This document shows positions 1-64,000 of a DNA stretch of 64,000 nt, piece after piece (the first letter of the stretch is position 1; every line of letters begins with the position of its first letter). This DNA comes from an uncultured Sphingomonadaceae bacterium (lineage in GTDB: Bacteria > Pseudomonadota > Alphaproteobacteria > Sphingomonadales > Sphingomonadaceae). The stretch covers positions 1,302,001 to 1,366,000 of the forward strand of contig CANLQE010000001.1 of the NCBI GenBank assembly GCA_947493215.1. Reading direction: 5' to 3'. Below the pieces are notes generated by a model. That model did no database searches and was not told the DNA's origin. It saw only the letters and a program-made list of their open reading frames with translations. The position numbers were made by a program, and so were the translations under genes.

Positions 1-1
1 G

Positions 2-1333
2 GGTCGCGTTACAGAAGAATCCTATCTGGCGGACGCCGATGCTTATACCGTCACATTTGCCAATAATGTGCGGTTGAATTTCAAACAGACAGATTTTGAT
101 GCGGACACTATTGGTGTCCGCGTGAGAGTGGGCAGCGGTTTCCTGTCCATGCCAAGGAAAAGCGAAGGGCTGCGCAGACTTGCGGAGAATCTTTTGAGTG
201 GGAGTGGTGTAGAGGGGCATAGTGCTGATGATCTACAGACGCTTTTTGCCGGAAAAAACGTTGGTGCGCGGGTTCGGCTGCGTCCCGACAACGATGCGCT
301 GGAGATTGTTGGCCGCACTGACCGGAATGATTTGTCCAACCAACTTAACCTGATGACCGCACATGTCGCTGCGCCAGCCTATCGCGAACAGACTGAGGCG
401 CGCTATCATGAGAAGATGAAAGCCTGGTATCCGACCCACAAGGCGACACCTATGACGGTCGCTGAAAAGGAATTGCCGCGGATGATCCGGTCTGGCGACC
501 CGCGCTATGGCTTCGCTGATTTGCAGGCCTTCCTGTCGCCCGAAATTCAAGATGTACGGGAGTGGATTGACCCGCAGCTGGAAAATGGGTTGATAGAAAT
601 AACCATCGTCGGCGATATTGATAGAGCAACCGCCATTGCCGAGGTAGCCAGGACATTCGGCGCCCTGCCAGAACGGGCCGATAGCAAGGGCGCGTTTCCC
701 GAGATGCGTGCTCTGGACTTCCCCGCGCCACCAGCCGAACCTTTTACATATTATCATCAGGGCAATTCTGATCAGGCTATGGTGCGGGTTTATTGGCCAG
801 CTCCCGATGCCTCGGATCCCAAAAATCCGCTCAGAATGCAGGTAATGCGCAGTATATTCCGTAACCGTTTGTCGAATGTTCTTCGGGAGGAAATGGGTGT
901 CACTTATTCTCCCGGTGCCGGGATGTTCGTGAGTAATTTATATGAGGATTATGGCTATATGTTTGCCAGCGTTACGGCGGCACCGGAAAAAGCTGATGAG
1001 GTCCATCAGGGCATCCTGCAAGTTGGAGATAAGCTGGCTCAGCAGACAGTGGACGAAGATGTTTTTCAGCGAGCGTTGAAACCGATCATAGATGACATTG
1101 ACAGCTCGCTTGAGAATAATGGCTATTGGATGAGTGTTCTGGGAGATGCGCAGACAAATGGCTATGGAATGAGCCGGCACCGGCTGCGTGAACGCGTTTT
1201 GCGTGAAATGACGGTTGAAGAGATAAATACTCTCGCGGCACAGATATTCGATTCAAAACGTGCGGTGGCGGCCTACATTCTTCCTGCTGTTCAAGATGAC
1301 GATAAGACTGAAATTGCAATAGTTGCGGATTGA
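2..1333 (+). CDS. M16 family metallopeptidase, C-terminal part (cut by window start)
   Basis: The open frame runs in from the window edge, so the start codon and N-terminal half are missing; 443 residues are visible. The sequence matches the C-terminal part of long pitrilysin-type (M16) zinc peptidases. One recognisable domain is at roughly residues 240-400, containing the stretch RNRLSNVLREEMGVTYSPGA, which is typical of M16C modules. The HxxEH zinc motif of the family lies in the N-terminal domain and is not visible here. These proteins are usually periplasmic and degrade peptides. The next gene is convergent and starts 10 bp beyond the stop, so this gene ends its transcription unit. Family assignment is firm; substrate is unknown. 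Confidence 0.85.
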   Translation, partial: GRVTEESYLADADAYTVTFANNVRLNFKQTDFDADTIGVRVRVGSGFLSMPRKSEGLRRLAENLLSGSGVEGHSADDLQTLFAGKNVGARVRLRPDNDALEIVGRTDRNDLSNQLNLMTAHVAAPAYREQTEARYHEKMKAWYPTHKATPMTVAEKELPRMIRSGDPRYGFADLQAFLSPEIQDVREWIDPQLENGLIEITIVGDIDRATAIAEVARTFGALPERADSKGAFPEMRALDFPAPPAEPFTYYHQGNSDQAMVRVYWPAPDASDPKNPLRMQVMRSIFRNRLSNVLREEMGVTYSPGAGMFVSNLYEDYGYMFASVTAAPEKADEVHQGILQVGDKLAQQTVDEDVFQRALKPIIDDIDSSLENNGYWMSVLGDAQTNGYGMSRHRLRERVLREMTVEEINTLAAQIFDSKRAVAAYILPAVQDDDKTEIAIVAD

Positions 1334-1342
1334 TACTGCTAT

Positions 1343-1978
1343 CTATTTTTGAAACAGGCTGATCCAAATTGCCGCAAAAAATGAACTTGTTCCTAGCAAC
1401 ACAAAGCTGTGCCAGATCGAATACCGGAATCTTTGTTCTTTGCGGCGGTAAAAGATCGTTCCGAAGGAATAGAAAAAGCCGCCAGCAAAGATCGCAACCA
1501 ACGCTGATAAAGGTAGGATCGAAGAAAAGTCCGGCAGGGCAACTATGCCAATCCACCCAAGGCCAAGGTAGGATGCTAAAGACCACCGCGGTTCAATCTG
1601 TTCCCCCAATATTTTAAAAAGCATAGCCGGAACTGAGAGAATCCAAACCGCAGCCAAAACAAAATATGCGGTTATGGTATCAACAAAAATAAGCAGCGGA
1701 GTAAATGTCCCGGCAATAAGGGCATAAATCGCAGCATGGTCTAGCCTCCGAAGGCCACTGCGCCAGTGATGCTGCGGCAGCATGTGATAGGATGCAGACG
1801 TGGTGAAAGATGCCGTCATGCAAAGCGCATAAATGCTGCAGGCCACGACCATAGGCGTGTCAAACCGCGCGGATGCATATAATATGAGGGTCAAGCACCC
1901 AATAATTGTCGCAGCCAGCCCAATTGCATGGACAGCACCATCGGCATATCGTTCTTGAATTAATGGACTAGGGAACAT
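1343..1978 (-). CDS. hemolysin III / PAQR-family membrane protein
   Basis: This is a 211-residue, strongly hydrophobic protein with about seven predicted membrane segments. The hallmark motif RLDHAAIYALIAGTFTP is in the middle, a histidine-bearing TSASYH segment lies before it, and IWHSFVLLGT lies near the C-terminus. The conserved His and Asp residues match the metal site proposed for PAQR proteins. The family is named for hemolysin III of Bacillus cereus, but most bacterial members are inner-membrane proteins of uncertain role, with proposed membrane-homeostasis functions. The ATG start is supported by the family N-terminus. It is convergent with the M16 gene and divergent from the alginate receptor gene. 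Confidence 0.85.
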   Translation of the reverse strand: MFPSPLIQERYADGAVHAIGLAATIIGCLTLILYASARFDTPMVVACSIYALCMTASFTTSASYHMLPQHHWRSGLRRLDHAAIYALIAGTFTPLLIFVDTITAYFVLAAVWILSVPAMLFKILGEQIEPRWSLASYLGLGWIGIVALPDFSSILPLSALVAIFAGGFFYSFGTIFYRRKEQRFRYSIWHSFVLLGTSSFFAAIWISLFQK

Positions 1979-2339
1979 TCAAGTATCTCTCAGTTGCACG
2001 TCAAAAAAACAGACCAATAGTGAAATACAAAATAATTGGCGAGCAATGCTTTCGACATCTGATCGCAAATCCTTCCCTGCTAACGTCCAAGCTTAGCTAT
2101 CGAGGGGCTTCATTTTTCGTTGGCGTGCGATGCAAAAAAACCACACTTTCGTGGATATTAATGCGCGCAAAATTCATTCGCCACCGAATGACAATGTTCT
2201 AAACATCTACAATCATGGTAAAAAATAGGTATGTATAATTGGTCTTCATAAATATTATATTTGGTATGTATGAAAGGTTGACAATTTAGTTTGGTCAGCC
2301 CAATTTCCCTATCAATAATAAAAATAAGGGAGAATCGGG
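1979..2339. other. 361-bp divergent intergenic region with receptor control region
   Basis: The half nearer the hemolysin III gene shows nothing recognisable; a possible 60-codon frame at 2020-2202 lacks a credible start or similarity. The AT-rich half next to the TonB receptor (2221-2339) holds two pairs of GGT-type direct repeats, a TTGACA hexamer at 2278-2283 and the ribosome binding site AAGGGAG at 2326-2332. Confidence 0.6.
2225..2284 (+). promoter_or_regulatory. candidate GntR operator (two pairs of 13-bp-spaced repeats) and promoter of receptor 1
   Basis: GGT-type half sites begin at 2228 and 2241, and again at 2263 and 2276. Each pair is exactly 13 bp apart, with 22 bp between the pairs. 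The first 19 bases (2225-2243) are identical to 5653-5671 upstream of the second receptor. The last 24 (2261-2284) differ by one base from 5667-5690. TTGACA at 2278-2283 overlaps the last half site and could be a -35 box; no clear -10 is visible. Binding by the nearby GntR protein is inference. Confidence 0.6.
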
Positions 2340-5300
2340 ATGTATCAGGATGGAATTCGACGCGCGTCGGGCGTTAGCAGAATGAATATGATGGCGGCGC
2401 TGCTCGGAAGCACCGCTATTATGATGTTGGCCAGTCCAGTTTATGCGCAAGATGCCGCTACACAAGAAACAGTGGACAGCGCAGACGATGATGTCATCAT
2501 CGTTTCCGGCATTCGCAGTTCTCTTGCCAGTGCGCTCGCCGAAAAACGCGAAGCGGACAGTCTTGTTGAAATCATCCAAGCTGAGGATATCGGTAAGCTA
2601 CCCGATCAAAACCTTGCCGAGGTTCTCGAAAACGTCACGGGCGTTCAGATCACCAGAACAGCTGGTGTCGGTACAGGGGTTCAAATTCGCGGTACGAGCG
2701 CCAACAGAACCGAAATTAATGGCGTTGGTACTGTGGGCTCTGGTATTGGCACCGACATCGGCGGAAATCAGACTTCCGGCCGTGGTGGCATAAGCTTTGA
2801 AGATGTAAATGCAGCGATTATCGCTGCTGTTGAAGTAACCAAAGCGCCGCAAGCAAAAACTACGGAAGGTTCGGTGGGTGGTACCGTCAATTTGCGCACT
2901 ATTCGCCCTCTTGATCTGACGGATCGCGTGCTGTCTTTCCGCGCTCAGGGGGAATATAGTGAGCTTTCAGATAGTATCACACCTAGATTTTCCGGTAGCT
3001 TTGGTGACAGTTGGTCGACCGGCATTGGTGAAATTGGAATTGTGATAAGCGGAAGCTATACCAAGCAAGAAGCAACGTCATTCCGTCCCCGTGTTGATCG
3101 TGACGGTGGCCTCGTTGAGAATCTTAACGCGGTCGTCATTAGAAACGAAGACACCGACGACAACGATGCCACGCCAGAAGTACCTGTAGTACAAGCTGTG
3201 GCGCCCGCTGCTCAAGCATTCGATTTTCTTGGCATTCAATTTCTGAATCAGGAGCTGGAGAATTTCGAGTATGAAACCATCAACTTTGCCGGTACTTTGG
3301 AATGGGCTCCGAGTGATAATTTGAAGCTCTATTTTGATGGATTCTATAATGATCAGGAGCGTAGACAAGATAGCTCAAGAATTCAGGGGTCTGGTGTTAG
3401 CAGTCTACGCGACGTTAGCGTGCCGGATACGTTTGAAACGGTTAATTTTGGTTCATTGGATGGTGTTGCTCTGGGTAGTATCGAGGCGGCACTCACCGGC
3501 ACAATTGAACCAAATCTAGCTGTCGATGATGATGATCCAAATCTGCGCTTCTCAAGTGATACAGGTGCGCGCCTTACCAAAAGTGAACTCTACAGAGTAG
3601 GTGCGGAATGGGAAAGTGGACGCTTGTCGGCTCGCGTCGAAGCGTCAAGGTCAAGTGCCAACACGTCCAATCCCAATTTAAGCACAACATTGAACTTCAT
3701 TAATCCGAATGTGCCGCTGGACGGCACCAGTAACGATAATGGCGTTCCATTTCGTTATGATCTTTCTGGTGGCGCGCTGGCATTTGGCATCAATTTTGAT
3801 TCACCAGTCGCACCAACGGTTGATCAGCTGCTGGATCCAAACAATATCGTATTGGATGCGATAACGGCAGGAAATAATAGAACCGAAAACTCGGAAACAG
3901 CGGCTCGTCTCGATCTGTCTCTCGATCTGGAAGATTTGACCGGCTTCTTTACCTCCTTTGACTGGGGCTATCGCTATAGCAAAACGTCCAGTGAATTTGA
4001 CCAGGTCAGGTCGACCTTTGGTACAAGCGCAATAGCAAATAGCCCTAATGGCGCTCTGTTCGCAGATCTTCTTGTTCCCGGTCCAAACAACTTTGATTCT
4101 GCAGATGGCAGAGAACTGGCTTTCCGTAATTTTCTTCTCATCGACCCGGATCGCGCTTTTTCTGATCCGGATGGAACGTTGGACATTCTGCAAGGGGCCC
4201 TGGCGACAACAAATGGTTCCATAAATGACCCTGTTTCCAATCCATCTGCTTTCTTTGAGATCGACGAAACAACCCACGCTGTATACGGGCAAGCAAATTT
4301 TGATTTCGGTCCAGTCCGCGGGAATATCGGACTACGTTATGTCAGTACGACTGTTAACTCGTTAGGTAATAACGTTGCCGGCGGTGTAGTTACACCGGTA
4401 GTCACACGTGGCAATTATGATCTATTTTTACCGCGCGTAAACCTGATTGCAGACGTGACCGATGATATAGTTCTTCGTGCAAGTTTCGGCGAAGATATTA
4501 ATCGTCCGAATTTTAACAACCTGTCGACCTCGGTCAACTTTCCGACCGGGCCGAACAATGCTGTTAATATTGGTAACCCGGACTTGGCACCAGAAACAGT
4601 CACGTCTTATGATGCCTCGATTGACTGGTATTTTGCACCTGCATCGGTGCTGAGTATCGGTGTTTTCCACAAGAGGCGTTCAAACTTGTTTGTCACTCAG
4701 TTGGAAGATGCGGCGCTGGATGGAAGTGGTTTTCGCGACATCACAGATCCGTGTGAAGGCGGCGGTATCTTCAATCCGCTCCCTGATCGCAATGTCTTGT
4801 CTAACATTCCCGGCAATGGATTATGTGTTCCCATCTTGACCAGAATTAACGACACGGGAAGCACGACACAAACCGGTATCGAAGTGGCAGTTCAATATGA
4901 TCTCTCGCAATTTGAGGATGCGCTCGGTTTTGCATCAGGCTTCGGTATTATAGCCAACTATACCTACCAGGATTCCAGTGGTGGTGACGCCGTCAACACC
5001 TCTGCGGGTCGTGGAACGGATGTTTTTAACGCGATCAACGGTATTTATGACGAAAATAATTTCGTTCCAGTTACCGCTGTTCAAGGCCTTCTGGACTTCT
5101 CTAAACATGCCTACAACGCCACTCTATACTATGAGAAATATGGTATTTCGGCCCGGGCGCGTTATACATGGCGTAGTTCATTCCGTACCCAAGACACAGC
5201 AGCCGGTGCCAGTCTGAATAGTACTTTGGGCTTCCCAGTTGTTACAGAATCAAGAGGACAGCTTAACGCCAGTATCACTTACGATGTGACCGATTATCTA

Positions 5301-5432
5301 AACATTGGGGTTGAAGGCGTTAACCTCACGAAGTCCAAAATTGAACAGTCTTGTGTTAATAGCGGTGCGCTGTTGTGCTTCCAAGGCCTACCGGACCGCA
5401 GGCTGACTTTCGGTGCGACCCTCAGCTTCTAA
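2340..5432 (+). CDS. TonB-dependent receptor 1 (Caulobacter-type), probable alginate oligosaccharide uptake
   Basis: This outer-membrane receptor has 1030 residues. Residues 1-36 form a signal peptide ending VYAQD. A TonB-box-like DDVIIVSGIRSS follows at about 48-59. The plug domain (about 65-190) contains IGKLPDQNLAEVLENVTGVQI and the RGTS motif, typical of the TIGR01782 group. The rest is a 22-strand barrel ending in the aromatic residue Phe (ATLSF). The start is the ATG behind AAGGGAG. It is paralogous to the next gene in signal peptide, leader and flanking sequence. In alginate loci such receptors bring oligomers across the outer membrane using TonB energy. The substrate is inferred from the neighbouring lyases; the receptor fold is certain. 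Confidence 0.9.
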   Translation: MYQDGIRRASGVSRMNMMAALLGSTAIMMLASPVYAQDAATQETVDSADDDVIIVSGIRSSLASALAEKREADSLVEIIQAEDIGKLPDQNLAEVLENVTGVQITRTAGVGTGVQIRGTSANRTEINGVGTVGSGIGTDIGGNQTSGRGGISFEDVNAAIIAAVEVTKAPQAKTTEGSVGGTVNLRTIRPLDLTDRVLSFRAQGEYSELSDSITPRFSGSFGDSWSTGIGEIGIVISGSYTKQEATSFRPRVDRDGGLVENLNAVVIRNEDTDDNDATPEVPVVQAVAPAAQAFDFLGIQFLNQELENFEYETINFAGTLEWAPSDNLKLYFDGFYNDQERRQDSSRIQGSGVSSLRDVSVPDTFETVNFGSLDGVALGSIEAALTGTIEPNLAVDDDDPNLRFSSDTGARLTKSELYRVGAEWESGRLSARVEASRSSANTSNPNLSTTLNFINPNVPLDGTSNDNGVPFRYDLSGGALAFGINFDSPVAPTVDQLLDPNNIVLDAITAGNNRTENSETAARLDLSLDLEDLTGFFTSFDWGYRYSKTSSEFDQVRSTFGTSAIANSPNGALFADLLVPGPNNFDSADGRELAFRNFLLIDPDRAFSDPDGTLDILQGALATTNGSINDPVSNPSAFFEIDETTHAVYGQANFDFGPVRGNIGLRYVSTTVNSLGNNVAGGVVTPVVTRGNYDLFLPRVNLIADVTDDIVLRASFGEDINRPNFNNLSTSVNFPTGPNNAVNIGNPDLAPETVTSYDASIDWYFAPASVLSIGVFHKRRSNLFVTQLEDAALDGSGFRDITDPCEGGGIFNPLPDRNVLSNIPGNGLCVPILTRINDTGSTTQTGIEVAVQYDLSQFEDALGFASGFGIIANYTYQDSSGGDAVNTSAGRGTDVFNAINGIYDENNFVPVTAVQGLLDFSKHAYNATLYYEKYGISARARYTWRSSFRTQDTAAGASLNSTLGFPVVTESRGQLNASITYDVTDYLNIGVEGVNLTKSKIEQSCVNSGALLCFQGLPDRRLTFGATLSF

Positions 5433-5568
5433 AGAAAAATTACAAAACGATTGTGGCGACGTACGTGTTCTAATCTCGGCCCTTATCTGCGGTCTGTTAC
5501 AAATAAGCGCAGATGTTTTCGAGTTTATGAATCTGTGATCGCCAGTTTTAAAGAGCTCCAACAGGGGG

Positions 5569-5602
5569 TTGGCGCGGTGGGAGCTTGAACCTACCGCGCC
5601 AA
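5569..5602 (+). terminator. hairpin after receptor 1, probable intrinsic terminator
   Basis: A 13-bp stem (5569-5581 with 5590-5602, one G-U pair) encloses the loop AGCTTGAA and is followed by a short TTTT. It ends the first receptor transcript about 140 bases after the stop codon. A hairpin with the same loop follows the second receptor. Confidence 0.65.
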
Positions 5603-5652
5603 TTTTAAGCAGTGAGCCGAAGCGCATATCAAAATTTCGAGAATAACATCAC

Positions 5653-5690
5653 ATAGGTATGTATAATTGGTATGTATAAAAGGTTGACAA
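5653..5690 (+). promoter_or_regulatory. candidate GntR operator (three 13-bp-spaced repeats) and promoter of receptor 2
   Basis: GGT half sites begin at 5656, 5669 and 5682, exactly 13 bp apart. The first two read GGTATGTATAA/GGTATGTATAAA; the third is GGTTGACAA, which contains TTGACA at 5684-5689, a plausible -35 box. It is a compact version of the array in front of receptor 1. Regulator assignment is inferred from the adjacent gntR gene. Confidence 0.6.
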
Positions 5691-5745
5691 ATTGATCAGA
5701 CCACGCCAGTTTTCTTACAAACATAATAATACAGGGAGAATAGGG

Positions 5746-8700
5746 ATGTTTCGAGACGGTTTTTTCCGTGGGTCAATGGCTAGTAAAATGAGCATTGGAT
5801 CTGCATTATTGGCCAGTACCGCTGTCACGGCGATTGCAAGTCCGGCGCTGGCGCAAGATAGCGCGGCTGCTGCTGAAGATGAAAACACCATTATCGTTTC
5901 GGGCATCCGCGCCACCATTCAAGAATCCATCGCAACCAAAAAAGAAGCGACGACAATCGTTGATGCTCTTTCATCGGAGGAAATTGGTGATCTGCCCGCG
6001 TTATCGATTGGTGAGGCTCTAGAGACGCTTACTGGCGCGGCGTCGCATCGTGAGCAAGGCGGCGCAACGGAGATTTCGATTCGTGGTCTCGGGCCGTTTT
6101 TAGGCTCCACGGTATTAAACGGCCGCGAAGCAACGAATGGCAGCGGAGATCGATCCGTTAACTTTAGCCAATTCCCGTCGGAATTGTTTAACAAGGTCGC
6201 CATCTATAAGACTCAAGAGGCAAGCTTCATTGAAGGCGGCGTCTCAGGGCAGATCAGCCTCGAAACTGTTCGCCCCATTGACTATGGAAAGCGTCGCTTT
6301 CAAGGTGACTTCAAACTCAATTATAATCCGGACAATAGCGACCTTAACATTCGCGAGCGCAATTTGGGCTATCGCGGTACTGTGAGCTATATTGATCAAT
6401 TCAACGTAGGCGATGGTGAGGTGGGCATTTCACTCGGCTATTCTCGCAACGTGACCACTAATCCGGAGCAAGAGGTTCGCTCCAGCAGTGGTTTTCGTGA
6501 CTGTCGTCTAGCACCGGCCTCATCAAATGAAGGTATTTTTGAGGACGACAACTGCGATGATGGTGGCAGCTCGGGTGGTGATCTACTTCTCGAAATAGAT
6601 CCCGCGACTGGAACGGCGCCCGACGCTGATACGCCATTTTTGTTTACAGCGAGCTCGCGCTCGTTCCGTCAAAATATCACGAATGACAATCGCGACTCCG
6701 TGTTCGCTGCCGTTCAATTAAAGCCAACGCCTGATGTAGATATCAACTTTGATTTCCAATATTCTGATCGGAAATTCACGGAGATTCGCAACGATCTCGT
6801 TTTTGCAGAAAATCGACGTGTTGATGCGCCGGATGTTCCTCTTTCTAGACGGCTCCCATTTGATTTGATCGTCACGCCTGCCGGTTCATTGCAACAATTT
6901 ACCAACGAGCAGCGGATTGAAACCAACAGCCAATATGCCGAGCGCCTTGAAGAATATTTTGGCGGGGGCATTTCTATCGATGTCCAGGCTACAAGCCGAT
7001 TGAAGCTGTCATTTGACGCTTCCTATTCGGATACAAGTCGACGTGAAAACATCATTCAAACACGCTTACAGTCCGATCGCGAAGATATTTTTGGCAACAC
7101 AGTGCCGGGGACAAATGCTGCCCTAGAACGCGGTACCGGTGGTGTGCAACGAGACCGAGTTGAAACAGCAACCTTCATTGGTCAAAATGGATCTCAGGGC
7201 TATAATTTCATCGTTCAGAACTTTGATGTAACCAATCCTGACCTATTTGCCGATGATGCGCGTACCCGTGTTGATTTGAACCAGTTCCGCAACAATGATA
7301 TTTTGGGCATACGGGGTGATGTCGGATATGAATTTGACGGTGGTTTGCTTTCCAGCATCGAAGCTGGGGTCCGCTATTCGGAGCTTGGCTTCGACAGTGT
7401 GCCGCGTTCACGTCTGCAAGAGACTTATTCCGACGACGCTTTATCGACTGCAAACCTAGCTTGTCGAAATAGCGCCTTTCCAGAGAATAACTTTCTGTCG
7501 TCAATCAGCGGCGGCAATGCGCTCGTAACGAACGTTGATGATGCTGGTAATGTAATTGCTCAAGGCACAGGCAATAGTTTCGCGACGTTTGACCCACTCT
7601 GTCTGGTGCAGCAATTGGAGGCAGCGGACCCTGGCGATATCGAATTTGACGAAAACGGGGTTCCCATCATCCCAGGACCGGGTGTCAGTATTTCCAATGT
7701 AGATGTTACGGAAAAAACGTGGGCTGGATATTTGCAGGCGAATTTCAGTGGTGACTTTGGAGACATGCCGGTTCGCGGTAATGTTGGTCTTCGCGTTGTG
7801 AACACCAAAGTTCGATCCGTTGGGTTGAGGCTTCCATTGGTTACGCAGGCTAATCCTGATGGTACGATAGATGTCATTAATGATCCGAATGCAACAGGAT
7901 TTGATGAGGTTGTTGGCGGAGGAAGTTACACTGAGTTTCTGCCTAGCTTTAATATTGTCGCCGAAGTGGCTCCAAATATTCAGGCGCGTGCCGCGGTTTA
8001 TCGCGCATTGTCACGGCCTGACCCTTCTAGTTTGGGATTTGGACGGGCTTTCGGCGGATTGCAGGACGATGATTCCACATCAATTGCAGATGCGATTGGT
8101 AACGCCACGGCGAGTGGTAACCCATTTACGCAGCCACTCCTATCATGGAACTTTGACGCTGCTGTGGAATGGTATCCCAACCCGGATACGATTCTGGCTG
8201 CGGGTGTCTACTACAAGAGATTCAATGGTGGGTTTGAAAATACAACCCGGGTTGAAGAATTTATTGTCGATGGACAGGCCTTGCAGACACTGGTGACGAC
8301 CCAGGATACTGTTGGAGATTCCAGCACAATTTATGGTTTTGAAGTGACGGCCACTCATCGTTTCAGTTATTTGCCAAAACCGCTAGACGGGCTTGGGTTC
8401 AAGTTAAGCTATAACTATGCGAGCTCAAATTTCGAATTTGAAGACGCGCAATTTGGCGCTTCTCAGGTCTTCGGTGCGAATGGAACGCTTGTCGATCGGG
8501 TTGGGATTGTCCCGCCCGCAGAAATCTTCGGATTGTCGAAACATGTGCTGTCCGCTCAACTTTATTACCAGATCGGGGGCTTCGATTTTCAAGGCGTCTA
8601 CAAATATCGTAGCAATTATTTCCAGCAATTTATCAGTACGCCCGGAAACCTGCGTTACATTGGCAATACCGGCGTGTTCGAAGCACGACTATCCTATAAA

Positions 8701-8844
8701 TTGACGGACAATATCAAGTTCACGATTGAGGGTATCAACCTGTTCAACGAGCCGCGTAACCAGTTCAACCCGACGTTGGAGAATATTTCGGAGGTCAATG
8801 TTTACGGCCCTCGCTACTTCGCTGGTGTTAAATTCAAATTTTAG
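5746..8844 (+). CDS. TonB-dependent receptor 2 (Caulobacter-type), probable alginate oligosaccharide uptake
   Basis: This outer-membrane receptor has 1032 residues. I take the ATG at 5746, not the upstream TTG at 5692, because the leader AGGGAGAATNGGGATG is shared with receptor 1 and the N-terminus aligns with it (MFRDGFFRGSMASKMSIGSA). A signal peptide ends PALAQD, followed by the TonB-box-like NTIIVSGIRAT, a plug with the RGLGPFLGST motif, and a barrel ending in VKFKF. The two receptors probably arose by duplication and then diverged strongly in the barrel, which suggests different oligomer preferences (for example M-rich against G-rich, or different lengths); that is inference. The gene has its own promoter and a matching downstream hairpin. 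Confidence 0.9.
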   Translation: MFRDGFFRGSMASKMSIGSALLASTAVTAIASPALAQDSAAAAEDENTIIVSGIRATIQESIATKKEATTIVDALSSEEIGDLPALSIGEALETLTGAASHREQGGATEISIRGLGPFLGSTVLNGREATNGSGDRSVNFSQFPSELFNKVAIYKTQEASFIEGGVSGQISLETVRPIDYGKRRFQGDFKLNYNPDNSDLNIRERNLGYRGTVSYIDQFNVGDGEVGISLGYSRNVTTNPEQEVRSSSGFRDCRLAPASSNEGIFEDDNCDDGGSSGGDLLLEIDPATGTAPDADTPFLFTASSRSFRQNITNDNRDSVFAAVQLKPTPDVDINFDFQYSDRKFTEIRNDLVFAENRRVDAPDVPLSRRLPFDLIVTPAGSLQQFTNEQRIETNSQYAERLEEYFGGGISIDVQATSRLKLSFDASYSDTSRRENIIQTRLQSDREDIFGNTVPGTNAALERGTGGVQRDRVETATFIGQNGSQGYNFIVQNFDVTNPDLFADDARTRVDLNQFRNNDILGIRGDVGYEFDGGLLSSIEAGVRYSELGFDSVPRSRLQETYSDDALSTANLACRNSAFPENNFLSSISGGNALVTNVDDAGNVIAQGTGNSFATFDPLCLVQQLEAADPGDIEFDENGVPIIPGPGVSISNVDVTEKTWAGYLQANFSGDFGDMPVRGNVGLRVVNTKVRSVGLRLPLVTQANPDGTIDVINDPNATGFDEVVGGGSYTEFLPSFNIVAEVAPNIQARAAVYRALSRPDPSSLGFGRAFGGLQDDDSTSIADAIGNATASGNPFTQPLLSWNFDAAVEWYPNPDTILAAGVYYKRFNGGFENTTRVEEFIVDGQALQTLVTTQDTVGDSSTIYGFEVTATHRFSYLPKPLDGLGFKLSYNYASSNFEFEDAQFGASQVFGANGTLVDRVGIVPPAEIFGLSKHVLSAQLYYQIGGFDFQGVYKYRSNYFQQFISTPGNLRYIGNTGVFEARLSYKLTDNIKFTIEGINLFNEPRNQFNPTLENISEVNVYGPRYFAGVKFKF

Positions 8845-8859
8845 GCTCCAAACGGGGAA

Positions 8860-8891
8860 CGGTGCGGTGGGAGCTTGAACCCACCGCACCG
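8860..8891 (+). terminator. hairpin after receptor 2, probable intrinsic terminator
   Basis: A perfect 12-bp stem (8860-8871 with 8880-8891) carries the loop AGCTTGAA, the same loop as the hairpin behind receptor 1. Only a short ATTT follows, so termination may be inefficient. Confidence 0.6.
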
Positions 8892-8916
8892 ATTTGAGGG
8901 AACGCGGTAATTCAAA

Positions 8917-8948
8917 CTGGTCGACAATTGGTATGGCTCTGGGGTAAG
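8917..8948 (+). promoter_or_regulatory. candidate GntR operator upstream of gntR (autoregulation)
   Basis: GGT half sites begin at 8919, 8930 and 8943. The last two (TTGGTAT and GGGGTAA) keep the 13-bp pitch seen at the other sites of the locus; the first pair is 11 bp apart. The site is 55-85 bases upstream of the gntR start, as expected for autoregulation. It is weaker than the other arrays. Confidence 0.4.
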
Positions 8949-9002
8949 CAACTGTAGATAGCGGAAAATGTTTTGATTCTATAAAGAGGATTTCACCAAC
9001 GT

Positions 9003-9743
9003 ATGGCTGAACAAAGGCTTTTTCACAGCGTAGCTGAACAGATAAGCGTCCTTATCGAAGAGGGCGTTTTTCCTCCTGGGACGCGTTTGCCGGGCGAGCG
9101 TGAATTGGCCGAACGTTTTGAGGTCAGTAGGGTGACAATCCGCGAGGCAGAAATAGCGTTGCAGGCGATTGGCCGTATCGAAATAAAAACCGGCTCCGGC
9201 GTGTATGTGTGTGAAGAGCAACCAAAAAATCCTAATGATCTGCCGGATGTGAGCGCCTTTGAGCTTACGGAGGCACGGTCGCTTATCGAAGCAGAGGCGG
9301 CGGCTTTGGCAGCCAAGGTGATTTCTGACGAGGACCTCCAAGAGCTTGATCGGCTTATCATAGCGATGGCAAGTAGCGATGAAGAAGCCTCACTGGTGGC
9401 CGACCGCGAATTTCATGCGACTATCGCGAAGGCATCGGGAAATGGGGCATTGGTTCACACGATTGAAACGCTTTGGCGGATGCGAGAAGAACTGCCTGCG
9501 GTAAAGCATAGCTATGATGCGGTTTGTGAAGAAGATTCCAAAATTCGCGCGCAGGAGCATCAGGATATACTAGATGCGCTAAAGGCCCGAAATCCGGAAG
9601 CCTCACGTCGGGCAATGCGAGAGCATTTTCTACGCCTAATAGGCTCTATGCTTGATGCCACGGAACAGGAAGCATTGCGTGAAGTGCAGCAGCGCGCCAG
9701 CGAAAGCCGAGAGCGCTTCTTGCAAACCGCTAGAATGGGCTAA
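9003..9743 (+). CDS. GntR/FadR-family transcriptional regulator of the alginate locus
   Basis: The protein has 246 residues. Residues 8-70 form the GntR winged helix-turn-helix, with LPGERELAERFEVSRVTIREA and the wing GSGVYV. Residues 88-215 form an FCD ligand domain whose likely metal ligands are Asp134, His138, His186 and His208. FCD regulators of uronate pathways usually respond to pathway sugars such as KDG or KDPG and repress in their absence. The start is ATG behind AAGAGGA. It sits between the receptors and the lyases and has its own upstream repeats, so it is the best candidate for binding the 13-bp-spaced sites. Regulator class is certain; ligand and sign of control are inferred. Confidence 0.88.
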   Translation: MAEQRLFHSVAEQISVLIEEGVFPPGTRLPGERELAERFEVSRVTIREAEIALQAIGRIEIKTGSGVYVCEEQPKNPNDLPDVSAFELTEARSLIEAEAAALAAKVISDEDLQELDRLIIAMASSDEEASLVADREFHATIAKASGNGALVHTIETLWRMREELPAVKHSYDAVCEEDSKIRAQEHQDILDALKARNPEASRRAMREHFLRLIGSMLDATEQEALREVQQRASESRERFLQTARMG

Positions 9744-9749
9744 TATCAT

Positions 9750-9788
9750 AATTGGTATATCATTTTGGTATTGATAATTGGTTGACAA
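9750..9788 (+). promoter_or_regulatory. candidate GntR operator (three 13-bp-spaced repeats) and promoter of the lyase operon
   Basis: Half sites TTGGTAT, TTGGTAT and TTGGTTGACA have their GG at 9754, 9767 and 9780, a pitch of exactly 13 bp. TTGACA at 9782-9787 may be the -35 box. The layout matches that upstream of receptor 2. The region lies directly after the gntR stop and drives the PL6-to-kdgK gene run. Confidence 0.6.
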
Positions 9789-9839
9789 AAAATAGACTCG
9801 CTGATAGCTCTAAATATCATAATAAGAGGATGTTTGGGG

Positions 9840-12089
9840 ATGGTGCTCAGGTTTTGCCTGCTTTTGTTAGCCTGCAATATAGTTGCGTTTCCAGCAGCAG
9901 CTGAACAATATCTTGTTAAAAGTCAGGTTGAATATTTTGCCGCCGAGAAAAAGCTAAAGGCTGGCGACAAAATCGTCTTGGCCAATGGTGTGTGGCGTGA
10001 TTTTGAGATTAAATTTTCCGGCCAAGGGACTAAACCAAAGCCCATCACATTGACGGCACAAGATTTTGGTAAGGTCATCATCTCTGGCCAATCTAACCTA
10101 CGTATCGGTGGCAAGTATATGCTTGTGACCGGGCTGGTTTTCAAAAATGGTTATAGCCCCACTGGCGAAGTGATTTCTTTTCGCCGGTCCAAAGAAGACT
10201 TGGCTTCATTCAGCCGGGTGACCGAAGTTGTCATTGACCATTTCAACAAACCCGATCGCTTTGAAAGCGACTATTGGGTTGGCATGTATGGCCAGCATAA
10301 TCGGTTTGATCACAATCATCTGGTGGGTAAGAGTAACAAGGGCGTGACCTTTGCAGTTCGGTTAGATTCGAAGGACAGCCAGGATAATCATCACCGCATC
10401 GATCATAATTATTTCGGTCCGCGGCCCGTTTTGGGTTCTAATGGCGGTGAGACATTGCGGATCGGCACCAGCAAATATTCGATGTTCGATTCCAATACGG
10501 TTGTTGAGAATAACTATTTTGACCGCTGTGACGGTGAAGTCGAAATCATCTCTTCCAAATCAGGTGGGAATATATATCGCGGCAATGTCTTTTATGAATC
10601 CAGCGGTACGCTGACACTGCGCCATGGTGATGGCAACCTCGTTGAAAACAATATATTCTTTGGCAATGCCAAGGACCATACCGGCGGTGTCCGGGTCATA
10701 AATCAAGACCAGACCATTCGTAACAATTATATGGAAGATCTTCGCGGGACCGGCTTTTCCAGCGCATTGACGGTGATGAACGGCGTCCCCAATTCGCCTG
10801 TTAACCGCTATGTTCAAGTGAGCCGGGCGATCATTGAAAATAACAGTGTCGTTGATAGCGCAAGGATTACCTTCAACGCCGGTGCCGACAAAGAGCGGTC
10901 TGCGCCGCCAATAAACAGTCGTTTCGTTCAAAACCTTCTCAGTGGAGCGGGCGATGGAACATTTATCAAGATTCAGGATGATATCAGCGGGATTAGCTTT
11001 GCCGATAATATTATGACTGCAGGTAAAGCTGAGAAGCCCGTTGCCGGTATTCCAGAGCAGAAACTGGCGTTAAAGCGCGCAGAAAATGGTCTGCTCTATC
11101 CAGAAGGTTCTGCAATAGGGGTGTCCCGTGATTTAGAGCCTGTCACGCGGGATCAAGTTGGTGTTTCCTGGTATCCGAAGTCTCCCAGCGGAGATCGTTT
11201 CGGGACAGGACAGTCTATTGCGGTGGGTCCCGGTGAAGACAGTCTGACCGATGCCTTTGCAGAAGCAAAGGAAGGCGATCGTCTGGTTCTGAGCGCGGGC
11301 GAATATGTGGTGAACAAGATACTCCCGCTGAACAAGGCTGTGTCCATTGAAGGCCCGACCGAAGGAGCAGCTAAAATCACCTTTGCCCGGCCTTCTTTAG
11401 TGGAAATACAGGAAGGTGGCAGCGTGCAGCTTGTCAATGTCACGGTTGATGGCTCTCTTGCGCCTGACTCGGTTGGCAACGCAGTTATCCGGACCACCAG
11501 TTTCCCGATGCAGTCCAATTTCCTGATCAATCTCGATGGCGTTTCCGTCACTAATCTGGATGTGAACAAGTCCTTCCACGTTATCGCGTTGGGTAAAAGT
11601 AGTTTCGCTGATCGGGTCAGCATTAAGAACAGCAATTTCAGCAATATTTCCGGGTCAGTGTTACAAGCGGCCGCGGAAACGGAGGACTACGGCCAGTATA
11701 ACGCTGAATATATTGAAGTCTCCAATTCCAATTTCAAAGACATTGGCGGCGCAGCATTCAATATCTATCGCGGAGGTCGCGATGAAAGTACCTTTGGGCC
11801 GCATTTCTCACTGACCAGTTCCAATTTTTTGAACGTCGGCAAAGGAGGAAATAATGCAAATGGAGCATCCATGGTTCTTCATGGCGTCCAACATAGCGAC
11901 ATCAGCAGCAACAATTTCCTCGACAATGCGCCGATAAAGATTGTCCATACGGTCGGTCGGCCGCAAACGCGGATCTCGGGCAACAAGTCGTCCAAAACAC
12001 CCGCACCAATTCTTGAGGAACTGAATTACCAAGGCGCTCACCGTGCCATTTTGTCCGAAAACCAATTTGAAGGCGCAGCAAAGCCATGA
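9840..12089 (+). CDS. PL6 family alginate lyase (two-domain, AlyGC-like)
   Basis: The secreted enzyme has 749 residues, starting at the ATG at 9840 behind AAGAGGA; an upstream TTG is less likely. Residues 1-22 are a signal peptide (ending PAAA). Residues 25-400 are a right-handed beta-helix of the chondroitinase B/PL6 type with NGGETLRIG at 201-209. Lys240 in EIISSKSGGN and Arg261 in TLTLRHG match the catalytic Lys/Arg pair of PL6, with the same 21-residue spacing as K220/R241 of AlyGC, as I recall it. Glu233 and Glu235 fit the calcium site. Residues about 450-749 form a second beta-helix as in AlyGC. It cleaves alginate by beta-elimination. Chondroitinase activity is less likely because the pathway genes are those for DEH. 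It overlaps the next gene by 4 bp. Confidence 0.9.
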   Translation: MVLRFCLLLLACNIVAFPAAAEQYLVKSQVEYFAAEKKLKAGDKIVLANGVWRDFEIKFSGQGTKPKPITLTAQDFGKVIISGQSNLRIGGKYMLVTGLVFKNGYSPTGEVISFRRSKEDLASFSRVTEVVIDHFNKPDRFESDYWVGMYGQHNRFDHNHLVGKSNKGVTFAVRLDSKDSQDNHHRIDHNYFGPRPVLGSNGGETLRIGTSKYSMFDSNTVVENNYFDRCDGEVEIISSKSGGNIYRGNVFYESSGTLTLRHGDGNLVENNIFFGNAKDHTGGVRVINQDQTIRNNYMEDLRGTGFSSALTVMNGVPNSPVNRYVQVSRAIIENNSVVDSARITFNAGADKERSAPPINSRFVQNLLSGAGDGTFIKIQDDISGISFADNIMTAGKAEKPVAGIPEQKLALKRAENGLLYPEGSAIGVSRDLEPVTRDQVGVSWYPKSPSGDRFGTGQSIAVGPGEDSLTDAFAEAKEGDRLVLSAGEYVVNKILPLNKAVSIEGPTEGAAKITFARPSLVEIQEGGSVQLVNVTVDGSLAPDSVGNAVIRTTSFPMQSNFLINLDGVSVTNLDVNKSFHVIALGKSSFADRVSIKNSNFSNISGSVLQAAAETEDYGQYNAEYIEVSNSNFKDIGGAAFNIYRGGRDESTFGPHFSLTSSNFLNVGKGGNNANGASMVLHGVQHSDISSNNFLDNAPIKIVHTVGRPQTRISGNKSSKTPAPILEELNYQGAHRAILSENQFEGAAKP

Positions 12090-14266
12090 TCCCAAAGCTT
12101 ATATGGGTCGCATTGTGGGGCGTTGCATCTTCCGCCGCTGTTGCCAGTTCTGACCGGCTCTCCCAGACCGGACAGGTCGCAGTGGCAACCTCTCAGGCAC
12201 CGCTTTTTGAAGCCGAAATGCAGCGCGCATTGGCGTTTGTTGATGGCATGATGGAAGCTGGCATAATTGTACCTGTCCCCAAAGATCCTGGCGGCGGATA
12301 TACCCACGAGCAGCACAAACAAAATTACAAAGCAATTTATCTTGCTGGGCAGCTCCATCGCATTACCGGCGAACAAAAATACGCCGATTATGGGCGCGAT
12401 CTATTGCTTGCCTATGCGAAACTTTACCCGACATTGGACGAACATCCGGCGCGCAAAAATAGCCAGAGTTCAGGTCGGATTTTCTGGCAGGTGCTGAACG
12501 ACGCGATGTGGATGGTGCATAGCATACAGGGCTATGAAGCTATTCGTAGCGAACTTTCACAAGCTGACCGTGAGAATATTGATAATAATCTGTTCCGTAA
12601 GGCCGCTGCATTTCTGTCCACCGGTTCAGCGGTGACGTTTAGCAAAATTCACAATCATGCCACTTGGGCCACGGCTGGCGTGGGGATGACGGGTTATGTT
12701 CTGGACGACAAAGAGCTGGTCGATATCGCTCTGCTTGGACTCGATAAGAGCGGCGAAACTGGATTTTTGCGCCAGAGCGAACTGCTGTTTTCACCCGACG
12801 GCTATTATACCGAAGGCCCCTATTACCAGCGCTTCGCATTGAAACCATTTGTAGTCTTCGCCGGGGCGATTGAGAAAAACGATCCGGCGCGCAAAATTTT
12901 TGAGCACCGCGATGGAATATTGCTGAAGGCGCTCCGCACTACGATCCAGTTGACCTATGACGGATATTTTTTCCCATTTAACGATGCGATCAGGGATAAA
13001 AGTCTCAACACTGACGAGCTCTATCACGGCGTTGCCATCGCTTATAGCAAAACGCGTGATCCTGCGCTGCTGTCTATCGCACAGTGGCAGGGGCGTACGG
13101 TCTTGTCAGATGACGGGAAACGGGTTGCGGCTGATTTAGCTGCGGGCAAAGCCACTCCTTTTCCGTTCAAATCGCTGCTGCTTTCCGATGGGCCTGATGG
13201 GAAACAAGGCGCTGTCACCATCTTACGCAACGGCGATAGTACAAGCGGACAAGCACTGATCGGCAAGAATAGCTCGCAGGGCATGGGGCACGGCCATTTC
13301 GACAAGTTAAGCTGGCAATATTATGACAATGGTAATGAGATTGTTACGGACTATGGTGCCGCACGTTTTCTGAATATCGAAGCCAAGGACGGCGGCCGGT
13401 ATTTGCCCGAAAATGAGACATGGGCGAAACAGACGATAGCGCATAATAGCTTGGTGGTAGATGAGAAAAGCCATTTCAACGGCGATCCCAAAGTCGGCGG
13501 CAAGTTCGCGCCGGAGCAATTATTCTTTACCGACAAACCAGGCAGTCAAATCAGTAGCGCAAAAATGGCCGATGCTTACCCAGGTGTTTCATTCACCCGG
13601 ACACAGGCGTTGCTCAATATTGATGGTCTTGGTCAACCACTTGTCGTCGATGTTACCCGGGTGCAATCCGACAAGGCGCATCAATATGACATGCCACTCC
13701 ATTATAACGGCCAGATTATGCGGGTGGGTTTTGATGTCCAATCTCATGAGAACGCGCGCCCCGTTTTGGGGACTGAAAATGGATATCAACATATCTGGGT
13801 TGACGCGACCGGCAAGCCATCCGGCGCCGACAACGCGTTCGTAACCTGGATATTGGATGACCGTTTTTACACCTCACGTTGGATCCCGCAGGTCGGAAGT
13901 GAAGCGATGTTGGTAGAAAGCGGGGCTCATGACTCCAATTTCAATTTGCGACGCGAGCCGATAATCATCCAACGTGTTTCGGACGCCCAGAATACGACTT
14001 TCGCGAGTATATTGGAAGCACACGGACGTTATGATGGGGCTGAAGAGCGCACCACTGACGGTGATAGTCAGGTCAAATCCATCACGCTGGAGCAGGTAGA
14101 CGGAGCCGATCTCCTTGTTGTTGAAACAATAGATGGAGCCTCGGAAGTGTTGGCCATTTCCTATAACAGCGACGCCGGCAAAAAACATAACGCCACTATT
14201 GACGGACAGAAAATCAGCTGGAGCGGCTATGCGGCTCACATCAAATTGGGGAGGGCGACGAAATGA
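12086..14266 (+). CDS. PL17 oligo-alginate lyase (heparinase II/III fold)
   Basis: The protein has 726 residues with a signal peptide (about 1-20, ending AVA). The N-terminal alpha/alpha toroid (about 40-330) carries Asn190-His191 in KIHNHATW and the tyrosine motif YTEGPYYQRF at 241-250. The C-terminal beta-sheet domain carries GMGHGHFDKLSW (His402, His404) and VTDYG, which fit the zinc site. These residues correspond to N201/H202, Y258 and the zinc histidine of Saccharophagus Alg17C. The enzyme is expected to release unsaturated monouronate exolytically from oligomers made by the PL6 lyase, probably in the periplasm. The start overlaps the PL6 stop (ATGA), which points to translational coupling. 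Confidence 0.92.
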   Translation: MIPKLIWVALWGVASSAAVASSDRLSQTGQVAVATSQAPLFEAEMQRALAFVDGMMEAGIIVPVPKDPGGGYTHEQHKQNYKAIYLAGQLHRITGEQKYADYGRDLLLAYAKLYPTLDEHPARKNSQSSGRIFWQVLNDAMWMVHSIQGYEAIRSELSQADRENIDNNLFRKAAAFLSTGSAVTFSKIHNHATWATAGVGMTGYVLDDKELVDIALLGLDKSGETGFLRQSELLFSPDGYYTEGPYYQRFALKPFVVFAGAIEKNDPARKIFEHRDGILLKALRTTIQLTYDGYFFPFNDAIRDKSLNTDELYHGVAIAYSKTRDPALLSIAQWQGRTVLSDDGKRVAADLAAGKATPFPFKSLLLSDGPDGKQGAVTILRNGDSTSGQALIGKNSSQGMGHGHFDKLSWQYYDNGNEIVTDYGAARFLNIEAKDGGRYLPENETWAKQTIAHNSLVVDEKSHFNGDPKVGGKFAPEQLFFTDKPGSQISSAKMADAYPGVSFTRTQALLNIDGLGQPLVVDVTRVQSDKAHQYDMPLHYNGQIMRVGFDVQSHENARPVLGTENGYQHIWVDATGKPSGADNAFVTWILDDRFYTSRWIPQVGSEAMLVESGAHDSNFNLRREPIIIQRVSDAQNTTFASILEAHGRYDGAEERTTDGDSQVKSITLEQVDGADLLVVETIDGASEVLAISYNSDAGKKHNATIDGQKISWSGYAAHIKLGRATK

Positions 14267-14637
14267 GCGCGACTGATACCAAACCCAGCCAGAGCGAATC
14301 CTTTGTCCGCGCCTCAGATGTCGCGGTGGAGGATTTGGGCAACGGGATCAAGCGGCAAATACTCAGCTATGGCCCGGATATCATGAACTGTCGGCTTTGG
14401 TTTGAGAGTGGGTCAGCTGGTGATATCCACGATCATTTTCACAGCCAGACGACCTATATCGAGAGCGGGCTTTTCCTTGCGCACATCGATGGCGAAGAAC
14501 GTGAAATCGGACCGGGTGACAGCGTCTATATAAAACCAAATGCGCGGCATGGCGTGACCTGTATTGAAGCGGGCAGCCTGCTCGATTCATTCAGTCCTGT
14601 GCGTCAGGACTTTCTTGCTTCGGGGGAACAAACATGA
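14263..14637 (+). CDS. kdgF: KdgF-like cupin (unsaturated uronate linearisation)
   Basis: A 124-residue single cupin barrel. Metal-site residues visible are His56 and His58 with Gln62 in DIHDHFHSQ, and His96 in NARHGV; the second cupin motif PGDSVYIKPNARH is intact. KdgF proteins convert the unsaturated uronate produced by pectate or alginate lyases into the linear keto form (DKI or DEH). Placement between the exolytic lyase and the transporter, with ATGA overlaps on both sides, supports that role. There is no signal peptide, so it should act in the cytoplasm, which would imply import of unsaturated uronate before linearisation. The family is secure; the reaction is inferred from context. Confidence 0.82.
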   Translation: MSATDTKPSQSESFVRASDVAVEDLGNGIKRQILSYGPDIMNCRLWFESGSAGDIHDHFHSQTTYIESGLFLAHIDGEEREIGPGDSVYIKPNARHGVTCIEAGSLLDSFSPVRQDFLASGEQT

Positions 14638-15920
14638 GTAGCGTTGTAAAAATTGGGAAATTCCGCTGGGCGATCGTTAGCCTTGTCGCACTAGCAACCA
14701 TCATCAACTATATTGATCGCGGGGCACTCGGCTTTTTGTGGCCGGAAATTTCCGATGATCTTGGTATGACGAAAACCGATTATGCCATAATTTTGAACGT
14801 TTTCACCTTTGCCTATGCTTTTGGTCAGACGCTTTTTGGAAAGATATTTGACTGGATAGGCACACGGCTTGGCTTTGTGCTGTCCATTGTCGTCTGGTCT
14901 GCGGCGACCATGCTGCATGCGGTTTCAACCGGGCTCATGAGTTTTGCCATTTTTCGGGCATTGCTTGGGGTATCGGAGGCGGGTAACTGGCCGGGCGCAA
15001 CCAAAGCCAATGCGGAGTGGTTTCCGATCAACGAGCGTGCACTAGCCCAGGGCATTTTCAATTCCGGTGCCGCCATTGGTGGAATCGTCTCGGCTCCGAT
15101 CATTGCCTATCTCTTTGTCTTTTTAGGATCATGGCAGGCAACTTTTATCGCGATTGGTGCGCTCGGTTTTCTTTGGTTGATACCTTGGTTGATTATTTAC
15201 AAATCCGGACCGGAATCACATCCTTGGCTATCGCCGGAAGAGCGCGACTATATTTTAACCGGCCAAAGAAATGTCGAAACTAACGAAGTTGCCGACTATG
15301 CTCCCAATTCAAAAGAGATCCTTTCGCGGAAGGAAAGCTGGGGCGTTATTATGGCTTCGTTCTTTCTCGATCCTATTTGGTGGCTATTTGTTGGCTGGTT
15401 ACCGCTATATCTTAATGAGACATATGGTTTTGGCGTAAAGGAAATCGGCCTTTATGCTTGGGTACCTTATGTCGGTGCGATGTTCGGTGCCTGGTTTGGC
15501 GGAATCCTTGCGCAAAACCGCATCAAGGCAGGCTGGACCGTCAACAAGACTCGTAAATCGGTTATTGGCCTCGGCGGTTTGATCATGCTGGTATCACTTC
15601 TGATGACCACGCAAGCGGCGACGCCGCTGGTTGCCGTTCTTCTGATGGCCGCCATTCTCTTCGGATTCCAGACGGCGGTCGGAAATATCCAGACCTTACC
15701 GAGCGATTTTTACAGCGGGAAATCAGTCGCTTCTCTTGCGGGTTTTGCTGGCACTGCTGCGAAGCTAGCCGTGGTGGGGTTAAACTTCCTCATCCCGATT
15801 ATCACGGTCAACAGCTACACGCCTGCGTTCGTTGTTGGCGCTGCGCTGGCGATCCTCACGGTTCTCTCAGTGTTGATTTTCTGCACGGATATTAAACCCC
15901 TGAAGCCCAAATCCGCCTAA
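14634..15920 (+). CDS. MFS transporter, hexuronate (ExuT/anion:cation symporter) type
   Basis: The protein has 428 residues and twelve predicted membrane segments. The cytoplasmic-loop signature GKIFDWIGTRLGF lies between segments 2 and 3, and the segment IINYIDRGALGFLWPEI is typical of the ACS family that includes ExuT and glucarate/galactonate carriers. It should bring unsaturated uronate or DEH through the inner membrane with protons. It overlaps the KdgF stop by ATGA. This resembles the MFS route (ToaA-C-like) of marine alginolytic bacteria, not the ABC 'super-channel' of Sphingomonas sp. A1. Substrate is inferred. Confidence 0.85.
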   Translation: MSSVVKIGKFRWAIVSLVALATIINYIDRGALGFLWPEISDDLGMTKTDYAIILNVFTFAYAFGQTLFGKIFDWIGTRLGFVLSIVVWSAATMLHAVSTGLMSFAIFRALLGVSEAGNWPGATKANAEWFPINERALAQGIFNSGAAIGGIVSAPIIAYLFVFLGSWQATFIAIGALGFLWLIPWLIIYKSGPESHPWLSPEERDYILTGQRNVETNEVADYAPNSKEILSRKESWGVIMASFFLDPIWWLFVGWLPLYLNETYGFGVKEIGLYAWVPYVGAMFGAWFGGILAQNRIKAGWTVNKTRKSVIGLGGLIMLVSLLMTTQAATPLVAVLLMAAILFGFQTAVGNIQTLPSDFYSGKSVASLAGFAGTAAKLAVVGLNFLIPIITVNSYTPAFVVGAALAILTVLSVLIFCTDIKPLKPKSA

Positions 15921-15957
15921 TTTAACGCAACTTTCATTTTTCAAAACGGGAAAAACT

Positions 15958-16713
15958 ATGACTAAACTAACCAACAAAGTAGCAATCGTCACTGGCGGAA
16001 GCCGGGATATTGGCCGCGCCGTTTCCGTCAAGCTTGCCAGCGAAGGCGCGAAGGTTGTGGTCAATTATTGCAACAATGAAGAGCAGGCCAATGAGACGTT
16101 GGCAGAAATCGAAGCCGCTGGCGGAACGGCTGTCGCAGTCAAAGGTGACATGACGAAGCCTGAGGATGTGGCCGCACTAGTGGCTGCTTCTCAAGCAGCC
16201 TTTGGCGACCAGATTGACATTTTGGTCAATGTTGTTGGCGGCTTGGTTGAGCGCAAGGGCCTTGCCGAAATGGATCTCGATTTTTTCGAGCATGTCATGC
16301 GCCTCAACGTGACATCTACGTTCCTCGCGACACAGGCGGTGGTTCCGCATATGAAAGAAGGCGCATCCATCGTGAACTTCGCCTCACTGGCTGGTCGTGA
16401 TGGCGGCGGACCGGGTGCCGCGGCATACGCCACTTCCAAAGGCGCTGTGATGACCTTCACGCGTGCAATGGCAAAAGACCTCGGACCCAAAGGCATACGC
16501 TGCAATTCACTCTGCCCGGGCATGATTGCTACATCATTCCACGACACATTTACCGCCGACGCAGTGCGTGAAAATGTTGCCAACTCGACCCCTCTGCGCC
16601 GTCAGGGCCGCGCAGAAGAAACCGCCGATGCGACGGTGTATCTGGTGTCAGATGAAGCATCTTTTATCACTGGCACCAACATTGACATTAATGGCGGTCT
16701 GTTCTTCTCTTGA
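15958..16713 (+). CDS. SDR family oxidoreductase, probable DEH reductase
   Basis: A 251-residue classical short-chain dehydrogenase. The cofactor motif TGGSRDIG is at 12-19, the catalytic Ser143 is in NFASLAG, Tyr157 and Lys161 form YATSK, and a C-terminal INGG follows. In alginate loci an SDR in this position reduces DEH (4-deoxy-L-erythro-5-hexoseulose uronate) to 2-keto-3-deoxygluconate with NAD(P)H, like A1-R of Sphingomonas sp. A1. The residues after the second beta strand (NYCNNEE) do not settle NADH against NADPH. It is 37 bp behind the transporter and 9 bp ahead of the aldolase. The function is inferred from context but fits the gap in the pathway. Confidence 0.8.
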   Translation: MTKLTNKVAIVTGGSRDIGRAVSVKLASEGAKVVVNYCNNEEQANETLAEIEAAGGTAVAVKGDMTKPEDVAALVAASQAAFGDQIDILVNVVGGLVERKGLAEMDLDFFEHVMRLNVTSTFLATQAVVPHMKEGASIVNFASLAGRDGGGPGAAAYATSKGAVMTFTRAMAKDLGPKGIRCNSLCPGMIATSFHDTFTADAVRENVANSTPLRRQGRAEETADATVYLVSDEASFITGTNIDINGGLFFS

Positions 16714-16722
16714 TGGGAAGCA

Positions 16723-17385
16723 ATGGATGAAAAGAAAATGAACATAGAACAGCAACTAGAAGCCCGATTGGCCAAAGCACCGGTCGTGCCGCTCGTCGGA
16801 GGCAGTGATCCGGCGGTCGCAGTGAAAACGGCCAACGCACTCAGTGCGGGCGGACTGAGCATTATTGAGGTCGTATTGCGGACCGATGAGGCAGTGGATT
16901 GTATGGAAGCCATTGTCAAAGAGACTTCCGGGCTCATCGTGGGGGCCGGAACCGTGCTGACGGTCGAGCAGGCAGAAGAAGTGATATCGCGCGGCGCTCA
17001 ATTTGTCGTATCACCCGGGCTGGTGGATGAAGTGGCTGAATATTGCCTGGAACGATCTGTTCCTATGTTTGCCGGTACGATGACCGCAGGTGAAGTCCAG
17101 CGCGCTTATGCGCTAGGTCTTCGCACGGTTAAATTTTTTCCGGCATCGCTGGCAGGCGGGGTGCCGATGTTAAAGGCGCTTTCGTCTGTGTTTCGCGACA
17201 TGCGATTCATGCCAACCGGCGGAGTATCTGCAGGTAATCTGGGCGAGTTTCTGGCCGTGCCATCGGTGATTGCCTGCGGTGGCAGCTGGCTCACTCCTGC
17301 TGCGGAAATTGAGGCGGATAATTTTGAAGCAATAACCAATTTGGCGCGCGAGGCGGTAGCGGCCGCCAGCGCCGCCAGACCATAA
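16723..17385 (+). CDS. eda: 2-dehydro-3-deoxy-phosphogluconate (KDPG) aldolase
   Basis: A 220-residue class I aldolase with a TIM barrel. The Schiff-base lysine is Lys137 in RTVKFFPAS. Glu49 in IEVVLRT corresponds to the catalytic glutamate, and MPTGGVS binds phosphate. It cleaves KDPG to pyruvate and glyceraldehyde-3-phosphate, the last step of the alginate branch. The start could be the ATG at 16723 (behind GGGAAG) or the one at 16738; the family N-terminus does not decide. The neighbours make alginate-derived KDPG the likely substrate, although it may also serve the Entner-Doudoroff pathway. Confidence 0.9.
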
Positions 17386-17395
17386 GGAAGATATC

Positions 17396-18427
17396 ATGGC
17401 AGATTTTTTGTCATTCGGGGAAATCATGCTGCGGTTAAAAACACCTGGGCATGAGCGGTTTTTTCAATCGCCTGAATTTGAAGCTACTTTTGGTGGCGGT
17501 GAAGCCAATGTCGCGGTTGCGTTGAGCAATTACGGCCTGTCCTCAGCTTTTGTTACTGCGCTACCCGATAATGACATCGGCCAGCACGCTATCAATGAAG
17601 TGCGTCGCTTTGGCGTTGATACCTCGATGATCCGTCGCAGCGGCGATCGTGTTGGAATCTATTATCTGGAATCGGGGGCAAACCAGCGACCCTCAAAAGT
17701 TATCTATGATCGCGCGGCGTCATCGATTTGCGAATGCGGCCCCGGCGATTTCGACTGGCCGACAATTTTTAGCGGCGCAAAATGGCTGCACATTACAGGT
17801 ATCACTCCCGCGCTTAGCCAATCCGCAGCTGACCTCAGCCTTGAATGCCTCAAAGAAGCGAAAAAGGCCGGCGTGACGGTGTCATGCGATTTCAATTATC
17901 GCGGCAAATTGTGGAAATATGGCAAGACCGCGCCAGAGGTGATGACCGAGCTGGTGAAATATGTCGATGTTGGCATTGCCAATGAAGAGGATTGTCAAAA
18001 GTCGCTAGGTATCAGTGTCGATGTCGACGTTGAAGCAGGCGAACTCGATACCAAGAAATATGAAGCACTGTCAGAAAAGGTGCTGAAACTCTATCCTGAG
18101 ATGAAAACAATCGCGATTACCCTGCGTGAGAGCATGAGTGCCGACCGCAATGGCTGGTCGGCCTGTCTGCGCGAACGTGGCGGAGATTTCAAACTATCGC
18201 GGCGTTATGAAATTACTGATATTATCGATCGCGTTGGCGGCGGTGACAGCTTTGCATCCGCGTTGATCTGTGGGTTGAATAAATATGAAGACCGGCAGCA
18301 ATCATTGGAGTTCGCTGTGGCCGGAAGCTGTTTGAAGCATAGCATTTTGGGAGACTTTAACCGTGTTTCGGTCAGCGAAGTAGAAAAACTAATGGATGGC
18401 GACGGCTCAGGGCGAGTACAGCGTTAA
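17396..18427 (+). CDS. kdgK: 2-dehydro-3-deoxygluconokinase (PfkB family)
   Basis: A 343-residue ribokinase-type sugar kinase. The N-terminal [12 protein letters not shown] and [12 protein letters not shown] bind sugar. FNYRGKLW at 166-173 is typical of KDG kinases. The C-terminal [13 protein letters not shown] carries the catalytic Asp284; the usual GAGD is here GGGD. It phosphorylates KDG to KDPG, which the preceding aldolase cleaves. The start ATG follows AAGGAAG, 11 bp after eda. It is the last gene of the run; no strong terminator follows, but a GTCCGC palindrome lies 40 bp downstream. Confidence 0.92.
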
Positions 18428-18466
18428 GATCGCAATTTTACGATAAACTTCAATGCCCGCCTCTAC

Positions 18467-18493
18467 CGTCCGCTATGGGTGCAAAAGCGGACG
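18467..18493. repeat. dispersed GTCCGC/GCGGAC palindrome, copy 1
   Basis: CGTCCGC at 18467-18473 and GCGGACG at 18487-18493 form a 7-bp inverted repeat around TATGGGTGCAAAA. Similar units occur at 19893 and 23251, and weaker ones near 22739 and 23286, all between genes. Confidence 0.55.
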
Positions 18494-18649
18494 TTGGGAA
18501 AGACCATATATGATTCGAGAACTGATCAAAAAGGACCAACCGCGCAATCTCGCCAAATCGGTACTCGTTGAATAACCGTCTTGCTGTAACTCTCTATCGT
18601 TTTGTCCCGAATAATGCCTTAAGAGCAGCATTGCAGGACGGAGCAAGCC

Positions 18650-19867
18650 ATGAAAATCACAAGCGAAAAATTTCAATTCACCAGCAATGCTGGACAATTA
18701 CTGGACGGACGGTTGGAGCGTCCTGCGACCGGATCCGTGCGCGCAATCGCGCTATTTGCACATTGCTTCACATGCACAAAAAATAGCCGCGGTGCGGTTC
18801 GAGTTTCCGCCGCATTGGCCGCGCAAGGCATCGCAACATTGCGATTTGACTTTACGGGCCTAGGGAACAGCGAAGGCGCATTTTCCGACAGCGGATTTAT
18901 ATCCAATGTCTCCGATTTGGTGGCCGCTGCCGACGCGTTGCGTAAGGGCCCCGGCGCACCAGCAATTTTAATTGGTCATAGCCTCGGCGGAGCAGCTGCG
19001 ATCGCGGCTGCCGAAAAAATTAAAGATATCAAAGCGGTAATTACTATTGGCGCACCGTTTGATGTTGATCACGTGCTGGGCCAACTAGGTGCCGATTTAG
19101 AAAAAGTGAAGACTTATGGGCAAGCAGAAGTTCACATTGGGGGACGACCGTTTGTCGTCGATCAAGCATTTTTGGATCAGGCATACGACCAGCCGCAAGC
19201 ACAGCGTTTGACCAAATTGAACAAAGCGCTTCTGGTTTTGCACGCTCCGGATGATGATATTGTTGCTTTGGACAATGCGAGCGCGATCTTCCAAGCTGCG
19301 CGTCACCCCAAAAGCTTCATCGCTTTAGAGGGCGCAGATCATTTGCTGACAACTAAGGGTTCCGGCGAATATACAGCGCAGATCATTGCCGCTTGGGTCC
19401 AGCCTTATCTTTCGGAAATTGAAGTTAGCAGTGATACGCCAGCGCCAGGGGTTGTTACGGTTGAAACCGCGAGCGGCAAGTTCAAACAGACTATACGGAG
19501 CAGCGATCATCAACTGATCGCTGATGAGCCTTTGTCTTTCGGCGGAGGTGATCTTGGCCCTGGGCCCTATGATTATTTGCTGGCCGGCCTTGGTGCATGC
19601 ACATCAATGACAATCAAAATGTATGCCGACCGTAAAGGTATTCCGCTCGAGAAGGTACATATCGAGCTTGAACATTCCCGCGAACATGTAGGAGATTGTG
19701 ACAGCTGTAATAATAAAGAAAATCGCATCGATGTGATTGATCGTACGATTTCATTAAGCGGTGATCTCAGTGAGGAACAACGTGAAAAGCTGATGGAAAT
19801 TGCGGATAAATGCCCTGTCCATCGGACATTAGAAAACCGGATAGATATTCACAGCACATTGGGATGA
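18650..19867 (+). CDS. alpha/beta hydrolase fused to OsmC-family peroxiredoxin-like domain
   Basis: A 405-residue two-domain protein. Residues 20-255 form an alpha/beta hydrolase with GHSLGG (nucleophile Ser111), an acid in HAPDDD (about 201-203) and His231 in GADHLL. Residues 265-405 form an OsmC domain with Cys317 in GACTSM and Cys388 in KCPVHRTL, the redox pair of organic hydroperoxide reductases. Fusions of this order are known in proteobacteria, but their substrate is not. One idea is that the hydrolase frees a peroxidised acyl group that the OsmC part reduces. The start is ATG behind GGACGGAG. It is a single-gene unit flanked by GTCCGC palindromes. Confidence 0.88.
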
Positions 19868-19892
19868 TCATATTGCGCCTCCGTATGGCCAG

Positions 19893-19918
19893 CGTCCGCA
19901 ATGGGCGCAAAAGCAGAC
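19893..19918. repeat. dispersed GTCCGC palindrome, copy 2 (one arm imperfect)
   Basis: CGTCCGC followed by AATGGGCGCAAAA and GCAGAC. The spacer closely resembles copy 1; the right arm has one change (GCAGAC for GCGGAC). It lies between the convergent OsmC-fusion and LysR genes. Confidence 0.5.
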
Positions 19919-19957
19919 ATCTTTTATCTTGGAAGGGATAGATCGATTTCGCCTAAG

Positions 19958-20836
19958 TCAGCAATTCCAGTCATAGTTCTGCGCGAGCTTTTCCAACGCA
20001 ATAATTGACGGCGAAGCCGCCGAACCGAAAACAAATGAAATTGCGACTGTCCGCTGCAAGTCTACGCCCTTGATAGGTCGCAGTCGGATACCCGAAACAA
20101 CCCGTGAAAATTCTCCAAGGGTACACACGCCTTTGCCGGCAGCGACCAATTGTTGGATCCAGTCTTCCCGATCCGATTGTATCAGCGGACGAATATCCAA
20201 ATCCTTATTGTCCACCATCTCGAGGAAACCAGAACGGAATTCGCAATTCAGTCGGTCCAAATAGTTTTGCTTGGAAAATTCTTCCAATTCGATTTCAGAT
20301 TTCTTTGCAAAATCATCATTTTTCGCGAAGGCCATCAATAGCCTTTCCTCAAATAGTCGCGTCGTTTTGATCTTGTGGTTCTCAGTCGCACGCTGTGTGC
20401 AGATACAGGCATCCAGAAACCCGGATAATATCGCTTCCTGCGAGGTGGATTGATCGATCTGGTGCAACACAATTCTCGTGTTGGGGTTTTCCGATAGATA
20501 GCATGCCAGAAATTCAACAAATTTGGATGGACCTAGAGAATCTGCAATGCCGATGTTTAGCATGCTATGCCCGGATTCCAGATGGTCATGTGCCAGCAAT
20601 TTTGCGCGCGCTTCGCTCTCGAGAATATTAGAAAATTCACTGCGGATTTTCTGCCCCAATTCAGTCAGTCGCGTGTTTTTCCCGTCGCGAACGATAAGAA
20701 GGCCTCCAAATTCCTCTTCTAACTTCTGGATGGATTTCGTTAGCGCCGGTTGTGAGATATCATTTTGCTCGGATGCCTGAGTGAAATTCAAGGTCTCCGC
20801 CACGGACAAAAAGTGCCTTATCTGCTTCAGTTCCAC
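19958..20836 (-). CDS. LysR-family transcriptional regulator
   Basis: The protein has 292 residues from a GTG start at 20836, chosen because GGGAGG sits 7 bases upstream; the TTG at 20851 would overlap that site. The N-terminal winged HTH reads LKQIRHFLSVAETLNFTQASE...SQPALTKSIQKLEEEFGG, followed by a periplasmic-binding-protein-like effector domain (about 90-290). It lies downstream of, and in the same direction as, the two cytochrome P460 genes but behind a terminator, so it is probably transcribed alone. It may control the P460 genes; no divergent target is visible, which is unusual for a LysR protein. Confidence 0.85.
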   Translation of the reverse strand: MELKQIRHFLSVAETLNFTQASEQNDISQPALTKSIQKLEEEFGGLLIVRDGKNTRLTELGQKIRSEFSNILESEARAKLLAHDHLESGHSMLNIGIADSLGPSKFVEFLACYLSENPNTRIVLHQIDQSTSQEAILSGFLDACICTQRATENHKIKTTRLFEERLLMAFAKNDDFAKKSEIELEEFSKQNYLDRLNCEFRSGFLEMVDNKDLDIRPLIQSDREDWIQQLVAAGKGVCTLGEFSRVVSGIRLRPIKGVDLQRTVAISFVFGSAASPSIIALEKLAQNYDWNC

Positions 20837-20899
20837 TGTGATGCCTCCCAAAAAAACGGTGATTTTTCGATACTGTCCCTGTTTTTGAACTAGCTACCA

Positions 20900-20935
20900 G
20901 CAAAAAGCATCGGTTACAAAAGGCAACCGATGCTT
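20900..20935 (-). terminator. intrinsic terminator of the P460 operon
   Basis: A perfect 11-bp stem (20905-20915 with 20925-20935) has a 9-base loop. On the minus strand it is followed by TTTTTG. It is 63 bases beyond the stop of the P460-cytochrome c gene. Confidence 0.75.
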
Positions 20936-20997
20936 CTGGTTTTCGAGATTTCCAGTTCATAGTGGAGATGAGTAATCTCGAAAGGGAGCGAAATTCT

Positions 20998-21957
20998 CTA
21001 GGTTGTTTTCAAATAATCTATGATTGCTCTCCGGTCAGACGGTTTCGCAACGCCGCCTGGAAATAAGGATTCCATCTTATTGCCGGGTACGACGGAAGAT
21101 GGCTTGGTAATGTGACTATCCAAATTTTCTTCGGTCCAAATAATATTCGCAGATTTCAGGGCGGGCGAGTAGCTATATCCGGATACGGTTCCAGAATTGC
21201 GCCCTATAATTCCCGCGAGTGACGGTCCGATACCATTCTTGCCAATTTCGGTGGAATGGCATGTTTTGCAAACAGCGAAAGCCACAGGCTCTTCGGCTGA
21301 TGCAGCAATCTCTTCATTGGACTTCTCGTCCATGGACGCTTTGATTTGAGTCAACCATGTGGGGATGGGTGGTTTTCCATCCTTCCAAAGAACAGGATAT
21401 GCCTCGATATAGATCCAGTCCGTTGCTTTGGCCGGGACATGGCAGCTCAGGCAATCCTGCTTATAGTTTGTCGCCACTTGTTTTGTTGGTTCCTTGGCTT
21501 CAAACAATGCCCATCCCCAACCGTCGCCCCACAGAGAATTGTCCGGGAATCGCTTGTTTACATCCTTGATCATCACAAACCAGACGCCCTTGTCCGTTGC
21601 GTAGGAAGCCGCGCCGGTTGACAACATGGCTGTTGCTGCACCTCTGACTTCTTTCACGAGCACAGTGCCATCCGGGAACGTTCCGGTTTCCAGATACGCA
21701 TCAACTGATCGAGGTGAGATATACACTTGGTGCATCCCGTTCGCTTTTCCGCTTTCGTCTGCAGTCGACCACGCTCCGAGTGTTTGCCACTTCAAAAAAT
21801 CTTGCGGAAAAGAAATTGCGCCTGTTTCAGAAACGATATCCGAAGGCCAAGTTACTTTGTCACCATCCTTGGACGAAACATCAGTTACAGTTCCCGAACC
21901 ACAGGAAGTCAACATAAGGGCCGTTGCCGCAAGAGCAGCATTCGCGATTTTATTCAT
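20998..21957 (-). CDS. lipoprotein with cytochrome P460 domain fused to class I cytochrome c
   Basis: The protein has 319 residues from the ATG at 21957 (9 bases behind AGAGGA; the ATG at 21963 is too close). Residues 1-19 are a lipoprotein signal with lipobox LTSC (Cys19). A P460 domain (about 35-195) carries the first haem motif CLSCH (169-173). A cytochrome c domain (about 222-319) has CKTCH (230-234) and a probable axial Met295 in PGNKMESLF. P460 proteins oxidise hydroxylamine or bind NO; the c domain would pass on electrons. Whether the lysine cross-link of true P460 is present cannot be judged. It is the second gene of a pair, 24 bp behind a second P460 gene. Confidence 0.82.
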   Translation of the reverse strand: MNKIANAALAATALMLTSCGSGTVTDVSSKDGDKVTWPSDIVSETGAISFPQDFLKWQTLGAWSTADESGKANGMHQVYISPRSVDAYLETGTFPDGTVLVKEVRGAATAMLSTGAASYATDKGVWFVMIKDVNKRFPDNSLWGDGWGWALFEAKEPTKQVATNYKQDCLSCHVPAKATDWIYIEAYPVLWKDGKPPIPTWLTQIKASMDEKSNEEIAASAEEPVAFAVCKTCHSTEIGKNGIGPSLAGIIGRNSGTVSGYSYSPALKSANIIWTEENLDSHITKPSSVVPGNKMESLFPGGVAKPSDRRAIIDYLKTT

Positions 21958-21981
21958 ATGCATCTATCCTCTTTGGAGAAC

Positions 21982-22632
21982 CTATTTGGGTTTCGCGTCT
22001 CGCAGAACGGGATAGAATTGAGTGAAAACAAAATCATCATCTGCGGATGCTGCGTGGCATGCGTTGCACGAATCTGTCGGCATTGCTGTTGCCGTTTTTC
22101 CATAAGGAGTGGAATGGCCAAAACTGAAATACGCCCAACCGCCCGGTTCATCTTGAAAGCGTTGATTGTCCTTGACCGTTAGTTCCAACCCCGAGAATTC
22201 ACCCTGAAAATAACCAACCCCGCTCACCTCTTGCGCTGATCCGTTCTCGGCGTTGTTGTTTTCACGAACGGTAGTCAGTTCCTTGGCAATCTGTGTCCCT
22301 TCGGGGAATTTTCCAGTTGCCGAATATACGGCATAGGCACTCGGTTCGATGTAAACATTATGAAACTCAGGGAAAGGTGCTTCACCCCCGTTTAGCGCAT
22401 TCGGAGTGAGCGGAGCACCAATAAATACCCACTCTCGCCATCCAACGGGCTGATTGACGGAGCCATCCTCATTAAACGATGCGTGAACAATTTTGGCGGA
22501 TTTATCTTCGGCGGTCATACCGACACCGCCTTCGTCAGACGCCGAATTTTCTTGACTACAAGCTGCTATCGCCAATGAACTTGCAAAAAGCAATACGATT
22601 CCATGGCTCTTTTTGACTAATGCGTTTCGCAT
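21982..22632 (-). CDS. lipoprotein cytochrome P460-family protein
   Basis: The protein has 216 residues from the ATG at 22632, which follows GGGGGA; the longer frame adds an unlikely leader. The lipobox AIAAC (Cys25) anchors it to a membrane. The P460 domain (about 50-212) ends with the haem motif CNACH at 189-193, near the C-terminus as usual. It shares the pattern GxFPxGTxxxKE...GW.YF/WALF with the downstream gene, so the two look like duplicates, one of which carries an extra cytochrome c. It is probably an electron-transfer or NO/hydroxylamine-handling protein of the periplasm. Confidence 0.8.
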   Translation of the reverse strand: MRNALVKKSHGIVLLFASSLAIAACSQENSASDEGGVGMTAEDKSAKIVHASFNEDGSVNQPVGWREWVFIGAPLTPNALNGGEAPFPEFHNVYIEPSAYAVYSATGKFPEGTQIAKELTTVRENNNAENGSAQEVSGVGYFQGEFSGLELTVKDNQRFQDEPGGWAYFSFGHSTPYGKTATAMPTDSCNACHAASADDDFVFTQFYPVLRDAKPK

Positions 22633-22805
22633 AAAATCCCCCGTTTGTTGCATGTCTGTTGTGCAAATTAATGTCACAGAAGATCATCTTAAGAAAATTA
22701 TAGATTCCATAAGTCTTAGTTATAATGGCATTCACTTATGTCCGCTGTCGGGATATTGCGGTCGTCGAGGCCTTGCGTTCAAAAACAGATGGCCTCGATC
22801 AAAAA

Positions 22806-23165
22806 CTATCTTTCCAATTCACCGAAGAAACCGATGACTTTGACGATCTTACCGACGTCATTGACCTCGGTGACATCAAATCCAGGCATCAATAGCTTAC
22901 CGTTCAGATGGATCGCCCAATGATATCGGCAGTGATTGTTTTGGACGTTAATTTCACTGGCACGAGAATAAACGGCACCAGGAACTTGTTTCTGGACTTG
23001 CTCGACCATTTTGAGAAATGCTTCGCGTCCAATTATGTTGTGATTGGGATCTACAAAATGGACATTATGCTCTAGAGCGGCCTCTGTTAGCCCACGTTTT
23101 TCCGTCTCATCGGTCGTGTTCCATACAGCCAACATTTTATCCAAATTTTCAAGATCGGTTTTCAT
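22806..23165 (-). CDS. NTF2/SnoaL-like small protein
   Basis: A 119-residue protein starting at the ATG at 23165 behind AAGG; the GTG two codons earlier is less likely. The pattern AVWNTTDETEKRGLTEAALEHNVHFVDPNHNIIGREAFLKMV is typical of SnoaL-like, NTF2-fold proteins, which are cone-shaped barrels used as small enzymes or binding modules. Catalytic residues cannot be assigned. It lies about 170 bp upstream of the P460 pair on the same strand, with its own spacer, so operon membership is uncertain. Confidence 0.7.
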   Translation of the reverse strand: MKTDLENLDKMLAVWNTTDETEKRGLTEAALEHNVHFVDPNHNIIGREAFLKMVEQVQKQVPGAVYSRASEINVQNNHCRYHWAIHLNGKLLMPGFDVTEVNDVGKIVKVIGFFGELER

Positions 23166-23250
23166 GGGCACCTTACTACGTTTTCGAGATCAGTTTTAAC
23201 TACATTGTTCACGCGCTTCGTCAATCTGCTGCATTGCAACTAACTCCTAA

Positions 23251-23275
23251 CGTCCGCCTTCGGGATAAAGCGGAC
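23251..23275. repeat. dispersed GTCCGC/GCGGAC palindrome, copy 3
   Basis: CGTCCGC at 23251-23257 and GCGGAC at 23270-23275 enclose CTTCGGGATAAA. It lies in the spacer between two NTF2-fold genes, and a degenerate copy (TCAGCTATGGGCGTACGAGCGGA) follows at 23288. Confidence 0.55.
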
Positions 23276-23364
23276 AACAGTTTAGTGTCAGCTATGGGCG
23301 TACGAGCGGAGTAAGATCTCAGGTGATATCATTGTTCTGGATTCTCTAATCCGTGGCTATATCT

Positions 23365-23793
23365 TTAAGGCTTGCTGTACCACAAGGCGTTCACAATCAG
23401 CCATTTCCCGTCAAAATTACCCATGTGAAAATAGTCAATGAACCAAGGCGTTTCGAGCCGCACCGACGCCGTATTCCCAGACACGTCCAAAACCTTGCAA
23501 CTACGGTCCCATTTATCGACTGGGGTTTTGAGAACCTCTCGCTTTGTCAGATCGACTAGTTCTTCTTTTGTCATCCGTCGTAGCCCGAAGCGTTCATAGG
23601 GGCGCTCGCCAGTCACGGCGCGCTTGGCAAGGTCAGGATGCAACGCGCGTGCAACGCGTTCAGGGTCTCCTTGAAGCTGGCCATCAATATAATCATGGCA
23701 TGACGCATTAATGGCAGAATGCGTGGCAGCATCAGCTTTAACCGGTGAACTTGTCGCGACGGCGGCTGCTAAGATAACTGTACCCAGTCCCAT
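23365..23793 (-). CDS. secreted NTF2-fold protein, putative lumazine-binding type
   Basis: The protein has 142 residues. A signal peptide at about 1-21 ends VKADA. The body HDYIDGQLQGDPERVARALHPDLAKRAV...FDGKWLIVNALWY matches the Lumazine_bd_2 group of the NTF2-like fold. These proteins are mostly uncharacterised; the name comes from remote similarity and does not prove ligand binding. Export suggests a periplasmic role. It is a single gene next to the integrase remnant and tRNA. Confidence 0.7.
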   Translation of the reverse strand: MGLGTVILAAAVATSSPVKADAATHSAINASCHDYIDGQLQGDPERVARALHPDLAKRAVTGERPYERFGLRRMTKEELVDLTKREVLKTPVDKWDRSCKVLDVSGNTASVRLETPWFIDYFHMGNFDGKWLIVNALWYSKP

Positions 23794-24007
23794 GGCCTTA
23801 ACCTTTCATCTGAGGGGTTTTTAGGTGATGCATCAAAGGAGAGTTACAGTAGTGCTGGATCGAGTTCCAGTACGTCTCACGGTTTAGAACCCGCTCGACT
23901 GACATATGCTTTAGTCCCGATTGACCAACTGACCTTGTTTTGTGCTGTGGTCAAATGTCCGCATAGCTGGAAAACTGCGATTGTTAAATTGTCATCAAAA
24001 GGATGAA

Positions 24008-24205
24008 ATGATGCGAAAAGCGGTGACAGACAAGACCGTTTCCGCCCTCGAGGCTCGATCAAAACGCTATGAAGTTCACGATGTTCATTTGTCCGCTTTT
24101 GGCATTCACGTAACCACAGGTGGCCGCAAGACCTTCTTCAATCGCTATCGCTTACCCTACAGCTACCCCAGCGCATCTCGCGCTTCACACATATTCCATA
24201 GGTAA
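24008..24205 (+). pseudogene. truncated tyrosine integrase (N-terminal arm only)
   Basis: A 65-codon frame behind AAAGGA. The first 45 residues (TDKTVSALEARSKRYEVHDV...LSAFGIHVTTGGRKTFFNRYRL) fit the N-terminal arm-binding domain (DUF4102) of P4-type phage and island integrases, whose usual pattern is 'LTDTxIRxLKPxxKxYKVxDxxGLxLxVxPxGxKxWxFRYR'. The core-binding and catalytic domains are absent; the frame ends in unrelated sequence 9 bp before the 3' end of tRNA-Lys. A whole integrase is about 400 residues. The position at a tRNA 3' end is the normal place for an island integrase, so I read it as a decayed integration scar. Confidence 0.6.
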
Positions 24206-24214
24206 TTGAAATAA

Positions 24215-24290
24215 TGGTGAGCCCTGCTGGGTTCGAACCAGCGACCTACTGATTAAAAGTCAGTTGCTCTACCGACTGAGCTAAGGGCCC
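24215..24290 (-). tRNA. tRNA-Lys (anticodon UUU)
   Basis: A 76-nt cloverleaf read on the minus strand. The acceptor arm is GGGCCCT with AGGGCTC, the D arm is GCTC...GAGC, the anticodon arm is CTGA/TCAG with loop CTTTTAA (anticodon TTT), and the T arm is CTGGTTCGAACCCAG. CCA is encoded at the 3' end (24215-24217). A truncated integrase abuts its 3' side. Confidence 0.95.
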
Positions 24291-24388
24291 CCAGACATAA
24301 AATGCTTTGCATAAATGCTCGTGAGAAGCGCCTCCCTAGTGGTGCTTGGCTTTGGGGTCAAGCGGCTTTGCGCTGTTTGCGCAGGATT

Positions 24389-24874
24389 TTATAGCTGGCG
24401 TTGGCGGGACGCGATTTGTCCGATGGTACGGCCGGTTACCGGATCACGCCATTTTGCCGCTATTTCGGCGGCGGGCCGCAGGACGAAGGGGCGTTCCCGC
24501 ATCATCGGATGAGGGATGGTGAGCTGCGGATCATCGCTAGAGAACATGCCTTCACTCCATAATATAATATCGAGATCGAGTACCCTTTGTGACCATCGCT
24601 GGCCGCGCCGGTTGCCAAAACGTGATTCGATAAACTTGAGGAGGACAAGCAGGTCGCTGGGGGCCAGCCCGGTTTCAATGACCGCTGCTGCATTGGCATA
24701 AGTGCGGCTTGATGGCCCCACTGGCTGGGAAGAGAGGGTGGTCGAGCGTTCCAAAATACTCAGCCCCTGCTGCTCCATTGCGGTTAGAGCCGCTGAAATG
24801 ACTTTGAGGGGAGGGCCATGCCGAACGTGACGCTGGTTGGAGCCCAGGGCGATCAGGAAGCGGGTTTGCGGCAT
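24389..24874 (-). CDS. folK: 2-amino-4-hydroxy-6-hydroxymethyldihydropteridine diphosphokinase
   Basis: A 161-residue HPPK. It has the N-terminal ALGSNQ, the mobile-loop segment SSQPVGPSSRTYANAA, and the signature RWSQRVLDLDIILW with metal-binding Asp100 and Asp102, followed by IPHPMMRERPFVL. It transfers pyrophosphate from ATP to the pterin before dihydropteroate synthase in folate synthesis. It stands alone here; another folate gene (folB) lies 35 kb away in the window. The nearest minus-strand neighbour downstream is tRNA-Lys. Confidence 0.93.
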   Translation of the reverse strand: MPQTRFLIALGSNQRHVRHGPPLKVISAALTAMEQQGLSILERSTTLSSQPVGPSSRTYANAAAVIETGLAPSDLLVLLKFIESRFGNRRGQRWSQRVLDLDIILWSEGMFSSDDPQLTIPHPMMRERPFVLRPAAEIAAKWRDPVTGRTIGQIASRQRQL

Positions 24875-24979
24875 TGGGCGCCTCTCTTTTTGTTACAACT
24901 AGCAGCAAACTAACAGTTTCAAGCTTTTCAAAGCGCTGCTACCATGGAACGGAAATAAGACAAACTGAGGAGCAATATT

Positions 24980-25561
24980 ATGGGCGGTCGACATCTGGGC
25001 AAAGGCGCGACAACTTTGTTGGTTGCGGGATTGGCCGTTTCTTTGGCCGCGTGCAGCGGCAATGACGCCGCCTCTGAGCTCGAACCCGCCGAGAGCATTG
25101 CCCGCGCCGCTCTGGTGGGTGCAGACGAGACCCAATATGGCGAAGTTATCATTGGCGAGGGTGATGGCGGTCTAATCGTACAGATTAAAGCGGAAGGCCT
25201 GACACCTGGACCGCGCGGCGTGCATATTCATGAAGTAGGGAAATGTGAGGGACCAGACTATAAATCTGCCGGTGGTCACTGGAATCCAACCGAAAAAGAG
25301 CATGGATTGGATAATCCTAAGGGCTCGCATATGGGCGACTTCTTCAATCTTGAGATTGGAGAGGACGGTAAGGGGTCGGTCGAGGCAAACATTGATGGCG
25401 CCAGTTTGAAAGAAGGGGCTAACGCGCTTATGGATGCCGATGGCGCAGCGTTTGTGGTTCATGCGGGCGCGGATGATTTGAAAACCGATCCATCGGGTGA
25501 GAGCGGCGGTCGGATTGCCTGCGGTGTATTTGAGATCCAGCGGTTTGAGCCTGCAAATTGA
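24980..25561 (+). CDS. sodC: Cu,Zn superoxide dismutase, lipoprotein form
   Basis: The protein has 193 residues from the ATG behind TGAGGAG. Lipobox SLAAC (Cys25) predicts a membrane-anchored periplasmic protein. Metal ligands are His82, His84, His100 (bridging), His108, His117, Asp120 and His161. Cys89 and Cys181 should form the structural disulfide. A conserved Arg in GGRIACG guides superoxide. It removes superoxide outside the cytoplasm. It is monocistronic, divergent from folK. Confidence 0.93.
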   Translation: MGGRHLGKGATTLLVAGLAVSLAACSGNDAASELEPAESIARAALVGADETQYGEVIIGEGDGGLIVQIKAEGLTPGPRGVHIHEVGKCEGPDYKSAGGHWNPTEKEHGLDNPKGSHMGDFFNLEIGEDGKGSVEANIDGASLKEGANALMDADGAAFVVHAGADDLKTDPSGESGGRIACGVFEIQRFEPAN

Positions 25562-25647
25562 GCTTGCTAATTGATTTGGGGCCGGTGATCGCTGTCACAA
25601 ATATTTCGTAAATTATTATATACCACGCTTAGCTATCGGGGGGTCGC

Positions 25648-26106
25648 ATGGCTATTTCAGTTCTTTTTGTGTGCATGGGTAATATTTGTCGGTCGCCACT
25701 GGCCGAAGCCGCACTGCGTCAGGAATGCGCGCGGGTCGGAACAGGGATGATTATCGATTCTGCGGGAACGCATGACTGGCATACCGGACGACCGCCGGAT
25801 GATCGGGCGCAGGCTGTGGCCGCTCGCAACGGCGCACCGATAGATCATCTGCGCGCACGGCCTGTGCGGACAGCAGATTTTCGGGATTTCGATCATATCA
25901 TCGCGCTCGACAATGAAAATCTGACCAATTTGAAGGCTATGCAGCCATCGGACGGGTCGGCTGCGCTTTGTTTACTGATGGATTTTGTCGAAGGTCGGGC
26001 AGGCCAAGACGTCGATGATCCTTATTATGGAACGGACGAAGCATTTGACCAGACCTGGGTTGATGCTGTTGCCGGAGCCAAAGCGTTTGTCGCCAAATTT
26101 AGCTGA
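25648..26106 (+). CDS. low-molecular-weight protein tyrosine phosphatase
   Basis: The protein has 152 residues. The P-loop is CMGNICR (Cys9 to Arg15) at the N-terminus, and the general acid is Asp124 in DVDDPYYG. Length and motif spacing match the family. In bacteria these enzymes often act on tyrosine kinases of polysaccharide export, but no such genes are nearby, so the target is unknown. Confidence 0.93.
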   Translation: MAISVLFVCMGNICRSPLAEAALRQECARVGTGMIIDSAGTHDWHTGRPPDDRAQAVAARNGAPIDHLRARPVRTADFRDFDHIIALDNENLTNLKAMQPSDGSAALCLLMDFVEGRAGQDVDDPYYGTDEAFDQTWVDAVAGAKAFVAKFS

Positions 26107-26359
26107 CCAGTTTTGCTGTTTTAAAGAACGCCGCTCGCACCCCGTGTTGAATGTTCGCGCCGGACCTTCGGGGTTCCTGATTCGACTTTTTTGACCTCTG
26201 CGCGCGGATCAATCGATAGCATCTATCAATTCAATCGTTTATTTCGTCGGCTGGTCATGCGGTTTTTCTTGAAAAATTCACACAATCAACCGATATTGGA
26301 AAAGACAGACGCGAAAACGCGAATTTTTGGCGGCTTAACTATTGAGGAGTATGATTATA

Positions 26360-27094
26360 ATGGCTTGGCCTGACCCACGAGCGACAATGTCGCGTAACCC
26401 TGTTGGCACAGCGCCACAATCCGATGCCGCTTATGACGCCGGATTGCGGACGTACATGCTCAAAGTCTATAATTACATGGCGAGTGGCGTGCTGCTCACT
26501 GGTATTGTGGCGATGCTTTTTGCCAGTTCCGGTATGGCCGCAGAAATCATGTTTGGCGGCGGACCCCTGAAATGGGTGATTATCCTGTCCCCACTGGCGA
26601 TCGTATTTGCGATGAGCTTTGGACAGAATAAATTCTCGACCATGACGCTTCAGGCAATGTTCTGGGGCTTTGCGACCTTAATGGGTCTTTCCATGTCGAC
26701 AATTTTCCTCGTATATACGGGCGCTTCCATCGCTCAGACCTTCTTCGCCACATCAGCAGCTTTCCTGGGCCTTAGCCTTTATGGTTATACCACGAAGAAA
26801 GACTTGTCGGGCTGGGGGAGCTTCCTGATCATGGGTGTTATCGGCTTGCTGGTTGCGATGGTGATCAACATTTTCCTGCAATCCACAATGATGCACTTCG
26901 TGATCAGCGCGGTTGGTGTTCTGATCTTCGCAGGCCTGACCGCCTATGATACGCAGCGTATTAAGAATATGTATTCTTATGTTGCCGGCACGGACATGGT
27001 TGGCAAAGTGATCATCATGAGCGCGCTCAGCCTGTATCTGGACTTTATCAACATGTTCCAGTTCCTGCTCAGCTTTATGGGCAGCCAAGACTAA
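26360..27094 (+). CDS. Bax inhibitor-1 / YccA family membrane protein
   Basis: The protein has 244 residues from the ATG at 26360, ten bases behind GAGGAG; the ATG at 26351 is too close to that site. About seven membrane segments start at residue 35, and the conserved GLTAYDTQRIKNMY lies near the end, with the two-Asp calcium-leak and pH-sensing feature of the family. Bacterial homologues (YbhL, BsYetJ) are pH-sensitive calcium leak channels; the in vivo role is unclear. A strong terminator follows. Confidence 0.9.
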   Translation: MAWPDPRATMSRNPVGTAPQSDAAYDAGLRTYMLKVYNYMASGVLLTGIVAMLFASSGMAAEIMFGGGPLKWVIILSPLAIVFAMSFGQNKFSTMTLQAMFWGFATLMGLSMSTIFLVYTGASIAQTFFATSAAFLGLSLYGYTTKKDLSGWGSFLIMGVIGLLVAMVINIFLQSTMMHFVISAVGVLIFAGLTAYDTQRIKNMYSYVAGTDMVGKVIIMSALSLYLDFINMFQFLLSFMGSQD

Positions 27095-27123
27095 GCCCTT
27101 ATTCATACGCGTTGATATATGAC

Positions 27124-27160
27124 AAAGCCCGGCAGGAAACTGCTGGGCTTTTTCTTTTGC
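27124..27160 (+). terminator. intrinsic terminator after the BI-1 gene
   Basis: The stem AAAGCCCGGCAG with CTGCTGGGCTTT (one G-U pair), loop GAAA, is followed by TTTTTCTTTT. It is 30 bases after the stop. Confidence 0.85.
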
Positions 27161-27245
27161 CTATTGATCGCTTTTCTGACGCTATCGCTGGACAATCGGA
27201 AGGGCGCGGAATAGGAGTTTCGTGGGAATTATAGGGGAATATGAA

Positions 27246-27956
27246 GTGCTTCAAAATATCAAAAATGCCCGTCTATTTGTTGTTGTTGCGGCCGTGTCTG
27301 TACTGGCTGCTTGCCAGACGGCACCACCTCCTCCTCCGCCAACTCCTGCCGCGGCACCACAATATACGCCGCGCGCGCCGACCACGCCTTTTGGAGCGAG
27401 CATCAACACCATCGTGCCGCCACTGCGCCCTGATGGCTTACGTCAAACGATTAACCGTGATCTCGGACCGCTGGAAACCTTGTGGCATGTAAGGGCTGCG
27501 TTGAATGTCGCGGCGCTTAGCTGCACCGCCCCCCAATATGCGCGTCTGATTGATGATTATAATGCTTTTATCGGCAATAATAAAAAATATCTGCGTAACG
27601 CGAATAATGCGATCATAAGCAAATATCGCCGCGAACAGGGCAGCGGTTACAAGCAGGCGCATGATCGTCATCAGACCAGTCTATACAATTTCTGGTCCTT
27701 CTCGCCTCTGCGTCGTCCGTTTTGTGACCAGGCCGTTCAGGTCAGCCAGCGCGCGATTGTTACAAAGCCGGATGGCATGACAGATTTTGGAGCAGCCGCA
27801 CTGGCCGAGTTGGAAAAACCATTTAATGATTTTTATCTGGCCTATGAAGAATATGAAAGAGACTTGGATGCTTGGCGCCGGCAATATGCGCCCGAACAGG
27901 CCCGTGATGCTGCTGATGAAACCATCAATACAACCGGGCTGACCGAAGGAAACTAA
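27246..27956 (+). CDS. uncharacterised lipoprotein with proline-rich N-terminus
   Basis: The protein has 236 residues from the GTG at 27246, seven bases after AGGGGA; a GTG at 27222 opens a longer frame but gives a poorer signal peptide. Lipobox VLAAC (Cys23) is followed by a PPPPPPTPAAAP linker. The rest is rich in Tyr, Asn and Arg with no domain that I recognise; cysteines in SCTAP and FCDQA may pair. It is probably anchored in the outer membrane. A single gene between two terminators. Confidence 0.7.
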   Translation: MLQNIKNARLFVVVAAVSVLAACQTAPPPPPPTPAAAPQYTPRAPTTPFGASINTIVPPLRPDGLRQTINRDLGPLETLWHVRAALNVAALSCTAPQYARLIDDYNAFIGNNKKYLRNANNAIISKYRREQGSGYKQAHDRHQTSLYNFWSFSPLRRPFCDQAVQVSQRAIVTKPDGMTDFGAAALAELEKPFNDFYLAYEEYERDLDAWRRQYAPEQARDAADETINTTGLTEGN

Positions 27957-27990
27957 GTTGCCGTAAGCGCACATTAGAGCTTGGACAAAA

Positions 27991-28030
27991 AAAGAAGGCC
28001 AGATGGATGAACCATCTGGCCTTTGTCTTT
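27991..28030. terminator. intrinsic terminator between convergent genes, possibly bidirectional
   Basis: A perfect 12-bp stem (27995-28006 with 28012-28023), loop ATGAA, is followed by TTTGTCTTTC on the plus strand. On the minus strand the stem is followed by a TTCTTTTTTT-type run, so it can serve both the lipoprotein gene and the convergent gene ending at 28079. Confidence 0.8.
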
Positions 28031-28078
28031 CAGCGTTTGAGAGATGAGGAAATCACGCTGAAAGAAGGAGGAGAAAAA

Positions 28079-28528
28079 CTAAAAGCCGAAACGCACTCCA
28101 ACAGAACTTTTGTCTGCCGCCGCTGGCCCAGCGTCAGACAAAAAGTCTGACCGGACCGAGCTGGAGAGGAAGCGGCCGGGATTGACTGCATCCACGCCGC
28201 TATCTTGCGCGTTGGAGCGGTAAGAAAATTCTTGTGGGATGAACAATCCCGACAGGCCGGCATTGGGCTCTATGGCAATAGGCGCCTCGTTATTCTGTAC
28301 CCGGAATCCTGGTTCAAATTCAGCGGCCATGGTTGCCATAAAACCGCGCTCTTGTTTGCCAGTTACGCGGGCCAAATCAAAATTACTGATAGGAAGGTCG
28401 ATAGCTTGATGCTTTTGGGGAGCGGCAGTCTCGACCATGCTTTGGGTGTCGATGGCGGAGTCAGCAAATGCTGGCGTTGCGCTGATACTGATAAGGGCAG
28501 TGGCGGCAGCGAGGGTAACATTTTTCAT
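28079..28528 (-). CDS. uncharacterised secreted protein
   Basis: The protein has 149 residues from the ATG at 28528, behind AGGAAGGA. A signal peptide at about 1-22 ends TPAFADS. The mature part is acidic, has no Cys and no recognised domain, and ends RFGF, an aromatic end reminiscent of outer-membrane proteins, although it is too short for a usual barrel. Function unknown. It faces the preceding gene across a shared terminator. Confidence 0.6.
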   Translation of the reverse strand: MKNVTLAAATALISISATPAFADSAIDTQSMVETAAPQKHQAIDLPISNFDLARVTGKQERGFMATMAAEFEPGFRVQNNEAPIAIEPNAGLSGLFIPQEFSYRSNAQDSGVDAVNPGRFLSSSVRSDFLSDAGPAAADKSSVGVRFGF

Positions 28529-28635
28529 GACTTCGTCCTTCCTATCTTTTGCAGCTAGCACTTGCTTGCTGCTCTCATAGAAGGTTTCGTGCTGGCGTCG
28601 GATAAGGTTACAATGCCCGCATTTTTTTGTTTGTT

Positions 28636-29259
28636 TTAGGATTCTGGCATTAATTCTGCATCAATCGCTTTGGATTCCTTGTATTTCTCACGTTCCCGCA
28701 GCCGCTCGGCATAAGCCATAAAACTTTCGCGCTCGGGGAAAGTCTTGAATTGCAAACCCCAGTCCACCTGTGATCCGACATAAACATCCGCCATCGTGAA
28801 GCGGTCGCCGCAGACATATTGATTAGACTGCAACATCTGGTCGAGCACATCCATAGCGCGGTCATAGCTGCCATAACCTGCCGAGCGTTCCTGTTCGGCT
28901 GTAACAGACAGTCCCAAATTACGATCCAGGACGGCTTGCTCGATGGGGCCAGCAGCGAAAAACAGCCAGCGATAATAGTCGGCGCGCTCATCGGGCGCCG
29001 GAGCCAGACCGGCATCTGGAAAACTATCTGCTAGATAGGCGCAAATGGCGGCGCATTCTGTAACCGTCTGGCCGTTGTGGACTATTGCTGGAACTTTACC
29101 CATGGGGTTGACCGCTAGATAGTTCGCAGACTTCATCCCATCATATTCGACAATCTTCTGATCATAGTCCGCGCCGGCTTCATGCAATGCCCAGCGGGCG
29201 ATCTGACCACGAGACATTGGGTTTGTATAGAAGGTGAGGGTGGGTGCGGTTGATGACAT
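28636..29259 (-). CDS. glutathione S-transferase family protein
   Basis: The protein has 207 residues. The thioredoxin-fold domain (1-78) has NPMSRGQIARWALHEAG and the cis-proline GKVPAIV, then TECAAICAYLAD, which binds glutathione. The helical C-terminal domain (about 90-200) follows, with the N-capping box FTMADVYVGSQ. Ser11 is the likely thiol-activating residue. Substrate unknown. It is transcribed alone. Confidence 0.88.
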   Translation of the reverse strand: MSSTAPTLTFYTNPMSRGQIARWALHEAGADYDQKIVEYDGMKSANYLAVNPMGKVPAIVHNGQTVTECAAICAYLADSFPDAGLAPAPDERADYYRWLFFAAGPIEQAVLDRNLGLSVTAEQERSAGYGSYDRAMDVLDQMLQSNQYVCGDRFTMADVYVGSQVDWGLQFKTFPERESFMAYAERLREREKYKESKAIDAELMPES

Positions 29260-29324
29260 GATCGGCTCCTATGACAGTGTGGACCAAGTCTATAACAGAC
29301 TGCTTTCGGTTTTGTAGGCCGTCG

Positions 29325-30065
29325 TTATTTATACTGACATTTTGCGTTTGCAGAAACCAGGTGGATATCGGCAAACGCTGCGGTCACGGTCTCTCCGCTA
29401 TTGTCGGTATCGCTAGATATGGCGACGGAGGTGACTTTCGCTTTGCCGGTTTTAAACTGTTTTTGGATGTCAGCAGCGAGATTGCGGCGTTCGTTTACCC
29501 ATGTCCCAGCCTGTGCGGCCCCGCTCTGTGCCACGATGATCTTTGCCTGTTTGGTATAGACGTTATTCCGAGCAGTCCCGACCGGAAAGCGGTTGTCCCA
29601 GACATAGTTTATCGCCCCATCGGGTATGGCATTACCACCTCGTGTCCGGGCGAGCGCCAGCTTGGCGCGGGTCCCAAGCGAAATCGCGTTGCTAGGTAAA
29701 TCCAGCCCGATATAAACGCGTGCAGCTTGGTCATCACCAGATTTTTTGGCGATATTAGCTGTTTTTACGACATCGTTAACCCGCCAGCGCCAGCAGAGCA
29801 CCGGTGTCTTTGCAAGGTTCACCGTTACTGGCCGAGTGAACAGAGCCATGCTCTTGCGGGCATAGGCTTCGATGGCCGGAACGCCTTGGATCCGTTTTGC
29901 GGTGAATTTGGTCGTAGGGACTTTCTTGTCGATTTGTACGCTGCGCCATCCGGCGGTGCCGCTGGCAAAATTGCTGATCCGCTGCACGCCGCCCGATTGG
30001 GCTGCTACCATAGTTGGTGATGCGGCGAGCATGATAGCAACGGCGGAAAGAAAAGCTTTGTGCAT
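29325..30065 (-). CDS. secreted DUF3047 protein
   Basis: The protein has 246 residues with a signal peptide ending MVAAQS. The body, with LCWRWRVND, AARVYIGLDL and INYVWDNRFPVGT, matches DUF3047, a beta-rich family of unknown function. It follows a DUF547 gene by only 6 bp on the same strand, so the two are co-transcribed and probably act together in the periplasm. Confidence 0.8.
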   Translation of the reverse strand: MHKAFLSAVAIMLAASPTMVAAQSGGVQRISNFASGTAGWRSVQIDKKVPTTKFTAKRIQGVPAIEAYARKSMALFTRPVTVNLAKTPVLCWRWRVNDVVKTANIAKKSGDDQAARVYIGLDLPSNAISLGTRAKLALARTRGGNAIPDGAINYVWDNRFPVGTARNNVYTKQAKIIVAQSGAAQAGTWVNERRNLAADIQKQFKTGKAKVTSVAISSDTDNSGETVTAAFADIHLVSANAKCQYK

Positions 30066-30071
30066 AGCTTG

Positions 30072-30863
30072 TCAGGTCCGGTTTAAGCGCCAGTCATAGC
30101 TCAGAAAGCTGACCTTTGTCTTGCCGGACTTTAGAGCGGCTTGCTGCCCCTTGGTCAGGCCGAGTGAGCCAGCATAGATCGCAAGAAATTGATTGAGGTT
30201 CTTCGCGCCGCGCCACCCTTTTTCAAAATCGCCGCGATACCATTTGAAGATATTGGATACCTGAAGATTGCCATCTTTCAGGCGATTACGGCTGCGGTCG
30301 CGCAGGAATTCCTTTGTCGCTGTTTGAAGCTGGGCGGACAGGGTGCCGCCGCGATAGGCGGTGTTGCGCAGGGCCGGGCATCCGATGCTGGCGCAATTCA
30401 CCGCAAAATGGATGCGCGGTTCGTTATAGCGTCCGCTGCCGCGGATCAGACTATGTTCGATATGGTCCAGCGAGACGGTGTTGCCGAATAGCGGAATATA
30501 TTTCTGTTTCCACGGGGAACGGATGATCGAGCCCAGATCTTTGATCGATTTCAAATTGGGATATTCGGTTAGAATAAGCTCAACCGTCCACGCATTATAA
30601 GCATTGATCAGAAAGGCGAGTTGATCGTTTTTGGACCATGTGTTGAAGGTCGCTTGGCTGACTGATGATGTGGAATCGAGATAGGTCTTTAGTTTCGCTC
30701 GATCCGTTTTGAAGCGTGCGTAATTGACCTTGGAAGATGTTCCGCCGCCGGTAACGACGACATTGCGTTTGAGCAGGGAATCCCAACCAGAATGATCATG
30801 GGCAGCCCATGCGCTGGTCGACAGCGACAGAGTGATCAACGATAACAAGAGCCGCAATAGCAT
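30072..30863 (-). CDS. secreted DUF547 protein
   Basis: The protein has 263 residues with a signal peptide at about 1-20 (STSAWA). The DUF547 core is visible: LAFLINAYNAWTVELIL, VSLDHIEHSLIR and RIHFAVNCASIGCPALRNTAY, with a pair of conserved cysteines. The family has a cysteine-peptidase-like fold in some predictions, but no activity is established. It is the first gene of the DUF547-DUF3047 pair. Confidence 0.85.
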   Translation of the reverse strand: MLLRLLLSLITLSLSTSAWAAHDHSGWDSLLKRNVVVTGGGTSSKVNYARFKTDRAKLKTYLDSTSSVSQATFNTWSKNDQLAFLINAYNAWTVELILTEYPNLKSIKDLGSIIRSPWKQKYIPLFGNTVSLDHIEHSLIRGSGRYNEPRIHFAVNCASIGCPALRNTAYRGGTLSAQLQTATKEFLRDRSRNRLKDGNLQVSNIFKWYRGDFEKGWRGAKNLNQFLAIYAGSLGLTKGQQAALKSGKTKVSFLSYDWRLNRT

Positions 30864-30961
30864 GTGGAAAGTCCCTTTTCAGTGCAGATACTTGCTGGTT
30901 CGCGCCGTATCGGTTTCAGGTTACAATATGATCGCAAAGAGCGGGAGAATTCCGCGGGAAT

Positions 30962-31654
30962 TCATTGTTTTCCATATTTTCCTTCGATCTGCCTGAGGAT
31001 TTCGGCAAGGGAACGCTCTGGCGCGGACGTAAATGTCTGGCCCGTTTCGGTCAATTTTTCTATCCGGTCCAGACGGAACATGCGGAAATCGTCGCGCAAT
31101 TCGCACCATGCTACCAATGTCCAAGTCTTGCCCCAAAACCACAGACCCAATGGTTGAACGGTGCGGTTTGTCGCGGCCCCTTCCTGATCATGATAGTCAA
31201 AGGACAATATATCGCGGCCTTCAATTGCGGCTTCGCAGCGATCAATGACTTCGCGGGTTTTTCTGCCAAGCCCCATTTCCGGGGCGAATATCTTCGCGCC
31301 GCCGACACGGCCACGCTCCTTTTCGGGCAACACTGTCTCGATCTTAACAAGAGCCTCTTCCGCCGCGGCAATCATCGCGGTTCCGCCCCAGGCGCGAACC
31401 ATGCGGGCACCAGTAACAAGCGCGACAATTTCCTCGCGCGTAAACATAAGCGGCGGCAAATCAAAGCCGCTGCGCATAATATATCCGATACCGGCTTCCC
31501 CATCGATGGGAACGCCGGTGGATTGCAAGTCGGCAATGTCGCGATAGATGGTCCGTTCGGAAACCTCCAAACGCTCGGCAAGCATCGCTGCGGTGACAAG
31601 CCGACCGCCTCGCAGATATTGGACGATCTGAAAGAGGCGGTCGGCTCTACGCAT
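30962..31654 (-). CDS. YafY-type transcriptional regulator (HTH_11 and WYL domains)
   Basis: The protein has 230 residues. The N-terminal HTH (about 1-60) reads RADRLFQIVQYLRGGRLVTAAMLAERLEVSERTIYRDIADLQ. A WYL domain (about 130-210) contains RTVQPLGLWFWGKTWTLVAWCELRDDFRMFRLDRI. WYL domains sense small ligands or nucleotides. It starts 3 bp after the VOC gene stop, so the two form an operon, and it may regulate it from the 13-bp inverted repeat upstream. Confidence 0.9.
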   Translation of the reverse strand: MRRADRLFQIVQYLRGGRLVTAAMLAERLEVSERTIYRDIADLQSTGVPIDGEAGIGYIMRSGFDLPPLMFTREEIVALVTGARMVRAWGGTAMIAAAEEALVKIETVLPEKERGRVGGAKIFAPEMGLGRKTREVIDRCEAAIEGRDILSFDYHDQEGAATNRTVQPLGLWFWGKTWTLVAWCELRDDFRMFRLDRIEKLTETGQTFTSAPERSLAEILRQIEGKYGKQ

Positions 31655-31657
31655 GAT

Positions 31658-32029
31658 TCAGTTCTTAAAAATACCGAGCGAGTTGCCCTCGGTATCCTTT
31701 GCATAGAAAAATGATCCTGCGGGAATAGCAATGACGTCGGAAACGACTTCGCCGCCGCCTTTCTTCACGCGCTCCATAGCATCATCAAGATAGCCATCGA
31801 CCGCGAGATGCGCGGTAATGCCGTCGCCCGCCGTTGCGGGTTTCCCTTCATAAATATGCCCTGATGATGCATTCTCGCCTTCATAGGGCAACATCATCAT
31901 GGGCTGTGGTCCCGCTTCATTTCTGGTGAGCGGGGCTTCCAGCAAGGTCTCGTAAAAGCGTGTTGCCCTTTCGAGATCGGTTGCGGGAATTTCGGTCCAT
32001 ACGAGACGGTTATGTTTGGCTTCAGTCAT
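31658..32029 (-). CDS. VOC family (glyoxalase/bleomycin-resistance fold) protein
   Basis: The protein has 123 residues from the ATG at 32029, behind GGAG; a longer frame from 32074 is unlikely. It has paired beta-alpha-beta-beta-beta units: RLVWTEIPATDLERATRFYETLLEA near the N-terminus and GSFFYAKDTEGNSLGIFKN at the end. It could be a metal-dependent small-molecule enzyme or a binding protein; ligands are not decided by sequence. Co-transcribed with the WYL regulator. Confidence 0.85.
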   Translation of the reverse strand: MTEAKHNRLVWTEIPATDLERATRFYETLLEAPLTRNEAGPQPMMMLPYEGENASSGHIYEGKPATAGDGITAHLAVDGYLDDAMERVKKGGGEVVSDVIAIPAGSFFYAKDTEGNSLGIFKN

Positions 32030-32074
32030 TAACTTGCTCCTGCTTGTTGTTGGGGACAAGTTTGCTAATGCCAT

Positions 32075-32106
32075 AACCCTCCTGACAGCATATTGTCAGG
32101 AGGGTT
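32075..32106. promoter_or_regulatory. 13-bp perfect inverted repeat upstream of the VOC-WYL operon
   Basis: AACCCTCCTGACA at 32075-32087 and its exact complement at 32094-32106, with a 6-base spacer. It sits 46 bases before the VOC start and 15 bases after the stop of the DUF1428 gene. It could be an operator for the WYL regulator or a terminator of the DUF1428 gene; no T run follows on the minus strand, which favours an operator. Confidence 0.5.
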
Positions 32107-32120
32107 TAAATATTTCGCGG

Positions 32121-32846
32121 CTATTGGCAATCGGTGTCGAGAAGAACGTCAAATCCGCCATAGATTAAACGCTTTCCATCCATTGGCATTTCAGCGCCCG
32201 GGGGCGGCATGCGTTTGTCCATGCGCATTTTTTCAGCGCCTTGATCAAAAGCGTCCTTGGAAGGCCATTCGGCATAACCGAAAGCGATAGCTTCACCGGC
32301 CGTTGCCTTAACTGCCTGTTTGAAATCGGTAACCTTGCCGTCTTCAATCTCTGAAGCCCAGCCATCGGCGGCTCGCAAGGCGCCATGGTCAATTGCCAGC
32401 TCGCGCATCGTCTTGCACATATCGGCAAAAGCTTCGCGCTTCTCTTTTGGGACCGGAGCGACATAGCCTTGAACATAACCGGTTGAGCCGCCTGTTCCGC
32501 TCTCACCTACTGTTTCAAAGCCTGAATAGATCATCCGCATGCCGTCAAAGGGTATTTCTGAGGGCTCCTCCATCCTTTCGTCGCTCATCATGCTTTCATG
32601 GGCTTTGTCGAATGTGTCTTTCGTTCCCCAATCGATCCATGAGAAGACAATATTTTCTGCTTTCTCGGCGTTCACCGCTCCGTACATGTCGGTAATTTCG
32701 CCCCGCGGCACATCGCACCCCCAACATTCGACAATCCGCCGCGCGCCATAATCGGTAAAAAGCGGCACGGACTCGCGCGCCATCTTGAGATAGGCTTCCC
32801 TATTGGCTTCGGGAACGGGAATGATGAATCCTTGAAAATAGGCCAT
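32121..32846 (-). CDS. tandem DUF1428 protein
   Basis: The protein has 241 residues from the ATG at 32846, behind GAGGAG. It consists of two DUF1428 units: residues about 3-115 (YFQGFIIPVP...YSGFETV) and about 127-236 (YVQGYVAPVP...YGGFDVL), each with an internal W.(S/T)KD.FD and D.RM pattern. DUF1428 is a dimeric alpha/beta-barrel (ABM-like) fold usually found as a single unit of about 120 residues; the fusion may give a pseudo-dimer in one chain. Function unknown. Confidence 0.85.
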   Translation of the reverse strand: MAYFQGFIIPVPEANREAYLKMARESVPLFTDYGARRIVECWGCDVPRGEITDMYGAVNAEKAENIVFSWIDWGTKDTFDKAHESMMSDERMEEPSEIPFDGMRMIYSGFETVGESGTGGSTGYVQGYVAPVPKEKREAFADMCKTMRELAIDHGALRAADGWASEIEDGKVTDFKQAVKATAGEAIAFGYAEWPSKDAFDQGAEKMRMDKRMPPPGAEMPMDGKRLIYGGFDVLLDTDCQ

Positions 32847-32903
32847 TTTCTCTCTCCTCACCCCGAATATAGCAAATTTTAGCGTTTCAATCACGCACAC
32901 AAA

Positions 32904-32931
32904 AAACGGCGTGAGACCAGTCACGCCGTTT
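32904..32931 (-). terminator. intrinsic terminator of clpA
   Basis: A perfect 11-bp stem (32904-32914 with 32921-32931) encloses the loop read as CTGGTC on the minus strand and is followed there by a TTT run and GTGTGCG. It is 44 bases beyond the clpA stop. Confidence 0.8.
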
Positions 32932-32974
32932 CATATTTTGGGCGCACGGGTTGAACCGTGCTTTTGAAGTAAAG

Positions 32975-35299
32975 CTACTTGCTTTTGGTCGGCGCCTTTT
33001 TCTTGGGCGTCGGCTTTTTCTTTTTCTTGGCTGCTGGGGCCGCGGGTGTGACCTCAAAAGTCAGCGCATTATCTTTCAGATGCACTTTAACCTCGCCGCC
33101 ATTGACCAGCTTGCCGAATAGCAATTCCTCGGCCAGTGGTTGCTTGATCTTCTCTTGGATCAGACGGCCCATTGGGCGCGCACCATAAAGCTTGTCATAT
33201 CCGCGTTCGGTGAGCCACGCCTGCGCATCCTCGTCCAGCGTGATGTGGACATTCTGATCCGCCAGCTGCAATTCGAGCTCGAGAATGAACTTCTCGACAA
33301 CCCGTGCAACAACTTCTGGCGGCAGGTAAGCGAACGGAACAATGGCATCCAGACGATTGCGGAATTCGGGGGTGAACATTTTCTTCACCGCTTCATCGCT
33401 CGCATCTTCCTTGGACACATTGCCAAAACCAATGCCCTCTTTCGCCATGTCAGACGCACCGGCATTAGTGGTCATGATCAGGATGACATTGCGGAAATCG
33501 ACGGTCTTGCCGTGGTGATCGGTCAGCTTGCCATTATCCATGACCTGCAGCAGGATGTTGAACAGATCAGGATGGGCTTTCTCGATCTCATCAAGCAACA
33601 GCACACAATGCGGGTTTTGATCAATCGCATCGGTGAGCAATCCGCCCTGATCATAGCCGACATAGCCCGGAGGCGCGCCGATTAGACGAGAGACGCTGTG
33701 ACGTTCCATATATTCGGACATATCAAAGCGTTTGAGCGGGATGCCCATGATCGATGACAATTGCCGTGCAACCTCTGTTTTACCAACGCCAGTCGGGCCG
33801 GAGAACAGATAGTTGCCAATCGGCTTGTCTGGTTCGCGAAGGCCAGCACGAGACAGCTTGATAGCGCTCGATAGCTTTTCAATGGCTGGGTTTTGGCCAA
33901 AGACAACGCGCTTGAGATCTCTGTCCAGACTTTCGAGTGTTTTCTTGTCATCTTTCGACACGGATTTGGGCGGGATGCGCGCCATTGTCGCGATAACCGC
34001 TTCAATATCCTTGGTCGTGATCATTTTCTTGCGGCGTGAAGGCGGCAACAACATTTGCATCGCGCCAACTTCATCAATCACATCAATCGCTTTATCCGGC
34101 AATTTGCGGTCATTAATATAGCGCGTGGAGAGCTCCACGGCCGATTTCAGGGCATCGGGCGCATAGCGCACATTGTGATGCTCTTCGAATGCGGAACGCA
34201 GGCCAGCGAGGATTTTGATGGTGTCCTCGACGCTAGGCTCGTTGACATCAATTTTCTGGAACCGGCGCAATAGAGCACGATCTTTTTCAAAGTGATTGCG
34301 GAATTCTTTATAGGTGGTCGAACCGATGCAGCGAATAATACCGCCTGACAAAGCCGGCTTCAGCAAGTTGGAAGCATCCATCGCGCCGCCACTGGTTGCG
34401 CCAGCGCCAATTACGGTGTGAATTTCGTCAATGAACAGGATCGCGTCGGGCATTTTTTCCAGCTCGGAAACAACCTGTTTCAGACGTTCTTCAAAATCGC
34501 CGCGATAGCGCGTGCCAGCGAGTAGCGATCCCATGTCCAACGAATAGATAACCGCCGGCTTCAATACGTCGGGAACATTTTCTTCTACAATGCGAAGCGC
34601 AAGGCCTTCAGCGATAGCGGTTTTACCAACGCCAGGTTCGCCGACATAAAGCGGATTATTCTTGGACCGGCGGCACAGGATTTGCACCGTGCGGTCAACC
34701 TCGGCCTGACGGCCGATGAGTGGATCGATCCGGCCATCTTTGGCTTTCTCGTTTAGATTGACGGTAAATTGGTCGAGCGCGGTTTCTTTTTTGCTTTTCG
34801 CTTCTTTCTTGTCGTCGCCTTCATCGCTGCCGGACAATTCGGCAGGATCGACCGACTGACCGCCTTTGCCGACGCCGTGGCTGATAAAGCTGACAGCGTC
34901 CAGACGGCTCATGTCCTGCTGCTGGAGGAAATAAACGGCATAGCTTTCGCGTTCGGAGAAAAGGGCAACCAGCACGTTGGCGCCGGTGACTTCGTCTTTC
35001 CCAGACGACTGCACATGCAATATGGCGCGTTGGACAACCCGCTGGAAACCCGATGTTGGAGAGGGATCGATGGATTTCTCCACCTTCAAGGAGTCCAGTT
35101 CACTGTCGAGATAAAGTACAACGGCATCTTCCAGTTCGCCCAGATCAACGCCGCAGGAATTCATCACTTGGGACGCATCGCCATCGTCAATCAGAGCCAG
35201 CAAAAGATGTTCCAAAGTCGCATATTCATGAGACCGATCGGCAGCATTTTTCAGCGCCTGATGAAGGGTCTTTTCCAGTGATTCTGCGAATGAAGGCAT
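32975..35299 (-). CDS. clpA: ATP-dependent Clp protease ATP-binding subunit ClpA
   Basis: The protein has 774 residues. It has an N-terminal Clp repeat domain (1-140). AAA1 has Walker A GEPGVGKT (220-227) and Walker B ILFIDEIH (287-294). AAA2 has GPTGVGKT (501-508) and VLLLDEIE (566-573). IGF at about 623-625 matches the tripeptide loop that docks on ClpP. ClpA unfolds substrates for ClpP. It ends in a lysine/proline-rich tail (AKKKKKPTPKKKAPTKSK) longer than in most ClpA. No clpS precedes it, unlike many alphaproteobacteria. Start ATG behind GGAGTAAG. Confidence 0.96.
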   Translation of the reverse strand: MPSFAESLEKTLHQALKNAADRSHEYATLEHLLLALIDDGDASQVMNSCGVDLGELEDAVVLYLDSELDSLKVEKSIDPSPTSGFQRVVQRAILHVQSSGKDEVTGANVLVALFSERESYAVYFLQQQDMSRLDAVSFISHGVGKGGQSVDPAELSGSDEGDDKKEAKSKKETALDQFTVNLNEKAKDGRIDPLIGRQAEVDRTVQILCRRSKNNPLYVGEPGVGKTAIAEGLALRIVEENVPDVLKPAVIYSLDMGSLLAGTRYRGDFEERLKQVVSELEKMPDAILFIDEIHTVIGAGATSGGAMDASNLLKPALSGGIIRCIGSTTYKEFRNHFEKDRALLRRFQKIDVNEPSVEDTIKILAGLRSAFEEHHNVRYAPDALKSAVELSTRYINDRKLPDKAIDVIDEVGAMQMLLPPSRRKKMITTKDIEAVIATMARIPPKSVSKDDKKTLESLDRDLKRVVFGQNPAIEKLSSAIKLSRAGLREPDKPIGNYLFSGPTGVGKTEVARQLSSIMGIPLKRFDMSEYMERHSVSRLIGAPPGYVGYDQGGLLTDAIDQNPHCVLLLDEIEKAHPDLFNILLQVMDNGKLTDHHGKTVDFRNVILIMTTNAGASDMAKEGIGFGNVSKEDASDEAVKKMFTPEFRNRLDAIVPFAYLPPEVVARVVEKFILELELQLADQNVHITLDEDAQAWLTERGYDKLYGARPMGRLIQEKIKQPLAEELLFGKLVNGGEVKVHLKDNALTFEVTPAAPAAKKKKKPTPKKKAPTKSK

Positions 35300-35564
35300 G
35301 TACTTACTCCTTGATGGGACAGAGAATTGTCCCGTTAGCCGAAAAACTATGGGGTCTGATGTTACTCTGACCTTAACTATTCGGCTTCCTTCTTAATCTA
35401 TGCGTAACCCAAAAAACATCAAGGGCATATCCAAAGAACGGCAAGCTTTGAGCCAAGGTTAAGCGTATTTTTGCGTCTTTTCTCCTAAACGGTCCAAGCC
35501 GGATCAAATTAAGTGTGAATATTAAGATATAGGGTTAACAAATCCTTACCAAAGCTGTGAATAT

Positions 35565-35765
35565 TTACGTCTTTTTAAATAGGCTATCGGCACTGGCCCG
35601 GTGCGACACCGCAAAGCTTTTCTTTGCTTCGCAGCGACTTATTTCGGTTTTGAGCACCGATATTCGCTTTTCCAGCTCATCTACAGAAAGTGGGTCGATA
35701 TCCTGTTTCACCAGCAGACTGAGTGGATCATTGGCGCTGCGCGGCAGATCATCGTCATTTTCCAT
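35565..35765 (-). CDS. DUF1192 small protein
   Basis: A 66-residue protein. It has an N-terminal acidic DDDLPRSANDPLSLLVKQD and then an amphipathic helix, LSVDELEKRISVLKTEISRCEAKK, matching DUF1192, a small coiled-coil family confined to alphaproteobacteria. Function unknown. It precedes the quinone oxidoreductase divergently. Confidence 0.85.
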   Translation of the reverse strand: MENDDDLPRSANDPLSLLVKQDIDPLSVDELEKRISVLKTEISRCEAKKSFAVSHRASADSLFKKT

Positions 35766-35898
35766 GTAAATTCATCCTGTCTTTTTCAGCCATTTGCCTC
35801 GCTAATGTTGACCGGCACAGGTTTGCTGTCAATAAGGATGGTGGATAAAAACGAGCACCGGATAGCTTTGCGTTTTTTGGGATAATTAGGGGCAAGCC

Positions 35899-36909
35899 AT
35901 GACAGTATCAGAAGTTTTGCAGTCGGAAATGACAGCCGTCGCGATAAGCGAACCGGGTGGTCCGGAGGTCTTGAAGCCTCAGACTATGGCAGTGCCAGAA
36001 CCAGCGGCTGGAGAAGTTTTGATCAAAGTGGCTGCTGCTGGCGTGAACCGGCCCGATGTCGTGCAGCGCATGGGGCTCTATCCGGCTCCTCCGGGCGCAT
36101 CACCGTTACCAGGTCTCGAAGTGTCCGGCACCGTAGTCGCATTGGGCGAGGGCGTGGAACCGGAATGGATGGGCCGGAAGATATGCGCGCTCACCAATGG
36201 CGGCGGCTACGCAGAATTTTGTGTGGCTCCGGCTGGGCAATGCCTTCCTGTGCCAGAGAATCTGACAATGGAGGAAGCCGCGGCGTTGCCCGAAACCCTT
36301 TTCACCGTTTGGAGCAATTTGTTTAACCGGGCTTTTGCGCGGGAAGATGAAACGGTGCTTATTCACGGCGGCACCAGCGGGATCGGCACGATGGCTATCA
36401 TGCTTGGTAAGCTCGTGGGGTTAAGTGTGATTGTGACCTGCGGTTCTGATCAAAAATGCACAGCGGCTAAATCCATCGGTGCGGACCATGCGATCAACTA
36501 TAAAAGCCAGGATTTTGTTGAAGAGGTGAAGAAAATCACCGGCGGACAAGGCGTGGAAGTGGTGCTGGATATGGTTGCAGGAGACTATGTCGCGCGCAAT
36601 CTGAATTGCCTGAAAGAAGATGGCCGGCACGTGACCATTGCGGTTCAAGGCGGGATGACCGCGACCTTGAACATGGCGCAGATTATGATGAAACGCCTGA
36701 CATTAACCGGCTCAACCCTGCGCCCGCAGTCCGCCGACCGCAAGGCGTTGCTGGCTGATGAAATCTATCGCTACGTTTGGCCAGATGTTGAAGCCGGCAA
36801 GCTGAAGCCGGTTATGGATGAGACATTTGCGCTGGCCGATGCTGCCAAAGCGCATGCCCATATGGAAGCGGGTGACCATATCGGGAAGATCGTTCTGAGG
36901 GTGGAATAA
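35899..36909 (+). CDS. NAD(P)H quinone oxidoreductase, PIG3 type
   Basis: A 336-residue zinc-free MDR-superfamily reductase. N-terminal GroES-like domain (VNRPDVVQRMGLYPAPPGASPLPGLEVSG), then the Rossmann domain with VLIHGGTSGIGTMAIMLGK. The NRxDxxQRxGxYPxPPG motif is typical of the PIG3/TP53I3 group. It reduces quinones with NADPH. Start ATG behind AGGGGC; an ATG at 35929 is also possible. Confidence 0.9.
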   Translation: MTVSEVLQSEMTAVAISEPGGPEVLKPQTMAVPEPAAGEVLIKVAAAGVNRPDVVQRMGLYPAPPGASPLPGLEVSGTVVALGEGVEPEWMGRKICALTNGGGYAEFCVAPAGQCLPVPENLTMEEAAALPETLFTVWSNLFNRAFAREDETVLIHGGTSGIGTMAIMLGKLVGLSVIVTCGSDQKCTAAKSIGADHAINYKSQDFVEEVKKITGGQGVEVVLDMVAGDYVARNLNCLKEDGRHVTIAVQGGMTATLNMAQIMMKRLTLTGSTLRPQSADRKALLADEIYRYVWPDVEAGKLKPVMDETFALADAAKAHAHMEAGDHIGKIVLRVE

Positions 36910-37016
36910 GCGAGCGTCTTTTCAAATCAGCTATTTGGTTTTCTGCCGAAAATAACGATGATTTAACAGGTCCGTACTAAGGTCACCCCAATATTGATAC
37001 TTGGGAAAAGACATTA

Positions 37017-38000
37017 GTGCATAGTTATTTATCCATCCAATATCTCAGAGGTCTGGCCGCCTTAATGGTGGTCGTGCTGCACCTACATACGGGCAATATA
37101 TTCGCCGAAACCGCGGCGGTGAGCTGGTTGCGTGGGGGCGTTGATATATTTTTCGTCATTTCCGGTTTCATCATGGTGAAATCGACCGAGAACAAAAATT
37201 ATGCCCCCCGAAATTTCTATCTGAAACGCATCATCCGTATCGTCCCCATATATTGGCTAGCAACGATCGTAACGATACAAAGCTCTGGCTGGACGGGCTG
37301 GCACAGCGTTGCTTCTTTCCTTTTTCTGCCGGTTTTTAATCCGGAAATCGGTGGTTATTTTCCGATATTGCCTCCAGGATGGACGCTGAATTACGAGATG
37401 TTTTTCTATCTTGTTTTTGGCGCCTGCCTGTTGTTCCCCGCCGCATATCGGTTTCTGGCCACCGGGCTGTTTCTATCCATGATTGTGATGGCGGGGTTCA
37501 TTCTTTCTTTTGGCGGGGTCGCAGACTTTTATACAGCTCCGATCATGCTGGAATTTGTTCTGGGGATGATCATCGCTAAGTCGCGGCGGTCTATTTCAGT
37601 GTTGTTTGTCCCGATCGGGCTGGCGCTAATGCCGATACTATACAATGTGACGGAGGAGCGTTTTCTGTCTCTTGGGCTTCCCGCCATGCTGGTTGTATGG
37701 GGTCTGGTATCGGTGGAGCATAAAATGCCAAAAATACGGGCATTATCTCTGATTGGCGATGCGTCCTATTCGATCTACCTATTTCATTTGCTGGCGTTGG
37801 GCACGATTTATAGCCTCTGGTCGAACCATTGGGAGATGTCGGTCCTTTTCATTCCCGCCGCTTTGGCATTTGCGACTGTCATTGGTATTCTAGTTCATCT
37901 TGCCATTGAAAAGCCGATCACCAATTACCTGAATTCACGTATCAGGTCCGCTCGCAGAGGTCCTAAACAGCTTGCGGCCTCCTCCTGCGCGATATCATAG
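37017..38000 (+). CDS. acyltransferase 3 family membrane protein
   Basis: The protein has 327 residues from a GTG start behind GGGAAAAG. About ten membrane segments. The N-terminal IQYLRGLAALMVVVLHLH contains the catalytic-type His, and GGVDIFFVISGFIMV and IRIVPIYW follow, all typical of the OafA/ExoZ family. It O-acylates a cell-surface sugar or exopolysaccharide; the substrate is unknown because no polysaccharide cluster is adjacent. Confidence 0.88.
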   Translation: MHSYLSIQYLRGLAALMVVVLHLHTGNIFAETAAVSWLRGGVDIFFVISGFIMVKSTENKNYAPRNFYLKRIIRIVPIYWLATIVTIQSSGWTGWHSVASFLFLPVFNPEIGGYFPILPPGWTLNYEMFFYLVFGACLLFPAAYRFLATGLFLSMIVMAGFILSFGGVADFYTAPIMLEFVLGMIIAKSRRSISVLFVPIGLALMPILYNVTEERFLSLGLPAMLVVWGLVSVEHKMPKIRALSLIGDASYSIYLFHLLALGTIYSLWSNHWEMSVLFIPAALAFATVIGILVHLAIEKPITNYLNSRIRSARRGPKQLAASSCAIS

Positions 38001-38128
38001 CGTGCTAATGCACCGGGTTCGTCCCGTGTGACCGACGATTTAGCAGATGACCGCAAGCTGCTTTTGGTCAATCCATTTTGATGCTAGGGTTTTCGGCACG
38101 GTGTTGAAGTGACAGTGGCAGCGCAATC

Positions 38129-38572
38129 ATGACGCGGGCGGACAACAGGATGGATGCTAATCTAGACTTTCACGGCGCGAAAGCAGCGTTTTTTGTCGAC
38201 GATCAATTGCTTGTCTATCGCCGCGATAACAATCCCGAAATTCCTTTCCCGGACATGTGGGATTTGCCTGGCGGTGGCCGCGAAAATGGGGAAACTGGGG
38301 CCGAGTGCGTTGCCCGGGAAACTTTTGAAGAATTTGGTATCAAGGTCGATATCGACGCGCTTGACTATGTTCAGCACTATGAAAATTGGCGCGGGAAAAA
38401 TAGCCGGCGCGCTTTGTTTTTTGTTGGCGAACTCTCTGCGGTACAGGTGGCCGGAGTCGTCTTTGGTGACGAAGGCCAGCACTGGCAAATGATGACCATG
38501 GGCGATTTTTTGGAGAGCGATGAGGCGGTGCCGCATTTGCAGGACCGGCTGCGCGACTATCTGGCGCGTTGA
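38129..38572 (+). CDS. NUDIX hydrolase
   Basis: The protein has 147 residues. The NUDIX box GGRENGETGAECVARETFEEFGI (about 49-71) is intact with the REx2EE core. It hydrolyses a nucleoside-diphosphate-X compound; the flanking residues do not reveal which. No neighbour suggests a pathway. Confidence 0.9.
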   Translation: MTRADNRMDANLDFHGAKAAFFVDDQLLVYRRDNNPEIPFPDMWDLPGGGRENGETGAECVARETFEEFGIKVDIDALDYVQHYENWRGKNSRRALFFVGELSAVQVAGVVFGDEGQHWQMMTMGDFLESDEAVPHLQDRLRDYLAR

Positions 38573-38778
38573 GGCTTTCAATAGGTCAGTTTCTGGTAAA
38601 AGACCAGTTTCTGGAAGGTCTTGTGTCAGGCGAACCGGACCGAACAGTTTACCTGTCACGCCGGTCCATCGCAAAGGCTATTTTTGCCAGAGCCTGAGCC
38701 CGAATGGGTCAAAAATAGATGGCTGAACCAAATATCTTGCCGACTCTTTCGATATCCCCTACATAGGGCTCAACAAAC

Positions 38779-38811
38779 GGCCGCTCCCAAAAGGGGCGGC
38801 CCTTATTTTTT
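38779..38811 (+). terminator. terminator-like hairpin just upstream of trcR
   Basis: The stem GGCCGCTCC with GGGGCGGCC (one G-U pair), loop CAAAA, is followed by a T run (TTATTTTTT). It ends 16 bases before the trcR start, which itself has AAGGAT after the hairpin. It may end an upstream transcript or act as an attenuator of trcR. Confidence 0.6.
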
Positions 38812-38826
38812 AAGAAGGATGCCACC

Positions 38827-39540
38827 GTGGCCCAAGATAACCCAACTCCGCTGATGCAGCACGCAACCGCCAGCTGGCTGGTAGATAATACCGGTTTGAG
38901 CTTTGACCAAATTGCTGAATTTTGTGGTATTCACATTCTCGAAGTCAATGCGATGGCTGATGATCTGGCGAGTTCCAAATATACCGGTCGTGATCCTGTG
39001 CAGGCACATGAACTGACCAATGAAGAAATCGCGAAGGCCGAAGCGGATCCCGAATATCGCATGAAGCTGCAAAAAGGCCCAGATCAGGTGCGCCGCACCA
39101 AAGGCCCTCGCTACACGCCCGTATCCAAACGTCAGGACAAGCCAGATGGCATCGCCTGGTTGCTACGCAATCACGCGGAAATTTCTGATGCGCAGGTCGG
39201 CAAGTTGATCGGTACGACGCGCACCACGATCAATGCGATCCGTGACCGTGAGCACTGGAACATCGCTAATATTGTGCCGAAAGACCCGGTTACACTGGGG
39301 CTTTGTTCTCAGCGCGAATTGGATGCTGTTGTTGCAAAAGCGGCGAAGAAGGCCGGTATTGAGCCTGAAGTGCCTGAAGACAAGAAACTGGGCGGCGACA
39401 AAGAAGCGCTTATCGCTGAACTGCATGAAGAGCGGGCACAGGCTGAGCGCGATGCAGAGGCTGCACTGGCCGCTGAATCCGGCGAGGAAGAAATCGCTAC
39501 CGAAGATCTGACCGCAGAGACCTTGTTTAAAGACAGCTGA
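38827..39540 (+). CDS. trcR: DUF1013 protein, TrcR-like cell-cycle regulator
   Basis: The protein has 237 residues from a GTG start after AAGGAT. The conserved DUF1013 region covers the first 180 residues, with HTH-like segments GLSFDQIAEFCGIHILEVNAMADD and DAQVGKLIGTTRTTINAIRDR. The C-terminus is an acidic extension rich in Glu and Ala. DUF1013 includes TrcR, which is proposed to be a transcriptional regulator of the alphaproteobacterial cell cycle. The gene symbol is given for the family; the exact role here is inference. Confidence 0.85.
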   Translation: MAQDNPTPLMQHATASWLVDNTGLSFDQIAEFCGIHILEVNAMADDLASSKYTGRDPVQAHELTNEEIAKAEADPEYRMKLQKGPDQVRRTKGPRYTPVSKRQDKPDGIAWLLRNHAEISDAQVGKLIGTTRTTINAIRDREHWNIANIVPKDPVTLGLCSQRELDAVVAKAAKKAGIEPEVPEDKKLGGDKEALIAELHEERAQAERDAEAALAAESGEEEIATEDLTAETLFKDS

Positions 39541-39649
39541 TAGCGGCTTCATCATTCCGGTTCATGCCGGGGCGATTGGACACTAGTAAAATTAACTGCC
39601 CAATTAAATCGGGTTGCGCCGGTTTGCTGCCTATGTCTATGGTCGGTTT

Positions 39650-40765
39650 ATGGATGCTCCCACAAAACCCCCCGCTTATGATGCAACGCTAGCCGATCAT
39701 GGCTTTGATCCTATTGAGGCGGATGGGTTGACCTATCCGCTTGGCGATTATGAGCCTAAATATGGCGAATATTTTGAACTCATGCCCGGCATAGGCTGGA
39801 CCCGCACGCCGGTTCCCGGGCCGCTGGGGCATATCAACAACTGGGTATTGGACGATGTCCATCCGGATGGAACGCCGGGCTTTGCCATTGTCGATACCGG
39901 GCTTTTCATGCCCGCCGTCATTGAATCCTGGAAAACGCTTTTCAAAACAGGTCTCAATGGCAAGACAGCGACGAAGATTGTCGTCACGCATTTTCATCCG
40001 GATCATGTCGGCTGCGCCGGTTGGCTTGCCAAAAGGTTCAAGGCGCCGTTGCATATGAACCGTACCGAATGGTTGCTTGCTCGGATGCTGACCGCTGATG
40101 TCAGCGCGGATGTACCGCAGGAGGCGATTGATGAATGGCGTTTCGCTGGCTGGGGCGAAGATCTGATCAAAGAAAAATGTGAAGGCGGCTGGGGCCGCTT
40201 TGCGCGCGCTGTATCACAATTACCGGTTGGTCATATCCGTATGGATGAGGGCGATAGCCTGACCATCGGCGATAATGACTGGCGGGTGATGATCGGGCGC
40301 GGACACACGCCGGAACATGCCTGTTTGATTGACGATGCCAATCATGTGATGATTTCTGGTGACCAGATATTGCCGCGGATCACGTCCAATATTTCGGTTA
40401 TGCTAAGCGAGCCGACGGCTGACCCTCTTGGCGAATGGCTCGATAGCATCGACCGGTTCCGGGCCGAAATTGACCCGAACCTGCTCGTTCTGCCTGCCCA
40501 TGGTCGTCCGTTCAAGGGCGCGCACCAGCGGCTGGACACGCTGGCGCTGCGCCACAATGAGGCGCTGGATGATGTGGTGGCCGCGCTGGCCGAGAAACCG
40601 ATGCGGGTAGTGGATAGCTTTCCCCTGCTATTTTCGCGGCCCATTGGTCATGATGTCATAGGCATGGCAACCGGAGAAGCGATGGCGACGCTGCGCCATC
40701 TGGAATATACCGGCCGGGCGACGCATGACATGAAAGACGGCATCGCTTGGTATAGCGGGGTTTAA
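39650..40765 (+). CDS. MBL-fold metallo-hydrolase
   Basis: The protein has 371 residues from the ATG at 39650; a TTG at 39614 opens a longer frame that looks less likely. The zinc motif THFHPDH (His114, His116, Asp118, His119) is followed by a third His in RGHTPEH and later SGDQILPRI and LPAHGRPF. Family members hydrolyse lactones, thioesters or beta-lactams; the substrate is not indicated. C-terminal winged-helix-like residues fit the group often called hydroxyacylglutathione hydrolase-like. Confidence 0.85.
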   Translation: MDAPTKPPAYDATLADHGFDPIEADGLTYPLGDYEPKYGEYFELMPGIGWTRTPVPGPLGHINNWVLDDVHPDGTPGFAIVDTGLFMPAVIESWKTLFKTGLNGKTATKIVVTHFHPDHVGCAGWLAKRFKAPLHMNRTEWLLARMLTADVSADVPQEAIDEWRFAGWGEDLIKEKCEGGWGRFARAVSQLPVGHIRMDEGDSLTIGDNDWRVMIGRGHTPEHACLIDDANHVMISGDQILPRITSNISVMLSEPTADPLGEWLDSIDRFRAEIDPNLLVLPAHGRPFKGAHQRLDTLALRHNEALDDVVAALAEKPMRVVDSFPLLFSRPIGHDVIGMATGEAMATLRHLEYTGRATHDMKDGIAWYSGV

Positions 40766-41082
40766 TCCAGCGCTCGGCTGGCTATCCTAACGCCGCGAAC
40801 GTCATGGATGATTGATGAAAATACGCGCGATTAGCCCCGTTCCCAATAAGGCCTTTCCTACATAGCGGCCAATCCATTATAGGTTTTTGATGCCCTCGAA
40901 CTCGCGCCATCTTTTCGGTTTTGAGTATTCGACAATTTCGGCCATAATCATGGCCTCGGCGGAAAACTAGGCTTCTTTGGTGTGAATTTAGTGAAGTTAC
41001 GCGTTAATCAGGTGATTAAATTGTCATTTGCAACCTTGTCGCCGGAATGGCATAGTGCGATCAAAGCTGGGAGAGACGGCAA
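40766..41082. other. 317-bp intergenic region with a dispersed repeat
   Basis: No coding frame of note. The stretch 40957-41000 is a 44-base repeat with a diverged inverted copy at 61694-61736. An ATGATTATGGC-like palindrome (GGCCATAATCATGGCC) lies at about 40941-40956 just before it. The monooxygenase ribosome binding site (GGGAGAG) precedes the ATG at 41083. Confidence 0.6.
40957..41000 (+). repeat. dispersed 44-bp repeat, copy A
   Basis: CGGAAAACTAGGCTTCTTTGG followed by TGTGAATTTAGTGAAGTTA-type sequence. The reverse complement of 61694-61736 matches it at about 38 of 44 positions. It lies between genes with no coding content. Confidence 0.65.
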
Positions 41083-42621
41083 ATGGCTACACAGGTAAAA
41101 GAGGAAAGCGGCGGCAGTTCGCAAGCACAGGTTGAATCGGTCGATGTCCTGATCGTAGGAGCAGGTATTTCAGGCATTGGCATGGCCGTGCATCTGCGTG
41201 ACAAATGCCCGGGTAAGAGCTTTGCATTGGTCGAGCGCCGTGATGAGATCGGCGGGACGTGGAACCTGTTTCAATATCCCGGCATCCGCAGCGACTCCGA
41301 CATGCATACGCTGGGCTTTAAATTTGAGCCGTGGACCGAGCAAAAAGCGATTGCCGATGGTCCGTCGATTATGAACTATCTCCACCGGATCAAGGCGAAG
41401 CATGATCTGGAAAAGCAGATCCATTTTGGCCACAAAGTATTGTCGGCAAGCTGGTCGAGCGAGGACGCGCGCTGGACGGTGACCGCCGAGAAATCAGACG
41501 GTAGCCATGCCGTAATGCACGCCAATTTCCTCTATATGGGGTCGGGCTATTATGACTATGACCAAGGCTATGACGCACAGATTGCGGGTATAGAGAATTT
41601 CAAAGGCGACGTCGTCCACCCGCAATTCTGGCCCAAGGATTTTGACTATAGCGGCAAGAAGGTCGTGATCATCGGCAGCGGTGCGACAGCGGTAACCATT
41701 GTCCCCGTCATGGCTGAAAAGGCAGCGCATGTAACGATGCTGCAACGCACGCCAACATGGTATTTTGCCCGCAATGCCAAGGATCACCTCGCCAATTTCC
41801 TGCGCAAGATCATGCCCGACCAATGGGCTTATAATATCATCCGCTGGAAAAATGTGAAGATGCAGGACCTGACCTTCAACATGGCTAGAAACCAGCCTGA
41901 GAAGATCGTGAAAAAACTTGAAAAACCGCTGAAAAAAGAGCTGGGCGATAAATATAACAAAGAAGATTACACTCCGCCTTACGGGCCTTGGGAACAGCGG
42001 CTTTGCCTTGTGCCCGATAGTGATATGTTCAAGGCCATCAGCTCTGGTGCGGCGGATGTCAAAACCGGGCATATTGATGCGGTAACCGCTGACGGCATCA
42101 CATTGAAATCGGGCGAGACACTGGACGCGGATGTGATTGTTACGGCGACGGGTCTAAAGCTGGCGGTGGCCGGCAAGGTCGCGTTTGAAGTTGATGGAAA
42201 TCCGATCAATTTCCACGATCATTTCTATTATAAAGGCTGCATGTTCTCAGACATTCCGAACATGGCCATCGTCTTTGGCTATCTGAACGCATCTTGGACG
42301 CTCAAGGCCGATATTGTTTCGGAATATACCTGCCGGTTGCTCAACCATATGGACGCGACGAGCACGCGGATTGCCAATCCGGTTCTGTCCGAAACGGTGG
42401 AAGAGGAAGAGCTGTTCGACTTCTCCTCGGGCTATATTAAACGCTCCATCAACGAACTGCCGCGCAACAGCACAAAAATGCCGTGGAAGCTTAATCAGGA
42501 TTATCTGTTTGATAAAAAGATCCTGCTCAAAGAAGCTGTCGATGATGGCGTGATCCAGTTTTATGGACCGAATAGTCAAGCGGCGACGGACTCGGAACCT
42601 GAACTCGAAGCGGCTGAGTAA
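41083..42621 (+). CDS. FAD-dependent Baeyer-Villiger-type monooxygenase 1 (EthA-like)
   Basis: The protein has 512 residues. FAD-binding GAGISG is at 26-31. The variant BVMO fingerprint FxGxxxHxxxWP is at 173-184 (FKGDVVHPQFWP). The NADPH-binding motif GSGATA is at 198-203. These define class B flavin monooxygenases, which insert oxygen into ketones, with EthA as the named relative. The second monooxygenase follows 56 bp later, so the pair may have arisen by duplication. Substrate not indicated. Confidence 0.9.
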   Translation: MATQVKEESGGSSQAQVESVDVLIVGAGISGIGMAVHLRDKCPGKSFALVERRDEIGGTWNLFQYPGIRSDSDMHTLGFKFEPWTEQKAIADGPSIMNYLHRIKAKHDLEKQIHFGHKVLSASWSSEDARWTVTAEKSDGSHAVMHANFLYMGSGYYDYDQGYDAQIAGIENFKGDVVHPQFWPKDFDYSGKKVVIIGSGATAVTIVPVMAEKAAHVTMLQRTPTWYFARNAKDHLANFLRKIMPDQWAYNIIRWKNVKMQDLTFNMARNQPEKIVKKLEKPLKKELGDKYNKEDYTPPYGPWEQRLCLVPDSDMFKAISSGAADVKTGHIDAVTADGITLKSGETLDADVIVTATGLKLAVAGKVAFEVDGNPINFHDHFYYKGCMFSDIPNMAIVFGYLNASWTLKADIVSEYTCRLLNHMDATSTRIANPVLSETVEEEELFDFSSGYIKRSINELPRNSTKMPWKLNQDYLFDKKILLKEAVDDGVIQFYGPNSQAATDSEPELEAAE

Positions 42622-42650
42622 TTCCATTTTCTATATCAAAGGGTTGTAAT

Positions 42651-42664
42651 TGACATTAATGTCA
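42651..42664. promoter_or_regulatory. 14-bp perfect palindrome upstream of monooxygenase 2
   Basis: TGACATTAATGTCA is self-complementary and ends 13 bases before the ATG at 42678. The form TGACA-N4-TGTCA resembles operators of TetR-type repressors. No TetR gene is in the window. Confidence 0.5.
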
Positions 42665-42677
42665 GTAAATAAATTAT

Positions 42678-44189
42678 ATGGAAAATGAAATTCTCGATGT
42701 GTTGATTGTTGGTGCCGGTCTATCCGGTATTGGCGCTGCTGTTCACCTGACCAAGCGCTGTGTGGGTAAGAGCTTTGCCATTGTCGAAGGCCGCGAGCGG
42801 CTGGGCGGTACTTGGGATTTGTTTCGCTATCCCGGCATTCGTTCGGACAGCGACATGTATACGCTGGGCTATAATTTCAAACCTTGGACCGCCCGCAAAG
42901 CCATTGCTGACGCGCCTTCGATCCTTAAATATCTCCACGAGACGGTGGATGAATATAAGCTGGAAGACAAAATCCGGTTCAACCGGAAAGTCGTGAATGC
43001 CAGCTGGTCAAGCAAAGAGGCGCTGTGGACCGTCAGCCTGAAGCATGGTGACGGATCAGACAGCACCATTAAATGCAATTTCCTTCACATGTGTTCTGGC
43101 TATTATAGCTATGATGAAGCCCATAGTCCCGATTTTCCGGGCAAAGAGGCTTTTGCAGGGCAGATTGTACATCCGCAATTCTGGCCCGAAACCATTGACT
43201 ATGCTGGCAAGAAAATAGTGGTTATCGGTAGCGGCGCGACCGCTGTGACTTTGGTGCCATCATTGGCTGAAACGGCGAGCCATGTGACCATGCTCCAGCG
43301 TTCTCCGACTTATATTGTGTCGCTGCCCGGCGAAGATAAATGGGCGCTGCGGTTCCGGAAATTTATGCCTGGTAAGCTGGCCTATCTGCTGACGCGCTGG
43401 AAAAATGTGCTGTGGGGCCTGTTTACGTTCAACCTTGCGCGTAACAAACCAAAGGTTTTCAAAAAGCGCATATTGGATATGGTGAAAGAGGAAATGGGCG
43501 AGGGCGTTGATATGACGCATTTCACGCCCAGCTATAATCCGTGGGATCAGCGTCTATGTCTGGTACCGGACAGTGATTTATTCAGCGCGATTAAATCAGG
43601 CAAAGCGTCCGTTGTTACCGACCAAATCGAGCGGTTTACGGAAACCGGCATAGTGCTGAAGTCCGGCGAAACGCTGGAAGCCGATATTATTGTCACGGCC
43701 ACGGGTTTGAAAATGCTGACCGGCGGCAGCGCCGCTATTGAAGTTGACGGTGAGCCGGTCATTTTCGGCGAAAAAATCAACTACAAAGGCGTCATGTTTT
43801 CCGGCGTTCCTAATTTCGGAATGACCATGGGCTACACCAATGCCAGCTGGACATTGAAGGCCGACCTGACGAGCGAATATGTTTGTCGGTTGATCAACTT
43901 CATGGACAAAAACGGTACGCCGATTGCGACGCCCACTCTGCCTGCTGACGACTCGGTTGGGACCGAGCCTATGCTCGATTTTACCTCCGGCTATGTCCAG
44001 AGAGCGATCAAGGATCTACCGAAGCAGGGAGACCGCAAACCTTGGCGGCTCAATCAAAATTATCCTAAGGATATTATTAATTTGCGGCACAAGACCGTTG
44101 ATGATGGCGTCATGGTTTTTGCCAAGGCTGGAAGTCCATCGGTGAAGCCATCAACAGATGCTCCAGAAAAGGAGTCGGTTGCGGCCTGA
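42678..44189 (+). CDS. FAD-dependent Baeyer-Villiger-type monooxygenase 2 (EthA-like)
   Basis: The protein has 503 residues, clearly paralogous to the preceding gene: FAD motif GAGLSG at 12-17, fingerprint FAGQIVHPQFWP at 159-170, GSGATA at 184-189. The N-terminus is shorter by about 14 residues than in copy 1. It has its own upstream palindrome. Substrate unknown; two paralogues of this family side by side suggest oxidation of related ketones, perhaps steroid- or lipid-derived, which is inference. Confidence 0.9.
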   Translation: MENEILDVLIVGAGLSGIGAAVHLTKRCVGKSFAIVEGRERLGGTWDLFRYPGIRSDSDMYTLGYNFKPWTARKAIADAPSILKYLHETVDEYKLEDKIRFNRKVVNASWSSKEALWTVSLKHGDGSDSTIKCNFLHMCSGYYSYDEAHSPDFPGKEAFAGQIVHPQFWPETIDYAGKKIVVIGSGATAVTLVPSLAETASHVTMLQRSPTYIVSLPGEDKWALRFRKFMPGKLAYLLTRWKNVLWGLFTFNLARNKPKVFKKRILDMVKEEMGEGVDMTHFTPSYNPWDQRLCLVPDSDLFSAIKSGKASVVTDQIERFTETGIVLKSGETLEADIIVTATGLKMLTGGSAAIEVDGEPVIFGEKINYKGVMFSGVPNFGMTMGYTNASWTLKADLTSEYVCRLINFMDKNGTPIATPTLPADDSVGTEPMLDFTSGYVQRAIKDLPKQGDRKPWRLNQNYPKDIINLRHKTVDDGVMVFAKAGSPSVKPSTDAPEKESVAA

Positions 44190-44226
44190 TTACACTCTCG
44201 CGTTCCGCGAATTGTGGGGCTATAGA

Positions 44227-45654
44227 ATGGCGATGATAGACTTTAAGACATTGATAGAGGCCGACAAAGGCCAAGCCGCCCGAACCATCCAGATATTGGA
44301 CGTCCATATTTTTGAAAGCTGGCTCAAAGACCAGCCAGATAGCGTTCGTAGTCTTGTAAAGGCCTATAAATTTGTTGCCAATCCGGAATCCTATCTGATC
44401 CTTCCCATTGTAAATGCAAAGGGTAAGTCTGATAAATCAGAACAGGGCGACTTCACGGTTGTGGCAGGCGTTATCAATCACAAGAAGCTTGATCCGTGGG
44501 CTCTTGCGAAGCTTGGCGGCAGGTTGCCGGAAGGCAAATATCGCCTCGCAGGCGCCAGCGCAAAAGATGCATTGTTTAGTTGGCTGATCCCACAGCACGA
44601 GTTTGACCAATATAAGAAACTACCGGATCGTCAGGGACCAAGTATATTGCTGGTCAAGGATGAGATTACCCAAGTGGGTGAAGCTGTTCGTCAGGCTGAA
44701 GCCACTGCTTTGGTCCGCGATATGGTAAATACGCCCGCTGCTGATATGGGGCCAAATAAGCTTGAGGATATCGTCGAAAAGCTAGCCGAAGCGCATGGGG
44801 CAGACCTGAAGGTTACCCGCGGCGATACGCTGGAAAAGCATTTCCCGATGATCCATGGCGTGGGTAAAGCGGCGATGCGTGATCATGCTCCGCGCCTGAT
44901 CGAACTAAAATGGGGTAAGGCAGGTGCGCCAAAAATAGCGATTGTCGGCAAAGGCGTAACCTTTGACAGTGGCGGGCTTTCTATGAAATCACCGGCTGGC
45001 ATGCTGATCATGAAGAAAGATATGGGCGGCGCTGCTCATGCGATCGGTCTGGCAAAGATGATTATGGAAGCCAAGTTACCGGTACAGATTCACTTGCTCG
45101 TACCAGCGGTGGAAAATTCGGTCGATGGTCATGCCCTGCGCCCTGGCGATGTGCTCAATAGCCGCAAGGGACTGACGGTCGAAATCGGCAATACCGATGC
45201 CGAAGGGCGCTTGGTATTGGGAGACGCGCTGACGCTTGCCGGTGAAGAAGAGCCGGAACTGATCATTGATTTTGCAACACTGACGGGCGCTGCCCGGGTG
45301 GCTCTGGGACCGGACTTACCGGCGATGTTTTGTAATGACGACGAGATGGCGGCTGGTCTTCTGGAGAGCGGTGAGGAGGAAGATGATCCTCTGTGGCGAA
45401 TGCCCTTGTGGTCGCGTTATGAATATCGCCTCAAAAGCCCGATTGCTGACACCAATAATGTCGCCGTCGGTTCTTTTGCGGGCTGTATCACTGCGGCTTT
45501 GTTCCTGAAAAAGTTCGTGCCCGATGATATCCCCTGGGCGCATTTCGATACCTATGCGTGGCGACCGGCTAGCAAAGCTGGACGACCTAAAGGTGGAGAA
45601 GCTTTGGGTTTACGCGCAAGCTGGAACTATCTGAAGGGCCGTTACGCCAAGTAA
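44227..45654 (+). CDS. leucyl aminopeptidase, M17 family
   Basis: The protein has 475 residues from the ATG at 44227; longer frames would overlap the monooxygenase stop and lack a good ribosome site. The catalytic domain has GKGVTFDSGG (241-250, metal ligands) with Lys254, and the signature NTDAEGRL (322-329). It removes N-terminal residues with two metal ions per subunit. It is shorter than E. coli PepA by about 28 residues, mostly in the N-terminal domain. The gene is preceded by the monooxygenase and followed by the NlpC/P60 gene. Confidence 0.93.
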   Translation: MAMIDFKTLIEADKGQAARTIQILDVHIFESWLKDQPDSVRSLVKAYKFVANPESYLILPIVNAKGKSDKSEQGDFTVVAGVINHKKLDPWALAKLGGRLPEGKYRLAGASAKDALFSWLIPQHEFDQYKKLPDRQGPSILLVKDEITQVGEAVRQAEATALVRDMVNTPAADMGPNKLEDIVEKLAEAHGADLKVTRGDTLEKHFPMIHGVGKAAMRDHAPRLIELKWGKAGAPKIAIVGKGVTFDSGGLSMKSPAGMLIMKKDMGGAAHAIGLAKMIMEAKLPVQIHLLVPAVENSVDGHALRPGDVLNSRKGLTVEIGNTDAEGRLVLGDALTLAGEEEPELIIDFATLTGAARVALGPDLPAMFCNDDEMAAGLLESGEEEDDPLWRMPLWSRYEYRLKSPIADTNNVAVGSFAGCITAALFLKKFVPDDIPWAHFDTYAWRPASKAGRPKGGEALGLRASWNYLKGRYAK

Positions 45655-45781
45655 ACTGTTGCAGTCGCTGCTTGATCAACAGGTGGTATCTCGGTTAAGG
45701 GCGGCTGGTATCACAGCTTTGTCATAAAGCGTGGGGGTCGCGCGGTTGCGGCAAAAGCCGTAAATGGGGTATTGAATAAAA

Positions 45782-46720
45782 ATGAATATTGTCGGGGATA
45801 TTGAAGCCGGGGATCAGGCTGCGCGCGCGAAATTCTCGCTGCACGGTCCTGAAGAGGATTTTGATCCTCGGACGACCGCTCATCGCGGTGATCTGGCGGA
45901 TATTTCGCTGGCGGGAAAATTGTTCGCGCCACATTATGCAGAAGCTATTCCAATGCGCTGTGCCGCGCCAAAGGCGATGATTCGCAAGCAAGGGGGGAAG
46001 GACCACGAGGCTGTTTCCGAGCTATTGCATGGCGATGATTTTCATCTGCTGGACGTGGTCGGAGATTGGGCTTGGGGTTTTTGCGACCATGATGGCTATG
46101 TTGGTTATTTACCGGTGCATGCCTTGCAGCATCAGCGCAAAACGGCTCAGCCCACCCATTTGATATCGGCGCGGGCGGCCCTCATATTCATCGAGCCCGA
46201 CGTCAAAGCCGGAGTGATCAAGCGTTTGCCTATGGGTGCGAAATTGGCTTGCGGTGAACCAAGCGAATGCGGCAAGTTCTTGAAAACGGGCAAAGGCTAT
46301 GTTCATATCCGCCATGTTCAGGAAATTGGCGCGAAGCGGGTTTTTGATGGCACCAACAGCACTGTGGCTTTTGCCGAGCAGCTGGTTGGCGCGCCTTATC
46401 TATGGGGCGGCCGCAGCGGGGATGGTTTGGACTGTTCCGGGCTGGTCCAGATGGTTCTTGGCCTGACCGGACAAGCGGCGCCGCGGGACGCGGATCAGCA
46501 GCTAGAGGCTGTCGGAACCGAAATCTCTGCCGATGAATCACTGAAGCGCGGTGATTTCGTATTTTTCCCTGATCATGTCGGCATAATGGCGGATGGCGAA
46601 CGGATTATCCATGCCAATATCCATTGGATGAGAGTGATCTCTGAACCACTAGGCGATGTGATCGCTCGCTTTGGCGAGGATGTTGAGCAACCGGTTTTGG
46701 CGCGCAAGCGTCTCGGATGA
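45782..46720 (+). CDS. NlpC/P60 family cysteine peptidase with SH3 domain
   Basis: The protein has 312 residues. A bacterial SH3-like region (about 60-115) and a second half-domain precede an NlpC/P60 domain (about 190-312) with Cys218 (LDCSG), His265 (PDHVGI) and His277 (IIHAN). It cleaves gamma-D-glutamyl-diamino acid bonds in peptidoglycan. No signal peptide is obvious, so it may recycle cell-wall peptides in the cytoplasm, a pattern seen in other alphaproteobacteria. argC starts 10 bp later. Confidence 0.88.
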   Translation: MNIVGDIEAGDQAARAKFSLHGPEEDFDPRTTAHRGDLADISLAGKLFAPHYAEAIPMRCAAPKAMIRKQGGKDHEAVSELLHGDDFHLLDVVGDWAWGFCDHDGYVGYLPVHALQHQRKTAQPTHLISARAALIFIEPDVKAGVIKRLPMGAKLACGEPSECGKFLKTGKGYVHIRHVQEIGAKRVFDGTNSTVAFAEQLVGAPYLWGGRSGDGLDCSGLVQMVLGLTGQAAPRDADQQLEAVGTEISADESLKRGDFVFFPDHVGIMADGERIIHANIHWMRVISEPLGDVIARFGEDVEQPVLARKRLG

Positions 46721-46729
46721 CGAAAGACC

Positions 46730-47662
46730 ATGACAAATAGTGTTTTCATCGATGGGGCGGCCGGGACAACCGGCCTTGAAATTGCCGATCGCCTGGGGTC
46801 ACGGCAGGAGTTTGACCTTGTGCGATTGCCTGAGGAAAAACGCAAAGACGCCAATGCCCGACACGAAGCCATAAATGACAGTGATTTTGTAATTCTGTGC
46901 CTTCCCGACGAAGCGGCCATCGAAGCTGTGTCATTGATCGAAAATGAGAGTACCCGAGTTATTGACGCGTCTTCTGCCCACCGAACAGTGGCTGGGTGGG
47001 TCTATGGTTTTGCTGAATTTCAAGAGGGCCAGCGGGAGCGTATCGCGAACGCAAGATTCGTTTCCAATCCGGGCTGTTATCCAACGGGTTTTCTGGGGCT
47101 TGTTGCGCCGCTAATTGCGCGGGGTCTGTTGCCGGCTGACTGGCCCTATTCGGCTAACGCAGTGTCGGGTTATTCCGGTGGCGGCAAGGCGCTGATTGAG
47201 CGGTTTGAGCAAGAACCGGATATCGGCTTTCGCAGCTATGGTCTGACGCTTGAGCACAAGCACATGCCTGAGATGAAGCGCCATGCTGGCCTTAAGCACG
47301 ATGTGATTTTTGCGCCGGCAGTTGTGCGGGCCTATCGCGGGATGATTGTCGAGGTTCCACTCAATCTATCGGCCATCGGCGCTAGTTTGAAAGCGGCTGA
47401 CTTACTGGACGCGCTGAAGCGCCACTATGACGGCTCGGCCATCGTTGGTGTACATGATGGTAATGGCGTCGGCGAACTGTTGCTAACCGATAATGATTCC
47501 GCAACAGATAGGCTCGATCTATATGTGTTCGCCGATGACAGTGGCAAGCAAGTTCGGCTGATCGCAAAGCTCGATAATCTTGGCAAAGGCGCGGCCGGAA
47601 GCACTGTTCAGGATCTGAACATCATGGCTGGTCTTGATGAAACTCTGGGGCTCCGGCTTTAA
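46730..47662 (+). CDS. argC: N-acetyl-gamma-glutamyl-phosphate reductase, short (type 2) form
   Basis: The protein has 310 residues, the length of the type 2 family. N-terminal NAD(P) motif GAAGTTG, catalytic Cys116 in SNPGCYPTG, and the later His residues in LEHKHMPEM. It reduces N-acetylglutamyl phosphate to the semialdehyde in arginine synthesis. It is 10 bp after the NlpC/P60 gene and convergent with lepB. Confidence 0.93.
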   Translation: MTNSVFIDGAAGTTGLEIADRLGSRQEFDLVRLPEEKRKDANARHEAINDSDFVILCLPDEAAIEAVSLIENESTRVIDASSAHRTVAGWVYGFAEFQEGQRERIANARFVSNPGCYPTGFLGLVAPLIARGLLPADWPYSANAVSGYSGGGKALIERFEQEPDIGFRSYGLTLEHKHMPEMKRHAGLKHDVIFAPAVVRAYRGMIVEVPLNLSAIGASLKAADLLDALKRHYDGSAIVGVHDGNGVGELLLTDNDSATDRLDLYVFADDSGKQVRLIAKLDNLGKGAAGSTVQDLNIMAGLDETLGLRL

Positions 47663-47673
47663 GATTGACGGTT

Positions 47674-48543
47674 TTACTCGGCAGTGGGTTCCTCACGATC
47701 AGGCCGCAAACTGGTTCCAGCCCGGCCACTGCGAAACGACGTAAACCAGCTCACCGGATTAAGACTAGTGGTTCCATCGAGCGAGAAGGTGATAAATTCC
47801 GCTCGACCGCCGATATTCTCCCACGGAATGGTTCCATTCAAGCCAAGTGGGCTTGCCACACGGCTATCGGCTGACAGATCGCGATTGTCGCCCATCAGGT
47901 AGATGTGGTCTTCTGGGATGATGACAGGCGCTATATCATCCGTCTGCTGTGGCCCCAGGTCGATAATATCATAGCTTACGCCATTGGGCAGAGTTTCGCG
48001 TACAATCGGTAGCGTGCAAAAGCTATTGCCGTTCACATCCGTATCTCGCAGTCCCGGAAATTCGGTTCCACCGCACGGCGAATTGGCGTCGATTGGCAGG
48101 TTTAAGTCGGGCTGTACCTCTTGTTTGACGGCTTGACCGTTTAGGAAAACTTGACCACCGCGGAGCTCCAACATGTCGCCCGGAAGACCAATTACACGCT
48201 TAATGTAGTCGCTGCTTTGATCCTTGGGAGTCAGGATCACAATATCACCGCGTTCCGGCAACGATCCGAACAATCTACCTTCCATGCGCGGAAAAATATG
48301 AAATGTAGGGGATACCCATGACCAGCCATAGGCATATTTGCTGACGATCAGTCGGTCGCCGACCAACAAGCTAGGCATCATCGAAACGGACGGGATATAA
48401 AAAGGTTTCGCGACGAGGCTGTGAAAGGCCAGAACTGCGAGCAATAAAAGGCCGATGCTCTTGGCTTCACCAATCCAGTCGGTCTTCTCTTTTTCGGAAT
48501 CATCCAACGCTATTGCTGGGTCATCCGCCTTTTCTAAAGCCAT
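47674..48543 (-). CDS. lepB: signal peptidase I
   Basis: The protein has 289 residues. An N-terminal membrane segment (about 30-45) is followed by the catalytic Ser54 in YIPSVSMMPSL and Lys115 in DYIKRVIGLPGD, and box E GDNRDLSADSR. It removes signal peptides from exported proteins. It is the last gene of a minus-strand cluster pyrE-pdxJ-acpS-lepB, an arrangement common in sphingomonads. Confidence 0.95.
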   Translation of the reverse strand: MALEKADDPAIALDDSEKEKTDWIGEAKSIGLLLLAVLAFHSLVAKPFYIPSVSMMPSLLVGDRLIVSKYAYGWSWVSPTFHIFPRMEGRLFGSLPERGDIVILTPKDQSSDYIKRVIGLPGDMLELRGGQVFLNGQAVKQEVQPDLNLPIDANSPCGGTEFPGLRDTDVNGNSFCTLPIVRETLPNGVSYDIIDLGPQQTDDIAPVIIPEDHIYLMGDNRDLSADSRVASPLGLNGTIPWENIGGRAEFITFSLDGTTSLNPVSWFTSFRSGRAGTSLRPDREEPTAE

Positions 48544-48594
48544 ATCCTGTTTTCTTCTTCTATTGCCGTCTCGACCAATTTCAATCTGCCGACC

Positions 48595-49002
48595 TTACAA
48601 CCGGGAAGGCATCGCTTCGATAATAACGAATGCTTGCGCCCATGGATGATCGTCAGTGAGTGTCAGGTGAACAACCACATCATATCCCGGCGGAGTCAGC
48701 GCGTCGAGCCGTTTTTTTGCACCTCCGGCCAGCGTCAATGTGGGTGCCCCGCTTTTGGCGTTGATAACCCCGATATCTTTCATAAAAACGCCCGCTCGAA
48801 AGCCAGTTCCCACCGCTTTGGAATAGGCCTCTTTGGCGGCGAAGCGTTTCGCATAAGTTCCGGCTTTCGTATAAGGTCTCCGTGCCGCTTTGGCGCGTTC
48901 GACTTCGGTGAAGACCCGCTTTTCAAAGCGATCGCCAAAACGGTTGAGCGAATTTTGGATACGCTCAATGTTGCAGAGGTCTGAACCCAATCCTATGATC
49001 AT
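48595..49002 (-). CDS. acpS: holo-[acyl-carrier-protein] synthase
   Basis: The protein has 135 residues. Motifs [12 protein letters not shown] (Asp8) and [11 protein letters not shown] (Glu) bind the metal and CoA. It attaches the 4'-phosphopantetheine arm to acyl carrier protein. It lies 10 bp downstream of pdxJ and 51 bp upstream of lepB. Confidence 0.95.
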
Positions 49003-49012
49003 GACGCCGCCA

Positions 49013-49747
49013 TCATCGCGCTTCGTTCATCAATGCGCGCATCTGTTGGATACTGCCCGTGAGCCCACCAAATATCGCTTCTCCAATCAAGAAATGACCG
49101 ATATTCAATTCAACCAATTGCGGAATTGCCGCAATTGGTATGACATTGTCAAAAGTGAGGCCGTGACCGGCATGAGGTTCAATTCCGTTCTTTGCGGCGA
49201 GGGCGGCTGCATCACTGATGCGGCGCAATTCCTTTTCCCGCTCCGCGCCGCTAGCATGCGCATAATGGCCGGTATGAAATTCGACCACTGGCGCACCGAG
49301 ATGGATGGCTGCTTCAATCTGTCGCGGGTCTGGTTCGATAAACAGGCTAACACGGATATTGGCATCGCGCAGCTGCCCAACAAAATCTTTCAGCCGATTA
49401 TGCTGTCCCGCTGCGTCCAACCCGCCTTCGGTTGTCCGTTCTTCCCGTTTTTCTGGGACAATACAGGCCGCATGAGGCTTGTGGCGCAGCGCGATGTCTA
49501 GCATCTCGTCGGTTGCGGCCATCTCAAGATTTAGCGGAATGGAGAGTGTCTTCATCAACTCCAGCAAATCATCATCACGAATGTGCCGCCTGTCCTCGCG
49601 CAAATGGGCGGTTATGCCGTCCGCGCCCGCTTCTGCTGCCATCGTCGCGGCCCGAACAGGCTGGGGATGGTCGCCGCCCCGCGCGTTTCGGATGGTGGCG
49701 ACATGATCGATATTCACGCCCAATCGTAAAGGCGATGTGCCGTTCAT
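49013..49747 (-). CDS. pdxJ: pyridoxine 5'-phosphate synthase
   Basis: The protein has 244 residues. Conserved [17 protein letters not shown] at the N-terminus and the internal [16 protein letters not shown] and [10 protein letters not shown] are diagnostic. It condenses amino-acetone phosphate with deoxyxylulose phosphate to make pyridoxine phosphate. It overlaps pyrE by 4 bp. Confidence 0.96.
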
Positions 49748-50325
49748 ACCTTGCGGCTTCCCGGCTTTGTCGTCGGAATGGCTGCTAACTCGGCGGGCAC
49801 TTCATCGTCCGCATAAGAGGGAACCTCCAGCGCGATTAGCGGAAAGAACGGAACATCAAAGGTCGCCGACCCATTGGATCGGTCTACCAATGCGCCTGCC
49901 GCAATGACGTCCCCGCCCGCTTGACCAATCGCTTTGATTGCCTCGCGCGAAGACAGGCCGGTTGTGACGACATCTTCCATCATCAGAACCTTTTGACCAG
50001 CTTCTAAGTGGAAACCTCGGCGCAATTCGAACGTACCCTCGGGGCGCTCGAGAAAAATCGCTTCAGTGCCAAGGGCTCTGCCCATTTCATGACCGACGAT
50101 AACGCCGCCCATTGCCGGCGAAACTACAATATCGATAGAATTACGAATATCTGTGGGCATTTTGGCAACCAGCGCTTCGGCCAACCGTGCGCCACGCGCA
50201 GGATCCATTAAAACCCGCGCGCACTGTAAATATTGAGCGCTATGGCGGCCAGAGGATAATATAAAATGCCCTTCCAGAAGCGCGTCGCTGGCTCGGAATT
50301 CGCCCAATATTTCGGTTTCTGTCAC
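49744..50325 (-). CDS. pyrE: orotate phosphoribosyltransferase
   Basis: The protein has 193 residues. The PRPP-binding loop is [18 protein letters not shown]; the segment [16 protein letters not shown] and the active-site loop region [15 protein letters not shown] are typical. It makes OMP in pyrimidine synthesis. It is the first gene of the minus-strand cluster, divergent from the cox operon across 252 bp. Confidence 0.94.
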
Positions 50326-50577
50326 TATTTTATTCCGTCCTGATTGATTTCATATTTTTAAAATGGGTTCATCTTGGTTCTAATGAAAGGCCAAAAACTT
50401 GAAAAATATGCGTAGAGTAGCTTGAGGCTTGCGACAACCCTGCTTATAAGCCGCTCCAAACGGGATGTTTCAGGTTGATGGGGCTGATGTCCATTTGGGC
50501 ATATTTACCAGAGTTACTGGTTGGTCTAAAGGCTGAAAACTACTGGATTCTGGGGTTTAGATAAGGTTGAGCAAGTA
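50326..50577. promoter_or_regulatory. divergent promoter region, pyrE and cox operon
   Basis: The 252-bp region between the divergent pyrE and ctaC starts must contain both promoters. I see no clear consensus boxes. The last part (GGTTGAG about 9 bases before the ATG) is the ctaC ribosome binding site. Confidence 0.4.
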
Positions 50578-51636
50578 ATGACTCATTATGTGAAAGCATG
50601 GATTTTGGCATTGGGCCTGATTCTCACACCCGCGACGGTGGTGGCGCAAGATGCGTTGCCAACGGCTCCGGGTGCGGAAGCTGCGCCGGTTGCAGCTAGT
50701 GTGGACTCAGAGGCACCAGCTGCTGAGATTACCCCTGCTTCTGGACTGGATCCAGCGCTCTATACGCCGATGAAACCGACCGAAGGCGTTGGTATGCCGG
50801 TGGACAAGGGTATCGATTTTCAACCCCAAGTCAGTGAAACAGGCAAGCAGGCCAAATGGATTAACAATGTCATTCTGTTACCGATTATGACCGTAATTTG
50901 CCTGATCGTCCTCGGATTGCTATTTTGGGTTATGATCCGGTTCCGTCGCGGTGCCAATCCGGAACCGTCAAAAACAACGCATAACACGTTTATTGAAGTG
51001 GTTTGGACAGTCGTTCCTGTACTGATTTTGCTGGTCATAGCGGTTCCATCTATCAGTCTGCTGGCTAAACAGTTTGAACCTGCGCCAGAAGATGCACTGA
51101 CCGTGAAAATTACCGGATATCAGTGGTATTGGGGTTATAATTATCCTGATAACGGTGATTTTGAGATTATTTCCAACATGCTCACCGAAGATGAGGCCAA
51201 TGCTCGCGGAGAGCCTTTCCAACTCGCGGTTGATAACCGGATGGTTATTCCGGTTGGCAAGCCCGTCAAGATGTTGATCACAGGCGCCGACGTCATTCAC
51301 AGCTTCGCTTTACCAGCGGCTTGGTTCAAGCTCGACGCTGTTCCCGGACGGATTAATGAAAAAGTGATGCAGATTGACGAAGTTGGCGTTTATTACGGCC
51401 AATGTTCAGAGCTTTGCGGTGCGCGGCATGGCTTCATGCCGATCACCGTTGAGGTGCTGCCGGAAGACAAGTTTAATGACTGGGTGCGCGCCAACGGCGG
51501 AACCGTAAAGGGCGATGAAGAGGCGGAAACGGATACTGCCGAAGCTGAAGGCGACGCCGCTACAGCGGAAGAGGCCGCATCAGACGACACGACAACAGAA
51601 GGCGCGCCTGCCGATGCAGCCGCCGCTGTGAACTAA
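50578..51636 (+). CDS. ctaC: cytochrome c oxidase subunit II
   Basis: The protein has 352 residues. A signal peptide (about 1-23) is followed by two membrane segments (about 95-120 and 140-160) and a cupredoxin domain with the CuA ligands His241, Cys276, Glu278, Cys280, His284 and Met287 (GQCSELCGARHGFM). It takes electrons from cytochrome c. The ends are unusual for low-complexity: an Ala/Pro/Glu linker after the signal and a C-terminal acidic-Ala tail of about 40 residues. It is the first gene of the aa3 oxidase operon. Confidence 0.96.
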   Translation: MTHYVKAWILALGLILTPATVVAQDALPTAPGAEAAPVAASVDSEAPAAEITPASGLDPALYTPMKPTEGVGMPVDKGIDFQPQVSETGKQAKWINNVILLPIMTVICLIVLGLLFWVMIRFRRGANPEPSKTTHNTFIEVVWTVVPVLILLVIAVPSISLLAKQFEPAPEDALTVKITGYQWYWGYNYPDNGDFEIISNMLTEDEANARGEPFQLAVDNRMVIPVGKPVKMLITGADVIHSFALPAAWFKLDAVPGRINEKVMQIDEVGVYYGQCSELCGARHGFMPITVEVLPEDKFNDWVRANGGTVKGDEEAETDTAEAEGDAATAEEAASDDTTTEGAPADAAAAVN

Positions 51637-51646
51637 GGGATAAGCG

Positions 51647-53299
51647 ATGACAACTATTGCAGCAGACGGCCAGATTTTGGATGATCACGCGCATGATGCG
51701 GATCATAAACCAGCCTTTTTTCAACGTTGGTTCATGTCGACCAACCATAAAGATATTGGTACGCTCTATCTGATTTTTGCAATCATCGCCGGTATTATTG
51801 GCGGCGCGATTTCAGGTATGATGCGGATGGAACTGGCTGAGCCGGGCATTCAATATCTGTCAGGCTGGGTGGGCGCAGGCGCTTCTGCCGATGAAGCGCT
51901 TCATCTTTGGAACGTTTTGATTACGGCCCATGGCCTAATCATGGTCTTCTTCATGGTTATGCCAGCGATGATTGGCGGCTTTGGTAACTGGTTTGTGCCA
52001 CTGATGATTGGTGCGCCGGATATGGCTTTTCCGCGAATGAACAACGTCAGTTTTTGGCTTCTTATTCCAGCGTTTCTATTGCTTTTAGGATCGGCTTTTG
52101 TGCCCGGTGGAACGGGCAATGGTGCTGGCACGGGGTGGACGGTTTACGCGCCGCTATCGACCAGCGGCTCTGTTGGACCGGCGGTGGATATGGCGATCCT
52201 GTCGCTCCATTTGGCCGGGGCAAGCTCCATTCTGGGCGCAGTGAACTTTATCACCACGATCTTCAATATGCGTGCGCCGGGCATGACGCTGCACAAAATG
52301 CCGCTGTTTGTCTGGTCCGTACTCGTAACAGCTTTCTTGCTACTTCTGGCGCTTCCGGTGCTAGCTGCTGCTATCACAATGCTGCTCACCGATCGTAACT
52401 TCGGGACGACCTTTTTTGACGCAGCAGGTGGCGGTGATCCGGTGTTGTATCAGCATTTGTTCTGGTTCTTCGGTCACCCCGAGGTGTATATTATGATCTT
52501 GCCCGGTTTTGGCATGGTCAGCCATATTATCTCTACCTTCTCTCGGAAGCCGATTTTCGGTTACCTCGGCATGGCTTATGCGATGGTTGCTATTGGTGTT
52601 GTCGGCTTTGTTGTCTGGGCGCACCACATGTTTACCACCGGCATGTCGGTTAACGTGAAAATGTACTTTACCGCAGCAACGATGGTTATCGCCGTCCCGA
52701 CGGGCATCAAGATTTTCTCTTGGATCGCAACCATGTGGGGCGGGTCGATGACTTTCAAAACGCCGATGGTTTGGGCTTTGGGCTTCATTTTCATGTTCAC
52801 CGTTGGTGGCGTGACGGGTGTTGTGCTGGCCAATGGCGGTATTGATGATAACCTGCATGACACTTATTATGTGGTTGCTCACTTCCACTATGTGTTGTCA
52901 CTGGGTGCGGTCTTCTCGATCTTTGCCGGCTTCTACTACTGGTTCCCGAAAATGTCGGGGCGGATGTATAGTGAGCTGCTGGGGCAACTGCATTTCTGGA
53001 TTTTCTTTATCGGTGTGAACATCTTGTTCTTCCCCATGCACTTCCTGGGTAACCAGAGCATGCCGCGCCGCTATCCCGATTATCCTGAGCAGTTTGCTTA
53101 TTGGAACGAGATTGCGTCCATCGGTTATGTGGTCATGGCTGTCGGTGTGTTGATATTCTTTGTCAATATTGCCTGGTCACTGGTTGCTGGCCGCAAGGCG
53201 GAAGCTAATTACTGGGGCGAGGGGGCGACAACGCTCGAATGGACATTGTCCAGTCCGCCGCCATTTCACCAGTTCGAAACGCTGCCCCAGATTAAGTAA
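51647..53299 (+). CDS. ctaD: cytochrome c oxidase subunit I (aa3 type)
   Basis: The protein has 550 residues and twelve membrane segments. Haem a ligands His95 and His414; haem a3 ligand His412; CuB ligands His277, His326 and His327, with the His-Tyr link residue Tyr281 (GHPEVY). Glu279 and the K-channel Lys355 mark an A1-type proton-pumping oxidase. It reduces oxygen to water. It follows ctaC by 10 bp. Confidence 0.97.
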
Positions 53300-53323
53300 T
53301 CCGGGCGTAGATTATGGTAATAG

Positions 53324-53355
53324 TCTGTCCGGCCACCCATGGGTAGCTGGACAGA
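53324..53355 (+). other. 32-nt near-perfect palindrome between ctaD and ctaB
   Basis: TCTGTCC at 53324 and GGACAGA at 53349 flank a self-complementary ACCCATGGGT core; only two positions are G-U pairs. The spacer (92 bp) is the longest in the operon. There is no T run, so it is more likely an mRNA processing, stability or attenuation hairpin than a full terminator. Confidence 0.6.
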
Positions 53356-53391
53356 TTGCCAAAATGACTACTTGAGATAATCGATATTGAT

Positions 53392-54297
53392 ATGACAATC
53401 GCTTCGACATCACCGCATAAGCTGGCCAGCGCGCGCGATTTGTTTGCGCTGACCAAACCTCGCGTCATGTCACTGGTGATTTTCACAGCTATTTGTGGAC
53501 TGCTTGCGGCACCAGGATCCATTCACCCGGTGATCGGGTTTACGGCGATACTGGCAATTAGTCTTGGCGCCGGAGCATCGGCGGCGCTTAATCAATGGTA
53601 TGAATATGATATTGATGCAGTGATGAAGCGAACGGCAAATCGTCCGTTGCCGGCGGGCCGTATGGATCGGGAAACCGCCCTGCATTTCGGTATCGGGCTG
53701 TCTGTTTTCTCTGTCTTGCTAATGGGCGTTGCGGTGAACTGGCTGAGCGCAGTCATACTTGCGTTCTCCATATTTTTCTATGCCGTGATTTACACCATCT
53801 GGTTAAAGCGCAGTACGCCGCAAAATATCGTTATCGGCGGCGCTGCTGGCGCTTTCCCCCCTGTGATTGGCTGGGCAGCAGTGACCGGCGACGTCACGTT
53901 GATGCCGATATTGTTGTTCGCGATTATATTCTTCTGGACGCCACCGCATTTCTGGGCGCTAGCTCTGTTTGTGAATAGCGATTATTCCAAAGCGGGCGTG
54001 CCAATGATGCCAGTTGTCGCCGGCCGACAATCAACCCGCAAACAGGTCGCCGGTTACAGCCTCGTTCTTGCCGCCTGCGCCATCGCACCGTTCGCAATCG
54101 GTGCAACCGGAGCGGGCTACGGTGCCACTGCAATAACGCTGAGCTTAGCCTTTACCTTTTTGTCTTTCCGGGTCGGGGTCAGCAAGACAGAGGATCCCAG
54201 CGCAATGAGGGCTGAAAAAGATCTGTTCAAATTCTCCATTTTCTATCTTTTTGCTTTATTTGGAGCATTGGTTGCAGACAGGATGATATTCGCATGA
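53392..54297 (+). CDS. ctaB: haem O synthase (protoheme farnesyltransferase)
   Basis: The protein has 301 residues with about nine membrane segments. The prenyl-diphosphate motif appears as [24 protein letters not shown] (about 67-90); the usual first Asp of NxxxDxxxD is Glu71. It adds farnesyl to haem b, the step before haem A for the ctaD product. It overlaps the next small gene by ATGA. Confidence 0.95.
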
Positions 54298-54458
54298 GTG
54301 AGATAGATCCGAAAAATACAGCAATGTCGCCTGCGGAACAAAAAGCCTATCAGGCAAAACAAAAGCAACGCGCGGCGATTATGGCTGGCTTGCTCTTTTT
54401 CCTTGTGGTGTTATTTTACCTGATCACTTTCGTTAAAATAAACAGTTCGATATCATGA
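54294..54458 (+). CDS. small single-span membrane protein of the cox operon (CoxF-like)
   Basis: A 54-residue frame, short enough to be missed by gene finders. It overlaps the ctaB stop (ATGA at 54294) and the ctaG start (ATGA at 54455-54458), so it is translationally coupled on both sides. A charged N-terminus ([20 protein letters not shown], basic after that) is followed by one hydrophobic segment (about 30-47: [18 protein letters not shown]). Position matches the small CoxF-type protein between ctaB and ctaG in other alphaproteobacteria, proposed to be an oxidase assembly or stability factor. Confidence 0.8.
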
Positions 54459-55045
54459 GCCACGCGCAGACCAGAGACTTATCGACCAAAAACCTTCGCA
54501 TTGCGGCGGTGGCCGGTGCGATGGGTTTTGCGATGTTGGGCATGGGCTATGCCGCTGTCCCTCTCTATGAGATTTTTTGCCGGGTCACCGGATATGGCGG
54601 GACCACACAACGAGTTGATGCGGCGCAAGCCGCCACTGTGCAAACCACCTCTCGGGTCATGTCGGTTCGGTTTGATTCTAATGTTAATTCTGCTTTGCCA
54701 TGGGCGTTCAAGCCGGAGAATCCAGTAGACCGCGTCAGCGTGGGGGCACGGGACATGGCGATTTATATCGCGACCAATAAGTCCGATCAGCCGGTTGTTG
54801 GTACGGCGACTTTTAACGTCACACCGGTACAAGCCGGCAAATATTTTCACAAAGTACAGTGTTTCTGTTTTACCGAGCAGCTTTTGCAGCCTGGGCAAAC
54901 CATGCGGATGCCTGTACTTTACTATGTCGACCCGGCGATCCTAGAAGACCCGGAAACAAGAGATATTGAAGAGATTACGCTAAGCTACACATTTTATCGC
55001 TCGAAAGACGGCATTGCGGTAGACCCCGCTACGAGCGATAGTTAA
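54455..55045 (+). CDS. ctaG: cytochrome c oxidase assembly protein (Cox11, copper to CuB)
   Basis: The protein has 196 residues: an N-terminal membrane anchor (about 15-37), then an immunoglobulin-like periplasmic domain with the copper motif CFCF (Cys136, Cys138) and Cys42 (FCRVTG). It delivers copper to the CuB site of subunit I. It is followed by ctaE with 34 bp between. Confidence 0.95.
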   Translation: MSHAQTRDLSTKNLRIAAVAGAMGFAMLGMGYAAVPLYEIFCRVTGYGGTTQRVDAAQAATVQTTSRVMSVRFDSNVNSALPWAFKPENPVDRVSVGARDMAIYIATNKSDQPVVGTATFNVTPVQAGKYFHKVQCFCFTEQLLQPGQTMRMPVLYYVDPAILEDPETRDIEEITLSYTFYRSKDGIAVDPATSDS

Positions 55046-55079
55046 GAACAACAACGAAGAAAGTTTGGGGAAATACACC

Positions 55080-55949
55080 ATGGCTGGAGCCAAAAACCAC
55101 GATTATCATATTTTGCCGCCAGACATTTGGCCGTTCATCGGCGCAATGTCAGCTCTGGTGATGGCCTTTGGTGGCGTCATGTGGATGCATCCGGATGTTT
55201 TCGGTTCTTTCGGTTCTTTGGTCTTTGCAATTGGTGTCGGGCTGGTTGGCCTTACGTTCTTCACTTGGTGGTCCAACGTGGTCAAAGAAGCGCATGCTGG
55301 TGATCATACGCCGGTGGTGCAATTGCATCTGCGCTACGGAATGATCCTGTTCATTGCGTCCGAAGTGATGTTCTTTGTCGGCTGGTTCTGGGCATGGTTC
55401 GACTATTCCCTGTTTCCGCAGCCCATTGATTTTGCTGATGGCATAGCCACCAATATGATCGGTCAGGAAGGCGCTGAAGCGCTTATACAATGGCCACCAA
55501 AGGGTATTGAAGTTCTCAATGCTTTTGAGCTTCCATTGTTGAACACCCTGATTTTGTTGTGCTCTGGTACGACGGTGACATGGGCTCACCATTCCTTGAT
55601 TCACGGCAATCGCAAAGGCTTGATCACCGGGCTTTGGCTCACGATCATTCTTGGCGCGGTGTTCAGCTTGATTCAGGCTTATGAATATAGCATCGCTCCC
55701 TTCCCATTTGCGGGACTGAACTATAGCAGCGCTTTTTACATGGCCACGGGCTTTCATGGCTTCCACGTTTTGGTCGGAACGATCTTCCTGATCGTTTGTC
55801 TGGTGCGGTCCTATAAAGGGCATTTCACGCCTAAACAGCATTTCGGTTTTGAAGCGGCGGCTTGGTACTGGCACTTTGTCGATGTCGTCTGGTTGTTCCT
55901 ATTCCTCGCGGTTTACGTGTGGGGCGGCTGGGGCGCGCCGGTTCACTAG
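55080..55949 (+). CDS. ctaE: cytochrome c oxidase subunit III
   Basis: The protein has 289 residues from the ATG at 55080 (a TTG at 55065 is less likely). Seven membrane segments; conserved ASEVMFFVGWFWAWF, LLCSGTTVTWAHH, GFHGFHVLVGT and WYWHFVDVVWLFLF. It stabilises the oxygen reduction core of the aa3 oxidase. Confidence 0.95.
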   Translation: MAGAKNHDYHILPPDIWPFIGAMSALVMAFGGVMWMHPDVFGSFGSLVFAIGVGLVGLTFFTWWSNVVKEAHAGDHTPVVQLHLRYGMILFIASEVMFFVGWFWAWFDYSLFPQPIDFADGIATNMIGQEGAEALIQWPPKGIEVLNAFELPLLNTLILLCSGTTVTWAHHSLIHGNRKGLITGLWLTIILGAVFSLIQAYEYSIAPFPFAGLNYSSAFYMATGFHGFHVLVGTIFLIVCLVRSYKGHFTPKQHFGFEAAAWYWHFVDVVWLFLFLAVYVWGGWGAPVH

Positions 55950-55958
55950 GACGGTGTA

Positions 55959-56351
55959 TTGATCGATACCAATAACACAAAAGGGCAGCCGGACGTTCTT
56001 CCTGCTGCCCTTTTTGGTCTCTGCCCCCATTGCGGGCAGAAGACCCTATTTCGCAGTGTAACCGCTTTTGCTGATACGTGCCGGGCTTGTGGCTTGGACT
56101 ATGACAAATATAATGTTGGTGACGGTCCGGCGGCCTTTCTGATGCTGATTGTCGGGGGATTGGTGCTGGCGCTCGCTTTGATAGTTGAGCTCAACTTTTA
56201 CCCGCCCATGTGGCTTCATGCTCTTTTATGGGCTCCGCTTACAATCGCAGCGGTCATCGGTTCGCTGCGCGTTTCAAAGGGATTATTGTTGATTTTGGAA
56301 CATCGCAATCAGGCTCGTGAGGGCAGTCTTGATAACGGTAGCGAGGAATGA
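55959..56351 (+). CDS. DUF983 membrane protein
   Basis: The protein has 130 residues from a TTG start, the only in-frame start ahead of the conserved part. A zinc-ribbon-like CPHC...CRAC (about 22-43) is followed by two membrane segments. DUF983 proteins are nearly always found in cox operons of alphaproteobacteria, between ctaE and SURF1; role unknown but probably in oxidase assembly. The SURF1 start overlaps its stop by 4 bp. Confidence 0.88.
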   Translation: MIDTNNTKGQPDVLPAALFGLCPHCGQKTLFRSVTAFADTCRACGLDYDKYNVGDGPAAFLMLIVGGLVLALALIVELNFYPPMWLHALLWAPLTIAAVIGSLRVSKGLLLILEHRNQAREGSLDNGSEE

Positions 56352-56938
56352 CGCGCTTACCGATCTTTGTTACCATTCTCGTTGTCGCGGCGGTCGGGAC
56401 CATGATTGCGCTTGGCGTTTGGCAGTTGCAGCGTGCCGAGTGGAAAAACGACCTATTGGCAACCTATGAAGCAGCCAGTGATCAGCCGGCCGTTAGCTAC
56501 CCTGTAGTCCCTGTTGAAGGGGAGTCCTCTTATTTCCGTCGCTCATCAGTCAACTGTTTGGAAGTCCTGGATTGGCGCGCGGTCAGCGGCCGGAACATGA
56601 ATGGCCAAGCAGGGTGGGCCCATATTGCCTATTGCAGAACATCCGGAGGCGAAGGGCCGGGCGCGCGCATTGTCGCTGGCTGGTCCCAATCATCAGAAGA
56701 TCCCGAATGGGGAGGTGGAATTGTGACCGGTATTATTGCGCCCGATAGTCAGCATGTTGTGCGTCTTGTCGCCAGTGAGCCCGTAGCCGGTTTGCAGAAA
56801 AGCCAAGAGCCCTCCACAGACGATGTTCCCAATAATCATATGGCCTATGCCGTGCAGTGGTTTCTGTTCGCAGGCATAGCGTTGATCATTTTCATCATGG
56901 CTCTGCGAGGGCGTGCCAAAACGGCTGTTGAAGCTTAA
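56348..56938 (+). CDS. SURF1-family oxidase assembly protein
   Basis: The protein has 196 residues with membrane segments at each end (about 5-24 and 168-187) and a periplasmic domain between. GVWQLQRAEWKNDLL is typical of the N-terminal part, and NNHMAYAVQWFLFAGIALIIF of the C-terminal part. SURF1 helps insert haem A into subunit I. Shorter than the usual 230-250 residues, but both ends are intact. Confidence 0.9.
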   Translation: MTRLPIFVTILVVAAVGTMIALGVWQLQRAEWKNDLLATYEAASDQPAVSYPVVPVEGESSYFRRSSVNCLEVLDWRAVSGRNMNGQAGWAHIAYCRTSGGEGPGARIVAGWSQSSEDPEWGGGIVTGIIAPDSQHVVRLVASEPVAGLQKSQEPSTDDVPNNHMAYAVQWFLFAGIALIIFIMALRGRAKTAVEA

Positions 56939-56980
56939 AACTTGCCCTAGGAGAATGAGGCGGCTAACCCGCTGGCCATC

Positions 56981-58384
56981 ATGCAATATATCTCGACACG
57001 CGGCGGCGCTGAGCCGTTAAACTTTGAACAGGTAACCTTGGCTGGTCTGGCTGGCGATGGGGGCCTCTACGTCCCGACCCATTGGCCTAAGCTGACGCAA
57101 GCTGAAATCGCGGACATGGCCGGACTTCCTTATTCCGAAGTCGCGGTTCGTGTAATGCAGCCGTTTATCGGCGATGTTTTGACCAAGGACGAACTGCGCA
57201 GTCTTTGTGAAAAGGCTTATGGCCGTTTTTCCCATAAGGCCGTGACTCCGCTTGTGCAGTTGGACGGTCAACATTGGCTGCTTGAGCTGTTTCATGGTCC
57301 GACCTTGGCGTTTAAGGACGTGGCACTGCAATTACTCGGGCTGCTGTTCGAGACGTTTTTGGCACGGCAGGACAAACATCTCACGGTTGTAGGCGCAACA
57401 TCAGGCGATACTGGGTCAGCGGCTATTGACGCCCTGGCCGGGCGCGACAAGGTTGATATATTCATGCTGCATCCCGATGGGCGTATATCGGATGTTCAGC
57501 GGCGACAGATGACGACCGTTTTGGCACCCAATGTCCACAATATCGCTATGGATGGCAGCTTCGATGATGCGCAGGCCATGGTAAAACGGATGTTTGCCGA
57601 TAGCGAGGTGACGGACCGGTTCGCCATTTCTGCGGTCAACTCGATTAACTGGGCACGGTTGATGGCCCAGATTGTCTATTATTTCTATGCCGCATCACAA
57701 TTAGGAGCACCGCACCGCAAGGTCGCGTTTTCGGTACCTACGGGTAATTTCGGTGATGTCTTTGCCGGTTATGTGGCCGCGCAAATGGGACTGCCTGTGG
57801 AGCGCCTGATTGTCGCTACCAACGTGAATGACATTTTGCACCGTGCTTTGAGTGAAGGTGACTATTCTGCTGGAACTGTAACGCCGACGGCAGCGCCATC
57901 TATGGATATTCAGATTAGCAGTAATTTTGAGCGACTGCTGTTCGATCTGGAAGGTCGCGATGGCGCAAAAACTCTCGCGCGGATGAAAGCGTTTGAAGAG
58001 ACGCGCGATATGCAGATTGATCCGGAGATGCGGGCTAAGGCTGCGGCGTTTTTTACCAGCGAACGCGTGGATCCCGATGGCATGGCGTTGGCCATGAGTC
58101 AGGCCCAAGAACAAGCGGGGCAAGTGATCGATCCGCATACTGCTATCGGTCTGTCGGCGGCGCGGGCCGCCGATATCGATCCGTCTGTACCGATCGTAAC
58201 CTTGGCCACCGCCCATCCGGCCAAGTTTCGCGAAGCCGTGGAGCGTGCCACTGGCACCCGCCCGATTTTGCCGCGCCGGATTGGCGATCTGTTCGAACGG
58301 GAAGAGGCATGCGATAAACTGCCGGGTGACTATGATGCCGTGAAGGCGTTTGTGACTGCCAAAGCAACACCAGCCAATGGTTGA
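56981..58384 (+). CDS. thrC: threonine synthase
   Basis: The protein has 467 residues. The PLP lysine is Lys112 in LAFKDVALQLLG; VVGATSGDTGSAAI and SINWARLMAQIVYY are typical. It makes threonine from O-phosphohomoserine. It starts 42 bp after SURF1, a linkage to the cox operon found in several sphingomonads. Confidence 0.95.
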   Translation: MQYISTRGGAEPLNFEQVTLAGLAGDGGLYVPTHWPKLTQAEIADMAGLPYSEVAVRVMQPFIGDVLTKDELRSLCEKAYGRFSHKAVTPLVQLDGQHWLLELFHGPTLAFKDVALQLLGLLFETFLARQDKHLTVVGATSGDTGSAAIDALAGRDKVDIFMLHPDGRISDVQRRQMTTVLAPNVHNIAMDGSFDDAQAMVKRMFADSEVTDRFAISAVNSINWARLMAQIVYYFYAASQLGAPHRKVAFSVPTGNFGDVFAGYVAAQMGLPVERLIVATNVNDILHRALSEGDYSAGTVTPTAAPSMDIQISSNFERLLFDLEGRDGAKTLARMKAFEETRDMQIDPEMRAKAAAFFTSERVDPDGMALAMSQAQEQAGQVIDPHTAIGLSAARAADIDPSVPIVTLATAHPAKFREAVERATGTRPILPRRIGDLFEREEACDKLPGDYDAVKAFVTAKATPANG

Positions 58385-59261
58385 AGCGACTTCATCTCCC
58401 GGCGTAATGATCAGCGATCCGCGCAGCGACTATGCGCTGATCGACAGCGGTAATGGCCGCAAGCTGGAACGCTATGGTGACTATCAATTCATTCGTCCCG
58501 AACCACAAGCCATGTGGTCACCGGCACAGGATGAATGGCAGGCCGATGGCGAGTTTATCCCTGCTTCAGATGATGATGGTGGTGGCCGATGGCATTTCAA
58601 TCGACCGGTACCACAGGAAGGTTGGCCGCTAACCTGGGAAGAGGTGACTTTTACAGCCCAATGTACACCTTTTCGTCATCTTGCTTATTTTCCCGATATG
58701 GACCCTGTATGGCGCTGGATCCGGTCGAATTTGGAAGGTGTCGAGGAGGCGCAAGCGCTTAATCTCTTTGGCTATACCGGTGTCGGGACGCTGGCTCTGT
58801 CTGCTGCCGGCGCTAAGCTGGTCCATGTCGATGCTTCCAAGAAATCCGTCTCGGCGGCGCGGGATAATGCCGCTTTGTCGGGCATGTCAGAGCGTCCGGT
58901 GCGCTGGATTATTGACGATGCGGCGAAATTCGCAGCGCGCGAAGTCCGGCGGGAGCGGCGCTATGATGCGATCTTGCTCGATCCGCCGAAATATGGCCGC
59001 GGACCCGATGGCGAGATTTGGCGGCTGGAAGAAGATTTAGCACCGCTGATTGAAAATTGCGGGAAGCTGCTCGACGAGAATAGCCGGTGCCTGTTCCTGA
59101 CGGTTTATGCTGTGCGTATGTCTGCTTTGGCACTGGGATCATTGCTCAGAGAGAAGCTTGCCCATCTTGGCGGTACGATAGAGGTTGGCGAACTGGCGGT
59201 GCGGGAAGAAGCACGTGACCTGTTGCTGCCAACCGCGATATATGCGCGCTGGTCCAAATAG
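58377..59261 (+). CDS. class I SAM-dependent methyltransferase, RlmI-like
   Basis: The protein has 294 residues, overlapping thrC by 8 bp. Motif I is ALNLFGYTGVGTL (127-139), followed by an acidic loop, motif IV DPPKYGRGP (202-210). This matches the RNA cytosine-5 methyltransferase family of RlmI, which usually methylates 23S rRNA, but the N-terminal PUA domain of RlmI is not obvious. Target therefore uncertain. Confidence 0.82.
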   Translation: MVEATSSPGVMISDPRSDYALIDSGNGRKLERYGDYQFIRPEPQAMWSPAQDEWQADGEFIPASDDDGGGRWHFNRPVPQEGWPLTWEEVTFTAQCTPFRHLAYFPDMDPVWRWIRSNLEGVEEAQALNLFGYTGVGTLALSAAGAKLVHVDASKKSVSAARDNAALSGMSERPVRWIIDDAAKFAAREVRRERRYDAILLDPPKYGRGPDGEIWRLEEDLAPLIENCGKLLDENSRCLFLTVYAVRMSALALGSLLREKLAHLGGTIEVGELAVREEARDLLLPTAIYARWSK

Positions 59262-59306
59262 TAGGCATGGCTTGCCAATAGAGCTGCAACGTGGTGAAGA
59301 CATATC

Positions 59307-59678
59307 ATGACAGATACACTTACATTAGAGGTCAATGATTTAGAGGTTGATGTTCTAACCGGCATCTATTCTGAAGAGACCCATTTGCCCCAGCCTTTGC
59401 GCATTTCAATCGCGGCCGATTTAAAAATTCAGGAGCGCTATGAAGCCAACACGCCGCTGGAAAGCTCCAAAAACTATATGGATCTGAAAGACGCCGCGAC
59501 GACGGCCTTGCCAGAAGGCGTGCATTTCAAGTTGATCGAGGCAGTGGCTGATCATATTATCGAGACATTGTTTTTGCAGGACAAAAGCGTGCTGCGGGTG
59601 ACGGTGAAGATTGTGAAATTGCTTATCTCCGAAAAAGGGGAAGCCATTGGGATTACGCTGTCACGAGCGCGCAAGTGA
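59307..59678 (+). CDS. folB: dihydroneopterin aldolase
   Basis: The protein has 123 residues. Conserved LEVNDLEVDVLTGIYSEETHLPQPLRISI and the catalytic Lys in KIVKLL are typical of the family. It cleaves dihydroneopterin in folate synthesis (the product feeds folK at 24.4 kb). It overlaps the next gene by 4 bp. Confidence 0.9.
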   Translation: MTDTLTLEVNDLEVDVLTGIYSEETHLPQPLRISIAADLKIQERYEANTPLESSKNYMDLKDAATTALPEGVHFKLIEAVADHIIETLFLQDKSVLRVTVKIVKLLISEKGEAIGITLSRARK

Positions 59679-60448
59679 GTGACAGGCCCATGAAGCTGGC
59701 CTTGGTTACAGGCGGTTTGAGACGGCTTGGCGGGCATATTGCCGTGCGTTTGGCAGAGACGGGCTATGCCCTCGCGCTCCACGGTCACAGCGATGCCGTT
59801 CCAGAGGACGGGCTGGCCAAGGCGCTGACAGACCAAAATACGAAATGGTCTGGTTTTGTTGCCGATTTTGAACAGGATGGTGCGGCCGAGCAATTGTTAG
59901 ATGCCGTGGTAGACCATTTTGGCCGGGCTCCGGATCTTCTCGTCAACAATGCCTCGCTTTTTAACTATGACGATGCTCAGAACCTCGATCAAATATCGCT
60001 CGAGAAACATCTGAAAATCAATATGATGATACCGACTTTGCTGACCACGTTGCTGGCACAAAAACTGTCGGCGGATCAGCGGGCGGCGGTTATCAACATT
60101 GTCGACCAGCGCGTCCGTAATCCGGTAGGAGATCAGCTCAGTTACACATTGTCGAAACAGGCGTTAGCGGAATCGATCCGCACGCTTGCTGTTGCATGCG
60201 CCGATAAGCTGCGCGTCAACGGCGTGGCACCCGGTTTGACGATCCCCACAGAGGATTATGAAGCCGACCAGATGGAACGTTTGGCCGGCCTCATGCCGCT
60301 CGGCCGGTTGTCTTCTCCTGACGATATCGCAGCGGCGATTTGCTATCTTGCGGAGGCCAAAAGCGTGACCGGACAGACCCTGTTTGTGGACGGCGGCGCG
60401 CACATGAAAAGCTATGATCGAGACTTCCAGTTCATGGCACAACGGTAG
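59675..60448 (+). CDS. PTR1/FolM-like pteridine reductase (SDR family)
   Basis: The protein has 252-257 residues; the start may be GTG at 59675 (overlapping folB) or ATG at 59690 (numbering below). TGGLRRLGG is the TGxxxRxG cofactor motif of pteridine reductases. Instead of the SDR Ser, Asp139 in NIVDQ precedes Tyr152 and Lys156 with the same spacing as D181/Y194/K198 of PTR1 as I recall it. It should reduce dihydrobiopterin or dihydromonapterin, or serve as a dihydrofolate reductase. Coupling to folB supports a pterin role. Confidence 0.85.
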   Translation: MSDRPMKLALVTGGLRRLGGHIAVRLAETGYALALHGHSDAVPEDGLAKALTDQNTKWSGFVADFEQDGAAEQLLDAVVDHFGRAPDLLVNNASLFNYDDAQNLDQISLEKHLKINMMIPTLLTTLLAQKLSADQRAAVINIVDQRVRNPVGDQLSYTLSKQALAESIRTLAVACADKLRVNGVAPGLTIPTEDYEADQMERLAGLMPLGRLSSPDDIAAAICYLAEAKSVTGQTLFVDGGAHMKSYDRDFQFMAQR

Positions 60449-60572
60449 GTCGCAATTATAACCTCGGTTCGTCGACAAAGTCCTTGTTTGCAAACCCCTT
60501 TACTCCATTTCGGACCATCAATCTTTGGGTAATTCTCCCAACCAAATTTTGATTACTCTTGAAAGGAACATA

Positions 60573-61151
60573 ATGCGTATACATTCGAAAATCCTCTTGG
60601 TTAGCGCTGCAACTGCTGCTCTGGCTGCCTGCTCTGAACCAGCCGCTGATGCGAGCGGGGATGACACAGTTGTTGAGGACGTAACCGAAGTAGAAGCGGC
60701 TGAGCCGGCAACGATTGTTGGTGTCGCTCAGGGCAATGAAAGTTTCTCAACCTTGGTAACAGCAGTCACGGCTGCTAGCCTTGGTGAAACATTATCAGGT
60801 GAAGGTCCATTTACCGTGTTTGCGCCAACCAATGACGCCTTTGGTAAAGTTGATGTCGAAACACTGAGTGGTCTTTTCACCCCTGAGATGAAAGATGATC
60901 TGACTGGACTGCTTACCTATCATGTTGTTGCTGGCAAGATGACTGCAGCAGATGTTGCAAAAGCGATTACGGACGGCGGTGGGACGGCAACCCTGACGAC
61001 CGTTCAAGGTGGTAAACTGAAAGCATCCTTGGATGGCGAAAGCGTTGTTTTAGAAGATGCCGCTGGCGGAAAATCTACAGTGACCATGGCCGACGTTGAA
61101 GCTACAAACGGCGTCATTCATGCAATTGATACGGTCGTAATGCCGGGATAA
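60573..61151 (+). CDS. fasciclin-domain lipoprotein
   Basis: The protein has 192 residues from the ATG at 60573, behind AAAGGAA; a longer frame lacks a signal. Lipobox LAAC (Cys20). One fasciclin (FAS1) domain covers about 55-190 with EGPFTVFAPTNDAFGKV (H1 motif) and ATNGVIHAIDTVVMPG (H2). FAS1 domains mediate adhesion; bacterial single-domain forms are mostly uncharacterised. A terminator follows 20 bases after the stop. Confidence 0.9.
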   Translation: MRIHSKILLVSAATAALAACSEPAADASGDDTVVEDVTEVEAAEPATIVGVAQGNESFSTLVTAVTAASLGETLSGEGPFTVFAPTNDAFGKVDVETLSGLFTPEMKDDLTGLLTYHVVAGKMTAADVAKAITDGGGTATLTTVQGGKLKASLDGESVVLEDAAGGKSTVTMADVEATNGVIHAIDTVVMPG

Positions 61152-61172
61152 TCCTGCAGATATGGAATGACG

Positions 61173-61204
61173 AAAGGCCTCGCCCGACCGACGGGGCCTT
61201 TTTT
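61173..61204 (+). terminator. intrinsic terminator after the fasciclin gene
   Basis: AAAGGCC at 61173 pairs with GGCCTTT at 61195, with extra pairs inside, and is followed by TTTT and ATTG. It lies 20 bases beyond the stop. Confidence 0.75.
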
Positions 61205-61257
61205 ATTGGGATCAGACGGTCTAATAGTTTCTGAACGGTGGATACAGGAGCAAAGTG

Positions 61258-61665
61258 ATGGCGCAATATTGGTTGATGAAATCGGAGCCGGATGAATATG
61301 GCTGGGACCACTTGATTGCTGAAAAAGAAGGTGTTTGGGACGGCGTCAAAAATGCCCAAGCCAGCAATAATATGAAAAAGATGCAGGTCGGTGATCAGGT
61401 GTTTTTCTATCATTCACGACAGGGTTTGGAAATTGTCGGGATCATGGAAGTCAGCGAAGAGCAATTTCCTGATCCGTTTGATGACACGGGTCGCTGGATT
61501 GCGGTGAAGGTCAGGCCTGTGCGCAAATTGGACAAGCCCGTGCCCCTCAAAGAAATGAAGCAAAATCCGAAGCTCGCCAATCTGGCTATTATTCGTCAGA
61601 CGCGCCTATCGGTGGCGCCGGTGACGGCAGAAGAATGGAAAGAAATATTGGCCATGGCGGCTTGA
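61258..61665 (+). CDS. EVE-domain protein
   Basis: The protein has 135 residues from the ATG at 61258, seven bases behind AGGAG; a GTG one codon earlier is closer to the site. The whole protein is one EVE domain (YWLMKSEPDEYGWDHL...GDQVFFYHSRQG...VGIMEV), a PUA-like fold that binds modified cytosines. Lone EVE proteins are widespread in proteobacteria and may be RNA-related. No restriction system is near. Confidence 0.92.
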   Translation: MAQYWLMKSEPDEYGWDHLIAEKEGVWDGVKNAQASNNMKKMQVGDQVFFYHSRQGLEIVGIMEVSEEQFPDPFDDTGRWIAVKVRPVRKLDKPVPLKEMKQNPKLANLAIIRQTRLSVAPVTAEEWKEILAMAA

Positions 61666-61693
61666 GCGCTAATTTTAAGCAGCCCGGAAAATC

Positions 61694-61736
61694 CTTAACT
61701 TCACTAACTTCACACCAAGGAAGCCTTGTTTTCCGA
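61694..61736 (-). repeat. dispersed 44-bp repeat, copy B (inverted)
   Basis: The reverse complement starts GTCGGAAAACAAGGCTTCCT and matches copy A at 40957-41000 at about 38 of 44 positions. It lies just after the EVE gene, with no coding content. Confidence 0.65.
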
Positions 61737-61884
61737 CAAAAGCGGTAAAAGCATTGCCCGCATCCGCGCAGGTGTCATTGACATTTCCGGCCAGAGAAAA
61801 AGTGCGGTTATATTTAAGACTGAGACAGAGCCGACGTGTTTGAAAATATCATAAGGCCCACAGTGTAGGAAAGCGTTTTATTGA

Positions 61885-62388
61885 CTATTGCTTGGGTTTG
61901 ATCCGACCCGCTGGTACAATAAACTCCAGCCGTAATCCGGATGGTTCGCGGATTATCATATGGGTTGTTGGGCCATCGCCTAGAAATTCTGGAGCAAATT
62001 CGACGGTGACATCCTTATGCGCGACGAATTTGCGGTGCAGGTCATGGAGCGTCGAGAGATCGCGCACCGTGATGGCCATGTGGTGCAGACCGACATTATG
62101 CTTGCGATCAAAGGCGACTGCTTTGGCTGGATCGGTAACTTGCCACAGCGTCACAAACATTTTTCCGTTGGTCACAAATTTTGCCGGATATTCGGGGCGT
62201 CCACCGGCGGCGTTCCATCCCAGCGTATCAATGAAGAAAGACGCTGTGTCATCAAGCTTGGTGACCGCAAAACCAATATGGTTGAGGTCCAGCGTCATCG
62301 CTTCTTCCGGTTGAGCATCTGCGGTCTGGGCCTGTGCGGGAGATGCCAGCAATAGTCCAGCGATGAGCATTGGCGAGAGAGATCTCAT
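61885..62388 (-). CDS. secreted VOC-family protein
   Basis: The protein has 167 residues from the ATG at 62388, behind AAAGGA; a longer frame lacks a signal. A signal peptide ends SPAQAQ. The VOC halves are LDLNHIGFAVTKLDDTASFFIDTLGW and GLHHMAITVRDLSTL...HMIIREPSGLRLEFI, with His/Glu ligand candidates. A secreted VOC protein is less common than a cytoplasmic one; function unknown. Confidence 0.82.
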   Translation of the reverse strand: MRSLSPMLIAGLLLASPAQAQTADAQPEEAMTLDLNHIGFAVTKLDDTASFFIDTLGWNAAGGRPEYPAKFVTNGKMFVTLWQVTDPAKAVAFDRKHNVGLHHMAITVRDLSTLHDLHRKFVAHKDVTVEFAPEFLGDGPTTHMIIREPSGLRLEFIVPAGRIKPKQ

Positions 62389-62469
62389 TTTATGATGTCC
62401 TTTGATCAAATATAGGTGTCGCCACCAAATACTATTCGTTCCAGCATCGATCAACGTTACACCCGGAGG

Positions 62470-64000
62470 CTATTTATTCCGTAATCCGGTGACGGTAGCG
62501 CCTGCAGCCGTCAAATATTCCACATCGGTCTTTAGATGGAGCAAGCGGAGGCCTTTATGCTGCATGGCTTTCGCCAAGGCAGGTTCAAATTCTTCCGTTT
62601 TCTCCACCGTCGCGCTCCACCCGCCATAAGCTTTGGCGAGCATGGCAAAATCGGGGTTTTGCAAAGAGGTGGCGGACAGGCGTGCTGGATATTCCCGCTC
62701 CTGATGCAACCGGATCGTACCAAAGCTGCCATTGTCTATAACGAGGACCAGCAGATTCGCATCATATTGTACCGCTGTCGCAAGCTCTTGCCCGTTCATC
62801 ATGAAGTCGCCATCGCCAGCAATCACCACCGAGACGCGATCACGGAACCGCAAGGCGGCCGCAACAGATGCGGGAACGCCATAGCCCATCGCGCCCGACG
62901 TTGGGGCAAGCTGGCTCGGGAAATCGCGATAGGTCCAATAGCGATGCCACCAGCCAGAAAAATTGCCCGCGCCGTTGCAGATGATCGTATCGGCAGGCAG
63001 CATATCCTGCATTGCCGCGACACATGGACCGAGGTCCAGCTTTGCATCCGTCGGCTTGACGGTGGTCCAGTCCTGATAGTCGGCATGGGCCGCTTTGCCC
63101 GCGTCGAAACTTAGCAGATCGTCATCCCACAGGGCCGCTTGTTCAGCAAATTCATGCATCTCGGCACAAATCGGCAGGTCGATGCGGTAAACATGATTGA
63201 GTTCGTCGGGATCAGGATGGATGTGAACCAGTATCTGGTCGGGATGATCTGGCGTGATGAGCGTATAGCCATCGGTGGTCGCTTCCCCAAGCCGTGCGCC
63301 GACAGCGATGACGAGATCAGCGGCCTTGACCCGCTCGACCAGTTTGGGATTGGGGCCATAGCCAAGATTGCCGGCATAGACCGGACTGGTATTGGGAAAA
63401 TTATCCTGCCGCCGGAACGCGCAAGCGACAGGCAGTCCGATACGCTCAGCATATTTCGCGAAATTATCGCGGGCACTGGCGCACCAGCCGGCCCCACCGA
63501 TTATGGCGATCGGGTCGGTCGCATCGCGCAGCAAGTCCGTCAGCGTGGTCATCGCATTGGGGCACATGGGTTGCACCGGCGCGACCACTTTCGGACGATC
63601 GAGCGTTTCAACAACATCACGCAGCATATCTTCGGGCAGGCTGAGGACCACCGGACCAGGCCGCCCGGAGCTGGCCGTGTCAAAAGCGCGCGCCAGATAC
63701 TCTGGGATACGCGCGGCATTGTCGATCCGCGCCGCCCATTTGGCGAGCGGAGTGAACATCGCGGTAAAATCGACTTCCTGAAAGCCCTCGCGGTCGCGGT
63801 CATCGCGGGCAACGTCGCCGATGAACAGGATCATCGGGGTGCTGTCCTGCATCGCGGTATGGACGCCAATGCTGGCGTTAGTTGCGCCCGGGCCACGGGT
63901 GACAAAGGCGATCCCCGGGTTTCCGGTCATTTTGCCATCGGCTTCGGCCATGAACGCCGCGCTGCCATCCTGACGCGTGGAAACCGTTTCGATGGAACCA
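62470..64000 (-). CDS. thiamine-diphosphate-dependent enzyme, IlvB-like (cut by window end)
   Basis: The frame runs off the right edge; about 510 residues are visible, and the N-terminal start is missing. FMAEADGKMTGNPGIAFVTRGPGATNASIGVHTA is typical of the acetolactate-synthase-like group; C-terminal GDGDFMMNGQELATAVQYDAN...NG is the thiamine-diphosphate motif. The family includes acetolactate synthase, benzoylformate decarboxylase and others. Because no ilvN regulatory subunit is visible and the residue pattern differs from IlvB, the substrate is left open. Confidence 0.85.
   Translation of the reverse strand, partial: GSIETVSTRQDGSAAFMAEADGKMTGNPGIAFVTRGPGATNASIGVHTAMQDSTPMILFIGDVARDDRDREGFQEVDFTAMFTPLAKWAARIDNAARIPEYLARAFDTASSGRPGPVVLSLPEDMLRDVVETLDRPKVVAPVQPMCPNAMTTLTDLLRDATDPIAIIGGAGWCASARDNFAKYAERIGLPVACAFRRQDNFPNTSPVYAGNLGYGPNPKLVERVKAADLVIAVGARLGEATTDGYTLITPDHPDQILVHIHPDPDELNHVYRIDLPICAEMHEFAEQAALWDDDLLSFDAGKAAHADYQDWTTVKPTDAKLDLGPCVAAMQDMLPADTIICNGAGNFSGWWHRYWTYRDFPSQLAPTSGAMGYGVPASVAAALRFRDRVSVVIAGDGDFMMNGQELATAVQYDANLLVLVIDNGSFGTIRLHQEREYPARLSATSLQNPDFAMLAKAYGGWSATVEKTEEFEPALAKAMQHKGLRLLHLKTDVEYLTAAGATVTGLRNK

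Follow-up and report, generated by a model that had tools for sequence, protein, structure and literature searches.

Fixed-pitch GGTAT repeats fused to the −35 region at a sphingomonad alginate locus: candidate operators of a FadR-type GntR regulator

Introduction

The alginate locus of an uncultured Sphingomonadaceae bacterium carries GGT-type half-sites that recur at a step of 13 bp in front of several of its transcription units, which raises the question of what these repeats are and which protein would recognise them. The window, i.e., the whole stretch of 64,000 nucleotides analysed here (assembly GCA_947493215.1, contig CANLQE010000001.1, positions 1,302,001 to 1,366,000, forward strand), is set within a 3.69 Mb genome, and Pfam and NCBIfam models place the alginate locus at 2340–18427 of it (Table 1). 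A first-pass annotation of this DNA had described the repeats before four units, named the product of the neighbouring gntR gene as the obvious binder, and considered direct repeats foreign to FadR-type proteins, so that side-by-side dimers or a second regulator were suggested.

Results

Repeat Arrays in the Window

The half-site positions given by the first-pass annotation are correct when read directly in the sequence (Table 1), and the overlap of the promoter-side unit with a −35-like TTGACA is borne out at 2278, 5684 and 9782. The repeats before receptor 1, which had been presented as two separate pairs, form a single array with steps of 13, 22 and 13 bp. Among the four units said to carry arrays, TBDR1, TBDR2 and PL6 account for the top four matrix matches of the window, whereas the gntR pair at 8930/8943 scores poorly and is judged to lie outside any array. 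The right halves are poor in the window arrays (GGTATGTATAA, GGTATATCATT), which makes the assignment of a single dimer to each unit less clear here. No −10 box placed 16–18 bp behind the three TTGACA hexamers of the window passed the promoter scan. The upstream stretches of TBDR1 and TBDR2 in the window are alike.

Table 1. Genes and repeat units of the alginate locus, in window coordinates.
Feature	Coordinates	Strand	Details
TBDR1 array, outer units	2225..2249	+	GGTAT 2228, GGTCT 2241, 13 bp step; score 17.2, window rank 4
TBDR1 array, inner units	2260..2283	+	GGTAT 2263, GGTTGACA 2276; TTGACA 2278-2283; score 28.6, window rank 2
TonB-dependent receptor 1 (TBDR1)	2340..5432	+	Pfam, NCBIfam TIGR01782
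TBDR2 array	5653..5689	+	GGTAT 5656, GGTAT 5669, GGTTGACA 5682 (steps 13, 13); TTGACA 5684-5689; score 31.0, window rank 1
TonB-dependent receptor 2 (TBDR2)	5746..8844	+	Pfam, NCBIfam TIGR01782
gntR promoter, better register	8903..8926	+	GGTAA 8906, GGTCGACA 8919, 13 bp step; TCGACA replaces TTGACA
gntR pair of the first-pass annotation, judged outside array	8930..8947	+	8930/8943; score 5.4
GntR/FCD regulator, proposed binder	9003..9743	+	PF00392 and PF07729 above cut-off
PL6 array	9751..9787	+	GGTAT 9754, GGTAT 9767, GGTTGACA 9780 (steps 13, 13); TTGACA 9782-9787; score 25.1, window rank 3
PL6 lyase, PL17 oligoalginate lyase, cupin, MFS transporter, SDR, KDPG aldolase, sugar kinase (KDG kinase-like)	9834..18427	+	

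For the gntR promoter, the register at 8930/8943 proved wrong, as both half-sites are retained in only 1 of 9 aligned relatives (L119, GntR identity 98%). The better register at 8906/8919, missed by the first-pass annotation, has a matrix score of 8.0 (rank 10), which alone is not significant; its GGTCGACA is retained in 6 of the 9 relatives, 4 of which have GGTAT or GGTTT 13 bp ahead, as GGTAT-N8-GGTCGACA in L119 and GGTTT-N8-GGTCGACA in L124, L125 and L132.

Excess of the Repeats over Chance

The window contains 7 copies of the pattern GGTAT-N8-GGTW, whereas 100 shuffles averaged 0.36 and all stayed below 7; the seventh copy (14969) is intragenic. Across the 3.69 Mb genome, GGTAT-N5-W-N2-GGTW has 12 matches, 6 of them at the alginate locus (the disputed 8930 pair among the 6), while its reversed control has 34, so that the clustering is unusual and the total is not. 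Loose genome scans with GGTAT-N8-GGTAT and GGT-N10-GGTTGACA (2 mismatches) gave at least about 2,000 and about 700 matches, respectively, without excess over their reversed controls. The strict pattern GGTAT-N5-A-N2-GGTTGACA turned up at 10 places, spread over 8 of the 298 genomes (reversed pattern, 3), with 3 places in the window's own genome, 5 in five other ortholog-bearing genomes and 2 in genomes without the ortholog (G271 and G013), the last two being taken for chance as judged from 301 unannotated bases each. To keep the reasoning from being circular, the training set of a 25-bp matrix was limited to 27 promoters, all from other genera; when this matrix was scored on both strands of the window, the top four matches were anchored at 5682, 2276, 9780 and 2241; the lowest of these scores 17.2, against a best score of 16.3 in 30 random 64-kb sequences. 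A scan of the own genome for ATTGGTATGAYA with one mismatch returned 41 matches versus 7 in controls.

Conservation of the Composite across Ortholog Loci

The core of the arrangement in 34 ortholog loci is GGTAT-N8-GGTTGACA, usually joined by a further unit, ATTGGTATGACA, 22–23 bp farther out, which sits 13 bp out in the TBDR2 and PL6 promoters of the window. Out of 69 regions upstream of TBDR1, TBDR2 and PL6, 62 were aligned on the −35-like anchor as position 0 and 7 were dropped because the anchor was absent. Counting GGTAT at 4 or more of 5 letters, the unit is seen at −13 in 42/62 promoters, at −36 or −35 in 38/62 and at −26 in 7/62; at least one of these offsets is occupied in 56/62, the mean at other offsets being 0.77. 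An A recurs in the flanks at −39, −16 and −3, and TAT stands 16 bp after TTGACA in 26/62 promoters. In the genus of the window, −13 is occupied in 12/12 promoters and the triple form (−26, −13, 0) is present in 5/12; two promoters outside this genus carry the triple form. The 13-bp step noted at first in one locus is conserved, and the search and alignment in relatives, which the first-pass annotation had called for, revealed a shared register in other genera.

A count that used no gene starts covered both strands of 79 named loci. Of the 251 GGTTGAC sites found there, 79 carry a unit at −13, 50 carry one at −36 and 27 one at −35, and 87 of the 93 unit-marked sites lie within 400 bp ahead of TBDR1, TBDR2 or PL6; the 79 named loci overlap with 33 fetched ones, and identical stretches were removed for the tally of left and right halves alone. 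Among the ortholog loci, the composite was not found in 12 of the 64 from sphingomonads, in 2 of the 5 from other Alphaproteobacteria and in 8 of the 10 from Gammaproteobacteria. The deep feature, as judged from these alignments, combines a 13-bp pair, itself fused to the −35 hexamer, with a further unit 13 or 22–23 bp out, where the steps of 13 and 23 bp differ by about one helical turn.

Direct and Inverted Half-Sites

The unit has the consensus ATTGGTATgACA, with ATTGGTAT as its strongest part. The operator rule of the FadR subfamily is given as TKGT-N3-ACMA in PMC4494728, and the distal unit ATTGGTATGACA of other genera (GT-ATG-AC), which reads AATTGGTATGACARAA in 31 promoters, agrees with GT-N3-AC. 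By its sequence, the unit looks like a degenerate pseudo-palindrome of the FadR type, its right half being poor in the window itself. A search of 15 non-sphingomonad ortholog loci gave 5 exact copies of TTGGT-N3-ACCAA, all of them at most 400 bp upstream of TBDR1, TBDR2 or PL6, and 2 of TTGGT-N2-ACCAA, one before gntR and one before PL6; all other spacers (N0, N1, N4–N7) total 1, not before those genes. With one mismatch, N3 leads in the sphingomonad loci (98 versus 39–55) and is not in excess in the gammaproteobacterial loci (N3 9, N4 10). The view that these sites are foreign to FadR-type inverted repeats is not supported, as the unit itself reads as a degenerate palindrome, distant relatives carry full TTGGT-N3-ACCAA, and direct TGGTAT repeats have been recorded for NanR.

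Many PL6 promoters have a right half (ATGCCA or ATACCA) instead of the left half, and L082 and L085 have both halves together, TTTGGCATGCCAAA. The left half at −13 pairs with GGTTGACA in 74/75 cases and the right half at −10 with GATTGACA in 21/24, although these 21 cases are all PL6 promoters of related lineages, for which the Fisher test overstates independence. Plain direct half-sites are rejected for the family as a whole in view of the palindromic distal units, the palindromes of relatives and the right-half promoters. The −35-fused unit ATTGGTTGACA equals the distal unit ATTGGTATGACA minus one base, and could thus act as operator and −35 alike.

The Linked Regulator and Its Co-Occurrence with the Sites

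The product of the gntR gene belongs to the FadR subfamily by its domains (PF00392, 65.2 bits, cut-off 27; PF07729, 85.7 bits, cut-off 24.3), and its predicted structure (mean pLDDT 87.8) matches GntR/FCD structures. It stays below the cut-offs of the ExuR/UxuR models NF008571 (114.6 versus 396) and NF007588 (100.8 versus 442) and of the NanR model NF003011 (98.1 versus 260). The FCD domain retains the NanR zinc ligands D134, H138, H186 and H208 together with R92, invariant in 30 orthologs, so that a NanR-type metal site is predicted. All 30 orthologs start straight at the winged helix without a NanR-like N-terminal extension, and these N-termini rule out a NanR-like arm.

Of the 298 family genomes, 32 carry an ortholog, at 34 loci in all, with identities of at least 59% and the next relatives at 47% or below. 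Among 385 genomes of the class, none was found outside the family at E 1e-45, the outside matches being 40–44% identical; a scan of named genomes (best 80 of 275) has relatives at 55–59% in other orders and in Gammaproteobacteria. The other FCD-type GntR genes of the own genome reach 33% identity at best.

PL17 is present in 33/298 genomes, the ortholog in 32/298 and both in 31; the one ortholog-bearing genome without a counted PL17 is 66% complete, and its contig ends within PL17. Loss of the ortholog was judged on two PL17 loci only, which keep PL6–PL17, show the box at 0/10 anchors and contain no GGTAT pair; one of them has a LacI gene nearby. Around 24 paralogs (37–47% identity; L097 and L114–L118 excluded), 1 of 83 anchors has a unit at −13, with a background of 1.02. 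At L097, a receptor promoter next to a 44% paralog shows boxes by eye, and the same genome has the ortholog. The sites follow the ortholog and are absent from the two loci that lack the gene, so that the linked GntR is likely their binder, as first proposed; nothing found requires the second regulator that had also been suggested.

Discussion

The repeats are real and conserved, and as an operator–promoter composite they most likely belong to a FadR-type GntR regulator of alginate use. We consider it probable that the GntR/FCD protein of 9003–9743 binds them as operator arrays, its dimers stacking at a fixed pitch and repressing through the −35-fused operator. Each pseudo-palindromic unit would take one GntR dimer, and the side-by-side arrangement of the first-pass annotation appears the likeliest one. 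A step of 13 bp would rotate one dimer against the next by roughly a quarter, and 22–23 bp would amount to the same plus one turn; the two steps differ by about a turn, so the angular relation would be kept and neighbouring dimers could touch. The promoter-side unit ATTGGTTGACA would be operator and −35 hexamer at once, so that a filled array would block RNA polymerase. A 2-keto-3-deoxy sugar acid derived from alginate (DEH, KDG or KDPG) would bind the FCD metal site and release the lyase/catabolic operon in step with both receptors, while the gntR promoter would carry a weaker operator copy. Neu5Ac, DEH, KDG and KDPG have a common keto-deoxy-acid head, and by this analogy with Neu5Ac, DEH, KDG or KDPG is the probable inducer.

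Repression is the likeliest sign because the arrays cover the −35 region. As no good −10 was found in the window, the same GntR might instead act on the same units as an activator, its upstream dimers recruiting RNA polymerase to weak −10 promoters. The distal unit, some 69 bp upstream of the presumed start, would by the usual spacing rules also suit an activator; nevertheless, the array overlaps a near-perfect −35, TAT stands at the right distance in the 26 promoters counted above, and AusR (alginate) and NanR (sialic acid), both GntR proteins, are described as repressors, which together make activation rather unlikely. It also seems improbable that each dimer spans a pair of direct half-sites at the 13-bp step, with GGTTG from the −35 unit as one partner, rather than sitting on a single pseudo-palindrome. 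The weak right halves of the window, left halves recurring at exactly 13 bp and the pairing of each half with its own −35 form speak for such a head-to-tail dimer, but palindromes occur in the distal unit and in distant relatives, and the exchange of halves is almost limited to PL6 promoters and may thus stem from few events. A related reading, to which we give similarly little weight, is that the regulator accepts either orientation for its second half-site, be it inverted in the classic FadR-type manner or direct at 13 bp, the promoters looking as if the direct partner were dispensable once the inverted one is present.

A regulator other than the linked GntR could be imagined among the further FCD-type GntR genes of the genome, yet the sites are missing in both ortholog-less loci and the 24 paralog loci, and the half-site is of the FadR-subfamily type; we regard this as very unlikely. 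Chance, or a recent duplication of AT-rich promoter DNA, might be read from the likeness of the two receptor upstream stretches, but the same register recurs in other genera and at two gammaproteobacterial loci, and the matches exceed those in shuffles and random sequences, which leaves it hardly credible. For the inner pair, it is refuted by the matrix trained outside the genus.

Stacked GntR dimers at a fixed pitch, the reading we prefer, can be set beside known systems. The ExuR/UxuR hexuronate regulators are the closest named protein models, though far under their cut-offs, and the half-site ATTGGTAT equals half of the UxuR palindrome; the ExuR/UxuR operators are single palindromes and are not known to have a fixed tandem pitch, in contrast to the fixed-pitch tandem arrays here. 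The further comparisons draw on PMC4494728, PMC8012715, PMC5343134, PMC12125979, PMC13390454, PMC8286568 and PMC7874173. There, both NanR (FadR subfamily) and NagQ (HutC subfamily) are reported to have direct TGGTAT repeats, and NanR of Escherichia coli has a (GGTATA)3 operator, with a pitch of 9 and 8 bp at nanA, which shows that FadR-type dimers can stack on tandem GGTATA. NanR and the alginate GntR are alike in subfamily, in an effector domain of the FCD type, in tandem repeats of GGTAT in direct orientation and in a sugar-acid regulon, and the latter retains the zinc ligands and the arginine that, in NanR, holds the Neu5Ac carboxylate. They differ in pitch (9 and 8 bp versus 13 and 22–23 bp), in the 32-residue N-terminal extension through which NanR is described to cooperate and which the alginate GntR lacks, and in operator position, said to be downstream of the polymerase site for NanR and fused to the −35 here. 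AusR of Zobellia galactanivorans, from the Bacteroidota, is described second-hand (PMC7874173, PMC8286568) as a GntR alginate repressor with single, double or triple operator copies, and by that description it is like the present system in its regulated genes and multiple copies. NagQ shares the GntR superfamily, direct TGGTATT repeats and a sugar regulon, and differs in its HutC subfamily and effector domain. No publication on the present arrangement was found by title or abstract opening, subscription papers being outside the scope, and we do not claim it to be unpublished; the pitch and the −35 fusion are new, and the kind of composite is known.

If the either-orientation reading were true, the DNA-binding domains of an FCD regulator would have to turn freely, and operators would swap orientation in evolution. 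The promoters in which a left half with GG has given way to a right half with GA, or the reverse, offer a natural experiment on how operators change orientation. The fixed steps of 13 and 22–23 bp in the absence of a NanR-like arm raise the question of how FadR-type dimers co-operate on DNA. For marine sphingomonads, the composite offers a concrete and testable operator code for alginate use that would place three transcription units under a single regulator, by which a single sugar-acid signal would switch on the whole alginate-digestion locus of a marine bacterium.

Stem-Loops, Regulator Helix and a Single Exact Match

The stem-loops behind the TonB-dependent receptor genes TBDR1 and TBDR2 are near-identical, and GGGAGCTTGAACC was detected in exactly two copies in a search of the organism's own genome, both of them at these stem-loops. 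A resembling hairpin was also observed in the upstream regions of gntR in several relatives, and the receptor stem-loops perhaps act as a terminator or an mRNA-stability element. The GntR protein, the proposed binder of the promoter repeats, carries a long C-terminal helix in which S235, R236, R238 and F239 are invariant among 30 orthologs, and this helix is a candidate for a surface where dimers may touch. The genome has a single exact match to ATTGGTATGAYA; it follows the alginate genes at a distance of 31 kb, in a region where ORFs overlap on both strands.

Positions of the features in the window
Feature	Position	Remark
Stem-loop 1, loop AGCTTGAA	5571-5600	139 bp past TBDR1 end
Stem-loop 2, loop AGCTTGAA	8861-8890	17 bp past TBDR2 end
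GntR C-terminal helix, residues 210-246	9630-9740	beyond FCD domain
ATTGGTATGAYA match	49134-49145	

Regulation of Related Loci

Two PL6-PL17 alginate loci of the same family, L198 (genome G060) and L199 (G248), have no GntR ortholog, and the promoter boxes were looked for at both loci and were absent. A TRAP transporter is found close to L198, as is a LacI regulator, and the locus has possibly changed its regulator. Outside the window genus, a single AATTGGTATAG site precedes the gntR start in many loci with orthologous GntR (L072-L088), which fits the expectation for simple autoregulation.
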